From positions 6,235,272 through 6,299,271 of the forward strand of contig OY979724.1 of assembly GCA_963855995.1 (NCBI GenBank): a stretch of 64,000 bases of DNA, given 5' to 3'. Every line of letters starts with the position of its first letter. Position 1 is the first letter of the stretch. The notes under the pieces were generated by a model. It was given only the letters and a program-made list of their open reading frames with translations. It did no database searches and was not told the origin of the DNA. Both the position numbers and the translations under genes were made by a program. The DNA is from Muricea muricata. Lineage: Eukaryota; Cnidaria; Anthozoa; Malacalcyonacea; Plexauridae. Positions 1-64,000 of this stretch are shown in pieces.

Positions 1-36
1 ATTTGAAAGGGCATCAGTTTTTTTTTACTCACCCTG
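1..36. mobile_element. Right end of a mariner-type element
   Basis: The window opens in a T-rich stretch ending in CACCCTG followed by TA. This is the reverse complement of the CAGGGTG termini at 1809, 9623, 28636 and 57570. The sequence after the TA (TAAGAAATTTTTCATG) continues without a break in the other copies of the host repeat at 1445 and 40272, so an element inserted here at TA. The rest lies outside the window. Confidence 0.6.
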
Positions 37-38
37 TA

Positions 39-687
39 TAAGAAATTTTTCATGATGCAACGACACGCAGGGTGAATATGAAATAAGCAAACCTTTCAAA
101 TTTAATAATCATGCATAATAGGCATCATGGAGCTATATGTAAACTTGACAGCAATAATTGCTTTAAATAAATGGTACGTTCATAAAATTCTACGCACTTA
201 AACGCATGGAAAGTTAAGTTCCAACGGTATGAAACAAAAGAACTTAAGTGTAGTCCTCACTGCATGGTTAGCGACATAAGCATAAGCAAAATAACAAACT
301 TTAAGGATAAATTTTCCTCTGAGGTTTACAAAAACAAAGCAGAAAGAATTTTATTCTAAATTTGCTTTTGTTTTGCCATAGCTTATGCTCGTAGTCTTAT
401 GTTTGTGCTTATGCTTATGTCGATACTTATGTGCAAGCTTCGGTGGATATCTTTGTTTTGTTTTACCTTGTGCTTATTGTTATGTCGATTAATCTGAATT
501 TGAAAGGATTGATGTTTTTACGCTCATTTTCAGTACATGATTTGAATATATCACCTTAATCACTTGACGAAAATTCATAATTTCTCGTGTCGACCAATAC
601 GCAAGCGAGTTTATACGCGTTTAAGCAACCTTATCGTTCAGCTAATGAGGCTTTTCGTTCGTTTTCGTCAAGTTGTGCATGTTAACT
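39..687. mobile_element. TIR element, unit 1 (right part)
   Basis: This stretch matches 40272-40911 along its length and 1445-1808 over its first part. It ends in an inverted terminal repeat finishing GTTAACT at 687. It is the right portion of a non-autonomous DNA element of about 1.3 kb; its left part was displaced by the mariner-type insertion at 36-38. No coding capacity was recognised in this portion. The superfamily is not assigned. Confidence 0.7.
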
Positions 688-690
688 ATT

Positions 691-1808
691 AGTTAACATG
701 CACAACTTGACGAAAACGAACGAATATATTCAGTTATGTTGATGTCTATCACATATTTTATGCAAATTATACGAGTACTTTTGAAATTAGTTCAAACGCA
801 TAGGCACGTAGGCAGCCATGGCTGACGACTTATATGTGATTGAGGTACTTGTTGCTGAGCTAGATGTGGTTGGTAGGGATGTGGTTGAGCTGCTCGTTGC
901 TGAGGTGGACGCGGTTGGATGGGGTGTGGTTGACGTAGTGGTTGACGAAGAAATGGAACTTGTTGTTGGGGTAATGGCATTTGTATATGATCCTCATCGC
1001 ATGATATGCTTCCTGACGTTGCTCTAGATTTGCAAAATTTGCATATTCATTTCGTCCACTCTTTCCATCAGACCCCTGAAATATACACAAAATTGAATGG
1101 GTATTTTGTTTATACCTTTGCAAAAATCAATGTTTGATTACTCTACTTACTGCCTTACTTCACGATGAACGTAGTCTCGAACTCGCCTACGCACAGCATT
1201 GGTAACCAATGTGTGGTAACTGCTCAATTCGGGATTTCTTTTAATACCATTGACTATAATATCCCACAAAGCGCCGTGTTGCCGATATTGCTCTGCAATG
1301 ATAAGCCTTCCTTCTGCGTTTCCAATCTTTACTCTTGGTCGTGGAGGCATTGCTAGAAACTTGTTATCTTACTAAACATGTGGATTGTCCGTAACCTCCC
1401 AAGGGTTTAAAAATTTCCATGAGCTTCGTAATCAACTAGCCAGCATAAGAAATTTTTCATGATGCAACGACACGCAGAGTGAATATAAAGTAAGTAAGCC
1501 CTTTCAAATTTAATAACCATGCATAATTGGCATCATGCAGCTATATGTAAATTTGACAGCAATAATTGCTTTAAATAAATGGTTCATAAAATTTTACGCT
1601 CTTAAACGCATGGAAAGTTAAGTTCCAACCGTATGAAAGAAAAGAACTTAAGTCTAGTCCTCACTAGCGACATAAGCATAAGCAAAAAAAACAAACTTTA
1701 AGCCAGTTTAAGGAAAAAAAATTTTCTGAGGCTTACAAAAACAAAGCAGAAAGAATTTGCTTTTGAATTTGCTTTTGTTTTGCCATAGCTTAAGCTCGTA
1801 GTCTTATA
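691..1808. mobile_element. TIR element, unit 2 (truncated at right)
   Basis: It begins AGTTAACATGCACAACTTGA, the inverted complement of the end of unit 1, only three bases (ATT) after it. It carries the minus-strand small gene described below, then repeats the start of unit 1 from about 1445. It is cut at 1808 by a CAGGGTGTCCC mariner-type end. The other copy, at 32892-40911, shows the same order, so the two units here lie head to tail. Confidence 0.7.
860..1350 (-). CDS. Putative two-exon protein of the TIR element
   Basis: Reading minus, an ATG at 1350 opens a 64-codon exon (1159-1350) that ends at a GTAAGG donor in phase 0. A TTTCAG acceptor precedes 1075, and the frame then stays open to a stop at 860, for about 135 aa. 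Exon 1 is basic and helix-like (starts MPPRPRVKIGNAEG, ends RRRVRDYVHRE). Exon 2 is low-complexity: Asn/His-rich in this frame, Pro/Gln-rich in the neighbouring frame, which is also open from 980 and in the second copy at 33113-33325. I do not recognise the family. The AcademH transposon interrupts exon 1 in the second copy. It may be an element-encoded accessory protein or a chance ORF. Confidence 0.35.
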
Positions 1809-1840
1809 CAGGGTGTCCCAAAAAAACCAAAAACTATTGA
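1809..1840. mobile_element. Left end of a mariner-type element
   Basis: CAGGGTGTCCCAAAAAAACC directly follows a TA that in the sister repeat (about 399) continues into GTTTGTGCTTATG. The terminus resembles Tc1/mariner ends. No matching right end was found nearby, so the inner boundary is unknown. Confidence 0.45.
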
Positions 1841-1917
1841 AAATGATCTATTGTTAGAATTTCAATGCCTAGCACTAATTCTAACGTACGTATTTTGAAA
1901 GTTGGTTTAAGGTTGTG

Positions 1918-2066
1918 TGAACGTCGGCTAAACGTTGCCTGAACGTTGTAATAACGTCGTAATCTAACTTTAGCCCCAACGTTGTCACAACGTTCCTACG
2001 AGTTCACAAAAAACGTTGACACAACGTTGATCACGACGTTATATAAACGTTCGGCGAACGTGATTG
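1918..2066. repeat. AACGTT-rich cluster
   Basis: About ten AACGTT or AACGTC-type hexamers, several in the form CAACGTTG, lie within 150 bp. Spacing is irregular, so this is not a clean tandem array. Confidence 0.55.
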
Positions 2067-3085
2067 TGCTACTGTCTTAGTCGGTTAAATGCTCCGTCAA
2101 TATTATTTAAGAAATGTTCAAAACTTAACATATACTTCGTTCACTTCTTAGTAAAACTTAATATCTCTATATATTTAACTCAATTTCAATGTTTGACTTT
2201 GCATGACTTTAAGAAAATTTACAATACTAAATTTTTATGATGTAAAACTTTTATTAGCTGACCGCGCGAAATATGCCTGCAAATGATTGACGTAAATACC
2301 TCAAACCTGTAGGCGTGCAGGTACAAAGTTTGTACACTACTGGAATTTTCCTTATCTAAATGAATCCGAGCACCTTTGTATCAAACATTGTCATTGAGCA
2401 GTCCAAGTATAATTAGTTATCCTGTGATCCCAAATGGGAATGATAATTGGCATGCTTGTGCAAGATACAAACTTTATTTACTTTATTTGTTCTCGTCTTT
2501 ATCTGTTGACGCATATATTGTTTATCTTGCTTAGAGAACTTAACTTGGCTATTTCTATATCAATATACTAACAGTTATATATATGCCATCAATTAAAAGT
2601 ACTATTATTAATATTATGAACATATTTAATATTGAAGATCAGAAACCTAATAACACATCAGTAACCGTAATATGGGACAGGCCAAAAAAACATCCTACAC
2701 TATTTTATCTGACACACTTATATATATGTTTACACATAACCCGTTTAAGAGACAAAAAGGCGTGTTATATTAACACACTTATTTCCGAAAGTGTATATAG
2801 ATTTGCACAGCAGATAACTAATTCAAAGATTTAATTTTGATCAATAGATCGACCAACAATTGAGTACGTATAAGTAAGTATGAGATAGATAGGAGATTCT
2901 ACCTGGTCTAAAACCTCGGACAAAATATTGTTTACAGCTTCACACGCACGCACGCACACACACACAACATTAACATTTAATGTTTTGGTTCAAAGTTAGA
3001 AAGAGCGAATTTTTTCCCACTCTTGCAAACTCCTATTGTCAGCAAACACTTTACTGTGGGGTGTGGGTAATCTTACAAATAATAA
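2067..3085. other. No gene recognised
   Basis: AT-rich sequence with a short CACACG/CA run at about 2940-2966. The longest ORF (2583-2834) has no recognisable motif and no support beyond its length. Confidence 0.5.
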
Positions 3086-3245
3086 GTTCCTTGTATGTTT
3101 GCATGGTGAATATCAAATTAAAATCTAATTTTATCAAAATAAAATATAATTGCATTATTACTAGCACTGATGAAGATCTGAGCTTACGGATCGAAAGCTT
3201 TTCGATACTAAATTTACGTAGTGTTTCCACAAAATTATATTTTTA
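3086..3245. repeat. Dispersed repeat, possibly a Penelope-type terminus
   Basis: Segments beginning AATAAGTTCCTTGTATG and ending GTGTTTCCACAAAATTATAT recur at 52365-52480. Between them is CACTGATGAAGATCTGAG followed by GGATCGAAAG, which resembles the decayed ribozyme-like motif of some Penelope termini. The pairing is poor, so only the repeat status is firm. Confidence 0.4.
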
Positions 3246-3449
3246 AATTACCTTATTTCAAAATTATCTTACAAATTTTGTAATATATATTATAAATGCA
3301 GTGTGTAAAAACGTAATAACAAATAGATAAGAAAAAACAAAAGATAAGTTTTTGATGTGATTGTATTCATTTTTATTTTCTCACATTCATTTTTCTACTT
3401 CTATATCTTTGAAGTATCCAAGCAGTGGTGTTTTATTTATGGTTTCTTA

Positions 3450-5087
3450 TCAAGGAATGGGTCCTGTTGGACACGGCCTTTTGATTGGATAGAGCATTTG
3501 TCGACGAGGGCAACACTGATATCTACTTGGATTGTAGACTTGCCCGCCACAACATCGGTATCTACCACTAGATCTTGCAAAAATTCTGCGTCCGCAGCAG
3601 ATATGTGTTGTTGGATTGTAAGCTTCTCTGCCGCAACAACGGATTTTCCCACCAGCTTTTGAAGAAATTTTACCACCACAGCATATAAATAGTGTTGGGT
3701 TGTAAGCTGTTGTTCCACAGCAACGGGTATTACTACGACTCGAGATTTTTCCACCACAGCATATCTGTGTCGTTGGATTGTAAGGGTTGCCACGGCAACA
3801 CCTGGTGGTGGTTTTTGGGAAGATTCGAAATCCACAACATATTCTTGTTCTTGCATTGTAGGGAATCGCTCCACAACAAAGAAATCCGCTGCCCGGAGGA
3901 ACTGGAAAAAATACTCCGGAGCAACATATTCCGCTTTGTTCGTTGTTATCACAACCAAATTCAGGTAATTGACGACGGATCTTTGATTTTTGCTGGTCGA
4001 TACTGATGTCATTGTTTCCTAAAAATAATTTAAAAAAATAAAATTACCGTATTATTATTATTATTTGCCATTATTTTGTTTATTCTATTCTATTCTATTC
4101 CATTCCATTCCATTCCATTCCATTCCATTCCATTCCATTCCATTCCATTCCATTCCATTCCATTCCATTCCATTCCATTCCATTCCATTCCATTCCATTC
4201 CATTCCATTCCATTCCATTCCATTCCATTCCATTCCATTCCATTCCATTCTATTCTATTCTATTCTATTCTATTCTATTCTATTCTACACTTTCCTTTCT
4301 TAAATCATGAATGATTTACAATGAACGTTTTCACTAATAAGATCATCTCAGTTCTGTCATGTGAATGTGCTTTTCGCAACTCGTTCTTTATCAGGTATAA
4401 AACGCTCGGCTGAACCGCACACTCCTGCTCGTGTTTTAAATATTACATAAAGTACTATTCAAAAAAGCACGATTCTTCAACTATGTGAAATTGAATGCAG
4501 TTATTGCAATTAAGGAACGCAACATCAAACATTCATGTACTAATCGCCTAACTTGGGTAGGTACACCTTGGGGCAGGTAAAGAAGATGATTAGGAATTTT
4601 GTATACAATATAGCATTGTAACTTAGCTGCTTTCTGTACTGAATGCTTTCTATTAACGGCCTTATCTAGGTCTTTCATACATAACTGACTTATAACTTTT
4701 TTTAAAATAGATCGTTCAAAATGCGATTTACCACGCCATCTAGCAGTCGATTGTTTAGCTCCATGCAGTATTGGTATAATTTTGTAGAAGTGCCCTGTTT
4801 CCCTCCCTCATGGGCACGACAGAATCACGTACGGGAAAAAAACTGCTGGAGCTGGACAAGTTCTTGCAGTTGTGCTTATATAGGAAAAGGTAATGCATGA
4901 CATTACTAAGCTGCCTGGTAGCTCACCACAGCTTATATTTAAATCGAAATATTTTGAAACGACCATACCATTTAAACACGCAGAACTTATTACACAAGCT
5001 GGTTTATAACAATCCTGAACATTTCAAGTTACCTGTAGATCCTACGATGAAGATTGTGGAAAACAACAGCGAAAGTTTTGTCAACAT
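3450..5087 (-). CDS. Galaxin-like secreted di-cysteine protein A
   Basis: Two exons on the minus strand. Exon 1 (5033-5087) encodes a signal peptide starting MLTKLSLLFSTIFIVG and ends ACAG/GTAACT. Exon 2 (3450-4018) follows a TTTTTAG acceptor and is open to a TGA; the join is in phase, giving about 207 aa. After a short linker with a dibasic KIRR (residues 31-34), the rest is a tandem array with 11 CC doublets alternating with YNP-type turns (for example RCCGTTAYNPTLFICC), ending in a Pro/Cys tail. This pattern is that of galaxins and galaxin-like proteins, extracellular proteins known from coral skeletons and other invertebrates. A longer ORF on the same strand (3437-4012) is an out-of-frame shadow. 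Gene B is a paralogue with the same intron position. The galaxin-like class is fairly secure; a biomineral role is not shown. Confidence 0.85.
4081..4287. repeat. (CCATT)n / (CTATT)n pentamer microsatellite
   Basis: About 200 bp of uninterrupted ATTCC pentamers with ATTCT variants at both ends. It lies in the single intron of galaxin-like gene A and is absent from the intron of gene B. Confidence 0.97.
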
Positions 5088-7885
5088 TTTAGCTTCGAAT
5101 TTTTTTTGTGACTTCTTTTTTGATTTCTTCTTGATTGTTGTGCGCTGTATTCAACGTAGAACGAATTTAAATTTGCCTTTTTGTCCTTGGCGAGTTTATA
5201 CAGAACAAAGATGAACCATGTTTGATATTGAATATGACATTGACAAAGGGGAGGTTTTAAACGAAATATTAGCTTTAGTAATGTTCACGCGAAGATTTTA
5301 GAGTACAAGCATCAAACACTTAAGCTTAATAAAAGTAACGATTAAATCCATAGAAATTGTATACAATCATATACACAAATGAAACTTGAAATAAACAAGT
5401 TGTACAATACTCATATCACCTAAACAAAGGCATATATTTCCTTGACAAAATCTTGACAAGTGAAGATTGAGATTGGCAGTTTTAATATTGGCACCAACAG
5501 CACTTCCCTCGCGATACTAATTCTAGTACATACTTTTACTGTTTGGTAACTCCTAAAAAAGGGAACTTATGTCTTATTAAATTATATAATAATTATATAA
5601 TAAATGATAAATAGTATTTATTACCAATACAAAATAAAGTAATAAGTATAGGTAATCTTGCGATGAAAAATTGCGCACTTCAAGTGTTCAAGATATATAA
5701 AGCTTCTAACGCGCTTTATCCAGCTCTTATAAGGACAAATTTGAAAGTCATCAACACAATATTTTCTCTTTTGGCCAAAATATCTGAGCTTCACTCCGTA
5801 TTTCATGCAGTACTTTTGGTTTAGCACTACCTTTTCACCAATTTGTTTGTTTTGGGAAAATCATTAATTGCGTACTGCGTTGCAATTGATGAAACAATTG
5901 TTCGGCATCCTGTAATTTTCTCATCCCAATAATAATACTAGTATTGCTGAGGTGTTAACCTGAAAGTGCAAATTAAACGTTATGCATTACATACTACATA
6001 GTGTCATCATGCAATATACAGTAATATGAAATGACGTTACTGTTTTAACCTTGTGGGACTTACACTAAAATGATTCATGCCTTGGCCAACTGAAGTTGGG
6101 AGGTGAATGTTAAGACTAATAAGTATTAATTTCTATTGGCCTTTTTGACTGAAATATATCAAATCCAAACTATAGACATATAATTGGATAAAATGGATCA
6201 CCGAAGTACGTTTAGTTTTAATTAACCGTCATAATAGACAGGTGATGGATGTAGAGTTAGATAATCCTCCATAATATGGTGTTATGTCCATCACCCATTA
6301 AGTTAGACTAGCAATACTCAAAACACTCTGTGATGTTGGTAAAAAATACGAGTAGTGTAATATGACGTCATAATTGTTCCGTTGCTATATGGACAATGGG
6401 TAGATGATATCCAATATTGGATATGAAACAGAGAAAGAGAACGTTTCAAGTTTTAAATAGATATTAAAAACATTAATCACAGATTAATTAAAGTTCATTT
6501 CTCAAGATGTTAGAAGTTTCCAGATAAACGACACGCTATACCTCGTATATTTCTTAAAAAGGAACCATTTATTTTTTAACTCTACGTAACATATTCCTCC
6601 ATGGTCGATATAACTACGGTATGATATGACGTCACAATTATTACTCGTGACTTTTATAACATAAAGAAAAACAGACAATTGAGATTTTTTACGACAAGAA
6701 TTTTAATAATTTGACTGATATGAATCAGTCATATTTAATCTATATTAAGCCTCTAAGTACAATTGATATCTGTAGGTCTTTAGTTCTGAAATAGATATCA
6801 AGCGACATATTTCTGTGTAATAATTGATATATACAAAAGAGTGCTCAGTGACACATAGACAGAGCGGAACGTATAGTCACAAAATACCTTAAAACTTACC
6901 GCTACAGTGCGCTTTAAGGGCAGTGCTCGCAACATACCATTAAACTGAGAAATATTCTGCCCATGAATGTAACAGATGTATTTTGATGAAAATTCCATAT
7001 GACTTGTTCCTGTTAGGTCATATATGAAATTTCTGTGCATGCATGCACATGTAATTTTAAAATATTTGTAAAAAGGTTCACGTTTTGGCAAAATACCAAC
7101 AATAAGGTGAGTTTTCTGTAATGGATCAATATTATCCTTCATGCACGCATGCATGACATCTTCGAGAAGGACGCTGAGACCATATTGTCGTTAAAAAGTT
7201 TCCGCATACAACGACTAAAAATGACCCACAAAAACATCACTTAAAGAAAAATTACAGTGTCCCATATCCTTTTTAAGCCTGTTTCTCTTCTTTCGAATGA
7301 TATTCCCTTTTAGGAATTAAGATGAATATAATAAATTATTTTTAGCTCAAGCACAACTGTCACACTGTTAAACTGACACAAGGTACGATATAATATGTAA
7401 ATTACATATACATATATGAATCACATAGATTTCTTTATTATAAAGTACAGATGTATATATGTAAGATGTTTGATATCAATACGTTTAGGGGGTAACAGAA
7501 ACCTAAATCACCTGTTTTTTCCCATGTCATTCCTGCTAAATATTTTTAATTGTATACATTTACATTTTTTCGTAACGGCGACCAAACTTTCTTATTGCCC
7601 TCCACCTTTGTTATTTCTCAAGAAAACGCAATGCCATCTGTATCTATTTCAAGTACTCCAATCATAAGCTATGTATGACTCACATCTTTTCACAAAGATT
7701 AGAAAGTTTTATGACTTATATCTTCTGCGGTTTTACCCAGCTATACATAATATATATAATTACTATATACGCATTTTCCTTTCTAAGTGTTTTTTCTCGA
7801 ATCAACAAAGACAAATTGAGTTTTACGCACTTCGGCGATCGTCAGGCAACTGACAGATTATGTTTAATTATTCATGTATATACGA
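5088..7885. other. Intergenic region between the galaxin-like copies
   Basis: AT-rich with no convincing gene. The part just above 5087 resembles the flank of gene B (12542 onward), and both would hold the promoter and 5' leader of the minus-strand genes. ORFs up to 118 aa (6798-7154, minus) have no recognisable motif; that one overlaps CATGCATGCA-type short palindromes at 7038 and 7141. Confidence 0.5.
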
Positions 7886-8460
<575 letters not shown>

Positions 8461-8528
8461 TATCTATATAACCGCTCTACGGCTGTGTATCGAGCACTCT
8501 CTTTTTTTGTCGAAAAACAACACTTGCG

Positions 8529-9622
<1,094 letters not shown>

Positions 9623-9625
<3 letters not shown>

Positions 9626-10403
9626 GGTGTATAAAAAAAGTAGACAATTTTGAAACGGCTCTCAATCTCGCGAAGCAGCTTGAAGTATGAAGTTTTTTAT
9701 TAATATACGTTGCTTGGGTACTTACGGTGTAGAATAAATGAAAATATTCTAAAATTTAAATGTTTCAAACCCATGGGTGTGCGTATTTTGAAACACATTA
9801 AAAATGGCTTGTGCACGAAATTTAAAGGCTTAAAAGTAATTTTGAGTCGGTAGGTAGAAAGTATGTTAGGTGTTTTATTGCTGTTCAAAATTTCAAGAAA
9901 TTTGATTGAGTTTAAGCCACTCAAAACGTCGTGCGAACGTATATTTTTCTCAATAAGAATCGTTTTTCTGAAGAAATGTTCTAATTTTAATTAAATGTCC
10001 CATGGAAGTTGTATGCAAATTAGGTAAATACATAAATTAAACGCATGTTTAATGCTAATTTTGCTAAAAATATGGGAGTTCGCGCGACGTTTTGAATGAC
10101 TTACACTCGAGCAAATTTTCTGAAATTTTGTACAGCAATGCAACACCCGACAAATGTTCCATCTATCAAGTCAAAATTACTTTTAAGCATTTAAGTTTTG
10201 TGCGCAAGGCATGTTTAAATGCTGTAAAAGACAGAACCCCCCGGGTACTGAAGTTTTAAATTTCTCATGTTTCCGGTTTATTCTGGATTATAAGTACCAA
10301 AACAATTCATTTTAAATAAAAAACATAAAAAACATCGTACATTGAGGCGCTTTGCGGGACAGAGAGCGATTTCAGATTTGTCTACTTTTTTTTATACACC
10401 CTG
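9623..10403. mobile_element. Palindromic mariner-type MITE, copy 1
   Basis: A 781-bp element flanked by TA. The left end is CATGGTGTATAAAAAAAGTA (first GG changed to TG) and the right end finishes TATACACCCTG. A second copy at 57570-58349 matches along its length. The two halves are diverged inverted copies of each other (for example CAAAACGTCGTGCGAAC near 9920 against GTTCGCGCGACGTTTTG near 10079). The 75-85 aa ORF in both copies is probably non-coding. Confidence 0.85.
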
Positions 10404-10911
10404 TATATACTCACGCTACTCAAACCGCCCCGCATTCATCACCCTAAAGGACCATAAAAACAACTTCAAGTCCACGACTCCCTGTTCATATTAATTCAAA
10501 TTAAGTCCTTATTAACTAACAACTTGTCTTTTTGTTCAGGAGAAAAACAAGATCACCTAAAGCTAAATCACACACTGACGCCCAAAACTTACACGTTACA
10601 CCCATGTTATGCCCCTGCTGCCCCCAGACCGGCTACATATAAACGAACAACTTGTCTTTTTGCACAGGAGAATAACATTTATATATTTTACCTAGAGCAA
10701 TTTTGTAATGTTTTTAATATTATTATATAGACAAACGTTGGCACAAACGAATAAAATATTCAGCAGCTAGTCTAGTTTAATTGTATTTATTTAAGTATAA
10801 CTAATCGCCTATTTTCGTATATATATCAAAAAATTACAATTATTGGTTATTTTGACCAATCTGTTCTAACTGTTCAGGTAAGTATTTATTTTTTTGACTC
10901 TATATTCCTTG
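10404..10911. other. No gene; short direct repeat
   Basis: A repeat of CAACTTGTCTTTTTG followed by CAGGAGAA occurs at 10520 and 10647. It resembles splice acceptors, but no supported exon follows. Confidence 0.4.
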
Positions 10912-12541
10912 TTAGAAATCTCTAGCACGTGGACACGGAGCATTGATAGTTACAACATATGGTCGCGTTTGACGAGGTCTGCAACATTTATGGGTACTTG
11001 GATTGTAGGTTTCACGGCCACAACATCTGGTTCTGCCAGATGTTATTAAAGAAACGAATCCACAACATATGTGTGTTTTTGGATTGTAAGCTTCTGCGAC
11101 GCAACAACTAACTTTTCCACCAGCTTTTAAAGATATTTTAAAAATACAGCATATGGCCAATGTTGGGTTGTAAGCTGCTCCGCCACAACAACGGCTTTTA
11201 CCAAGACTCTTGGATGAGATTTTTCCATCACAGCATATATGTGTCCTTGGGTTGTAAGCTTCTATACCACAACAGCTAGTTCGTCCGCCAGCTTTAGGTG
11301 AGATTTTTCTGTTACGACAGCATAATTGTGTCGCTGGATTGTAAGCAACTCCGGAACAACATCTAGTAACACTTTTTGGAAACCTTTGATTTCCACAGCA
11401 TATTTCTGTTCTTGGATTGAAGATACCCATTCCACAACAAAGATATAGGCCGGGAGGAATTACCCATACCATTCCGCGGCAGCATATTCCGGTTAGTTCG
11501 TCAAAGTCGCCACAATCATTCAACTGACGACGAATACTTGATTTTTGTTGGTCGGCAATGACGCCATTGCTTCCTAAAATATTATTTAAAAATTATGACT
11601 GTTTTGTGATAATAATATTATGATGCACTTGTGCATCCGTTTATCCATAGAATTATAAAGTACTGTTCAAAGAATACAACTGTCCAACTATTTGATCAAT
11701 TAATTGCATGCATTTTGAGAGGGTGAAATGTGAATAAGGCAGATGGGTTCGATCACACTTGTTACAGAACTTGTTATACGGATCCAACTTACTTATGAAA
11801 CTTCAAGAAATGAAAAATTAGGTCTAAAACGATCAACCTGTATTTCGGATTTTTTGAAAGGAAGATAGATGCAAATAGGGTTAAGCTTTCCTCTATTTTT
11901 TTTCAAACCGAAAACTACTTAATGTTACGAAAACCAGTTCAATGTGAAACTAGTTCAATATGAAAACCAGTTATAATGAAAACTAGTTCAGTAACGATTA
12001 ATGACCTAATAACGATCAGTTTGACAGGGATATGATAAAATTTCGAATAACACTAGTGTAGATAACAGTTCTTTGCAAGGTGTAACAGATTCCAGTGATT
12101 CAATACATTGAAACAGCGACTTCGAATCCGTACACAAAATTTCATGGTACTACAACAGAACTACATCATAGTGTATTGCTTCAAAGTTAAAGAAAGGATA
12201 TTAGTGGTCGGGCATTCCGACCATTTACATTGACCACTTACCACACCAGGCCAGCTTCTGAATTATTTGGTTTTCAAGCATAAGTGTGATGGGATATAGC
12301 TAGCATGGCGGCACTCCTAACATGTGGTTACGCCCAGTTTTCTATACGTCTGTACATTCGCCTCGTTCTTTGTGTTGTAAATTAGTGAGTTTGATTAAAG
12401 CATCTTCCGTTCTATTTTATTCTATGATTTTCGAGACTATCAAAACGTTAACAACATAACAATTTTGGATAATGTCATTACGTTACCTGTAGATCCAACG
12501 ATAAAGATTGTGGAAAACAACAGCAAAAGTTTTGTGAACAT
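10912..12541 (-). CDS. Galaxin-like secreted di-cysteine protein B
   Basis: Same structure as gene A. Exon 1 (12487-12541) encodes a signal peptide starting MFTKLLLLFSTIFIVG and ends ACAG/GTAACG. Exon 2 (10912-11573) follows a TTTTAG acceptor in the same phase and ends in TAA, about 238 aa. The linker keeps IRRQL at residues 32-36. The repeat region has 13 CC doublets with intervening YNP turns (for example RCCGGAAYNPTLAICC), one two-doublet module more than gene A, and ends in a Cys/Pro/Arg tail. Signal peptide and lack of membrane segments indicate secretion. The conserved intron, leader and linker show that A and B arose by local duplication about 7.5 kb apart. Expression is not shown. Confidence 0.87.
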
Positions 12542-15119
12542 TTTGGCTTCGAAAATCTTTTTTCGTGATTGCTTTTCTGAGTATATCGTGCATTGTATAC
12601 GTATCCAACGTACTGAACGTAGAACGGGTTTAAAATTGAGAGTTTATATAGAACTTAGATGAACAATGTTTGATATTTAACACGACATTGACAAGGGGAT
12701 ATTTTACGTTTTTCAGCATATCAGCTTTAATAATGTTCAAGTGTAAACATTATATTGCAATCATCGAACACTTTACCAATACTTGAACAAGGTTTCGAAT
12801 GTCACAAAGTTACATTTAAGAAACGTAAAAAAAATTCCGCTTTGATATACAGTACAATTTTATCAACACGAGTGCATATCTGCCTCTTGACTAGATTAGG
12901 AATTTTCAAAACACGCGGCTGAAGTTTCATATCGCGATATTTCTAATAAGATTCTAAACACTCATTGTTTTGACATGATTATAAGGCTATGGGTAAATGA
13001 ATTCAAACATAAAATATAAAATTGAAAAATAGAACGCTTCAAGTTTTAGAAAATAATAGCTGCAAGTGGTTCAATTAGAAATATTCCGACTTATACCGAA
13101 CCGGAAAACTGAATGTTGTAATTGCACATATACTGTATATGAGACAGAAAAAATCGTATGCAAAATATTTTGGTTTTTTACTCAATGACATCTCTGGCCT
13201 AAAAAAAGTTATTTTGGCACATTGCATGCCGTTAATTTCTTTAAAAATGTTCTTATCTTGGGTAAGAGGAGGGCAATATATTATTAAGAATTGTCGTTTG
13301 CAAATTAGTTTTTACCTAGTTTTTGGCAATGAGTAGCGAACCAATAATCACTGATTTCCCTTACGGTAAACTCATACATAATTTTCATATACTATGAAAT
13401 GACAAATTTATATATGACATTTCACAAGTGAAATCAAGAAGTACAAGATTAACCAACAACCGCAAACAAGTATGAAGTTCCACAATGTAAAACGAGTACC
13501 TTTTAAACATCGTTTTGTATTAGAACAATCAGAACATGGAATACTTTGACGGACACGTTAGAATTAGGCCCTACATGTAACACTGCAAGAATCTCAGCTG
13601 ATACAGTAAACATCTGCTGCTTTTAGACATTGACCTTGAGTTGTACATCTGTATTATCTTAATTGGTCTTTAAGGCTGTCTTGGTTACCCAACCATCAGT
13701 GTGTGGTGTTTGTCTGTGTTAATGGTCTAGAAACGTCAGTGTAAATGATGGAAAAGCAATTAAATTAAATTAAATATGAAATTGTATATGTGGAAAGAAA
13801 TCACAAAAAAATCATCCTTTCCTGTTATGAAATTTTATACGTTTAAACTAATATCACACATAAAATCTTCATTTCATGATATATGAAATCCTCAGTTGTA
13901 CCTGATGGAAAAGCAATTAAATTAAATTAATTGTGAAATTAACATAACCTTAATTTGGATATTAATATTAAATACGAGTTTTATTTTCATCTATGTCAAA
14001 TTTGTGCATTCATTGAGTTAATAATATCACTGGAAAAATTTAATTGTTTGCGCTATTATAGTATACATTTTTTGAAGACTGTTTAACAGTGTCCTGAGAC
14101 ACCCTGTATGTATTGCGTTGCATTCGGGAGTGCATGCCAATTTAGATATATATATATATAGATATAAATACAGATAGTATCGAGCCAGCAGGTATCACTT
14201 GTGCTTAGTTAGCACTTACCTATCTGTGATATAGCACTACATTACTCGACTGGTTAAAGCACTTGTCGTAAAATAGTAATAAAATTTAGGGTTCTTTGTG
14301 CTACTGTATGATAAAAAAAATTACGAGTAGTTCAATATGACGTCATTTCATACTGTGGTTATATCGATCAAAAAAGAATTACATATATTTTATGTTAAAA
14401 AAAATAAATCAAGTGCAGTTCCGCTTACATTGCAACGTTATCAAATGAAATCAGATTGTCCAGTTCTTTTGCTTGATGACTTTTGCCTCAAAGATTGTTT
14501 TTTTCTTCTTTGAAGCGTGGATGATTGCGAGTGTTACAGTACAAACATCGCCATAATAAAAACACAAAATTATTGGCGGGAAATGATCACGTAGTCGATA
14601 TCTTGTGAAGATATGGAAAATATTTAACTGTGTATATTCTCTATCTCACTGCCTACTACATGAATAATTTTAATCTATATGACAAGCACCTGTTTGTGCA
14701 AAATTAGGCAAAATTTTTTACGAAAGGCGAGAACGGATTTTCCCACGGGCAATACGCAATTCTACGAGGACCTGAAGAAAAATTTAATGTAAATAAATTG
14801 GAACGAAATAAGGTTAAAAAATAAGTAATAAGCAGAGAGGAGCATTCTCAAAGCGAATATTTTTACTCTGCCCCAAACACACTTTTATTACAGAAGATCA
14901 ACAAACCATGAAAAATAATAAAAAATGAGATGAATGTTCACCTTCCAGATATGAAATCCAGATAATTAGCCACTTTGAATGCGATTGTGAACATGTGGTG
15001 CAATTGAAGCGCTATCTCACTTTCAAAACTTTAGCCACGTTTAACTTCATATTATTTTTAACAGTTCAGTTATGAATATAATCTACAAGATCTTGTAGTT
15101 TACTGTCGTATAATCCGGC
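12542..15119. other. Intergenic, no gene recognised
   Basis: Holds the presumed promoter of gene B next to 12541. Otherwise AT-rich with a duplicated GATGGAAAAGCAATTAAATT at 13747 and 13903, a mariner-type end (ACACCCTGTA) at about 14100, and a short TATATA run at 14149. Small ORFs lack motifs. Confidence 0.5.
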
Positions 15120-15796
15120 ATGACACTTTCAGCAGCAGTACTGTCCCCAATATACTTCCATCGATCAGGAAAGAAGTCTAGTTGTCGAGAAGATCATTTA
15201 TCATCGCTAGAAAGAGAACAGGTCCCAAAACAGTTCCTTGTGCTACTCCTCCGTTTAACATTCTCCAACTCGAGGAACAACAACCCAGTTAAAAAAACCT
15301 TTAATCCAATAAAGAATAGTAGAGAGCAAATTCAAATCTATTGACTTGCGTAACAAGATGTTATGATCTATTAAGTCAAACGCCTAAGAAAAATCAGGCA
15401 AAAAGTCTCTAAAGGCACATTTTGACGCGTCGGGTTTTTTTGAAAGATAATGTACCAGACTAATTAGATCATGTGTCGTTGTGGAATTTTTCAAAGAAAA
15501 ATTTTTCTCTTGTCGATCTTATTTCTGATTGAACTAATTAACAAATCGGATACAAATGATTCACAGACTTTAGACAAGGTAGGTGTCAATGAATGTGCAA
15601 GGCGCAAATCAGTTGTAATGTCTGCAGGTACCGATGTTTTTGGTATTGGAATAGCTTTCTCTTTTTTCCATACTGTAGGAACATGCTGTTGCTGTATCGA
15701 AGCATTGAAAAGTGAGATAACTGGCAAAGTTAAGATACACGCATAAGTGCAACAGTGGACATGTATTTTACGTCTAATTTTAACTTTATTAGTCAC
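15120..15796 (-). pseudogene. Non-LTR reverse transcriptase fragment
   Basis: Reading minus from 15796: LFNASIQQQHVPTVWK, IPIPK, LTPTLSKVCE, then past stops AFDLIDHNILL, and at about 15254-15182 the block GGVAQGTVLGPVLF. These are the ordered N-terminal and palm blocks of a LINE-type reverse transcriptase, where Q is the usual QG motif. Frames change and stops interrupt. Endonuclease, YxDD block and tail were not found. A decayed copy of uncertain clade. Confidence 0.75.
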
Positions 15797-16753
15797 GTTT
15801 TTACTACACTTCTGTTAAGAGTACATACGACAGAAGTAGTACTGTATTATCCCCGCTGTATAGCAGCAAATTTATTGAAGATGGCAGCGTAATTAATTCT
15901 TGATGGCGTTGAACCCTAGTGGCGCGTTAACGTCACAAACCTTTAACCCTAGCGGCGTTATCGCTGAAAATTTATTCAAAATGGCGCTGCCCCAGCGGGG
16001 ACCGGAGGTAATTAGTATTCAAAATGGCGTCGAAGTTTTTTACAATAACGGTGGTATATAACCGTTTGAATAAACAAATGTTTAAGCCAATGGTATATAA
16101 CTGTTCAAAAGAAGGAAAAAAGGGGCATGACGAATGCGAAATCGTACTTATTTTGGACAAAATATTAGAGTGCATCTTGGTTAGCACAAATTAACACACA
16201 GATTAACGTTTGGAACAATTTATTTCTTACAGAATATAACAATATAATACAACTAAACGACATTGCCCAGCTTCTACAGTATTTTCTAGCTTGGGTCGTT
16301 TGACTTTGTATACTGTTCCATCTTCCGCTAACAGAAGCTATACGTTTTAACCCTTTGTGTTCCAATGGTTTGACGTTCAAAACTTTTCGAACACTGCGCT
16401 TATTACTTACTGCCAGCAGAGGAACCTTTTCATAAACGAGAACACTCGCTCAATCCCCTTTCTGCACAACTATATAAAGAGCAAACCTCCTCTCAGTAGA
16501 ATTATTTACTCTTAGTTTATCTATTAATAATAATAGTCTTTATTAGAATACTCAGAAACACCCGTCTGAGTTTACAATGGTAAAATAGTTACAGTCTACA
16601 GTAATTATATAGTTAAAGCGAATTACTATTATATTTAAAATCAATTAAAAAAAATTCTCACTGTATTACGATTGTTAAAAACAGTAAATTGTTGAGACAC
16701 ATTAGAATCTAAGCTAAGTTGAACAAACAACGATTTACAAACGACCTTTTATA
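15797..16753. other. No gene recognised
   Basis: Contains imperfect GGCGTT/GGCGCG-rich repeats at 15890-16030 around phrases such as CAAAATGGCG, then AT-rich sequence with A/T runs at 16520-16700 that could be the 3' tail of the minus-strand RT next to it. Confidence 0.4.
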
Positions 16754-17677
16754 TCATTCTGTTCTTACTAGAGGCAGTTCGTAATCGTGCCCTCTTGGCC
16801 TAAGTTTCTTGTTCCTTTTTCCCGGCAATAGCTCAAGAAATGCATTGTCATCAGATAATGTTATTTTCCTCCACAGTCTCTTATCTCTCTTGTCACGAAT
16901 TTCCTTGATGAATATTATTTTTGATATATAACCGTTCTTGTGCGCACGCTTAATAAATTTATCTATTTGATTCAGATATTTACTTTCATACGCACAACCC
17001 CACAACTCAATGGCAAAGGTGAATATAGACATGATTAGGCTATCAAACAGCAGATCTAATTGTTCAAGTGATAGTCCATAATATTTACAAACTCTCATAA
17101 TATTTATCATTCCACTTGCTTTCCTGAGCATTTCTTCGAAATGCAAATCCCAGTTGCATGGATTGTCTGGCAAGGTAACTCCTAAGATCCTTAACCACGT
17201 CTTTCGTTCGACTGAGGGGATAGGGTCAGGCAGAATCACAGGCGTGACACCATGAACAACCATTTCGTACGTTTTTTTCATATTCAGGGGCATTCTGTTT
17301 TCTTCAGACCAAGCTTGTACGTTATCAAATTCAGTTCGAGATGTATCTACACTTTCAGTACCAGGAACTCCCAACGTCAAATCGTCTGCAAATTTCACCA
17401 ACTCATTTTTTGAATCAACTGTTTTAATATCATCAACCATAACTGAAAACAGAATAGGACCAATGACAGTTCCTTGAGGGACACCTCGGTTAATACTCAG
17501 ATTAATCATTTTACAACCGTTTTTTAACTGTTCTTTTTGCTGCTCTAAATTGTCGCCAGCATGATAAGATGTGCCATTGTCCAGTTTCACAACTAGCCTT
17601 TCGTGGTAGATCTGCCAAATTTTGCATGTACTTGTAAGGCACCATGCATTTCCTCTCTTGCCAGTACGGGTGGACAT
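16754..17677 (-). pseudogene. Non-LTR retrotransposon RT, C-terminal half
   Basis: An open frame of about 300 codons on the minus strand carries RGVPQGTVIGPILFSVMVDD, then FADDL (the catalytic block), a thumb region with LGVTL, and a tail of the ELWG ... IQ(D)KFIKRAH type seen in LINE-like elements. Endonuclease and N-terminal RT blocks are not present in frame. The sequence upstream (17593-17886) is open in more than one frame but not recognisable, and a MITE follows at 17849. The element is 5'-truncated although this part has no stop. Confidence 0.8.
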
Positions 17678-17848
17678 TCCACAGATATGGTCGATCTGCG
17701 CAAGCCATTTTTAGCTTTTCTTCTTGTATTTCTCCAATTACATGCTGTTGTAAACTTTTTATGAAACCTTTTTTCCACGTCTGCGGGCAAGGTAAGATTA
17801 CAATAGACGATAGCAAGTCTTTGTGACGTGCGGCCCCATCCAGTAATA

Positions 17849-18235
17849 GGGACCTTACGATTTATAGGACGGCAACGCGACGGCAACGGCGAGAAAACAC
17901 TTTATGATATAGCTTAGCAAAGCATAGAAGTTGTTTATCATCAATCGCATAAGTTGAGTTAACACTTGTTAAAAACACTTTGGTTGAAGACATGAGCTAC
18001 ATGTTTGAGAAGAGTTCTTAACTAGATCGAATTTAAAACTCCACCGGCTAAATTCAATACGCCTGGGTTAATACAATACGTGAAAATATTTGATTTGCCG
18101 TCGTCAACAATACGAGAGCCGCTTTTCAAATATTCAAATGCATTGTTCACAACTATAATTATTCACTTCTTTTCAATTGACTGTTTGTCTCAGGACGTTG
18201 CCGTCACGTTGTCGTTCTGTAAATCGTAAGGTCCC
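17849..18235. mobile_element. 387-bp MITE with GGGACCTTACGATTTA ends
   Basis: The left end GGGACCTTACGATTTATAGG is mirrored by a right end finishing TAAATCGTAAGGTCCC. TAATA flanks both sides (17844-17848 and 18236-18240), a candidate 5-bp duplication. GGCAACG repeats lie near both ends. A related end lies at 32682. Confidence 0.85.
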
Positions 18236-18260
18236 TAATATCGAGGACAGCCAGTGGCTT

Positions 18261-18732
18261 CTAGAAGAGGGTGAAATAATTGCGCTTAGGAACTCTTATC
18301 TTTTCTTTCTCTCCATCAGTTAGGTTTTCTCGCATAAACCTTTTGATTTTCTTATTGGAATAGCAACGCCCTCGTGTTCTATTTAGTTCTGTGGCCAGCA
18401 ATATGATGTATTTCTGTCCAAACTGGGTCTGGGCCTCTCGCATAGCCATGACATTATAGGATCCCAAAGGCAAATGGACTTTGTTGTTGGAGAAAGTACT
18501 GCTATACTTGGCCAGAAGCTACAATTTGTTCTTTTCTACAATCCGAGAGAGCCGAAAACCGTTCTTCGAAAGGTTTTCGGCTCTCAAGGATTTTGTTCGG
18601 TGCTTTGCTGGCAATGTCTTTCCAATGCTCATTTCGTTCTTCTTCGGTGGCACTACGTCCCCTTTGCCGGTAGCTTGACAAAATGAAACTACTGTGAAGT
18701 ACGCACGACATACAAAAACCGCACGCGCTCAT
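18261..18732 (-). other. Unassigned ORF pair, possible decayed coding sequence
   Basis: Two minus ORFs (18502-18732 and 18261-18473) have a biased, charged composition (KIKRFMRENLTDGEKEK in the second). A 20-bp palindrome of GAGAGCCGAAAACC against GGTTTTCGGCTCTC lies at 18545-18587. No family recognised. Confidence 0.25.
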
Positions 18733-18789
18733 ATTTCAATGTCTCAAAAGTATATTAACAAATATAGTCATTACTATTAATGATCTCAC

Positions 18790-19583
18790 TATAGACCAAT
18801 TGCAGAACTCAGTAACCGCGCCTTCTTGCAACATGGAAACGAGGCTTGTTATGCAAAAACAAAAAGATATTGTTAAGGAGAATAGAGCGTCGAGAAGTAA
18901 CTTTTTTCAAGTTTTTTGAAGAATTATTTCATACTTTTTATATTTGTTCAATTGTTTGTTATCCTAACTTTGGTCTGTAAATAGTTTTGTTTTGAAATAA
19001 CGTGTTTTTGTCAATTTTTGCGAATGTCTTTGGCGGAGTGCGTTGCCGGTGCGGAAGAAAATATTTTGGAAAAAATGAATACGGAGTCAGGTAAGGGTCA
19101 TTTTAATGAAGAGATTTGTCGCAAAAAGAATTCAATCATTTTAATCGTTTTCCTCAGTTTTTTTTTTCAACACGTGGGTATATTTTCAGCCATTTATTAC
19201 CTAATTTCCGGTGTAAATATTTACATTTTTTTATGACATTGAAAACCAGGTCACGGTCAATTAGCCGCCATTGTACGTTTCATTTACATAGGGTTGGCAT
19301 TCAGAGTTTTTGTGCAGCAAAGTGTCCATAATTAATGTGGAACTGTGCAAATACGATGGAACTACACCTCTTTCATACAAAAGGCCAATTTATACTCTTA
19401 TTAACTTGTTGTCTGTTTGAACAAACTGTATTAAAAGATGTCAACAAACGAAAATATAGGCTTCCTTCCCCGAAGATGACGAAGGAATACAAAGTTCACA
19501 AACATCAGTCATGAAAAAATGTTTTCATTGCAATGGACTAAACACTATCACTTCTTCCTTTTAGGTTTGTATACATGCATTTA
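18790..19583 (+). repeat. Left long TIR
   Basis: Pairs with 22746-23560. It contains a leader exon (19024-19090), its GTAAGG donor and presumably the promoter upstream. Confidence 0.88.
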
Positions 19584-21193
19584 GAAATAATTATCTTATA
19601 TTTTCCTTATGTTATAGATCGTCCCGGCGAGATCAAAACGAGATGCCTTCATCCCGAAGACGTCCTAGAGAGTAACTCGGATTTATCGCGTTTAACATCC
19701 TACCGTGTCGATGAGTTAAAGTTTTGACTTTCATGTCGCGGCGACTCGATTAAAAAATTACCGACAAAAGCAGCATGTATACAGAGGTGTGTGAGTGTTA
19801 CCGTGTGTTATCTTTTTAAACATTTTGTTGTACTGAAAAAACATCCGTTTAACTTATTAGGATCAACGAATATGTAACAAACGGTCATAAAGACATCCTG
19901 GTTGATCCTACAGAAAATCAAATTTATGTAAAAGGAAAGGAATTAAGGCAGGAAATGGAAGATGTACAGTCAAAAATTTTACCGAACCCATCTGTAAATG
20001 ATTGCATGAAATTAAGGTGAGCCACTTGTTTCAATGCTCTAATGCAGAAATAAATAGAAAATGTGGAGGGGATTTTTTTGGAAAGTAATTTTATATGGGT
20101 TTGCCACAAATGCTAACTTTGCCTGAAAATCAATGCTATTTGCATTTCTGCTTTTAGGCAGAAAACGACTTATTCCATACAAATTTTAATAAAATTTTCA
20201 AAACTTTCTTGTTCTTTTAAGGTAACTACCGGAAAAAACAAAATTTGGCTTGGTCAAATTCGCTGTTGAATCTACCAAGGTTGACCATAAATGAATCGAA
20301 GATTTTTTAAAGCATCTGGCAAAACAGGAAAAACCAAAAAAAAAAAGGAGCTGACAACCTGTTATTTGACCATTTCCTGGACAGTATAACATGCTGCTAT
20401 GATACCAGTTTTTTCTATATTAAAGCTATCTGCAGTGCTTCCTACACCAAGAATCAATGCCACCAGTTAAGCTGTTCACTTTCTCGTAGTAGTGCAAAAA
20501 TAACGTATGCATGGATACTGCTCTTGCAAGGCAGGACAGGGAGGATTTTGCAACCACATTTATGCTCTACTGGAGCTGATGGCACAGTTTGTATTGGATA
20601 AGTTGGATAACATCCCTCTCCAGCTTCCATATACATCAAGATCTTGTGGATGGTCAGTTCCAAACGTACGCAGAATGGATGTAGCAAAGGAGACTGTGAT
20701 GGAGACAACAATTAAAAAACCTAAGCTTGGGAAAAAAGTGAGTACTGGGATTAAATGTAACTTGCATGAAGCAAGATCTAAAGTTGAACAAGTTTACAAT
20801 GCCAATGCTATTTTTGAAATGAAGGACTACGTCAATGAAATTAATCCAAACATTCCATTAGTACATGGTTTGCGGAATTTTATTTTCAACGACTCATGGT
20901 GTGAAATAAAGTTTGGCAAGGTTCCGATATTTTGCCCCTTAGCTTAGCAATGCAATAAATTAGGCAATAACTTTAATGTATATGTTAATATTGATCCTAT
21001 GACATCTTCAAGTCCATCTACTAATGCAACCTACCCTGATTTCCCCCATCACCATATTCCCCAGTATACAAGCAATATAACATATGGCAAATATAACATT
21101 GTTAACTACCTTCACAAAGCTAGTAAAAGATTCTACTGTTCCTTTATTGCAAGTTGTAAAGTTTCTTGGACATTTAGAATCACTAGTGCATAG
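19024..21193 (+). pseudogene. SAP-SWIM protein of the THAP/SWIM transposon
   Basis: Exon 1 (19024-19090) starts MSLAECVAGA and ends CAG/GTAAGG. Exon 2 (19618-19786) continues in phase into a SAP-like segment (LTSYRVDELKF) broken by a TGA. Exon 3 is 19861-20016 (INEYVTNG to CMKLR). From about 20230 another stretch leads through YIKAICSASYTKNQCH into the SWIM zinc finger CSCKAGQGGFCNH at 20520 (C-x-C then C-x-H), and then a tail open to 21193 apart from a TAG at 20945. At least one frameshift occurs just before the SWIM motif. SWIM proteins of this kind usually continue into a YqaJ-type nuclease, which is not visible. A decayed DNA-binding partner of the transposase. Confidence 0.7.
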
Positions 21194-21319
21194 GGCATAA
21201 TCTTGCACTGTACTAAATATTACTTTGTATACATAATTAGACTGAAACTATAGGATTCTGAAACATCACAAGAAATGAGCAGATGGTAAACATTTGGTTA
21301 GGTGAATGGTAATGGTCTA

Positions 21320-23303
21320 TCAAATATATGAAAGTTCTTTATTTGGCGAATACACCTCTGCATGAATTCTAACAGATGCTATTCTTTGATTCATAATAAC
21401 TTGTTCAGTTTGAAATTGGGCTTTATCCTCCAAGAATATAGGGATGTTTAGCTTGACACCCATTGGATCAAGAAGACCTTTAATTGTAAACCCCTTATCA
21501 GCCATGATTTCATCACTTTTATGCCAGAATTGAGGATTTAATATGCCACATCTACACGCAATTTCACGATCAGAGACGCTACCAGGGAATAATTCTGATA
21601 CCAATGATAATCCTCCTGCTGGGGTGATTCCAATAAGTGCCTTGTAAGTATTGTGATGCTTGTAATCCGAGTAGAATACAGATCTTGTATGCAATGACTC
21701 TGGTGCCTCCACAGCTATCTCTGTACAATCCATTACTGTATGACTCGAGTGTTTGGAAACTTTTCCTTGAAGACGTCTGGCATAGATACATTTACTTCTT
21801 CTCTCGATGGCCAGATTGGTTACGATGAAAATTTTAAATAAACATAGTTTACCCAACTGATAAGCAGTCGAGTAATTGTGCTACTATCACAATGAAACAG
21901 CCAGCCAAGATGAAGATTGGAAAAACCATTTCTTAATTTCCTTAGAAGAATCAAAAACTGTTCCTCACTTGATAAAGACCGAGATCGTCCACTTCCTTTC
22001 TGTTCACTAGTCCCCTTTGTTCTAACATTTTCACCATTACTTCCAACTGATAAGAAATTTAAACATGCTTCAAATCTTTTGAAATCAGGAAAGCCTGTGT
22101 ATTGTTGACATTGTTCATCATCCTTAATGACATGGCTGCCAAAACTTCTTTGTTGCAACTTTCTTTTGTCTCATAAAGTTCTTTCTCAGTCTGTTCCAAC
22201 TTGCATTTGGTGAGTTTGTCGGTCTGCATCAGTGCTTTATACGTCGCGCTTACAACAGCTAACGCTGAACATAGTAATGACTTTGGTTGTAATAAGTGTG
22301 GTGTCGAACTCACTTTAGGTTTTTTCAGTCTTATGTTGGGCTCATATCTCATAGCAGGTGGTTTACGTTTTCTTTCATCGCGTAGCGGCTGTCCCACCTT
22401 CATGGTAATTGCTCCGTCCTTTAAACGCCAGCGCTTGCCACCAGCAACTTTAACAATATCCTCAGGCAAGAAATGTTGATCACATATTTTCGTATTCGCT
22501 GTCACCGCGAATACATCCTTTCCATCAATTTTTCCCATTCGATTGCACCAAGTGGTTTTCAGGGGTTTTACTGCTGGGACTTTGAAGAAGTGAAATGGGG
22601 TTCATCGATTCTTTCGTTTATGAACGATTTCGGCAGTTAAAGTAGCAACATTGAAAGCCTCGAGACCTTGCTCTTGCTTTGGTTGGTGGTATGTTTTCCT
22701 TGCCAGCATCTAAATTAACGAAAACGAAAAATATAAACCTACAATAAATGCGTGTATACAAACCTCAAAGGAAAAAGTGATAGTGTTTAGTCCATTGCAA
22801 TGAAAACATTTTTTTTATGACTGACGTTTGTGAGCTTTGTATTCCTTCGTCATCTTCGGGGAAGGAAGCCTATATTTTCCTTTGTTGACATCTTTTAATA
22901 TAGTTTGTTCAAACAGACAACAAGTTAATAAGAGTATAAACTGGCCTTTTGTACGAAAGAGGTGTAGTTCCATCGTATTTGCACAATTCCACATTAATTA
23001 TGGACACTTTGCTGCACAAAAACTCTGAATGCCAACCCTATGTTAATGAAATGTACAATGGCGGCTAATTGACCGTGACCTTGTTTTCAATGTCAAAAAA
23101 AATATAAATATCTGCACCCGAAATTAGGTAATAAATGGCTAAAAATATACCCACGTGTTGAAAACAAAACTGAGGAAAACGATTAAAATGATTGAATTCT
23201 TTTTGCGACAAATCTCTTCATTAAAATGACACTTACCTGACTCCGTATTCATTTTTTCCAAAATATTTTCTTCCGCGCCGGCAACGCACTCCGCCAAAGA
23301 CAT
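21320..23303 (-). pseudogene. THAP-domain DDE transposase
   Basis: Exon 1 (23237-23303) lies in the right TIR and encodes the same leader (MSLAECVAGA) as the plus gene. Exon 2 from 22709 continues in phase to a CCYFNC zinc-binding start, followed by a TAA and a frame change; the THAP remainder (TTWCNRMGKIDG, then CDQHF and LKDGA) is open from 22538. A coiled linker and an HTH region (SLSSEEQFLILLRKLRNG, LGWLFHCDSSTITRL) follow at 22158-21820. The DDE_4-type core is at 21856-21320: VMDCTEI, FYSDYKHHNTYK, GSVSDREI and IMADKGF. Several breaks make it a pseudogene. Confidence 0.8.
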
Positions 23304-23560
23304 TCGCAAAAATTGACAAAAACACGCTATTTCAAAACAAAACTATTTACAGACCAAAGTTGGGATAACAAACAATTGAAAAAATACAAAAAGTATAAAA
23401 TAATTCTTCAAAAAACTCGAAAAACATTACTTCGAACTTCTCGACGCTCTATTTTCCTTTTTCGCGCTCCTAACAATATCTTTTTGTTTTTGCATTAACA
23501 AGCCTTGTTTCCATGCTGCGAGAAGGCGCTGTTACTGAGTTCTGCAATTGGCTTATTGTC
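22746..23560 (-). repeat. Right long TIR
   Basis: Inverted copy of 18790-19583. Carries the minus-strand leader exon at 23237-23303, with donor GTAAGT. Confidence 0.88.
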
Positions 23561-23889
23561 TTACAGATTTTAATATAACCAGGTAATAAAATCTGTTATT
23601 GCCTGGTTGCTAAGCACGCTATGTGTCCATACTCAAAAACTGAAAAACTGCATCGAGCGTGTAGAGCTGTCTTTTGGCTTGGCTGTGATGGTGTTTGTTC
23701 TCGCAGAGAGCGTGTTTACCTCGAGATATATTTGCGTTTGAATACGGGCAGTTGTCGGCCGAGTGACCTGCCTTGTCGTTTATTTATAACAGTACCACAT
23801 GAGTCTTAAAAGTGCCGAAATTACAACCACTTGAAATCGAACAAAGCACCACAAAAATTTTAAATAACACATGTTAAGCTTATAGTGTT

Positions 23890-24034
23890 TGTAATGTTCT
23901 TGTTCTTTATTTTGCTAAATCTATATGTTTGTACAAAGTGACAGCTTGCTTTCTCTTGTATACATGTGCTACTCCTTATATGGTATTACTATTTAAAACA
24001 TCTAACATCAAGTACTCGCTACTGATTTACTATA
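23890..24034 (-). repeat. Ty3/gypsy 3' LTR
   Basis: 145 bp, same length as the other LTR at 28156-28300, with one difference seen (TTCTTTATT against TTCTCTATT). Flanked outside by GTGTT (23885-23889). A purine run (AAAAAGGGGGAG on minus) lies just inside as the polypurine tract. Confidence 0.93.
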
Positions 24035-24062
24035 TTACTCCCCCTTTTTAAAGAAAACATAA

Positions 24063-27000
24063 CTAATCCCAAAATATAGATAAATGTACGTGAACTGTAT
24101 ATTTTGAAAACTTAAACATATTGTTTTGTCCATATCTGTCTGGCTTTCTTCGCCACCTTTCTGATCTTCGTGGTGGTGCGATTAACTGGTCATCAACTTC
24201 ACGGTTCTGGTTTTCTGGAGGAACCGAGTTGGAATTCCTAGATGGTAAGATGTACTCCTCCGAGTCATCAGACGCATTGCCATCACCTGACGTCGTTGGT
24301 CGCGGAATCCGTTTGCAATGCGAGACATTTCGCCTAACTGTGTGACCATCTTTATTCGTAGCTGTAATCTCGCATTTATTCTTGTACGTTACCGTGTATG
24401 GCTCGCTGTTATAGTTGGAAGTCAGCTTATTCCGTCTCTCCTGTCTGATGAGAACGCAGTCGCCGACTTTGACTGAACTTTTCTTAGCATGACGTTTTTC
24501 GTCCGCATACTGCTTGTTATAGGACTGTCGCTTTTCGTCCATTTTGCGTGCTTCGCTATGCCGTCTGACTACACGCTTCTTTAAGACCGGTAACTTGCCT
24601 CGAACTTTCCGATTGAAGAGTAGTTCTGCAGGAGGCACACCCGTAGTTCTGTGTGGCGTCGTACGGCAGTGCAATAAGAATCGTTGTAATTCTTGTCTCC
24701 ACGGACGACCATCAAGCTTTGCGGTCTTCAGGGCTTTGCCCAAAGGCTGCATAAAGCGTTCTACAGTTGCGTTTCCTTGGGGCCACTTTGGGGTGGACCA
24801 CTCGGCTTTAATCCCCAGGGTCTGTAAACAACGGGAGTACTCTTCCCCGTTAAATGGAGGGCCGTTATCTGATCTAAGGATCGCTGGAATACCATGCACC
24901 GCGAATATTTTATCCAGTCTGGGAATGATCACAGGAGCCTTGGTAGAGCTGACAATTTCAACATCTGGGAATCGTGAGTAACGATCTATAACTACGAGCA
25001 GGTACTCGCCTGTCGGGAGGGGCCCATAAAAATCTATGTTCAATACCTCCCATTGAGATTTTGGCATTTGAGTCATTGCAAGTGGCTCCGGTGGGTTTGG
25101 ACTTGCAACAGCTTGACACGTAACGCATTTCTCTACAGTGTTTTTTACTATGTTATCGATCTGAGGAAACCATACCTTCTCGCGAAGTAGGGCTTTCGTT
25201 TTCTGTATACCCTGGTGAGACTCGTGCGCAATGTCAACGGCTCTCTGGCGTAGACTGTGTGGCACAACTATACGATTTCCTCTTAAAATAAGTCCATGTG
25301 AGGAAACGGAAAGTTCATCTTTCACATGTTTATAGTCTTTCACGACCGGCGAGTCCCATTTGTTGAATCTTATCGCTGCACGCAAACCCTTTAGTGTACG
25401 GTCATCATTTGTTGCTTCAATGACTTCCGCGAGGGTCATAGACTTCGGGATGCTTGAGTCTACAATGAAGTTTAAGTACTCTTCTGTCATTTTCTCTTGT
25501 TTCCGTATGCTCTTAGTAGTGGGATGTCGCGATAAATAATCTGCGGGATTCTCAGCACCAGACTTATACACGATTGTGAAGTTATAGGGTTGTAGGCGCA
25601 AAATCCAGCGCTCGATTCTGGCAGAGGCTTTCGCATTTCTTTTCCCATAAATCACCTCCAATGGTTTATGGTCAGTGATCAGATTAAATTGACCGCCATA
25701 CAAAAACAAATGGAAGTGTTCTACTGACCACACAATGGCCAGGGCCTCCTTTTCCGTCTGGGAATAGCGCTTTTCCGGATCAGTCAAGGCTCGGCTTGCA
25801 TAAGATATGACCTTATGGTCATCATGTCCGGGGGTATTTTGTGATAGAATAGCAGAAAGCCCAACTGGACTTGCGTCCACGACAACTGATGTCTGTTTAT
25901 CCTTGTCGAAATAAGCCATGCAAGGGGATGTGGCTAACGCTGCGGTGAGCTTTTTAAAACTATGTTCATGAGCAGTGTTCCAAACAAATCGTGCGTTCTT
26001 TTTCGTTAGTTCACGAAGGGGGGCAGTAAGTGTAGCAAAATCAGGGATGTATTGGCTACTGTAATTAGCCATCCCTAATAAACTTCTTACCTCACTAACA
26101 TTTGCAGGTCGGGGTGCATGTAGTAGATCAGTAACACGTTTTAGGTCTGGACAAATACCATCTTTGGAAAAAATCTGTCCAAAGAATTCAAGGGTGTTGC
26201 TTAGAAACACACACTTGTCTCTGTTCAGTTTTAATCCTTTACTCTTTAAACGACGTAAACAGTTATCCAGGTTGGCATCATGCTCGGCTCGTGTTTTTCC
26301 AAAAACAATAATGTCATCTGCAATATTTCTGAACCCATGAAGACCTTGTAGCTCTCGTTGCAATACATACTGGAAAATTTCAGCAGATGCATTAGTTCCA
26401 TAATTCAGACGTTTGTATCTAAATAATCCGATATGTGTGCTGAAGGTTGTAATATATCTACTTTGCTCATCCAAAAAAGTTGGTGATATGCTTGCGTGGG
26501 ATCAAGCTTTGTAAAATACTTAGCTCAATGGAGCTCAACACTGATATCGTTTACCGTGGGTATGGGGTGTCGCACCCTTTTGATTGCTTCATTTGGAAGA
26601 CGCATGTCCACACAAATCCTCACATTCCCATCCTTTTTAGGAACAGCTACAATTGGTTGCACCCAAGGTGTAGCTTCATCTTCAGGCACACGTTCGATCA
26701 CATCTTCCTTCTCGAGTTGTTGCAAAGCTGTTTTAACTTTTTCCCGGATGTGATATGGAATCCTTCTTTGCGGCTGGGCTTTTGGAGTTTTGGTTTTGTC
26801 TATATCTAATTTTACAGTGGTTCCCCTCAGTTTTCCAAGCCCATTAAACACCGACTTATGTTTATCCAGTATGTTGTCCATTGCAGCATCTTTCGTAGAG
26901 ACACTTTTTAAATTTAATGTGATCAAGCCCAAGTCCTGAGCAGTCGACAGTGAAAGTAAATTACCAGAGTTCTGCCCTTTCACAACATAGAAGGTTGCTA

Positions 27001-28126
27001 CTGACATTCGCTTTTTTGTCTCAATAACAGCGTCAAACTTTCCCATAAAGCTCACTGGTTCAGACTGGTTGTAGGCAAAAGCTCTGGTTTGGGTTGGTTT
27101 AAGGTGCACATCACAAAGTTTCGAATAAGTTTTTTGGTCTATAACATTGATACTGGCTCCAGTGTCCACCATAGTTTTAAATGGCACACCATCAATGTTT
27201 ACTTTTACATACGCATAGTTTGCTTGTTCGCTTTTTACCGAATATAAATAGGATTCATCAGAGTCCGAGTTTGAATCCTGGTTGTCGTGGTGCTGTAAAG
27301 GTTTTACTGTCCGGTTTTTCTTTGGTCTCCTTGCAGTACGCGGAGGTTTCTTCGCACTGCTTCGACATACATTGGCAAAGTGATTAGGTTTGCCACATTT
27401 ATTGCAAACTTTGCCTGTTGCTGGGCAACGACCTTCATGAGGATAACCACGGCCACAGTTCCGACATGTTTGTTGTTCTGACTGTTGCCCTTGTTTTGCA
27501 GTGATTTTATTTGTTTCGGCTTCTTTAACGTCTTTCGACTCAATATCTCTGGCTTGGTACGCACTCTGCTCGTCACGTCTTCCTTCCAGTAACATGTCTT
27601 TTAGTGCGAATTGAGGGTCTCGTAGTGCACGCTTTCGAATTTTAGAAGATGTTCCTCCGATTATTATTTGCTGCTCTATCTCGAATTCCAAGTTTGTGAA
27701 TTCGCATGTCTCAGCTAGCCGTCGTAGCCTTGTATGAAAAGCGTCTAAGGTTTCACTGGGCTGCTGTGTCGTCTGGCGAAAGCAATACACTTCGTAACGC
27801 CTGTTCTTCTGAGGGTCAAAGTACTCTTTTAGTCGTTGTTTAGCAGTATCGTAAGCCTCGTCGTTGCCGGTTTCTGGCAAAGATCGGAAAATTTCCCGCA
27901 CTCGAGTGCCTGCTTGGTAAAGAAGAAGTGCCCGTTTTCGTTTTGGATCAGTTATTCCTGAAGCTACAATAAACATTTCGAAATCTGAGAGCCATTTGTC
28001 CCATCTTGTTGCTAAGCTAGCGCCGACGTGGGCTTCGGGTTTGAATTCAGGCATAGGCTGAATCGCCACGGGAATTGCTTGGTAGGCCGTGTTTACATGC
28101 TCTGCTTGCTGTGGTTCGTCGACCAT
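24063..28126 (-). pseudogene. Ty3/gypsy Gag-Pol with two lesions
   Basis: Minus strand from an ATG at 28126. Order: Gag (WDKWLSDFEMF), two CCHC knuckles (CRNCGRGYPHEGRC and CNKCGKPNHFANVC), aspartic protease (VDTGAS), RT start (WVQPIVAVPKKDG). An in-frame TGA at 26525 and a one-base frame change near 26475 in a T run follow. The frame then stays open: RT palm with IADDI, RNase H (VVVDASPVGLSAILSQ), a zinc-binding integrase start (HESHQGIQ then CVTC), integrase core (NIDFYGPLP, RSDNGPPF) and a C-terminal region to 24063. All domains are present and LTRs are nearly identical, so this is a recently inserted but damaged copy. Confidence 0.92.
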
Positions 28127-28140
28127 GACTATGTTCACTT

Positions 28141-28155
28141 AATCCTCGTCGCCAA
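28141..28155 (-). promoter_or_regulatory. Ty3/gypsy primer binding site
   Basis: Just inside the 5' LTR the minus strand reads TTGGCGACGAGGATT, the position and style of a gypsy primer binding site. The tRNA was not identified. Confidence 0.6.
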
Positions 28156-28300
28156 TGTAATGTTCTTGTTCTCTATTTTGCTAAATCTATATGTTTGTAC
28201 AAAGTGACAGCTTGCTTTCTCTTGTATACATGTGCTACTCCTTATATGGTATTACTATTTAAAACATCTAACATCAAGTACTCGCTACTGATTTACTATA
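28156..28300 (-). repeat. Ty3/gypsy 5' LTR
   Basis: 145-bp partner of 23890-24034, with GTGTT on its outer side (28301-28305), so a 5-bp target duplication brackets the element. Confidence 0.93.
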
Positions 28301-28398
28301 GTGTTCATAAAATATTAATACTTAATGCCAATAATATGAATTTGTTCGTTTCTCTATTACGCTATTCAAACATATTATACAATATTCAAATATTCAAA

Positions 28399-28629
28399 AT
28401 GGCCGCCGTCGCAACAACTGTACTACAGGAAAAACACCAGGAGATCGGGCTGCTGTGCTATTATAACGAAATGACTGCCGCGTACCCAGGCGCTTATGAA
28501 TGTATATATCGCGGGGAGGCCGGGTACGAGGCAGACGAAATGATATTTTACCAAATTGTGAGAAGGGAAGACGTGATACACAACTTTACAGTACACGACA
28601 GATGCTTCCATCATACATGCCCATATTGA
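28399..28629 (+). CDS. Small unassigned ORF (76 aa)
   Basis: ATG in a good context (CAAAATGGCC) opens 76 codons, starting MAAVATTVLQEKHQEIGLLC and ending in a Cys/His-containing tail (DRCFHHTCPY). Local base composition is less AT-rich than the flanks. Its stop lies 6 bp before the mariner terminus at 28636, so the original reading frame may have been longer or the ORF may be chance. No family recognised. Confidence 0.35.
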   Translation: MAAVATTVLQEKHQEIGLLCYYNEMTAAYPGAYECIYRGEAGYEADEMIFYQIVRREDVIHNFTVHDRCFHHTCPY

Positions 28630-28865
28630 ACTACACAGGGTGTAGAAAAAAAAAGAGTCCTCAATTAAAATGTGAATTTCGAAACGAATAAACAGTTAAA
28701 CCTCTATATTTGTGTTTATTAGAAAATGTAGAATTTCAGCTTTTTAATGGTGGTTTATTTATTAAATTCCATGATATTTACAATGAACAATATTTATTTA
28801 AGAAAATGCGGTTGAAAAATTAAAATATGTAGATGGATAGAATTAACTTAATGTTGTCGTTACAA

Positions 28866-29299
28866 TTACTCAACGTAGCCACCATTTCTAAAAACGCACA
28901 AGTGCGCTCTTTGTCTCATGTCCAAGAAAACTCTTCGAAGAAGAGCTAGATCTTGTCGAAGAAGACTCGCCTCATTCTGTATCTTGTTCCTCAGATCATT
29001 GACGTTTTGTGGTGGTGTGCAATACACTTTGTCTTTGAGATACCCCCAGAGAAAGTAATCGCAAGGTGTCAGACCAGGCGAGCGTGGTGGCCACTCAACA
29101 GGAAGATGTAAGGCGATTACACGATTTTGAAAGACTTCTAAAAGCCTGTTTCTTACGGCAATTAGCTGGTGCGCTGGTGCTCCATCTTGTGACCATTAAA
29201 GTCGCTGGAAATGACCGTCTTGAAATTGATTGTCAAACAATTCAATCAGTTGTGAGATAATGTTATTATTCAATGAGGTAGGAATTACCATCGACATTA
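28866..29299 (-). pseudogene. Mariner transposase, C-terminal part
   Basis: Minus strand reads NVDGNSYL at the insertion border, then the catalytic QDGAPAHQ block at about 29190, then EWPPRSPGLTPCDYFLWG, with the last catalytic Asp in CDYFLW, and ends NGGYVE-stop at 28866. Spacing agrees with a mariner DDE/D core. The first catalytic Asp lies in the other part, 11.8 kb away. Confidence 0.87.
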
Positions 29300-29405
29300 C
29301 AGGCCCACACAAACCAGACGCGGCGCGTTTTCACGACACTCGAAGTAAAATAGGCATACAAACCACGCGCGGTAATTTTTCGCGACAAAATTGGGAGAAA
29401 GAAAA

Positions 29406-31220
29406 ATGGCGGATGCTCAAAACTGTGGAGATAAATTGTTGTTGTTACTTTCACTGCTCCACCGGCTTCGGCGATGAAGACGGACTGTTTGGATTCATCC
29501 AATATTGAGACAAAGGCAACAACTTGGGGAATTTCATCGTCTCGTACAAGAACTTCGTCTAGATGACCAGCGCTTTTTTCAGTACTTCAGAATGACACCC
29601 GAAACATTTGAAAACTTATTGGCTATCGTTGGACCTCATATTCGAAAACAAACCACAAACAATAGAAACCCTATAAGTCCGCAACAGAGATTGGCCATTT
29701 GCTTAAGGTAAAAACAACTAAGTTATACGTGTAGTAGGTTGTGGTTGTTGCTTTTCTTGTGTGATGCTAGGGAATGGCAAAATATTAAAATGTCCCATTC
29801 TGGTCTGGCGAATATTTTATATGAAATAATTTTTTCATAATAAACAGTGTGATAGATTTGGTTGTCATTGCAAAAAAGTTATCAAGGCTATATAATATTT
29901 GCCCTTCAGGGTTTTGTTACGTGGGTATCCCAGGGTAAGGGTATTTGTATGCTTTTCATACCGGTCCTTCTGCCTTCAAGTAGACTAGTCTAGATAGACT
30001 AATCTATGAATGTAAATAACAGCTTTTATTTTCGTGAAGCCTGAAGGTGTTGTTTTATACTTGCTTAATTTATTTGATTGATTTCATATCATTGAATAAT
30101 TGTTTGATACAAATACGCTTTGCCTTCATTTTCTTTAAAATTTTCCAGATTTTTGGCAACAGGCAATTCATATAAAACCATTGGATTTAGTTACCGTGTT
30201 GGTGCACCCACTGTTGAAAGTATTGTTGCAGAAGTATGTCAAGCAATTTGGACATGTCTGGTAAACCACTACATGAAAGTTCCCCCAGAGAGTGAATGGC
30301 AAGCAATGGCTGAAATCTTCAGGAATAAATGGAATTTTCCAAATTGTGTAGGGGCTATAGATGGGAAGCACATTGCTTTCCAAGCTCCACCCAATTCTGG
30401 TTCTCTATACTTCAACTATAAAGGAACATTTTCTATAGTTTTGATGGCTTTAGTTGATGCCAACTACTGTTTCACATTGTGGATATTGGGAGCTATGGAT
30501 CTAATAGTGATGGAATGATTTTTCAAATTGCCTACTTGGTCAAAGGCTGGCAGGGAACCAACTTAATCTTCCTGTTCCTATTGATCTGCCTGGGGCTTCC
30601 TTACTAGGTAAGGTAAAATCAAGATTTTTTCTGCATTCCACTCACTTGACCTTAATCATAGGGCCAAAGGTCTGATTCTTGCTAGAGGACCAAGTTTTGT
30701 ATTTTTTTTGCAGCCATCCTGGTCAGGTCTAAAATTGTATGTATTATTTCGCTCCAATTATCTAACTACTAAACAATATTATTCTTTCTTATTAGGTCCT
30801 ATGCCATATGTAATTGTTGGAGATGAGGCATTTCCTCTGAAAACCTATCTTTTACGTCCCTATCCTGGAAAAGACCTTTCAATTGATAAGCGTATATTCA
30901 ATTACCGGCTTTCCAGAGTACGTCGAATCTCAGAGAATGCATTACTGGCGCAACGATGGCGTATCTTTCAGAGGCGTATTAATTTACATCCAGAGCAATG
31001 TGAAAGGGTTGTCCAGGCAAGTTGTGTGCTCCATAACTACCTACAGAAGTCTACTGGAAATAGCACACCAGCTGATGTTCAAGATGAAAGGGATGGCCTT
31101 CAAGAATACCAAGCCTTGCAAAATTTTACAAATATGGGCTGTAGAGCATCATCTGATGCATATGTTGTTAGGGTTAAGTTTAAATTGTATTTCTGCATGG
31201 GTGATGGAGAGGTTCCATAG
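29406..31220 (+). pseudogene. PIF/Harbinger transposase (three exons, damaged)
   Basis: Exon 1 (29406-29707) starts MADAQNCGDK, has a TGA near 29475, then FFQYFRMTPETFENLL and PISPQQRLAICLR before a GTAAAA donor. Exon 2 (30149-30607) continues in phase as FLATGNSYKTIGFSYRVG, then the first catalytic Asp in VGAIDGKHI and ALVDANYCF; a one-base loss near 30480 shifts the frame before the second Asp block (GSNSDG). Exon 3 (30796-31220) holds YVIVGDEAFPL (third acidic residue) and the RISENALLAQRW tail. Domain order and lengths fit Harbinger transposases. Not functional as it stands. Confidence 0.88.
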
Positions 31221-31521
31221 CAATACACTACAGTTCAGAGAGGATTAAATCGTAGTGTCTGACAGTGGCCAATAACAGTGTCTAACATTTATAATTGTAA
31301 CTTATAACTATATTTCAGCATTAATTAGACTGTAAATTACTTGTTAGTAAATAATCTGTTTTGATCAATGGTAATGGAACATATTGTATTTGTAAGGGCT
31401 AAATATTCAAAAAGGTTTGTTGTAATCTTTTACTATAAAGGGAAAACGAAAACCAAGCAACATGATCTTGGAAGAGAGATCATTAATAGTTAATACATAT
31501 TTTTTACACTTTTGCTAGTCT

Positions 31522-32464
31522 TTACTTGTCAAATTCAATATCATACAGCACTTGCTGTATGCACAGTTTGGCTAGTCCCTTCTGTTGGTCTGTCATGCGT
31601 TTTAAGGTAGGAATAATGCTCAAGCCAAAGACTTGCTCTTCAGATTTTTCAGGCATTTTATTTTTTGCATCCAAATATTTTATGATTTGCTCTGAAACTT
31701 CATCACGTGGCTTTCGTCTCTTGCCAGCTAATTTAGGGTTGACACCAGGAGTTGGTGGACGTGATGTAGATGCAGTGGTGGGGGCACTTTCTAGTAGTTC
31801 TAAACTAGAGCATGAAGCAGAATCCATTTCATCTTCGTCTGGGCAAAAAATGGCCGAATCATCTGCAGACAAAACGTTGTCTTCTGAGCTTGATTCCATC
31901 CTGTTTGAAGAAGTCCTACCAATTATATTAGTAAGTAAATAAAATAGTATGTTGCTAGTTTTGAATATTTAAGAATAACTGGGGAAATAAATGGGGTCCG
32001 CTCTTGATGGAACAAGTACCAAAATAACAAATTCTGCAATCAGATTTACCTTCACTTGTTATTTCGGTGTATGGCTCCAAAAAAGACAAACTTTTTTTAT
32101 ATTTCCACTCTTTATTTTTACTTGCTCCTTCACCACTTCTCCCTTTATCACCTCTTTTAATCTTAACATACGTATCACAAAGATTCTTCCACCGTTTTTT
32201 AAGAAAGTTCACAGTTGAAAAAGAAGTTGATTTTGTGTAAAGTTCAATTTCTACAAACAAGAAAATTACTGCTTAAAAGCCTTACGCTTCAGTGCACTCA
32301 CCATCAATATCTAGCTCGGTAGAAATGCTTGTCCATATGTTTTCTTTCAGCTCTTTGTCTTTATAGTATGGACCCGTTTTGTCATATAATTCCTCATAAT
32401 TTTGAACCAACAAAATTACCCGCTCATCTATGGTTGGAGTCGCCATATTTTCTTTGATTGGCAT
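31522..32464 (-). CDS. MADF/Myb-like accessory protein of the Harbinger element
   Basis: Convergent to the transposase. Exon 1 (32302-32464) encodes a MADF-like start (VILLVQNYEELYDK, then IWTSIS); a second ATG at 32446 has a better context. Exon 2 (about 32050-32250) supplies FLKKRWKNLCDTYVKIKR, the conserved K..W..L..Y element. Exon 3 (about 31522-31915) is acidic and Ser/Pro-rich, with a C-terminal helix. PIF/Harbinger elements characteristically carry such a DNA-binding partner needed for nuclear import and transposition. The last splice junction did not resolve in phase, so boundaries there are approximate. Confidence 0.75.
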
Positions 32465-32681
32465 GTTTTTCTTGATTTTTTTCTAGCCCTGTGATTGGTC
32501 AGAACAGCGCGAATTATATCACAGCGCGGAAAAGGTCGCTCTGCGAGCGAACTTTTTTATATCGCTAAGCGAAAATTCACCTGTTCGCGTCAGGTCTGAA
32601 CGTTTTTTACCAAATACAGTACATTGATTTTATGTTGGCCGCGCTACGATACAAAAACGGCCGCGCCGGGATACAAAAGGA

Positions 32682-32880
32682 ACCTTAAGATTTACGACGC
32701 GGCAGCTCGACGACGCGGCTTCACAACAAAAGATATTTTTATAGAAGACAACAGCCATGAATAATTTGTGGTGCCAGGCGTATTCTCAAGTGCGTAGCCA
32801 TGCCTAATAGAACATCAAACTGAGAATTATCACGTCCCTTGGGCAACGGGAAAGCATGCTACGACGTAAGAAGCGTTTTG
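32682..32880. mobile_element. Partial MITE end related to 17849
   Basis: GGAACCTTAAGATTTACGAC followed by two GACGCGGC-type repeats resembles the left end of the MITE at 17849-18235. No right end was found, so it is a truncated copy or part of the Harbinger leader. Confidence 0.4.
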
Positions 32881-32954
32881 GAAGTCCAACTAGTTAACAT
32901 GCACAACTTGACGAAAACGAACGAATATTCAGTTATGTTAATGTCTATCCATAG

Positions 32955-33085
32955 GTAGCCCACTAATTGATGGTATATTTTATGTGATGCGCGCGGTCCA
33001 GTTCAATGCGCGGTCAGCTTGTGATGCATCAATGTTTACATCGACCGCGCTATCACAAAAAAAATACCATCAATTAGTGGGCTAC
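32955..33085. mobile_element. 131-bp hairpin MITE
   Basis: GTAGCCCACTAATTGATGGT at the left is repeated inverted at the right, ending GTGGGCTAC. The sister copy at 745-770 lacks it, which proves insertion. The centre is GC-richer (GCGCGGTC repeats). Confidence 0.88.
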
Positions 33086-33544
33086 TATGGTCTAGCACAT
33101 ATTTCACGCAAATTATGCGAGTACTTTTGAAATTAGTTTTAACGCATAGGCACGTAGCAGCCATGGCTGACGACTTATATGTGATTGAGGTACTTGTTGC
33201 TGAGCTGGATGTGGTTGGTGGGGATGTGGTTGAGCTGCTCGTTGCTGAGGTGGACGTGGTTGGATGGGGTGTGGTTGACGTAGTGGTTGACGAGGAAATG
33301 GAACTTGCTGTTGGGGTAATGGCATTTCTATACGCTCCTTATCGCATGATATGCTTCTTGACGTTGCTCTGGATTTGCAAAATTGAATGGGTATTTTGTT
33401 TATACCTTTGCAAAAATCGATGTTAAGTTTGATTACTGTACTTACTGCCTTACTTCACGATGAACGTAGTCTCGAACTCGCCTACGCACAGAATTGGTAA
33501 CCAATGTGTGGTAACATTCGAGATTTCTTTTAATACCATTGACT

Positions 33545-33642
33545 TAGACTTGCTACAAGTCGATTCGCATTAAAATAAAAACAAACAGGCGAGCGCGAGC
33601 TCCCGAGCGAAGCGAGGGCGAGTCGACTTGTCGCGCTTGCAA
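33545..33642 (+). repeat. AcademH left TIR
   Basis: The outer GACTTGCTACAAGTC is itself a hairpin; an inner GAGTCGACTTGTCGCGC repeats part of it. GC-rich middle (CGAGCGCGAGCTCCCGAGCG). Confidence 0.92.
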
Positions 33643-33853
33643 CGCGCCAAACTTTACCGACTCGAATCCTAGTCGGTGCTGTATTAGCCAATCAAATGCA
33701 AATGTCGAGAATTGCCAACGTGTTAAGATCGTTGGCTTTTCCCTGTTTATTTATGTTTATGCGTTGTACACTCATACGCCGCACTAAAAATGAAACATTG
33801 TGAGGAATATTGTGAAGAATTACAATAAATAAATAGTTTGAATTTGTTCTGTC

Positions 33854-35911
33854 ATGTATTCGATTAAAGATGCGATTAGTTACGGTCTGAGAAAGCTTGG
33901 ATTTGATCAAATAAAAGAAAATCAGCGGCAAGTTGTAGAAGCATATCTTGCCGGTCGCGATGTTTTGATGGTGTCGCCAACTGGGTCAGGTAAAAGCCTT
34001 ACTTTCCACATTGCACCGTTTGTTTACAACTATTTAAAGCATGGTGAAGAAGAACAAGTGTATTCCGTCTGTCTTGTTATCGTACCACTATTGTCTTTAA
34101 TGAGAGATCAAGTCGCAGCTCTACAACGAAAATGTATCGCCGCTGTCTCTTTGGGAGCCGATACAACTGACGAAGAAATTGTAGGAATCAAAGAAGGCAA
34201 ATATAACATTATATTTGGTACCCCAGAGTCAGTCTTAAGGAGTTACCGATACTTATTTCGAGGGTTTCTCAAAGAAAGGATTGATGTTGTCTTTGTTGAT
34301 GAAAGTCATTGCGTGGCAAAATGGTTAGTATGCAATATAGTATAGGGTTTAACATTTGACTTGTGCTTTTCTGTTGTCAAAATATTGATACTGTGGTGTA
34401 AACTTATTCAATCATATTCATAGATATGAAATATTTTGTAATGCTTTCAGTAAACCTTGTTAAAACCTTTGTCAATACCTTTGATGCATTTTTGAAACAG
34501 GGGACAAGACACTGAGTTGGAAGAGGCTTTCAGAGCTGAATATGGTCATCTGTCTGAACTGCGATCAATGCTAAGGAGAGACGTTCCTTTTGTTGCTTTG
34601 ACTGCAACTGCTACAGATGCTGTGAGAACTACAATAATCAAGGATTTATGTATGTTTGGTTGTGTTCAGCTATTAACTGTACCTAACAAGCCCCATACAA
34701 AGTTCTCAGTTGAAACTGTAAATGTTGATGATCTGTATAGTGCCTTCAGCTGGTTAATTGATGAACTAGAGCAGAAGCAGCAGGATACAGCAAAGGTTCT
34801 CGTTTTCTGTAGAAAACGAGCACACGTTAGAGATCTCTATGAACTGTTTCACGAGCATCTTGGAGAAAAGTCGTATGTCTGTCCTAATAGAACTCAACCG
34901 AAGGATGACCGAACAAGACTGTTTGCAATGTACCACCGAAGGACACATAAGCAGGTAAAAGAAACCGTGGAAAAGGAGTTTTGTAAGGCAAATGGCATTG
35001 TAAGAGCTGTTTTTTGCACTGTGGCATTTGGAATGGGTGTTGATGTGAAGGGGGCACAGCTTGTGATCCATTTAGGTCCTTCCAATGCACTTGATGACTA
35101 CCTTCAAGAATGTGGTCGGGTTGGCCGAGACACCAACGAAATGTCCCATGCTGTTCTCTTAAAGTACAAAGGGTGCACTTGCAGCAAAAACATTTCAAAA
35201 CCAATGAAAGAGTATATTAAAAACACTAGTAAATGTCGCCGAATAGTCCTCATGAAGGAATTTTCAGAAAACCCAAGTAAGGGTGATATTGGACATGCCT
35301 GTTGTGACATTTGTACTAAAATTTGTAAGTGCAAATGCCATTGTTCCACACCAAATTGCACTTGTTCTGACCTTTGTCAAGATGCTGAATATATGTCACC
35401 AATTTCATCTCATCTTACCAATGCCACTGCAGTAAGGAATGAAAATAGTGCTGACAAAGCACAGAAAATGGTTTCAAGCCAAATGATTTCAGAAGTTAGA
35501 AGGCAGTTGCTTGAATACCGGGCAAAACTGGCTAACAACATACCACATGAAAGGCTTCTCACTGGATTGGACCTGGCATCAGGGTTTTCAAGAGCACTAA
35601 TAGACCATGTAACATCTTCACTTCATTTGATTGACAGTTATGAAACATTGCAAAAGAAGTTCAACTTTTTATCAATCGAACATGCAAAGTACACTTGGAA
35701 AATAATCTCAGATATAATCTCTGATGTACACTCAGATAGTGAAGAGGATGCAGATGTTTCAAGTGCTATTTCCAATTCAGATGAAGACGACAATGAGGTC
35801 AAAGACTCTACTAGTGGCACAGACACTGATGACTGTAATGCTATACGAACAGCACAAAGAATATATTTAGACTCTTCAGATGATGAACACTCCGGCATGG
35901 ATGAACTGTAA
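33854..35911 (+). CDS. RecQ-like SF2 helicase of AcademH
   Basis: Two exons: 33854-34323 (ends before GTTAGT) and 34501-35911 (after AAACAG), joined in phase within a Trp codon; 626 aa with no stop. Exon 1 has the Q/0 region, Walker A SPTGSGKS (41-48), VPLLSLMRDQ, and DESHCVAKW (149-157) with the Walker B DESH box. Exon 2 begins GQD and has ALTATAT (189-195), VLVFCRKR, AFGMGVDVKGAQLVIHLG, ECGRVGRD (RecQ-type motif VI), then a Cys-rich zinc-binding segment (CRR, CCDIC, CKCKCHC). The C-terminal 130 residues are acidic and Ser-rich. Expected role: unwinding DNA during element movement. It is convergent with the transposase. Confidence 0.93.
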
Positions 35912-36123
35912 GTTAAAGGAAGTTGTATTGCACGTACCTGTAGAAGTAATTAGAGACTTAATGAATCTAAATCATGACATTTTGCATGTTATTCAGCCTT
36001 TCTTTATAATATATAGTATATACAAACAAAATTGGTAGTCGCTACAAGGTTGCTACATACATGTAGTCTTATAAACTTCAAAGAATTTTTTATATGTGAG
36101 TGAGTATAGGCTATAGTAATAGA

Positions 36124-36276
36124 CCTCTGAAGTACTTATGTCACACCATGGCATGCAGTGTCAATCAAACAATTAATTGCAAACTGGAAATCATACAATC
36201 TGGGAAACATATGGGACAAAATTGATCTCAGCAAAGTATTAATAGAAAACTGTGTGACATAAGCACTTCTGAAGTA
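36124..36276. repeat. Inverted repeat between the convergent AcademH genes
   Basis: CTCTGAAGTACTTATGTCAC near 36125 is mirrored by GTGACATAAGCACTTCTGAA near 36254. It lies in the 510-bp gap between the 3' ends and could fold both transcripts' tails. It might instead be an old small insertion. Confidence 0.55.
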
Positions 36277-36421
36277 CAATATATGAGTAAGTCATTTTAG
36301 AGGAATTCTAATCAATTATAGTCTGTTGACAATTAGATTAAGATAGTGATTTTATATAATAATTATGGTTAGAATTACCTTTAACCATGTAGCCCAAATA
36401 GTTTTATGTTACAATTGTTAA

Positions 36422-39400
36422 TTAACTGCATGTATTTGACACTGTTTTTCCAAATTGATAAAAATGCTTCTTGCTAAATTTTCGAAGTCTTGTGCTAATC
36501 CACCCCTTTAGCTTTTCTGGTTCAATTTCACCAAGTAGGTTGTGAGGCATGTTAGGGAATGCAGAGTGTTTTCGTCCTGGTATCTGAGCATAAATCTCTA
36601 AATGCTGAAGGTGGTCAACCAAGAGCAATATGTCCTCTTCAGTGGACTTCAATAAATGTTTCCCTGAAGGTGTTTTGACACAGGTTGTTTTGTCATAAGA
36701 GGCAAGAATGGTATTTGTAGGTTCAACACTTTTACTGACACGAGCTATGCTCTTGTCAGTAATTTCACCTCTGAAACTATGAATATCGTTCTTAAATGCC
36801 TTGTTGTCGTGCTCAACAGACAAATCCATTGGAAAGTTTGTGTCCACATGGCCTTGGTTATTTACAAAACGGTTCCAAGTAAGGGAGTATGCAAGGCGGG
36901 GGCTCAGTAAACAGTTCACTTGGGCCAGTAGTTGTAGAGTAGCAATGGCATACTTTGGGCAATTTGAAACTTTAAAATACAAACAAAATAATTTGTACAA
37001 TCTAATTATTCTTTCACCATCTCCAAGACTGATTGCATTGTTATGATTTAATCTCAGCAGAAGTAGAATGAGTACCTGGTGTGTATAATTGTACACTTTG
37101 TCAGAACCTCCGCTCTGGATCTCATCAGCCATTTCAATAGCTGTTTGTTTAAATCCATGTTTTTTCTCCTCATGCTTTCTTAGTGCTGGTGCCTGAACAT
37201 ATTTTCTTTTACAAAACCTGCATGTTAGATCATTTGATATTGGAGCTGTTGTGTTCATTTCTGGGACTTGGTTGATAACATGCTGCTCAATAAAACTTCT
37301 TATTACTGTGCAAACATGTTGCTTCTTTCCTTCTGGGTCATTCAGCAAACCATTGTACTTGTTGACTGTTGGCTCACCATCTAGAGACTGCATTCCATGG
37401 TGGTTCATAGCTCCTACAATCAGGTAGGCATTCAGAACTTTATCTGCAAATTCACTAGCAGCATAGAAATTGCTGTGAGGATCATCCGACACATTACGTG
37501 CATCAAGCACATTCCTTGCTGCATAGAGGGTGCCTTTATCACGTGCAGATGCTGTACTGTAGAGGTGATGCCATATAACCTACATTATATGAAACATAAA
37601 TAAATTTTTAAAAAGAACTTTAGCACAAAAAAATAAAATGAAAGAGGCTCAACAGGGCATCCAAATTTCCACTTAATGCAATGGCTCAAATGGTAGCTTT
37701 CCAAAATTTACCTGCTTAATTTGTTAGTTTTAAAACCTAACTGATTCTTAAATATTAGCATGCTTTGTACAAACCTTCAGCCATTCTGCCTGGTCATGAA
37801 AATCTTCAAATTTTGCAATAATACCCTCCAGCCGTGCTGATGGCGTCCGAGCATCTTGCATAGCAGATTGTGCCCCTTGGTATCTTTCAAATGAAAGATA
37901 ATCTCCTCCAACGAGAAGTTTGGTAGGAGATTCATTCTCTTCACTGTGACCTGGTACATATTGGTGCAGCCATTCCAGAATATCAATCATATCCTCCTCA
38001 TACTGCTCATTCTTTCGGAGAACACCAAGATGAACCTGAAAATTGAAGTGTGCATATCTAGTTAGTTTTCAAAACTGAAATACCAGCAGCTGTAAATCCT
38101 TGTGACCCATTAGGCTAAAATATTTGAAATTTAAACTTAAACTCATATATGTATTACAATATCTTACATTTTACTAATTTAGTTTACCTTCTCTGTTTTC
38201 CTTTTTGTTTCTTTCATGTTTTCATGTTGTATGTGCTTTGGTATGTAATCAGCATACCATGCTAGAGCAGGAACATACTCTGTCCACTTGTTACCAACCA
38301 ATACAACTAATTCTTCAACAAGCTGCAACTGCTCCTCTGCACTTGGAAGGAATGTTGTAAATGGCTCTTGATTAATGTCCCGCTTGGGTTGGTCATCAGG
38401 TAAGTGATTTGGGCTAATTCTGTTCTTAAATGCCACAGTTTGAAACATGTGATGATCCTTGGCCTTGTTCTTAATGGTCATCTGTCGTGGAAGCACTCTC
38501 ATATCCACATTATCACCGGTAAAGGAGTAGCCAGGATGCATCTGTGCACGATGTTCTTCTAATTCTTTCACAGCAGACTTCACGACATCCTGACCTGAAT
38601 TCTCCCTTTCCAGTTTCAAAATGCTTGCCATGAGCTCTTTTTCCTTTCTTACTCCAGACTCGACTTCTTCCTTCCACAACTTTATTGGAACATCAAAGTC
38701 TTCCCCATAGGATTCAAACATTCTTGATGTAGCATCATAGCTCATGCAAATATGCAGAGCTGAGAGTCTCTTTACAGCGACTTTCTTTAATCCTCCTTTC
38801 CTCAGTATAACAGACCTGATCCTTCTGGTAGCATTCATATCTTTGTTGAGTGCGGACACAAGTTGTGCTCCAGCGTCACACATCAAAGACTCAATCTGCT
38901 TGTGAACATTTCTTGATTGTGATGGATTATGCACACAAGCACTTAAGATTTGCAAGTATCGTGGCGTTCTTGACGAAAATTCCTGGTGTAGATTATTCCA
39001 TGAAAATTCGATAAGGTCTTCCTTTGCTGTCTTCCGTAAAATGGATGGATTAGACTTTGCGCAAAGTCCAGATATTTCCATGGTGAGATCAGCACATACA
39101 ATGTCGTATACTGCATCCTTTGTGTCTGTCTCATTCATAACTGCAGCTGCAATTGACTTTGGGGTACCAAAAGCCAATTGACGCCCAATCCGGTAGAATT
39201 TCTGTGGGAGCTCCACCGATTTTGCACGTGTATTTTCATAGTTGACAACAACCTAATGAATATAATATTTTATTAAATGTAAATTGCATGTGATTAAAAA
39301 CTATTATTAAATATTGTGGCCTTATTTATATTCCACGAAAAGCATGAAGCAATGTTATTGTGGTACACAAAACGTCAAATACTTACATTTACAGTTGAAA

Positions 39401-39848
39401 CTTTTGATATCTCTTGATTAATTAATGTTTCACTCGAACAATCAGTTTCAGTTTGTCGGAACAGTTCCCTAGATGGCCGCTTTGATGAAGCCCTGTCTGT
39501 ATTCTCTGGCCTACACATTCGCTTTACTGACGTTACTTGCCCTTTTGATTGCAGAATCTCCTGCGTATTTTTAAACTTTTGTCTTACGTCGAGAATTTGT
39601 TTTCCATAGTTACTGTTTTTTGTCGCACAGTTTCTGCACACGATGTTCGTCAAAGATTGTTGGTATTCAGTTATCTCCGCTCCCAGCAAAAGCTCGAGAT
39701 CGACACACGCGTTCGTTTTTCCTTTAGACGTGAATAGTTTTCTTCTGTAATCGGCTCTTTCTACTTTTTGATAGCAGATCAAACAATAAAACTGCTTAGT
39801 TTGGGGGGAAACGTTTGCCCTTGAAACGATTTTAGTTGGCGTTGCCAT
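36422..39848 (-). CDS. AcademH transposase
   Basis: Four minus-strand exons, all joined in phase 0 at GT-AG sites: 39387-39848, 38188-39252, 37775-38035 and 36422-37579, about 981 aa without a stop. The N-terminus has Cys22-x2-Cys25, Cys48 and Cys71-x2-Cys74, a zinc-binding arrangement like the Cys-rich N-terminus described for Academ. Exon 2 covers a long helical region. Exon 3 starts VHLGVLRKNEQYEED. Exon 4 contains a C2H2-like finger (CRFCKRKY, then HEEKKH, about residues 716-737) and ends NTCS-stop. I cannot place the catalytic acidic residues with confidence. Strict phase-0 structure and open frames suggest purifying selection or recent arrival. Confidence 0.9.
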
Positions 39849-39984
39849 TCATTGTTATGAAGTCATGTTTTTGTAGCGTGTGAAGTGTCAAACTTATAGC
39901 AATGTGTCAAATTCACGTGTTGCAGGGAAAATCCATTTTGGCTCCGCCTCATTGTAATATTACGCGCCAATGAGATGCAATTTT

Positions 39985-40082
39985 TTGCAAGCGCGACAAG
40001 TCGACTCTCCCTCGCTTCGCTCGGGAGCTCGCGCTCGCCTGTTTGTTTTTATTTTAATGCGAGTCGACTTGTAGCAAGTCTA
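39985..40082 (-). repeat. AcademH right TIR
   Basis: Inverted copy of 33545-33642, ending GTAGCAAGTCTA, followed by CCATTGACT. Confidence 0.92.
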
Positions 40083-41112
40083 CCATTGACTATAATATCC
40101 CACAAAGCACCGTGTTGCCGATATTGCTCTGCAATGATAAGCCTTCCTTTTACGTTTCCAATCTTTACGTGGAGGCATTGCTAGAAACTTGTTATCTTAC
40201 TAAACATGTGGAATTGTCCGTAACCTCCCAAGAGTATAAAAATTTCTATGAGCTTCGTAATCAACTAGCCAGTATAAGAAATTTTTCATGATGCAACGAC
40301 ACGCAGTGTGAATGTAAAATAAGTAAACCCTTTCAAATTTAATAACCATACATAATAGGCATCATGCAGCTATATGTAAACTTGACAGCAATAATTGCTT
40401 TAAATAAATGGTTCATAAAATTCTACGCTCTTAAACGCATGGAAAGTTAAGTTCCAACCGTATGAAACAAAAGAATTTAAGTCTAGTCCTCACTAGCGAC
40501 ATAAGCATAAGCAAAATAACAAACTTAAAGGATAAATTTTCCTCGGAGGTTTACAAAAGCAAAGCAGAAAGAATTTTCTTTTGAATTTGCCTTTGTTCTG
40601 CCATAGCTTAAAGCCTCGTAGTCTTATGCTTGTGCTTATGTCGATGCTTATGTAGCACGCTTCGGTGGATATCTTTGTTTTGTTTTACTTGTGCTTATTG
40701 TTATGTCGATTAATCTGAATTTGAAAGGATTGATGTTTTTACGCACACTGTTCACAGTACATGATTTGAATATATCACCTTAATTACTTGACGAGAATTT
40801 ATAATTTCTCGTGTCGACCAATACGAAAGCGAGTTTATACGCGTTTAAGCAACCTTATCGTTCAGCTAATGAAGCTATTTGTTCGTTTTCGTTAACTTGT
40901 GTATGTTAACTACCTGTAGCAGAAAGCATATCGTTTTGGCCAACAAAAATATTTGTAAGTTACTAAAACAAGCTTCAAATAGTTATTAAAACAATCAAAT
41001 TCCAAAAAGCTTCTTCCTGTACTTATATATTGACACCGCGTCTTCGAACTTCCCGCATTGTCGATCTTAAGCTCCCTAATATTCATCGCGCCGCGTACGG
41101 TTTGTGTGGGCC

Positions 41113-41757
41113 TTACGAGCGAAGAAAAAAGGCCAAGCAGGGCGCCATTTCCACAAATACCCATCCAAACAGTTATCTTCGACCTTTCATCGCGCCTTTC
41201 ATAGTTAAAATCTGGCGGAGCCCCTCTTGGTGCGCACTGTCGGACGTTATGCGAATTCACTTCTCCATTCATACAAAACGCCGCCTCATCGCCAATCACA
41301 ACATTCGCCAGAAAACGAGGATTTCGTTTTTGGTTCGAAAACCATTCGCAGAAGTTCCTTCTTCGAACGTAATCACCATCTTTCAATTCATGGCGAATTC
41401 TTATTCGATATGGATGCCATCTCAAATCAAGCCTCGTGATCCTGTTAAACGTCGCGGACGGCAGACCGAGGCCGTTTCTTCTTGCACTTACTTGTGGATT
41501 ATTCTGAAGATGCTCTCGTACCACCTGAATGTTTTTTCTGATCTACCAGTCCTTTTTCTTCCCGGATTTCCCTTATCCCGGTTTAAACTGGTACCATGTT
41601 GCCGGTATTTGGTAACATTGCGCCAAACGGTTGAAGAAGATGGCGGATTACGACCAGGAAAAGCTATTTGAAAGGATCTTAGCACTCCAGCAACGCTTTT
41701 TGTTTTAAAATAGTTTTCAACAATGAAAATTCCCTCTGCAGTCGTTAACTTTGGCAT
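41113..41757 (-). pseudogene. Mariner transposase, N-terminal part
   Basis: Starts MPKLTTAEGIFIVENYF at 41757 with the N-terminal helix-turn-helix (SSSTVWRNVTKYRQHGT). A frame change near 41520 leads into REHLQNNPQVSARRNGLGLP (second HTH), then IGDEAAFCMNG with the first catalytic Asp, and KITVWMGICGNGALLG. A one-base loss precedes the Harbinger border. It continues 11.8 kb away at 29299. Confidence 0.85.
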
Positions 41758-42393
41758 GATGCTAGGTGATTAAAAAGTTTAAAACGCCAGCCTTTAAAAT
41801 TCTTAATTTAACCTCATGTCCCAAGGGACTTGCAAAACCAATAGTTCGAAGCATCTTGAAATGGGCGCTTGCACTAAATTCCTTTTTATGTGATTATCGA
41901 TTGACTGAAACACACAAATGATCACGCAATGCAAAGACGATGGAAATAGCGTTTAAGCAAGCCCAAAACAAAACTTTAAAAGCATGTTTTACGTGAGATA
42001 TAACAGTATTTAAGATGACTCCATTTTTTTTTTATACACCCAGTATACTGGCAATCCTTGGATATTTGATTTTGAAGCTCCTTTGGCCTTCGAACTGGCA
42101 CGGTGGCACCATCCAGGTCGACTGATAGTTTGGAACTAGACTTGCATTCTAAAATCACAACAGTCTTTCTGTATGCACTGCATAGTTTAACTGGGTACAT
42201 AGTGGAATGAAAACATGGATAAATTCAACTACAGTTACAGATCAGAGTTTTCTGTAGAAATTTGATTCATTATCAGCTCTACAATTACATTATAAGGAGA
42301 TTTTACATTTTTTTTCATAGGCGGCCCAATTCAGTGTGTAGTTTTATATAGAGATCAATGCGCACATAAACACACTTCATGCATTATTTAAGT

Positions 42394-42571
42394 TTAGAGA
42401 CTGTTGTGAGTGTTTTGTTTACAAATACACGCACGAGCTGAATGTACAATGAACGAAAAATTTTGTATACGAGGCCGCCGGGGCCGAGTGCAGTATACAA
42501 AATTTTGAGTTCATTGTACATTAAGCAAGTGCGTGTATTTGTAAACAAAACACGAACTTAACAGTCTCTAA
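42394..42571. mobile_element. Foldback MITE, nearly full palindrome
   Basis: Arms starting TTAGAGACTGTT and including TGTTTACAAATACACGCAC are inverted around a GC-rich centre (GAGGCCGCCGGGGCCGAG). Inserted in the left arm of the long-TIR element. Confidence 0.8.
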
Positions 42572-42576
42572 CACAT

Positions 42577-43118
42577 TTAATATATGATCTGAGTTCACTG
42601 GTCGTGTTCGCAAGCAATAGCCGTACGCTTTCGCAACCAAAACAAAATAAAACAAATCCATTTTAAAAACATTACACGTGAAAAAAGTCCAACAAATTTG
42701 AAGAATTGAAGCGAACAACCTTTACAAGCTGAGTCAAGCAAATAAACACAACGATACGTCAAAAAATAGCCTGTTAAATGAGCTTTCATGCAAGAGTTCA
42801 CAGACAAAAAAATGAGAATAATCGGTGTTTACTAAGTTTAATTACCTCTGACGACAGAAATTCGCAAGATTGTTTTCCTTTTTGGTCTTTATAGTAGAAT
42901 TCATCGATATTTTCATCAACTTGTTAGCTTTATCTACTTGTAAATACAGTTTTCTTGACGTTTTACTCTTGGCCAATTTCAATACTGCACACTTTTCGTG
43001 CGTTGTTGTGACAACGCACTCAAACGACTCGTTGTTGCCAGGTAACCAAAACACATGTGATCGATTTTGACCAATCGCGTGCGCGCATTTTGAATAGTGA
43101 ACGAAGATCATATATTAA
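42577..43118. mobile_element. MITE, about 540 bp
   Basis: TTAATATATGATCTGAGTTC at the left is partly mirrored by GTGAACGAAGATCATATATT at the right. It adjoins the foldback MITE and is absent from the other arm of the host element. Internal ORFs (42521-42718, 42842-43111 minus) have no motif. Confidence 0.6.
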
Positions 43119-44976
43119 TACACAAATATCCTATTTATATAATAATCATAGATATAGTAGGTCTAGATTGCTGACTCATAGTATAATTACTATTGCGTGG
43201 GCGTGACCTGTATGGTAAATCCAAGATGGCGCGGGAACCGGGCAAAAAACTATAAGACTCTACAGGGAAATCCATGTTTTTCGCGATTTAAAACGTCTCG
43301 TTGCCTGGAATCGCTTCGAATCAATATTTTTTGGAAACAACTAATTATTGCGGAATTTTTGAGCGCTATTTGTGTAATTTCTGCTGAATTCCTCATGAAA
43401 ATCTCGCTCGTGAAATGTTTTGTGAATTGGTCACTTGGTCAGTTCGAGACATTTGTTGTCCAAAATATGTATTTTTGACCGGCTTTGACCGGGTGTTATT
43501 GTCACATACAGCTATCCTAAATCAAACATTTACAAAACGATGGAACAAAATGTTCGCGTGCAAATCGATTATTCGCTTGACTTTTGTGTGGTGTGTGATT
43601 TTCATTTACAATGAATCATGTATACTGTAATGCAGTGTCACAGTGTGTCGATGAATCTATGGAGCAAGATGATACATTTTTTGACGTTGCCAATTTGAAA
43701 ATTATTTTAACAGTATTTGTGTTCACTTCATACAATGTCTTTCATGCTTAATTAGGTTAAATTTGTGTTGAGTGTGTGCAAACTACCCAGACTGAAAAGT
43801 TTTATTTTGCGCATAAAAGATCCTTTTCACCAGAGAATTTTGCGCAAAAATGTAGAAAACTTCTAGAGTCTAATCAGGTAGTCTGGGTTCAGTTTAGTTG
43901 ATGACCCTCAGACTCAGTAAATAAATTTATCATCATCAATTTATCATTATCAATATTGAGCACAGTTGGCAGGTTAGCCTAGATTTTCTGATGATTTGTG
44001 CAAATTTCTTCACGAATTATTAATGATTTTATAATCACGACTAATTGTTCATTGGAAAATAGCAAATGGGCATTAGAATATTACTTTACCATACTCGCAT
44101 GTTTGCAGACTTTGCTCCAACGTTGCACAAGCCAGCAAGCAGGTGCATGTTGCATTCTATGTGCAGTGCATGCAAAAGAATGCCAAAGTTTACCATTATG
44201 TTAATTTCAAAGTAAACATATAGTTTAAATTCAAATAAAAAAATTTCAGTCATTAAACTGTGGACTGTTCAGTTAATTCTACCCACATTTCACACACGAA
44301 CGAAACCAGCAGCTGTAGCACCAGTATTCGATTATATTTTGGTAATGCATATTACATAATTCAGACAATATTTACTTGATAACCTATCCGTCTTTGAAGT
44401 TCGAAAACAGTACGTTGGCTTGAAGTCGTATCTATGTAGGAAATATTACTAACGTATCAGGTATCACACACCACACAAATCAAGCGAACAATCGATTTGT
44501 ACGCGAAGATCTTGCTCCATCGTTTTGTGAATGTTTAATTTAGGATAGCTGTAGGTCACAATAACACCCAAGAGGCCAAAGCCGGTCAAAAATACATATT
44601 TTGCGCAACAAATGTCTCGAACTGACCAAGTCACCAATTCACAACACATTTCACGAGCGAGATTTTCACGAGGAATTCAGGAGAAATTGCACAAATAGTG
44701 CTCCAAACTTCCGCAATAATTAGTTGTTTCCGAAAAATGTTGATTCGAAGCGATTCCAAGCAACGAGACGTTTTGAATCGCGAAAAACATTGATTTCCCT
44801 GTAGAGTCTTATAGTTTTTTGCCCGGTTCCGCGCCATCTTGGATTTATCATACAGGTCACGCCTCCGACTATGGAGTCAGCAATCTAGACCTACTATGTC
44901 TATGATAATAATGTACGAAGTGTGTTTATGTGCGCACTGATCTGTATATGGAACTACACACTGAATTGGGCCGCCT

Positions 44977-46259
44977 ATGTTTTTTCTCAAAAACGCTCAA
45001 AACTTGGTAACTGGGCAAAAAGTGGGCCTTGTTATTTGCTTGCAAACCAGGCGGAATTTTAATAGCTGTAATCTTTTCGGACGTTTAAATGCAAAAGTAG
45101 ACGGAACAAACAAGTTTTAAAAAACTAAGTGTATATCTGAGAATTTTAGCGCGTGTGAAAGATTATAAGTACTAAAACACTTTCTTTGAACAATAACTTT
45201 CAAAATATGCCCGTTTATTGCAATGATAACGCTACAGGGCCTTGTAATTAAGCAGATAAAAGTGCTTGTGTGGAAACAAGCTGTAAAAACTTAAATGCCG
45301 GCAAAGGTTTTCCTCAAAAAGTTTTGAACTACTAATGTAACAAATGTCACAAAATATTCAATTTGTTTACTTTTTGCAAATTTTGCCACAAAAAATGAAG
45401 TGTATGAATATGTGAAAATTAAAAACTGACAAAAAACCTTGTATATACAGCATTTGTCCATGTTTTAAAAGATAATATGGTGAGGATAGTTCTTTAGTGG
45501 ATACTTCATGAAAGAAGCAAACATAGCTGCGTTTCCAGCAAAACCCCTTTTTACGGCAAAGGACACTTGGCTTTGCTGGAAATGCAAAAGCTCTGTGAGG
45601 TTCAGCCCTCAGGCTTCCAAATTGCATCCTTACGAGATAAGTATTATATATTTTATATCTACGCTGGTACCGATAATCAATTCAATAATCAAAAACTTGT
45701 TCTTTTATTTTTCAGTTACTACCGACTGTTATTTGACCTGGACCAAACTACAGCCTTATCGACGCCAAATATGGTGCAGAACGAGTGCAGAAGACACATC
45801 AATTAAGTCATTGTTGATGCTTGTAACCAAAAGTGCCGCGATATAAGAAGAAAATCCAAAGCATCCAATCACGAAATCACAATAGATGCTAAACAAAGTT
45901 CATGAATAAAGCTTCAGGAATCCGAATGATACCCAAATTAAAGTTACCTCAAAAACAAAATCAAGGCGAGACAAGATATTTCTCGTTTGTTTTTAAAGAG
46001 ACAATGATATGATAGCCCAGCAAATAACTTCTATATTCGCATCATATGCACTTTGTTTTCTTCAATACTCATACTTTTATTAAGACATTTAGCACTAGAC
46101 TATAATGGTGCAATACATGAATTTGTTGATAAATTAAATTAAATTAAATGAGAGAACATATATGCTGTGGTATTTTGTCTCGTAAGCACGTTTTGATAGG
46201 TATCAGCGAACTCTGGCTTGACTGAATAATTCTGAAAGTTATTTCATTTTCTGATCTTA
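44977..46259. other. No gene recognised
   Basis: Contains an imperfect inverted pair at 45525-45585 (TTTCCAGCAAAAC against GCTTTGCTGGAAA) and ORFs of 70-110 aa without motifs. A possible acceptor (TTTTTCAG at 45708-45715) precedes a 74-bp open stretch (YYRLLFDLDQTTA) that I cannot assign. Confidence 0.4.
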
Positions 46260-46707
46260 AAAAGAAACCACAAGATCTTTCCCTGATTTTACAGGATTTA
46301 TGTCAAGATTACCAGTATTATCTTGCAAAATCATGGCAAGATCTTTCAGGATTCTCGGTAAGATCACGTGGGATCTTAGTAAGATCATGTAAGATTCTTA
46401 ATAAGATCTTGCAGGATCATGGCAGGATTTTTGGTAAGATTATGCAGGATCATGGCAAGATCTTGCAGGATCTTGTTAAGATCTTTAATAGGATCTTGTG
46501 GGATCATGGCAAGATCTTGGTAAGATCTTGCACGATCATGGCAAGATCTTGCAGGATCTTGGTAAGATCTTGCAGGGTCTTGGCAAGATCTTGGTAAGAA
46601 CTTGGAAAGATCTTGCAAGATCCTGTAAGATCTTTCCATGATCTTGCAGGATTTATGTCAAGATCTTGGCAAGATCATGACAGGATCTTGAGTAAGATCT
46701 TGGTAAC
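46260..46707. repeat. GATC-rich minisatellite (left part)
   Basis: Degenerate tandem units built from AAGATCTTG, AGGATC and CATGGC blocks. It resumes after the copia element (CTAGGATCTTGGCAAGAT, 51287-51304), so the copia inserted into the array. Confidence 0.9.
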
Positions 46708-46916
46708 TGTTGATATATGGAAATCAGTATGTATAAATGGGGACATGTGTTGACATTAGTATATATATTAGCAGGTTACGTAATGCTGAAGGCGGACACG
46801 TGATCGGACGTTCGTTGTACGTTGTTACGTTGTTATGTTGAACAAAAGGTGTATTATATTTTTACATGTTCAAAGTATATTCTTCAATAAATACGTATAT
46901 TCCATTAAAGTTAACA
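46708..46916 (+). repeat. Ty1/copia 5' LTR
   Basis: 209 bp, TG...CA, and read as identical to 51066-51274. GTAAC precedes it (46703-46707). Confidence 0.97.
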
Positions 46917-46931
46917 GGTTATGGGCCCAGA
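46917..46931 (+). promoter_or_regulatory. Copia primer binding site (internal tRNA-iMet)
   Basis: GGTTATGGGCCCAG starts directly after the LTR. It is complementary to the anticodon-arm sequence CTGGGCCCATAACC of initiator Met tRNA rather than to its 3' end. Drosophila copia uses the same kind of half-tRNA primer. Confidence 0.85.
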
Positions 46932-46941
46932 CTATTGAAGA

Positions 46942-49900
46942 ATGGACAGTAATGCAGTAAAGTGGTTATGTTTTACTGGATCAGCTGAGGATTATCCAGC
47001 ATGGAGTACAAAATTTACGGCTTTTATGCAAACAAAAGGGCTATTTAAATCGTTACTCGGCAAGGAAGTTATACCAGAAGAAATCGCCCCTTTAGCTGAA
47101 GATGCTTCAGCGGAACAACAAGCACAGAGGCAGGCTAAAGTTCAGCAACGAAACAAAGAAATTGAAGATATTAAAGAGCGAAATAATAATGTTTGGTGTC
47201 ATATTGCGTTGGCGCTAGACAAAACAAGTTTGATGTATATTCGACACGATTGTTTATCCCAAGACGGTACGGGTGACGGCGCAAAAGCATGGCGTTTACT
47301 GCAGCAACGTTATTCCAACGTAGAAAAGCCTACCGTAGTCAGTTTAGTGAGACAAATATCCCGTTTACAGCTCGGAGAAGACGAGAAATTACATGAATAT
47401 TTCATACGTGCTCAAGAACTCATGTCAAGGCTCTCGGACGCAGGTGAGCAAATAACAGAAACTCTGTTCAATGCACTAATTATCAACGGCCTTCCTGGGA
47501 AATACGAACATTTTGTTGTTCAAGAAAGTTTTAATCCAGCATCGACATTTACTGAATTGAGAACCCGTCTACAAAATTACGAGGACAGTCGTATACAAAG
47601 AAAACAACCGGAAGTCGATTCGTCAGTGGCAATGCACACCGGAAGTAAACGTGACGGAAATACGAAAACACCAATGCAATCCAAAGTTTGTTATGTCTGT
47701 GGAAATTCAGGACATTTTGCAAAACAATGCAACAAGAGAGGCACAGCAATTTGCTCCAAATGCAACAAACGAGGTCATTTAGCCAAAGTCTGTAGAAATT
47801 CTGAGAAAGTGGGTAAATCTAAAAGAAACGATGAAAACGCAATATCATCTTATTCAGAATGCTTCCTCAGTCCTTTACAAGAAAGAAACGACAATCCAGA
47901 GGTTTCAAGTCATCTAATAGTAGACACTGGTTGCTCAGACCACATTGTGAACCAGAAGGACGTATTTACAAATCTACGTAAAGTTGATGAAAAGAGCGTT
48001 AGAGACCCCAAAGGAAACTTCACAGCAGTCGAAGGTATTGGTGATGTGCCAATAACAGTCGAGTTAAAAGATGGAAAAACGACAGAGTTAATTCTAAGAA
48101 ATGTGTTATACGTGCCAAATTACAAAGTCAATCTTCTTTCAGTTAACAAAGCAGTCAACTTTGATCACAGGTTCATCTTTAACGATGGCAGAGCAAGGAT
48201 GGTATTGAGTGATGGTCGTGAGATACATTTAACAAAGAACTCTGGCCTTTTCTTCTTAAAAGTTACTTACCTGAATACAGTTAACCCATCTACCTGCAAC
48301 GAAACCAGACAATGCGTCAAGGGAGATATAGATTTGTGGCACAAACGTCTGGGACATCTTAACAAAGTCGATGTAAAACGCACTGTGGGTTGTGGAGGCG
48401 ACACAGAAGATACATGCGAAACGTGTGCAATGGGAAAACAAGCAAGTCAGCCGGTTCCAAAGAAAGTTGTGGATAAAGCAAGGAAAGCTCTGGAACTTGT
48501 ATATTCAGACATTCTTGGTCCTTTCGAAGTGGCTAGTTTAAACGGATCAAAATACGCAGTTACCTTTATCGATGAGTACACGAAGTACGCAGTCGTAAAG
48601 TACATGAGAAACAAGTCAGAAGTGATCGACAAGTTCAAAGAATATGTTGCCGAAAACGGAACACCCAGAACACTACGATCAGATAACGGAGCTGAATATA
48701 CCTCACGTAAATTCAAAGAGCTCTGCAGAGATTTGAAGGTTAAACAAGAATTTACAGTCCCGGAAACACCACAGCAAAATGGAGTCGCGGAGCGCTTCAA
48801 TCGTACACTAGTAGAAATGGGACGGTGCTTACTTATACAAGCAAAGCTTCCTAAGAAGTATTGGGTAAGAGCCTTAGATACCGCTACGCACATCCGAAAT
48901 CTCACTGTCAGCGCAAATAGCAACGAAGGAAAGAGTCCTTTCGAGCTCTTTACCAAGAAGACGGCAAGAAGAAACCACCTCAGAGTGTTCGGCTGCACAG
49001 CGTACGTGAAGAAGAGAAACGTCAACCTACGAAAGCTCGATGCCAGATCAGTAAAGGCAAAGTTCGTTGGCTACGACAGCAAGAGCACAGCCTACATACT
49101 ACAAGATCTGACCACGAACAAAATAATTAAAGCACGCAATGTACGCTTTAAAGAAGATGAAATCCAACCTTTATCGTCTAAAGAAGAGCTTCACCAAGAA
49201 GACACGATTTTGAAGAGTCCCAATCTAGATCTCAACGAGGATTGTTTAAATGAGCAAACGAAAGAGAAACCTGTCGGGGATGAAGTGGGGGAAACTGAAA
49301 ACGAAGTTCCAAATGCACCAGAACAACTACCAGATGAAGAAGAAGATCTTGGAGAAGAAGAACCACTCCCAAGAGCAAGTAGAAATAGACGACCTCCTGA
49401 AAGATATGGGAATCCCTATACCTTCTGCGCAATTCAACATGAGGAAATCGCAACAGAACCGAAAACCTACGAAGAGGCTGTAAAGTCAAACAAAGCCAAG
49501 CAATGGAAAGAAGCAATGCAAGCAGAGGTTGAGTCACTAGAGAATAACGACACTTGGACATTTGTTGACAGACCGAAAGACAAGAATGTTTTACCAGGAA
49601 AATGGGTATACAGAGTCAAATACGGTGCAGATGGTCAAGTGGACAAGTACAAAGCTAGATATGTGGCGAAAGGCTACGCGCAAGTCGAAGGGATAGACTT
49701 CTTCGAAACGTATGCACCCACATGCAAACCGGAGACATTCAGGACCCTGTTAGCAGTTGCAGCTCAGAAAGATTTACATCTCGGGCAAATGGATGTAAAG
49801 TCAGCGTATCTTCACTCAGCTATTGAGGAAGAAATCTACTTAGAACAACCACAAGGGTTTGTTAAACGAGGACAAAACGGAGAGACCCTAGTTTGCAAGC

Positions 49901-51006
49901 TAAACAAGTCTATCTATGGTCTCAAGCAAGCAGCAAAGAATTGGTACGAAGCACTAGCAAATCTCCTTATCAGCAGTGGATTTCACCGAAGCCGCAACGA
50001 TTATTGTCTCTTCGTGAGAAAAGACGCAGATGGTATTTTCTCGTACGTACTAGTATGGGTAGACGATATCATAGTAGCAGGAGCGAGCAATGAAATCATC
50101 GATGAAATCAAATCGTTACTAGAGAAGAATTTCAAGATGGATGATCGGGGAGAATTACACTGGTTCCTGGGAATGCGAATCCTCAGATCGGAAGACGGTA
50201 TTACCGTAGATCAAGAGAAGTACATCGCAAACGTTCTAAAGCAGTTCAACATGAGTGACAGCAAACCCAAAGTAACCCCTGCAGAAGTCAACTTGAAGTT
50301 AGTCAAAGACGACGGAGAACACCAATTAGTTGATACGAAGCTTTATCGGAGTTTAGTTGGATCCCTTCTGTATATTGGAAAACAAACCAGACCTGACATT
50401 CTCAATGTAGTCAATCAGTTATCAAGATTCTTCGAAAAGCCCAACACAACGCATTGGCAAGCAGCAAAACACGTTCTTAGATATCTGAAAGGCACAATCA
50501 ATCTACGATTGACATTCGCCAAGAACTCGAGTATGAAGCTAGTCGGTAATGCAGATGCAGACTGGAGCGGCGATCTAGACGATCGAAAGTCTACAACGGG
50601 CTACTATTTCAAATTTCAAGGAAATGGTGCAGCAATAAGTTGGGAAGTCAAGAAGCAAGCGACAGTGGCTTTATTATCTACCGAAGCTGAATATCAAGCT
50701 ATGGCAGCAGCAGTGCAAGAAGCAATTTATCTTAGAGCATTAATGAAAGATTTTGGGTATCCAATGAAAGAACCAACCTACATTGGAGAAGATAATCAGT
50801 CGTGTATCAAAATGTGTCATAATCCAGTTATGCACAAGCGATCGAAACACATCGACACAAAGTTACATTTCATGAGAGAAAGAGTCGAAAACGGAGAAGT
50901 AGGAATTCATTATATTCCAACGGAGGACATGACAGCGGATATATTAACCAAGTCGCTGCCTCGTATTAAAGTCGAGAAACATCGTTATGTACTACTAGGA
51001 AACTGA
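46942..51006 (+). CDS. Ty1/copia Gag-Pol polyprotein, intact
   Basis: A single open frame of 1354 aa. Order: Gag (LCFTGSAEDYPAWSTKF at the start), two zinc knuckles (CYVCGNSGHFAKQC and CSKCNKRGHLAKVC), protease VDTGCSDHIV at about 328, GAG-pre-integrase (LWHKRLGHLNKV), integrase core with DILGPF, RSDNGAEY and QQNGVAERFNRT, and RT from about 870 with the palm block WVDDIIVAG at about 1037. RNase H follows from about 1195 (DADWSGDLDDRKSTTGY, STEAEYQA). All catalytic motifs I look for are present and no stop or shift occurs. Domain order (integrase before RT) defines copia. Probably competent or very recently so. Confidence 0.97.
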   Translation: MDSNAVKWLCFTGSAEDYPAWSTKFTAFMQTKGLFKSLLGKEVIPEEIAPLAEDASAEQQAQRQAKVQQRNKEIEDIKERNNNVWCHIALALDKTSLMYIRHDCLSQDGTGDGAKAWRLLQQRYSNVEKPTVVSLVRQISRLQLGEDEKLHEYFIRAQELMSRLSDAGEQITETLFNALIINGLPGKYEHFVVQESFNPASTFTELRTRLQNYEDSRIQRKQPEVDSSVAMHTGSKRDGNTKTPMQSKVCYVCGNSGHFAKQCNKRGTAICSKCNKRGHLAKVCRNSEKVGKSKRNDENAISSYSECFLSPLQERNDNPEVSSHLIVDTGCSDHIVNQKDVFTNLRKVDEKSVRDPKGNFTAVEGIGDVPITVELKDGKTTELILRNVLYVPNYKVNLLSVNKAVNFDHRFIFNDGRARMVLSDGREIHLTKNSGLFFLKVTYLNTVNPSTCNETRQCVKGDIDLWHKRLGHLNKVDVKRTVGCGGDTEDTCETCAMGKQASQPVPKKVVDKARKALELVYSDILGPFEVASLNGSKYAVTFIDEYTKYAVVKYMRNKSEVIDKFKEYVAENGTPRTLRSDNGAEYTSRKFKELCRDLKVKQEFTVPETPQQNGVAERFNRTLVEMGRCLLIQAKLPKKYWVRALDTATHIRNLTVSANSNEGKSPFELFTKKTARRNHLRVFGCTAYVKKRNVNLRKLDARSVKAKFVGYDSKSTAYILQDLTTNKIIKARNVRFKEDEIQPLSSKEELHQEDTILKSPNLDLNEDCLNEQTKEKPVGDEVGETENEVPNAPEQLPDEEEDLGEEEPLPRASRNRRPPERYGNPYTFCAIQHEEIATEPKTYEEAVKSNKAKQWKEAMQAEVESLENNDTWTFVDRPKDKNVLPGKWVYRVKYGADGQVDKYKARYVAKGYAQVEGIDFFETYAPTCKPETFRTLLAVAAQKDLHLGQMDVKSAYLHSAIEEEIYLEQPQGFVKRGQNGETLVCKLNKSIYGLKQAAKNWYEALANLLISSGFHRSRNDYCLFVRKDADGIFSYVLVWVDDIIVAGASNEIIDEIKSLLEKNFKMDDRGELHWFLGMRILRSEDGITVDQEKYIANVLKQFNMSDSKPKVTPAEVNLKLVKDDGEHQLVDTKLYRSLVGSLLYIGKQTRPDILNVVNQLSRFFEKPNTTHWQAAKHVLRYLKGTINLRLTFAKNSSMKLVGNADADWSGDLDDRKSTTGYYFKFQGNGAAISWEVKKQATVALLSTEAEYQAMAAAVQEAIYLRALMKDFGYPMKEPTYIGEDNQSCIKMCHNPVMHKRSKHIDTKLHFMRERVENGEVGIHYIPTEDMTADILTKSLPRIKVEKHRYVLLGN

Positions 51007-51055
51007 ACTTTAAAAGAAAGCAGCAGACTCATCATAGACACAATAAAGTTGAGTC

Positions 51056-51065
51056 TGAGTGGGGG
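51056..51065 (+). promoter_or_regulatory. Copia polypurine tract
   Basis: GAGTGGGGG lies immediately upstream of the 3' LTR, the usual place for plus-strand priming. Confidence 0.8.
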
Positions 51066-51274
51066 TGTTGATATATGGAAATCAGTATGTATAAATGGGG
51101 ACATGTGTTGACATTAGTATATATATTAGCAGGTTACGTAATGCTGAAGGCGGACACGTGATCGGACGTTCGTTGTACGTTGTTACGTTGTTATGTTGAA
51201 CAAAAGGTGTATTATATTTTTACATGTTCAAAGTATATTCTTCAATAAATACGTATATTCCATTAAAGTTAACA
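51066..51274 (+). repeat. Ty1/copia 3' LTR
   Basis: Read as identical to the 5' LTR; followed by GTAAC (51275-51279), completing a 5-bp duplication. Confidence 0.97.
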
Positions 51275-52041
51275 GTAACATCTTACTAGGATCTTGGCAA
51301 GATTGTCAACCTGGGAGGTCATTCTCCATGTGGTAACAATTAGGGCAAGTACAAACAATTCAAACATGTAAATCAATTTTAACAGCAATGTTTAAAAGGA
51401 AAATCACCACTTCTGGCAAGACACGAACGAAATGATTGATTCTAGAATCTAGAATGAATTATTTTACAACACACAGTAATTTCCAAGGTTTGTAGCATGC
51501 TATTCAAAGATTTAAGCTCAAAAAGAATTTTAAATAGAAAAAGGAATACAAACACATAATCTTACCTTCCATGTTGCGTGCTCACTTTAATAGTCACTGG
51601 ATCGACTGTCTAACACAGTCAGGACGATATTATCGCACTTGTGAAGCTCTAATTTTTACAGATTTTGGTATAGTACTACAAGAGTACCCTGCTGGTTTAG
51701 ATGCATTCGCTTTTTACCAAAAAAATACTTCGCATTTTCCAAAGTTAAAAGTAGTGTAATACCGCCCGGTAATTTTTGAAAGAAACTCGCCGCCATCTTG
51801 TTACTGGAATTCATAGCTCCTACAATCTGATTGGTTTTGAGCGCCGGATACGACACGCGACTTTTTAGAAAAGATGAAAAAGACTCCTTCCTCCACATGG
51901 GCTTACATGAAGTTTAAGCTTAGGGAGAGGTAAATGTGCAAAGGTTGACGGGGTGAAAACATTGATCAAATTTCAAATTTTACTATTGACTATTGAGTCA
52001 TAAATAATAGTCATTTGCTCATTGTCGCTGAGTGCTTTGCC
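51275..52041. promoter_or_regulatory. Presumed METTL23 promoter region
   Basis: Between the copia LTR and the METTL23 start. GCCGCCATCTTG at 51789-51800 matches a YY1-type site in reverse, and ATTGG at 51830-51834 is an inverted CCAAT box. On the minus strand the same ATG (at 51797) opens MAASFFQKLPGGITLLL up to a GTAAAA, a possible divergent first exon that I cannot confirm. Confidence 0.4.
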
Positions 52042-55000
52042 ATGCAGATGCAAAGTCAAAGAAAATTTCATTTTGGGGACAAAGAAAATGAAGTCGAAGT
52101 CGTCGTACTGGAGGTAATGCATGAGTCAAATCCAAGCGTGCCATAATCAAACCAGTTTCAAACAATATCAAAATATATGTTTATTAATATGTTATGATAT
52201 AAAAGATGGTTCCAAATAATGTCCCTATTTATTGTTTGTAGTACTGGTAATTAGACTGTATTGAATATTGTATTGAATATTAAAATAACACGCTAGACTG
52301 TATTCAAACCCTAAATCCAAATTGTTTTTGAAATATGCGTAATATAAATTTTGTTTAGTAATAAATTCCTTGTATGTTGGCATAGTGATTTTCAAATTAA
52401 AATATAATTTTGTGGAAACACCATGTAAGTTTATTGTTATCATGTAATGAACTTATGTGGTGTTTCCACAAAATTATATTTTAATGAATTTCATGCTTCG
52501 TATAAATCATATATATTAATTCAATAGTCGTATATATGATTTATACAAAGCATAAAATGAACAGAATTATAACGCCTATTTCAAAAACAATTTGGATTTA
52601 GGGTTTCGGATTTCAGGTGCCCCCGGGGAGGGGAATTTGCCGACAACTTTTTGCCCCACTGTGGGGCATTTTCACATGTATTTTATCCTCGCCCCTGGAG
52701 ATTAACCACATATTTTAAAAATTTGTCAAAAGGCCGGGGGGGATTGGCATGCTTGGATTTGACTCCTGCATAAGGTAAGCAATTTTAATTATGAATTATC
52801 AGTTGGGAAAATAGTGATCCACTATAGGTCTGTGCTTAAATCGTACCTTGGCTTGGCAGGAGCCTCCTCCACAATTATCTTGGGACTGACTATCAGACAG
52901 GTGATATTTGAAATGAGGCCCTCCTGCAAATCACTTTTGAACAGGGCTGCAAATTAGGTGGTGTATGGTGTGTTACACCGCCAAAATATAAAATAGTACC
53001 TGATAGTTGGTACCATGATAATTGTGGGACTACAATAGTGATAAAGGGAAGGTTCAAATATATGTTTCTGCCACAGACATCAATATGACACCTTTTTTAA
53101 AACCCCCTCCCTCCCTATGAAAGGCATCAGGCTCCAGACGTTGTTAAATTCATGACTGTATTTCCACAATTTTTAAGAAGTATATATTGTATTCCATCAT
53201 TATACACTATATATACATATATGTATTTTAAGAAAAAAATTCTTTGTCTATAACCACCTCCCCCCCTCCCCAACTATCATATTGAAGTCTTTAAGGTAGA
53301 GAAAGATTTGACCCTTCCCTAAACAGTCATCAATCAAAATTTTCTTCTAAAATACAAAAATTCTAGCAGAAATCAACGCTTAAACCACAGGAAATGCAGA
53401 GCTCTAGATTTTACCAAGAGAGATTTCCTCTGTCCCCCCCCCCCTCCATAAAGCTCAATTATGTATTAGCAAGCATCCCCAGCATCAAAAGTGTATACAC
53501 TCAACTAGGAAGTTAGTCCCAGAATCCAGGACACCCCCTAATTTTTTTTTGAATTTGTGCTCCTACTTTTGAAGTGCATAGAAAAGACATATTGGGTGCA
53601 TTTGATTGAGAAATGTATCATGTGGACCTGGGGCCGGTTGTATCAAAGGCGTTTAGTTTAAACTGTGGGTAAGCAAAATTTAAAAATCACTTTTACATCT
53701 AGTACGGGACCGAAATTATGAGTTTAATAGAATAAATATTTAGTTTTATATATAATTGTTCTTCTTGGATCAAATAACTTTAGCTGGTTTGTTTATACAA
53801 CATGCAAACTTGTTTTATATTTTTGACTTATCCAAGGTTTAAGCTAAATGCCTTTGATACAACCGGCCCCAGGCCAGGAATGTATATTGCATGCATATAC
53901 AGTATACTATATGCCTTGCTGATCAGGCATGCAATTTTGATGTCTTCTATATATTTCTGTATAATCTTGGGACACACAAACTTTTCAGTCTGGCGTAAAA
54001 GGAAAATTGAAGGTCAAATGCTCAGCTTTCAGGTCATTTCACCATATTTTCTCAGTTTGAATTTAAAAATTGCATGCAAAAACACCTGCAGCTTTTGGGA
54101 GAGCTTATATACTTTCAAATTCACTTGAGTTATTGATAGTTGTAAAAATTATCAATAACTTATGTTTCACTTGTGTACAACTGTGATCTAGTTTGTTGTT
54201 TAATTTTGTTTGTATATTACCAAATTGTGAATTTGTTTTTTTTTCTGCAAAGTTTGACTCTTTTTTGGCACATAATTCTAAAGGTAGACTGACCAGATCT
54301 CACCAATAGGACTGCCTGGGTTTAAAATGGTCAAAAATGGCTTTTGTGTTCTTTGGTTCCTACTTATTTCCCAATGTGTATCAGCAGTTTTTTAACCATA
54401 AGCAACTGTTTGTTTTACATATAATTGTAAATCCAGTGGTAGATAAATATCAATTGGCTGTTAACAATCAGTGTAGGCAATTGCCTTTTTTAAGTATTGA
54501 ATCATCTCTAGTGACTTCATTGGTGGCTGAGGTTGGTCTCTGGCTTGCTATTATCAGAGCCAATTTAAAATTATATTTCATGCTGCGTCTATTTAACAAT
54601 TAGATTACAAGCTTGAGATTTAATATGAAATGATAATGATGAGGGCAAAGCCTGAATGGCTGAATCAACTATAATATTATTTTATAGAAATCAAGAGCTA
54701 CTAATCTAATTGTTTTAGTAGAATCAGAGTTCCAACATGACATATTCAACAAGAAAATTGATTTTTAAGCAATTTTTTATAAAAAAAAAACTCTCAATGA
54801 AAATTATTCTTTCGCTACTCGCTATCAAGTTAATTTATTAGTTTTATGCAGTAAAAAAGCTTGACTAAATTAGAAAACCCCCACAAACACTTTTTGTGAT
54901 TGCCTATTTCTGAGAAAAAGTTTTTCCTTATAATTGTTTAGTCCAATCTGCAGTGGACAGTAATGTGCAGTGTTGTACCTTGGGAAATAGTGTGCAAATT

Positions 55001-58000
55001 AACAGGTTGCTACTCACAATTTGCAAATGTGATTCTCTTTTAGGAATACCTTTTTGCCAAACAAATGATTAATGTCTTGCAAAAACAATTTAAATAGGTC
55101 CGAGGCATTGATTTTTACCATAGCATTTGTTGTATATGAATTTTACTCCAGTTTGTTTTACTACAATACATAATTTTTGAAGACTTGTACAGTAATGCAG
55201 GTATATTATCATTGCTTACTAGTTCCTCAGAACACATATTTTACAAGGGATGCCTTAATGCGCTGTTTTTTCTGTTCTTGTATTACTGTGGACGCTAGCG
55301 TCTGATTACTTTTTTGATCGACTGAGTTAAAGGAATTGAGAGTGGAGGAATGTTAATGTGCCTGTGGATGCTGTACTGCTGTATCAATTGCTTCTTTAAA
55401 CTTCCGTGCATGTTTCGTTTTATTTTTCAAAAAAGTTGAATGCAGATAATGTATGCCCATTTAGTGTGTATGTTAGGCAGGAAATGATAGCCATCCCCTG
55501 ATGTTATAGATGGCGTCGTTTTTAACTAAGAAAAGATAGGAGTATTATTATATTACTATAGATTACTAGATATATATTACTTCTATGACACAATCTAGCC
55601 CTTCTTGCATGTTATTTGTTTAGATTGTGGACCCACAATATGGCTTATTTACGTGGCCAAGTGCTGTGATTCTCGCTCAGTATGTATGGTATCGTAGAAA
55701 TGATTTGAAAAACAAGAATCTTGTAGAGGTACAGTAACTGTAGATCAATTAGTGCACGTACATCTGGCGATAAAACAAGTATGGTTCGATATAATTAAAG
55801 ATATTTCAACATGTTTGCCAATAAAATCCAAATAACTTTTAACTCCTTTCGCGTGAATAAGGCAGTTCAGGTGCTTTTAAACATAAATTTCCGTTTAGAG
55901 TTACCCAATAATAGGAAATATTCAAGTGGAACCTAATTAGCACATATCCTGAAAGTGAAAGAGCAGCCAATCCGAACGTCGTAACCCAATAAAATTACTG
56001 GTTACAACGTTTAACAATTCCAGTATATTCTAACTCGAACCGTAACAATGCCAATAATTTTGGATGCATCGGGTAGAAAAAGTCTGTCAATTTGTCGAGG
56101 ATTGAGGGTTGAGGGCAAAAAGTCGAGGGTGAGAGTAAAATGTCGAGGGCGAGTGTAAAATGTCGAGGGCGAGTGTAAAAGGTCGAGGCTAAGGGTAAGA
56201 AGTCGAGGGTTACATATAAACCGCTTCAAACAAATTAATTGTGAAATTTATGCAATCTTTCCTGTAGTAATGCATTGTCTCATGTACAGTTAATCCATCC
56301 AAGGTTGATATCGACAATAGTCAAATATACAATTTGATAATGAGCGCCCGATGAATGATGAGGAAAATTTCGCTGTTTTAAATATGATCAACATTGGCTT
56401 TGCGGGATTAAAACTACTTTCACTGTATATAATATTTTTACATTGTCATGTCAAACTGTCATTATTCCTATAAATGATTTCAATAGTATATACACTAGAT
56501 CACAATGTGTTGACAATATGTTTAAAAATTACAAACGTTATGTTATTTACAATTTAAAAACTACAGATTTAACTCATCATTCCACTTGACAATTGCATAT
56601 ACTAATGGACTATGTTAAAATCATTCAGTTCTACAGAGGAAAAATTGTAAAAGTTTGTTAGATATGTTCTAGTCTCTCTTTCTTTTACTTCAGCACACTT
56701 CCCAGGACACAAAGAATGTAATTTGTGCACAGTTAATAGAAGAAGATGGTTAGGCTAGCTGTACCACGTGACAAATTATGTTATTCAACCGTGCTTTGGC
56801 GGGTCACGTGGTCCGGTCCCTGCATCAAGTTTCAATCGCTTAATTAGATTATATAAAAACATGCGCTCGAAAGTTCAAATATAAAGTGGTTCCTTTTTAT
56901 TTTATTCCTCTATTTTCGCTGGGATTGTGGTTGAATGCCATGGCTTGCGATTGCTATCTATTACATGGTTATTCTAGCAGTTAAAAGATCAGGTTTTTGG
57001 TTTTTGAAACTGGCTTCAGCGCGTCCCGACGAGAGTAAACACACATTAGAATTAGAAAAAAAGCAAGAAAAGAGCAACTAAATTAAACAACGAAGACATA
57101 AGAGTTGTCGACGAACAATAAGAAACCAAGAAATGCGTTGAACGAGGCAATATGTATCTTTGCGAAATGCGAGCATCATTTCAAGGCAGAATGCATGTTA
57201 GTTGATGCGCGTGTGGCATGTAATGTATTTTCTATAATCTTCAGCTAACAGTACATTCACTGCATATTATTACTGCAAAAAATTAGCTACACGATTCACA
57301 ATGTCTATTTGATATTTACATCGCATATTCGTCTTCTTCAATGTGTCAAGTATGGTCACTGAGAGCAACAAAAATCGATCGCTCGCTGATCCGACGAAAT
57401 TGTGCCATATACTATATATCCATAACATGGTCATAGAAAGCTTATTAAGTATTTAAAAACATCGTAATATATCATAAAACAATCTAACCAGAAATCCTTA
57501 CATTATAAGACCTGCAGTAAGCTAGCAATGCAGTAATTATGCAGTATGTAACTATGCAAATGCAATATACAGGGTGTATAAAAAAAAAGTAGACAATTTT
57601 GAAACGGCTCTCAACCTCGCGAAGCGGCTTGAAGTATGAAGTTTTTTATTAATGTACATTGCTTGGGTACTTACGGTGTAGAATAAATGAAAATATTCTG
57701 AAATTTAAACGTTTCAAACCCAGGGGTGTGCGTATTTTGAAACACATTAAAAATGGCTTGCGCACGAAATTTAAAGGCTTAAAAGAAATTTTGAGTTGGT
57801 AGGTAGAAAATATGTTAGGTGTTTTATTGCTGTGCAAAATTTCAAGAAATTTGATTGAGTTTAAGCCACTCAAAACGTCGTGCGAACGTATATTTTTTCT
57901 CAATAAGAATCGTTTTTCTGAAGAAATGTTCCAATTTCAATTAAATTTCCCTTGGGAGTTGTATGCAAATTAAGTAAATACATAAATTAAACATGCACAA

Positions 58001-61000
58001 AGCTAATTTTACTAAAAATACGGATGTTCGCGTGACGTTTTGAACGGCTTAGACTCAAGCAAATTTTCTGAAATTTTGTACAGCAATACAACACCCGACA
58101 AATTTTCTATCTACCAAGTCAAAATTACTTTTAAGCATTTAAGTTTTGTGCGCAAGGCATATTTATATTGCCGTAAAAGACTGAACCCCCCCCCCCGGGT
58201 ATTGAAGTTTTAAATTTCTTATTTTTTCGGTTTATTCTAGATTATAAGTCCAAAACAATCTATTTTGATAAAAAAAACATCGTATATTGAGGCGCTTTGC
58301 GAAGCAGAGAGCGATTTCAGATTTGTCTACTTTTTTTTGATACACCCTGTATATTAGTTCACTGAAGTTCTGTAGTATATTCTCGAACTACTCAATCCTG
58401 CATATAACATGAAAATTTTTTTACATTTCGTCTTTAAAGTTTCAATTATCCGGTTTTATTAATAATAAATGTTCTGGAATTACATATAACCTGAGTTTTG
58501 AGAACCGATGCAGGCTTGATCCGCACTATTGTTCAGTCCAGTCTCGTAAACAAATTTTCGCCATTGACGCACATTTAATACAAACTGTCCCATAGCAGAT
58601 GTAACTGTCGTTGCGTTTGTTTTGCAAGGACCACATTCTCTGTACTTACAGCCCGTATATCTCATTTTGAGTGCTTTGACTATTAATACAGAGTCACAGT
58701 CATATCTTATGACAAACAATTGACATCACACCGTGAATTTCCCTCGAAGCGTCAGTGAATTCTATCCTTATATCGTCTCTTTCAGCTTTGCTCATATCCA
58801 CGGCAACTTGTACATGATAAACTCATCATTTCAAACATTTTCAGATTCTTCTAAGTAAATTTGAGGCTTACTTTTCTTCAATATCTTTCAATTAGCCATT
58901 CGTCTGTCATACTTGACCTCGGGGCTTTACACTCAAACAATTGTAATTTGATCTCCTAGGCTGTTCTTGGTGGCCGAAATCCAAGCGGGACATCCGTACA
59001 AACCGTGATAATAAAAAACTATACATTTTACTAACGAAAAAGGTTTAAAGATCGCTTAAATTTAACAAAATACTCTACATCCTCTATTATTTTCCTAGTA
59101 TCGCTCCTTCACTGATGCAGGTTCGGGACCACGTGACCTTTATTTTAGCGGGTTTCAACATCATTTTAGAATCCCTTTGAAGTCTAACCATAGCCTAACC
59201 ATCTTCTTCTATTAACTGTGATTTGTGTGATGGTTCTGTCATCTGCTCGATGCGACGAACACATAAATCGTCTTTACGTTATTCTGGCGTTTTTAATCCC
59301 CATTCTTGAAGCGCACAATTATACTCACAATTTCAAAATTTCTCTTGTGTACTTTGTGGCAGTAAATACACAAATTCCTGTCTTGCTATATGTATGCCCC
59401 TCACTATAAATATGCCCCCGTCCTGAAAACACTATTATATATGCACCTATTCCAAACTGTCTCTTGATGACTAAATCGCTCTTTCTATTAATTCCTACCT
59501 GAAATAGAGTCAAATCAGGTTAGATTCATCCACGTTAGCCTTGTCAGTATTTGTAATTATTTAATTTAACGTGTGACGAATTATATTATTTTAAGTATTA
59601 ATTCTATTCGTATTAATTCTATTATTTAATTGTACTAATTATTAATTATAATCAGTATAAACAGTCGCCACTCTCCTAGAATAAAACTTGTATTTTTGAT
59701 ATAGCTTGGATCAGGAACGGCCTTACCAGGCGTGCTTGCTGCTCTATGTGGAGCTAATATCACCCTAACAGACGCAGAGAAATATCGCAGCTGTTTGGAA
59801 AATTGCCGTAAGACCTGTGTAATTAATGGTCTGAAGAACATCCGTGTAACTCCTTTGACCTGGGGATCGTTTTCGAAGGTCTTTCTAGAGCTCCCTACGT
59901 TTGACATTATTTTAGGCTCAGACTGTTTCTATGATCCAAAAGGTACGAAAATTTTAAACTATTGAGTAACATATCATGTGAGGAATTATAGTTTAGATAC
60001 TAGATAGTATCAAAATAGAAATGAACATGCACGGTATCATAGCTACGTTGTTTACTTATATTAAAATTCGCGCAGTACCACAATGTGTGCGCCAATTTTA
60101 GTACTGCGCGAAATATAATTCGCGCGAAAACAATGTGGTGTGATACGGGACAGTTATATTTTAGTATATTGCAAATCATTTGATTTTTAACGCATCTTCA
60201 AATGCGTTTTAAAGAAAAATTAAAAATAAAAATGTCATATCTTCATCCTTGACAATTTCTGTCGAAATATTTTCGGGCTCCACGTACAAAACAAAATACG
60301 AAGGAGCTGAAGGATTACTTACAAGAATTTGGACGGAAATTACGACTGCTACAACATGATGCCTCGCTTGTTAAGAACAAATCAAATTGTATCCTCATAT
60401 CATATTCTTTTCGAAAACATATGAAATTTACACAAAGAAGGAAACCGCCAAACAAAAAAGGGCAATATTGGTTTTCAAGAAAGAAAAGCATTGGAGAGTC
60501 TGAAAAACGATGAACATATTATCATCAAACAAGCGGACAAAGGAGGTACATGCAAACGTTATTATGGACAACCATATTACAAAAAGCGAATACTATTAAT
60601 GCTATGATTAGCTGACAGGGAGACGTATGCAGAATTAAAGGAAAACGATGACAACAAAATAATGAAACAGATAAGGCATGTTTGTACCAAAGCAATATCA
60701 ACAGGGCTGGCGAAAACGAAAATAGACTATTTGCAGAAATTTGCCCCGAGAACATTAAACTTATACGGACTCCCACAGATCCATAAACCTTAAGAAATTA
60801 AATCCGCAATTGACAAACAAAGATCAACTTGTATGCAAGCCTTACCGCCCACAGACTAAATACCCAGTTGAGGTGGTTCGATAATTTAGTGCTCACGAAT
60901 ATCTTACTCAAAGACGGCTTGCGCAAAAGCTAATGTTATTTACCAATAGGGCCATTTATACGAGCGAAAATAAGCCGCGGCTTAAATAGGCCGCGGCTTA

Positions 61001-63758
61001 AATAAGTCGAGAACACAGCCTTTTATACGCCAGTTTTACTAAATTTATTAAAATAGCCCAAAACACTCGTATAAATAGGACAACACATCATATAAACAGA
61101 TTTGCCTTGGTCGCGAACATCATATTAATAAACTAAACTAATAATAAATAATATTAATAAACATCGTATAAATAGACTTGCCTTGGTCGCGAACGAAGCG
61201 TTTTTACGAGGTTTTCCCGCCTAAAATTGGCCGCGGCCAATTCAAGACGAGGCCCGAACCCTGGGCTAAAATTAGCCGCGGCTTATTTTAGTCGCAAAGA
61301 AATTGTACGTTTATACAGACGTTCTCGACTTATTTAAGCCGCGGCTTATTTTCGCTCGTATAAATAACCCTAATATCGCCTTGCATATCACGTTTCCAAC
61401 AAATAGTTAGGTAAGCTTCGAATATTGCATGTCAGTTAATAGTAACTTTAATCAAACTCGCAAAAAGTTTACAGCAATAAAGTATCAGCGAAACAAACAA
61501 CAATAACGCGAGTAATAAGCAAACAGATTCGAAATCTCGACAAGGCAAATCCCATTAACAAAGTTAGAAAGCTAGACTGACATGCCGATGACAGAAAATA
61601 CAAAAAATAGCAAAGGATGTAAAGGTTAAATCTTATTGAACAGGAACACTAACCTACAAGTTAGAGAATGTATATCAGTCCAAAAAATCCTACGTGAGTT
61701 GTTGAATCTTGAATTTGATACTTTAGGATTTAGGTGTAAAATTGCAAGAGAAAGTGAAATCGAAAAAAAGTCAAACATTTTATTCATACTTGGAGTAATA
61801 CACCTCTCGTTACTACATGTTATTTTAACAGCAAGAGGGTCTGTTAACAGGCCTACAGGTACAATAACGACATACTGTCTTCCACGTATTTAATTTTTCC
61901 GTATCAAAAATACTGTGCAACTTACTAAAGTAATGTTTGTACAGATTAGTCTTAAAAGAATTGAAAGCCGGAGATTTACGAGTTTGAAGTGGTAAACTGT
62001 TCCAAAGTTTTACAATACGGTTAAAGAAGGAATCTCTAAATAGAGATGTGCTGTAGTGGTGAATAGGATAAAAATCCTCACTTCAGCTTCTGGTTTTATA
62101 CCTAAAAATTTGAATATATTTATCAAACTGTACATTTTTAATTAATGCAAAGCACAGATCACGACACTCCAGCCAGTAAGAAATTGGAAGCAGGTTCAGG
62201 GCAATCAAGCGTGTCTTGTACTTGAGACGGATGTTTGGATCTCTATTGCAGCTAAGTATAAAACGCGTGCTCGCCTCGGCACATTTCCCAGTTGTTTCAA
62301 ATCCGTAATGTATGGCTGAGAATCCCAGATTTTATTAGTATGACTCAGGTGGGAACGAACCAATGATAAATATAAAAGTTTTCTTTGAGCTGAACCAATG
62401 TAAGAACTAACGAAGCGACGATATAGGAAACCAAGAGTTTTGTTCGCTTTAGCCACACAAGACTCCAAGATCTTTTGATGAGGAAACCAAAGCAAGTCGG
62501 TGGTTATTAATGGCGTAAGGAATATCTATGAGTGAATCTAACAAACTACCTTTTTCCTGGATATCCGGAAATTTCACATTTCTTGCTGTTGAGAGATAGC
62601 CCGCACTCATTGAATCAATTAATAAGCAAGTTCAAATTATACTGAAGAGAGACACAATCATCGGGATTACGAACCACTTTGGAGCATTTGGCATCATCAG
62701 TAAATTGGGCGATGGCAGTTGTTGTGCTGAGGACGTCGGGCAGGTCGTCTACGTACAAAAGGAAAAGGAAAGGTCCCAATATGCCACCCTGGGGAACGCC
62801 GGATGTTACAGGTACCCACGAAGAGAACGTCTCGTCAATGACCACCCGCTGAGATCTTGAATTAAGGTAGTCGCTAAACCACGCATGTAGAGAACCTTGG
62901 ATACAAAAAAGTAATGGTTTATGTAAATTTTTCCTTGAGGTACCGAGTCAAAGGCTATGTTAAAGTCCAGATAAATAACGTCTATTTCATCACCTGCATC
63001 CAATGAGGCGCCCAAATCATGAAGAAGTGTAAGCAGCTGTGTAACACATGACCTGCCTCGAACAAAGCCATGTTGCACTGGTGACAAAAGATGGACGAGC
63101 CCGGGTAGAATCTTTCTAATTATGCAACACTCTCAAATTCACTAACAATACATAGAAGAGAAATTTGACAATCATTTGATACCAGAATTTTACTTCCTTT
63201 CTTGAAAACTAGTGTTATGTTGGCTTGTTTCCATTCACTAGGAAGTTTACCTAAATGTAACAATTTGTTGAATTTAAAACAATGAATTAGCCAGTTCGTT
63301 TGCACATTCCTCAAGAATTTTGGGATGTAGTTTATCAGGTCCTGGTATCATGTGGGATGCTGATGCCACTTCGTGCGTAAAAACTGTTAAAATGCATATC
63401 GATTTTCTAATTGCTGACGTCATTGAAAAATTCAATTCAGAAAATGAATGTGCTATATTATCTTATTTTGCACGGTGACCTATCACCAAAAGAAGAAAAG
63501 CGCGACCACAAAATCGGCATCCGGAATAAAAATAGTAGAGAATCGAGCTGGAAAATTCCTTGCGATGGATCATTCCTTGCCATGTTAAATACAAATCTTA
63601 CTATGAATATGGTGCTTTAACAAAATGTATAGAATTTTTACACATAGCATTTTAACAATTTTTTTTTTTTTAGATTTCGATGATGTTTTGGCCACAATAG
63701 CATTTTTGCTGGATCGCAATAGAAAGGGAGAATTTTGGACATCTTACCAAGAAAGATG
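52042..63758 (+). CDS. METTL23: METTL23-like protein methyltransferase (partial, four exons)
   Basis: Exons 52042-52113, 55624-55728, 59705-59942 and 63674-63758 join at GT-AG sites in matching phases (0, 0, then 1). They encode about 166 aa; the rest lies beyond the window. The start has no in-frame ATG upstream before a TGA. Exon 1 ends NEVEVVVLE; exon 2 reads IVDPQYGLFTWPSAVILAQY, the family N-terminal block; exons 2/3 create VELGSGTALPG (SAM-binding motif I, residues 58-68). Exon 3 continues with LTDAEKY, LTWGSFS and FDIILGSDCFYDP (post-II motif, about 126-137). Exon 4 reads DFDDVLATIAFL and FWTSYQER. This order agrees with METTL23, a seven-beta-strand methyltransferase of the METTL21-like group acting on proteins. 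Introns of 3.5, 4.0 and 3.7 kb are full of repeats. Confidence 0.93.
52306..52606. mobile_element. Foldback repeat in METTL23 intron 1
   Basis: AAACCCTAAATCCAAATTGT at the left is inverted at the right end. Inside are a second inverted pair around GTGGAAACACCAT and a palindrome at about 52487-52555. Related to the repeat at 3086-3245. Confidence 0.7.
52607..53626. other. Intron 1 sequence without recognised elements
   Basis: Includes several C-rich runs (53265-53276, 53436-53447) and low-complexity AT sequence. No gene seen. Confidence 0.5.
53627..53873. mobile_element. 247-bp MITE with 24-bp perfect TIRs
   Basis: The left CCTGGGGCCGGTTGTATCAA is exactly inverted at the right, ending TTGATACAACCGGCCCCAGG; inner similarity continues with changes. 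Superfamily and duplication uncertain. In METTL23 intron 1. Confidence 0.85.
53874..55623. other. METTL23 intron 1, distal part
   Basis: AT-rich; small ORFs at 53802-54128 and 54337-54603 show no motif. Ends in TTTGTTTAG at the exon 2 acceptor. Confidence 0.5.
56092..56216. repeat. Minisatellite, about 20-bp unit
   Basis: Five to six units of the type TCGAGGGCGAGTGTAAAATG with internal changes; in METTL23 intron 2. The 72-aa minus ORF across it is a repeat translation. Confidence 0.88.
57570..58349. mobile_element. Palindromic mariner-type MITE, copy 2
   Basis: CAGGGTGTATAAAAAAAAAG to the mirrored TACACCCTG, flanked by TA. Same length and sequence family as 9623-10403, with scattered differences, so neither copy is brand new. 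In METTL23 intron 2. Confidence 0.9.
58480..58719 (-). other. Unassigned minus-strand ORF in METTL23 intron 2
   Basis: The open frame contains a Cys cluster (GCKYRECGPCK) and VLNVRQWRKFVYETGLNN. A TTCCAG-like sequence and weak reading frames upstream (MSKAERDDIRIEFTD near 58790) hint at decayed coding DNA. No family recognised. Confidence 0.3.
60240..60793 (+). pseudogene. Penelope-like element RT N-terminal fragment
   Basis: Plus strand, broken by stops and shifts: LESLKNDEHIIIKQADKGG, then ADRETYAELKENDDNK and LNLYGLPQIHKP. These are ordered blocks at the start of Penelope reverse transcriptases (IIKxADKGG, YxxL, YGLPKIHK). The catalytic blocks and endonuclease are absent. In METTL23 intron 3. 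Confidence 0.85.
60949..61370. mobile_element. 422-bp MITE rich in AAGCCGCGGCTT
   Basis: The left GGGCCATTTATACGAGCGAA is mirrored by a right end CGTATAAATAACCC. The self-complementary AAGCCGCGGCTT occurs near both ends, with variants inside (GGCCGCGGCTT, TTGGCCGCGGCC, TTAGCCGCGGCT). Flanks AATA and TAATA. In METTL23 intron 3. Confidence 0.8.
61850..63400 (-). pseudogene. Non-LTR retrotransposon RT, decayed
   Basis: Reading minus from 63314: LGKLPSEWKQANITLVFKKG, ISLL, HGFVRGRSCVTQLL, YLDFNIAFDSVP, SGVPQGGILGPFLFLLYVDD, IAQFTDDAK (catalytic block changed from YxDD/FADD), a tail with KANKTLGFLYRRF and, near 62010, LWNSLPLQTRKSPAF. These are LINE-type RT blocks in order across several frames. 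Endonuclease not seen. In METTL23 intron 3, opposite in strand to the host gene. Confidence 0.85.
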
Positions 63759-64000
63759 GTAAAAGTTATTTTTGTACTTTGTATCTGTGCAGCAGGTGTA
63801 TGTATTGCTTTGGTGGTATTGTGCGGGGCATGATGGTCTGGCGTGAGAAAGTAAATGGCCAAAATCTTCCTCATACGTTGCGAAATTTTCCTTTACCCAA
63901 AATATATGTAGTGTGTTACTAATTCTGGTCTGTTCATATGTATCAACGCCGTTTTCCACTAGACAGAATTTTGCTCGTGAACGGAATTTTTCATTGCCTT

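Follow-up and report, generated by a model that had tools for sequence, protein, structure and literature searches.

Nested transposons are commonplace. REANNOTATE (PMC2672092) orders nested transposable-element clusters in time, guest after host, and in the same paper 46% of the DNA elements on human chromosome 2 are reported to lie within some other repeat. PIF/Harbinger elements are described as producing a 3-bp TTA duplication and as having separate transposase and Myb-like genes (PMC2836001). DD41D/VS mariners target TA, and in their transposase 41 residues separate the second acidic residue from the third (PMC8472432). Papers citing the AcademH description give these elements a helicase beside the transposase and inverted ends (PMC10045372, PMC10799480) and a low copy number in fungi (PMC10799480). 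Literature searches covering nested insertions, their depth and the order of insertion turned up, at the level of titles, methods papers and genome papers on plants, fungi and cnidarians, none of which described the present locus.

Within the window, i.e., the whole 64,000-nucleotide stretch of Muricea muricata DNA that was analysed, a nest of six DNA transposons on five levels was confirmed at one locus. From the outside inward the levels were mariner, PIF/Harbinger, MITE2, a TIR element and, both inside the latter, the hairpin MITE1 and AcademH. Insert-free copies in the same genome, the check proposed by the initial annotation, were found for all six junctions, with at least one copy per junction, so that chance is not a reasonable account of them. 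The layering, the borders and, for every one of the six elements, a site before insertion were shown in this way. Five layers (mariner, Harbinger, TIR element, MITE1 and AcademH) had been placed here before, all as DNA transposons, and each was found; MITE2, lying between Harbinger and the TIR element, raises the count to six elements and replaces the four levels proposed by five. The features were as follows.

690..1807, plus strand: copy of the TIR element without hairpin MITE1 and without AcademH (both sites empty), its right side cut by a CAGGGTGT end
38..688, plus strand: copy of the TIR element, right part only, reaching neither inner site
28632..28633, no strand: TA target duplication on the mariner left side, partner of 42044-42045; a mariner-free homologous locus joins here
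28634..29299, minus strand: left piece of the mariner, carrying the 3' part of its transposase gene, with 41 residues from the second to the third D
29297..29299, no strand: TTA target duplication, Harbinger left
29300..32677, plus strand: PIF/Harbinger left piece, with DDE_Tnp_4 and Myb/SANT (MADF), BESS pieces
32678..32892, plus strand: MITE2 left piece, borders good to about 3 bases
32891..32892, no strand: TA at the TIR element left border, partner of 40911-40912
32893..33544, plus strand: TIR element left piece, holding hairpin MITE1
32950..33089, plus strand: MITE1, 140-bp hairpin in the TIR element, flanked by GTCTATC (32943-32949) and GTCTAGC (33090-33096)
33545..40082, plus strand: AcademH, a transposon of 6,538 bp with CCATTGACT on either side, at 33536-33544 and 40083-40091
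33854..35911, plus strand: AcademH helicase gene, 626 aa (DEAD, Helicase_C), predicted exons 33854-34323 and 34501-35911
36422..39848, minus strand: AcademH transposase gene (DUF6589), 981 aa, predicted exons 39848-39387, 39252-38188, 38035-37775 and 37579-36422
40083..40910, plus strand: TIR element right piece
40913..41079, plus strand: MITE2 right piece
41080..41112, plus strand: PIF/Harbinger right end with terminal repeat
41113..41115, no strand: TTA target duplication, Harbinger right
41116..42043, minus strand: right piece of the mariner, carrying the 5' part of its transposase gene, with a DUF4817 helix-turn-helix in 41491-41769
42044..42045, no strand: TA target duplication on the mariner right side, partner of 28632-28633

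Some borders in the nest were not textbook. The mariner ends fell inside the TA dinucleotides at 28632-28633 and 42044-42045, and a mariner-free locus on C3, one of 43 rows from the best 40 of 1,216 candidates scored, joined both outer flanks with 270 of 334 aligned columns identical. The sequence into which the mariner inserted was non-unique. The left end of the mariner had extra bases relative to its right end. Removing the insert gave a single frame of 176 codons across the junction, as expected from the claim that the mariner frame shows the pre-insertion site, but the gene was already broken, with a stop beside 29195 and the N-terminal part in a different frame; because of this degradation, copies of the empty site elsewhere in the genome make the stronger case. 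The spacing between the second and third D was 41 residues (DD41D), the first D being placed by eye in VIGDEAAF, and Pfam found no transposase-domain match in the two C-terminal pieces. The family name DD41D/VS is provisional and suggested by this spacing.

The mariner was split by Harbinger with TTA on either side (29297-29299 and 41113-41115), just as the initial annotation had it. The hallmarks of PIF/Harbinger were found together: the TTA duplication, a DDE_Tnp_4 transposase and a Myb-like second gene. The DDE_Tnp_4 pieces lay on the plus strand within 29478-31217 (2.4e-15 for one piece; 5.7e-05, below the curated cut-off, for the other), in a frame apparently broken near 30477 as read by eye, and the Myb/SANT (MADF) and BESS pieces on the minus strand within 31525-32482 (MADF 1.1e-07 and 3.8e-06, BESS 4e-06). 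The left end of Harbinger, too, had extra bases relative to its right end. A search with the Harbinger site (26 of 26 candidates scored) returned 24 matches besides the two halves of the nest, 11 crossing the junction and 13 stopping short. Base-by-base reading of nine of these 11 showed every one to be insert-free and joined at the TTA position, the two close ones with a single TTA and the seven distant ones with TTT.

MITE2 was a high-copy element of ~382 bp with 418 candidate copies in the genome, of which the best 40 were scored, and both Harbinger copies that reached its site were without it. Its left flank was without the TA found beside most relatives. MITE2, in turn, directly hosted the TIR element, which does lie inside Harbinger as had been claimed but does not split it directly. 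Among the best 40 of the 418 candidates, all 39 other long rows ran through the TIR-element site, and 29 of 29 fetched MITE2 copies were continuous there; compared with MITE2 relatives the junction differed by a few bases (CCAACT-TATAGC against CCAAC-TA...TA-CCTGTAGC). The TIR element was non-autonomous, ~1.3 kb in length, between the TA at 32891-32892 and that at 40911-40912. TA flanked both sides in four of eight fetched copies (L090-L093); the remaining four had an end that was diverged or could not be located. For this candidate member of a TA-target superfamily, Pfam gave no family in one reading frame, and the other matched RhoGAP-FF1 weakly, at a sub-threshold E of 0.057.

The TIR element carried both a hairpin MITE and AcademH with its 9-bp duplication, as proposed, and the copy at 690-1807 has both sites empty. 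This was the one window copy to do so: the repeat at 39-687, previously taken as a further empty copy, matched the TIR element only from 40269 onward and covered neither site. Empty window copies therefore account for the two innermost insertions, whereas the other four needed genome-wide copies. The MITE1 duplication was 7 bp with one mismatch (6 of 7), and its site was empty in seven of eight fetched TIR-element copies (not found in one). For MITE1, the duplications measured 7 bp in L067, L068 and L069 and 8 bp in L070, with none in L071, and the ends were CATAGG..CCTATG with changes; no transposase was linked to it. P-element-like MITEs, a candidate class for MITE1, have 7-8-bp duplications and CA..TG ends.

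AcademH was bounded by a perfect 9-bp duplication and by 98-bp inverted ends that were 96/98 identical. A helicase of 626 open residues (DEAD 2.6e-22, Helicase_C 1.3e-13) stood beside the transposase, and both genes were open in the nest copy. The transposase matched DUF6589 (5.1e-39), which we take to be the Academ transposase; a literature search pairing the two names found no paper. The AcademH target duplication is 9 bp (or 10 bp), and AcademH is reportedly the subject of Kojima's 2020 paper. The genome held four full-size copies, nest included (9 of 9 candidates scored), 0.55–1.57% apart, with the nest copy 0.55% from its nearest sibling. Three of the four, including the nest copy, had a perfect 9-bp duplication, with differing letters in the other two; the right end of the fourth was not located. 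The AcademH site was run through by all 39 other main rows (best 40 of 96 candidates) and was empty in 8/8 fetched TIR-element copies. A near-identity search of a phage collection with the AcademH transposase, and an Rfam scan of the window at gathering thresholds, gave nothing of use.

Further hidden layers were looked for through copies of Harbinger, AcademH and mariner, and none was found. A Harbinger copy on C70 was continuous across 29298-30640 at 92%, another (L060) matched 30627-32677, the AcademH copies aligned end to end except for small gaps and, close to the right end of L086, an additional ~200 bases, and the mariner relatives, taken together, covered the joined mariner.

Very probably the nest was built by independent cut-and-paste insertions, one upon another, at a single chromosomal site. 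A mariner would have entered a TA of non-unique sequence, Harbinger would then have inserted into its transposase gene with duplication of TTA, the ~382-bp MITE2 into Harbinger near its right end, and the non-autonomous TIR element into a TA of MITE2; hairpin MITE1 (7-bp duplication) and AcademH (9-bp duplication) would have arrived last and separately in the TIR element. Nesting proves that the host preceded the guest, and by itself it does not prove that each jump occurred at this locus; we infer the latter for all six, and the nest gives no absolute dates. The order mariner, Harbinger, TIR element, AcademH/MITE given earlier holds, although the wording that it "follows directly" was slightly too strong because an element can carry inserts when moving. 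The relative order of AcademH and MITE1 cannot be set.

It is thus conceivable, if very unlikely, that inner layers were acquired elsewhere and came as a package, e.g., a TIR element already holding MITE1 or AcademH. An insert of 140 bp need not keep a non-autonomous element from moving, and the TIR-site and AcademH-site searches are poor at listing occupied copies: their design favours empty copies, because one that is occupied appears as two weaker halves, and in the AcademH-site listing the left half of the nest itself ranked 36th and its right half was not among the matches listed. The counts of 39/39 hence prove that there are empty sites without showing that there are no occupied ones. 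Nevertheless, a query of TIR element, MITE1 and TIR element, for which a composite copy would be expected near the top of the ranking, was fully covered, besides the nest, by none of the best 40 of 246 candidates scored. Around the other three full-size AcademH copies, the sequence did not resemble the TIR element in the five of six flanks that were read. By eye, the left flanks differed from the MITE2 site in all eight fetched TIR-element copies; none of 14 other rows ran from mariner into Harbinger (13 of 13 candidates scored); and AcademH had diverged much less than the element that hosts it. Since the searches able to reveal a composite copy showed none, the insertions more likely took place stepwise at this locus.

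Alternatively, MITE2 could belong to the right end of the Harbinger family itself and have been amplified separately, as its position ~33 bp from that end and the absence of a clean duplication in Harbinger might suggest. Yet the two Harbinger copies noted above join directly without it, and termini of their own and, by eye, seemingly unrelated flanks were seen in the 29 fetched MITE2 copies, which makes such an origin highly improbable. The analysis rests on the assembled sequence, and since all layers are repeats, and AcademH copies differ so little, a mis-join of separate repeats is conceivable. Against this, matching duplications flank Harbinger (TTA), AcademH (9 of 9) and MITE1 (6 of 7), and the outer flanks join to a homologous locus, neither of which is expected from mis-joins, and the nested AcademH has private changes of its own; an assembly artefact is scarcely credible beside independent stepwise insertion.

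As an independent clock, substitution loads did not work for the outer four layers, whose loads of 2.4–3.8% had overlapping intervals and gave no order. There was no steady decrease towards the inside (3.8% for Harbinger and 2.5% for mariner, p 0.11). AcademH had 15 nest-private changes in 6,474 columns, about a tenth of the outer layers' load, compared with 33 of 1,195 columns in the TIR element (Fisher p about 1.5e-16, computed with a denominator of 6,483). One tentative reading, which we hold as possible but doubtful, is that the locus acted as a recorder, in which four unrelated DNA-transposon families would have reached one spot over a span too short for substitutions to rank them, leaving nesting as the only clock, with a youngest layer, AcademH, that may still be mobile.

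The nest is genuine but ordinary genomic stratigraphy, and no general view of transposons is changed by it. It offers a clean worked example, with six pre-insertion sites each matched by an empty copy in one genome, and it orders families with overlapping divergences. The young, low-copy AcademH with its open genes could help in studying the movement of a helicase-bearing transposon. Its 9-bp duplication agrees with the usual AcademH length, and it shares the helicase beside the transposase and the inverted ends with AcademH as described in citing papers, against which no distinguishing feature was found. The mariner resembles DD41D/VS (PMC8472432) in its 41-residue spacing and TA target, the family name being provisional. 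Harbinger shares the TTA duplication and the separate transposase and Myb-like genes with PIF/Harbinger as described (PMC2836001), but its second gene is of the MADF/BESS type and its transposase frame is apparently broken. Compared with the REANNOTATE clusters (PMC2672092), the same guest-after-host order follows from nesting, whereas the present nest consists of DNA transposons only, each with its pre-insertion site preserved in an empty copy of the same genome.

The initial annotation had proposed a nest: a mariner gene (28,636–42,043) split by a Harbinger element, the Harbinger by a TIR element, and the TIR element by two inserts, an AcademH and a hairpin MITE. All of these borders were located by inverted-repeat search and end alignment, yet the TIR element is not directly in Harbinger, because MITE2, a ~382-bp MITE recognized with a joined-flank query, lies between them.

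Layers of the nest, from the outside in (MITE1 and AcademH both lie in the TIR element)
mariner, between TA 28632–28633 and TA 42044–42045
Harbinger, between TTA 29297–29299 and TTA 41113–41115
MITE2, 32678–32892 and 40913–41079
TIR element (about 1.3 kb, non-autonomous), between TA 32891–32892 and TA 40911–40912
hairpin MITE (MITE1), 32950–33089, flanked by GTCTATC and GTCTAGC
AcademH, 33545–40082, with CCATTGACT on each side

The AcademH terminal arms were 98 bp and identical at 96/98 positions. MITE2 had no clean duplication within Harbinger, the TIR-element junction differed from MITE2 relatives by a few bases, and extra bases were present at the left ends of mariner and Harbinger; we infer that these imperfections are later small changes.

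The joined flanks of the TIR element, used as a query, matched a dispersed repeat (418 candidates, 40 scored) rather than a handful of Harbingers. In the 29 copies fetched, the repeat ended in inverted termini of its own, AGGGACCTTAAG...CTTAAGCTCCCT, and the flanking sequences looked unrelated by eye. The two Harbinger copies reaching this place joined directly without MITE2. The TIR element is therefore in MITE2, and MITE2 in Harbinger.

Pre-insertion sites were found for every layer. For mariner, one locus on C3, a sequence of the same genome, joined both outer flanks (270/334 columns identical). The sequence struck by mariner (flanks 28310–28633 and 42046–42400) is thus not unique, and its left flank begins with ~150 bases of a dispersed repeat. 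The Harbinger site had 24 matches besides the nest's two halves, 11 spanning the junction and 13 stopping short; nine of the spanning matches were read, and each was empty. The MITE2 site was empty in 2/2 Harbinger copies, and the MITE1 site in seven of eight copies read (not found in one) and in the window copy of the TIR element at 690–1807. All 39 other long matches ran through the TIR-element site (40 of 418 candidates scored, two short minus-strand matches set aside), as did all 39 other main matches through the AcademH site (40 of 96 scored); these counts show that empty sites exist and do not give the number of occupied ones, since both searches favour empty copies, an occupied copy appearing as two weaker halves. 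In the AcademH-site search, the nest's own left half ranked 36th and its right half was unlisted. Copies read were empty at the TIR-element site in 29/29 cases and at the AcademH site in 8/8.

Nesting shows that the host sequence was there before its guest, though the guest need not have been inserted at the present locus, and the inner layers might have been carried in as a package. No other match covered a whole query of TIR element, MITE1 and TIR element (40 of 246 candidates scored), and in another search none of the 14 matches outside the nest was a mariner-into-Harbinger composite (13/13 candidates scored). The flanks of three other full-size AcademH copies were unlike the TIR element (5/6 flanks read), and left flanks were unlike the MITE2 site in 8/8 fetched TIR-element copies. 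Transport as a package is thus unlikely, as no composite was seen in searches able to reveal one.

Measured against the majority state among relatives, the nest copy differed at 22/868 positions for mariner (three relatives), 72/1,908 for Harbinger (five), 9/378 for MITE2 (best-matching 29), 2/93 for MITE1 (five) and 33/1,195 for the TIR element (ten, with L087 and L088 much more diverged), with majority thresholds unequal between families (60–80%). All five intervals overlapped; Harbinger appeared older than mariner, which would contradict the nesting, although the difference was not significant (p 0.11). Across 6,474 gapless columns (6,483 were used in the statistical comparison), AcademH showed 15 changes private to the nest copy. 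Consequently, the order comes from nesting, and substitutions set apart only AcademH.

AcademH encoded DUF6589 and DEAD/Helicase_C domains (Pfam); once spliced, its genes read as open frames 626 and 981 residues long (exons inferred). Four full-size copies were found, the nest copy and three on sequence C1 that differed from it by 0.55, 0.72 and 1.33%. Both genes were open in the nest copy and L085; the helicase had a single stop in L084 and was out of frame in L086. The nest transposase gene lacked, in frame, nine bases found in the other copies.

The mariner N-terminus matched DUF4817, and its two C-terminal pieces matched no Pfam family; the second-to-third aspartate spacing was 41 residues, that of the DD41D class named in PMC8472432. 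Harbinger carried the Pfam domains DDE_Tnp_4, MADF and BESS; a Harbinger copy on sequence C70 (L061/L065) is itself split by ~3.6 kb between 24742 and 28338. With 40 of 246 candidates scored, the MITE1 family proved to have its arms in common with larger elements, at lengths from ~130 bp (L067) to ~880 bp (L068), and the duplication in five fetched relatives was 7 bp in three, 8 bp in one and absent from the fifth.

Mariner-like ends, ACTCACCCTGTA and TACAGGGTGTCCC, cut the two further TIR-element copies of the window at TA (1–38; 1808 onward), which suggests that mariner-type elements were active also after the spread of the TIR element. These two copies lie end to end, with only TATTA between (686–692). 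Directly left of the nest is an LTR element (23890–28300; 145-bp ends, 99.3% identical) with reverse transcriptase, RNase H and integrase domains, and directly right a further hairpin element (42394–42571). A Copia-type LTR retrotransposon (46708–51275), with identical 210-bp ends and a single 1,354-residue open frame, is apparently young. Two ~790-bp, largely self-complementary elements (9618–10408 and 57565–58354; 91% identical; ends CAGGGTGTA / CATGGTGTA) are perhaps non-autonomous mariner foldbacks, and 18788–19583 and 22745–23559 form an inverted pair (92.5% identity across 817 columns).

The use of nesting to put insertions in order is well established (REANNOTATE; PMC2672092), and the same paper reports 46% of the DNA elements of human chromosome 2 as nested. 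With five levels of DNA transposons only, the nest is a good example and no new kind of system.
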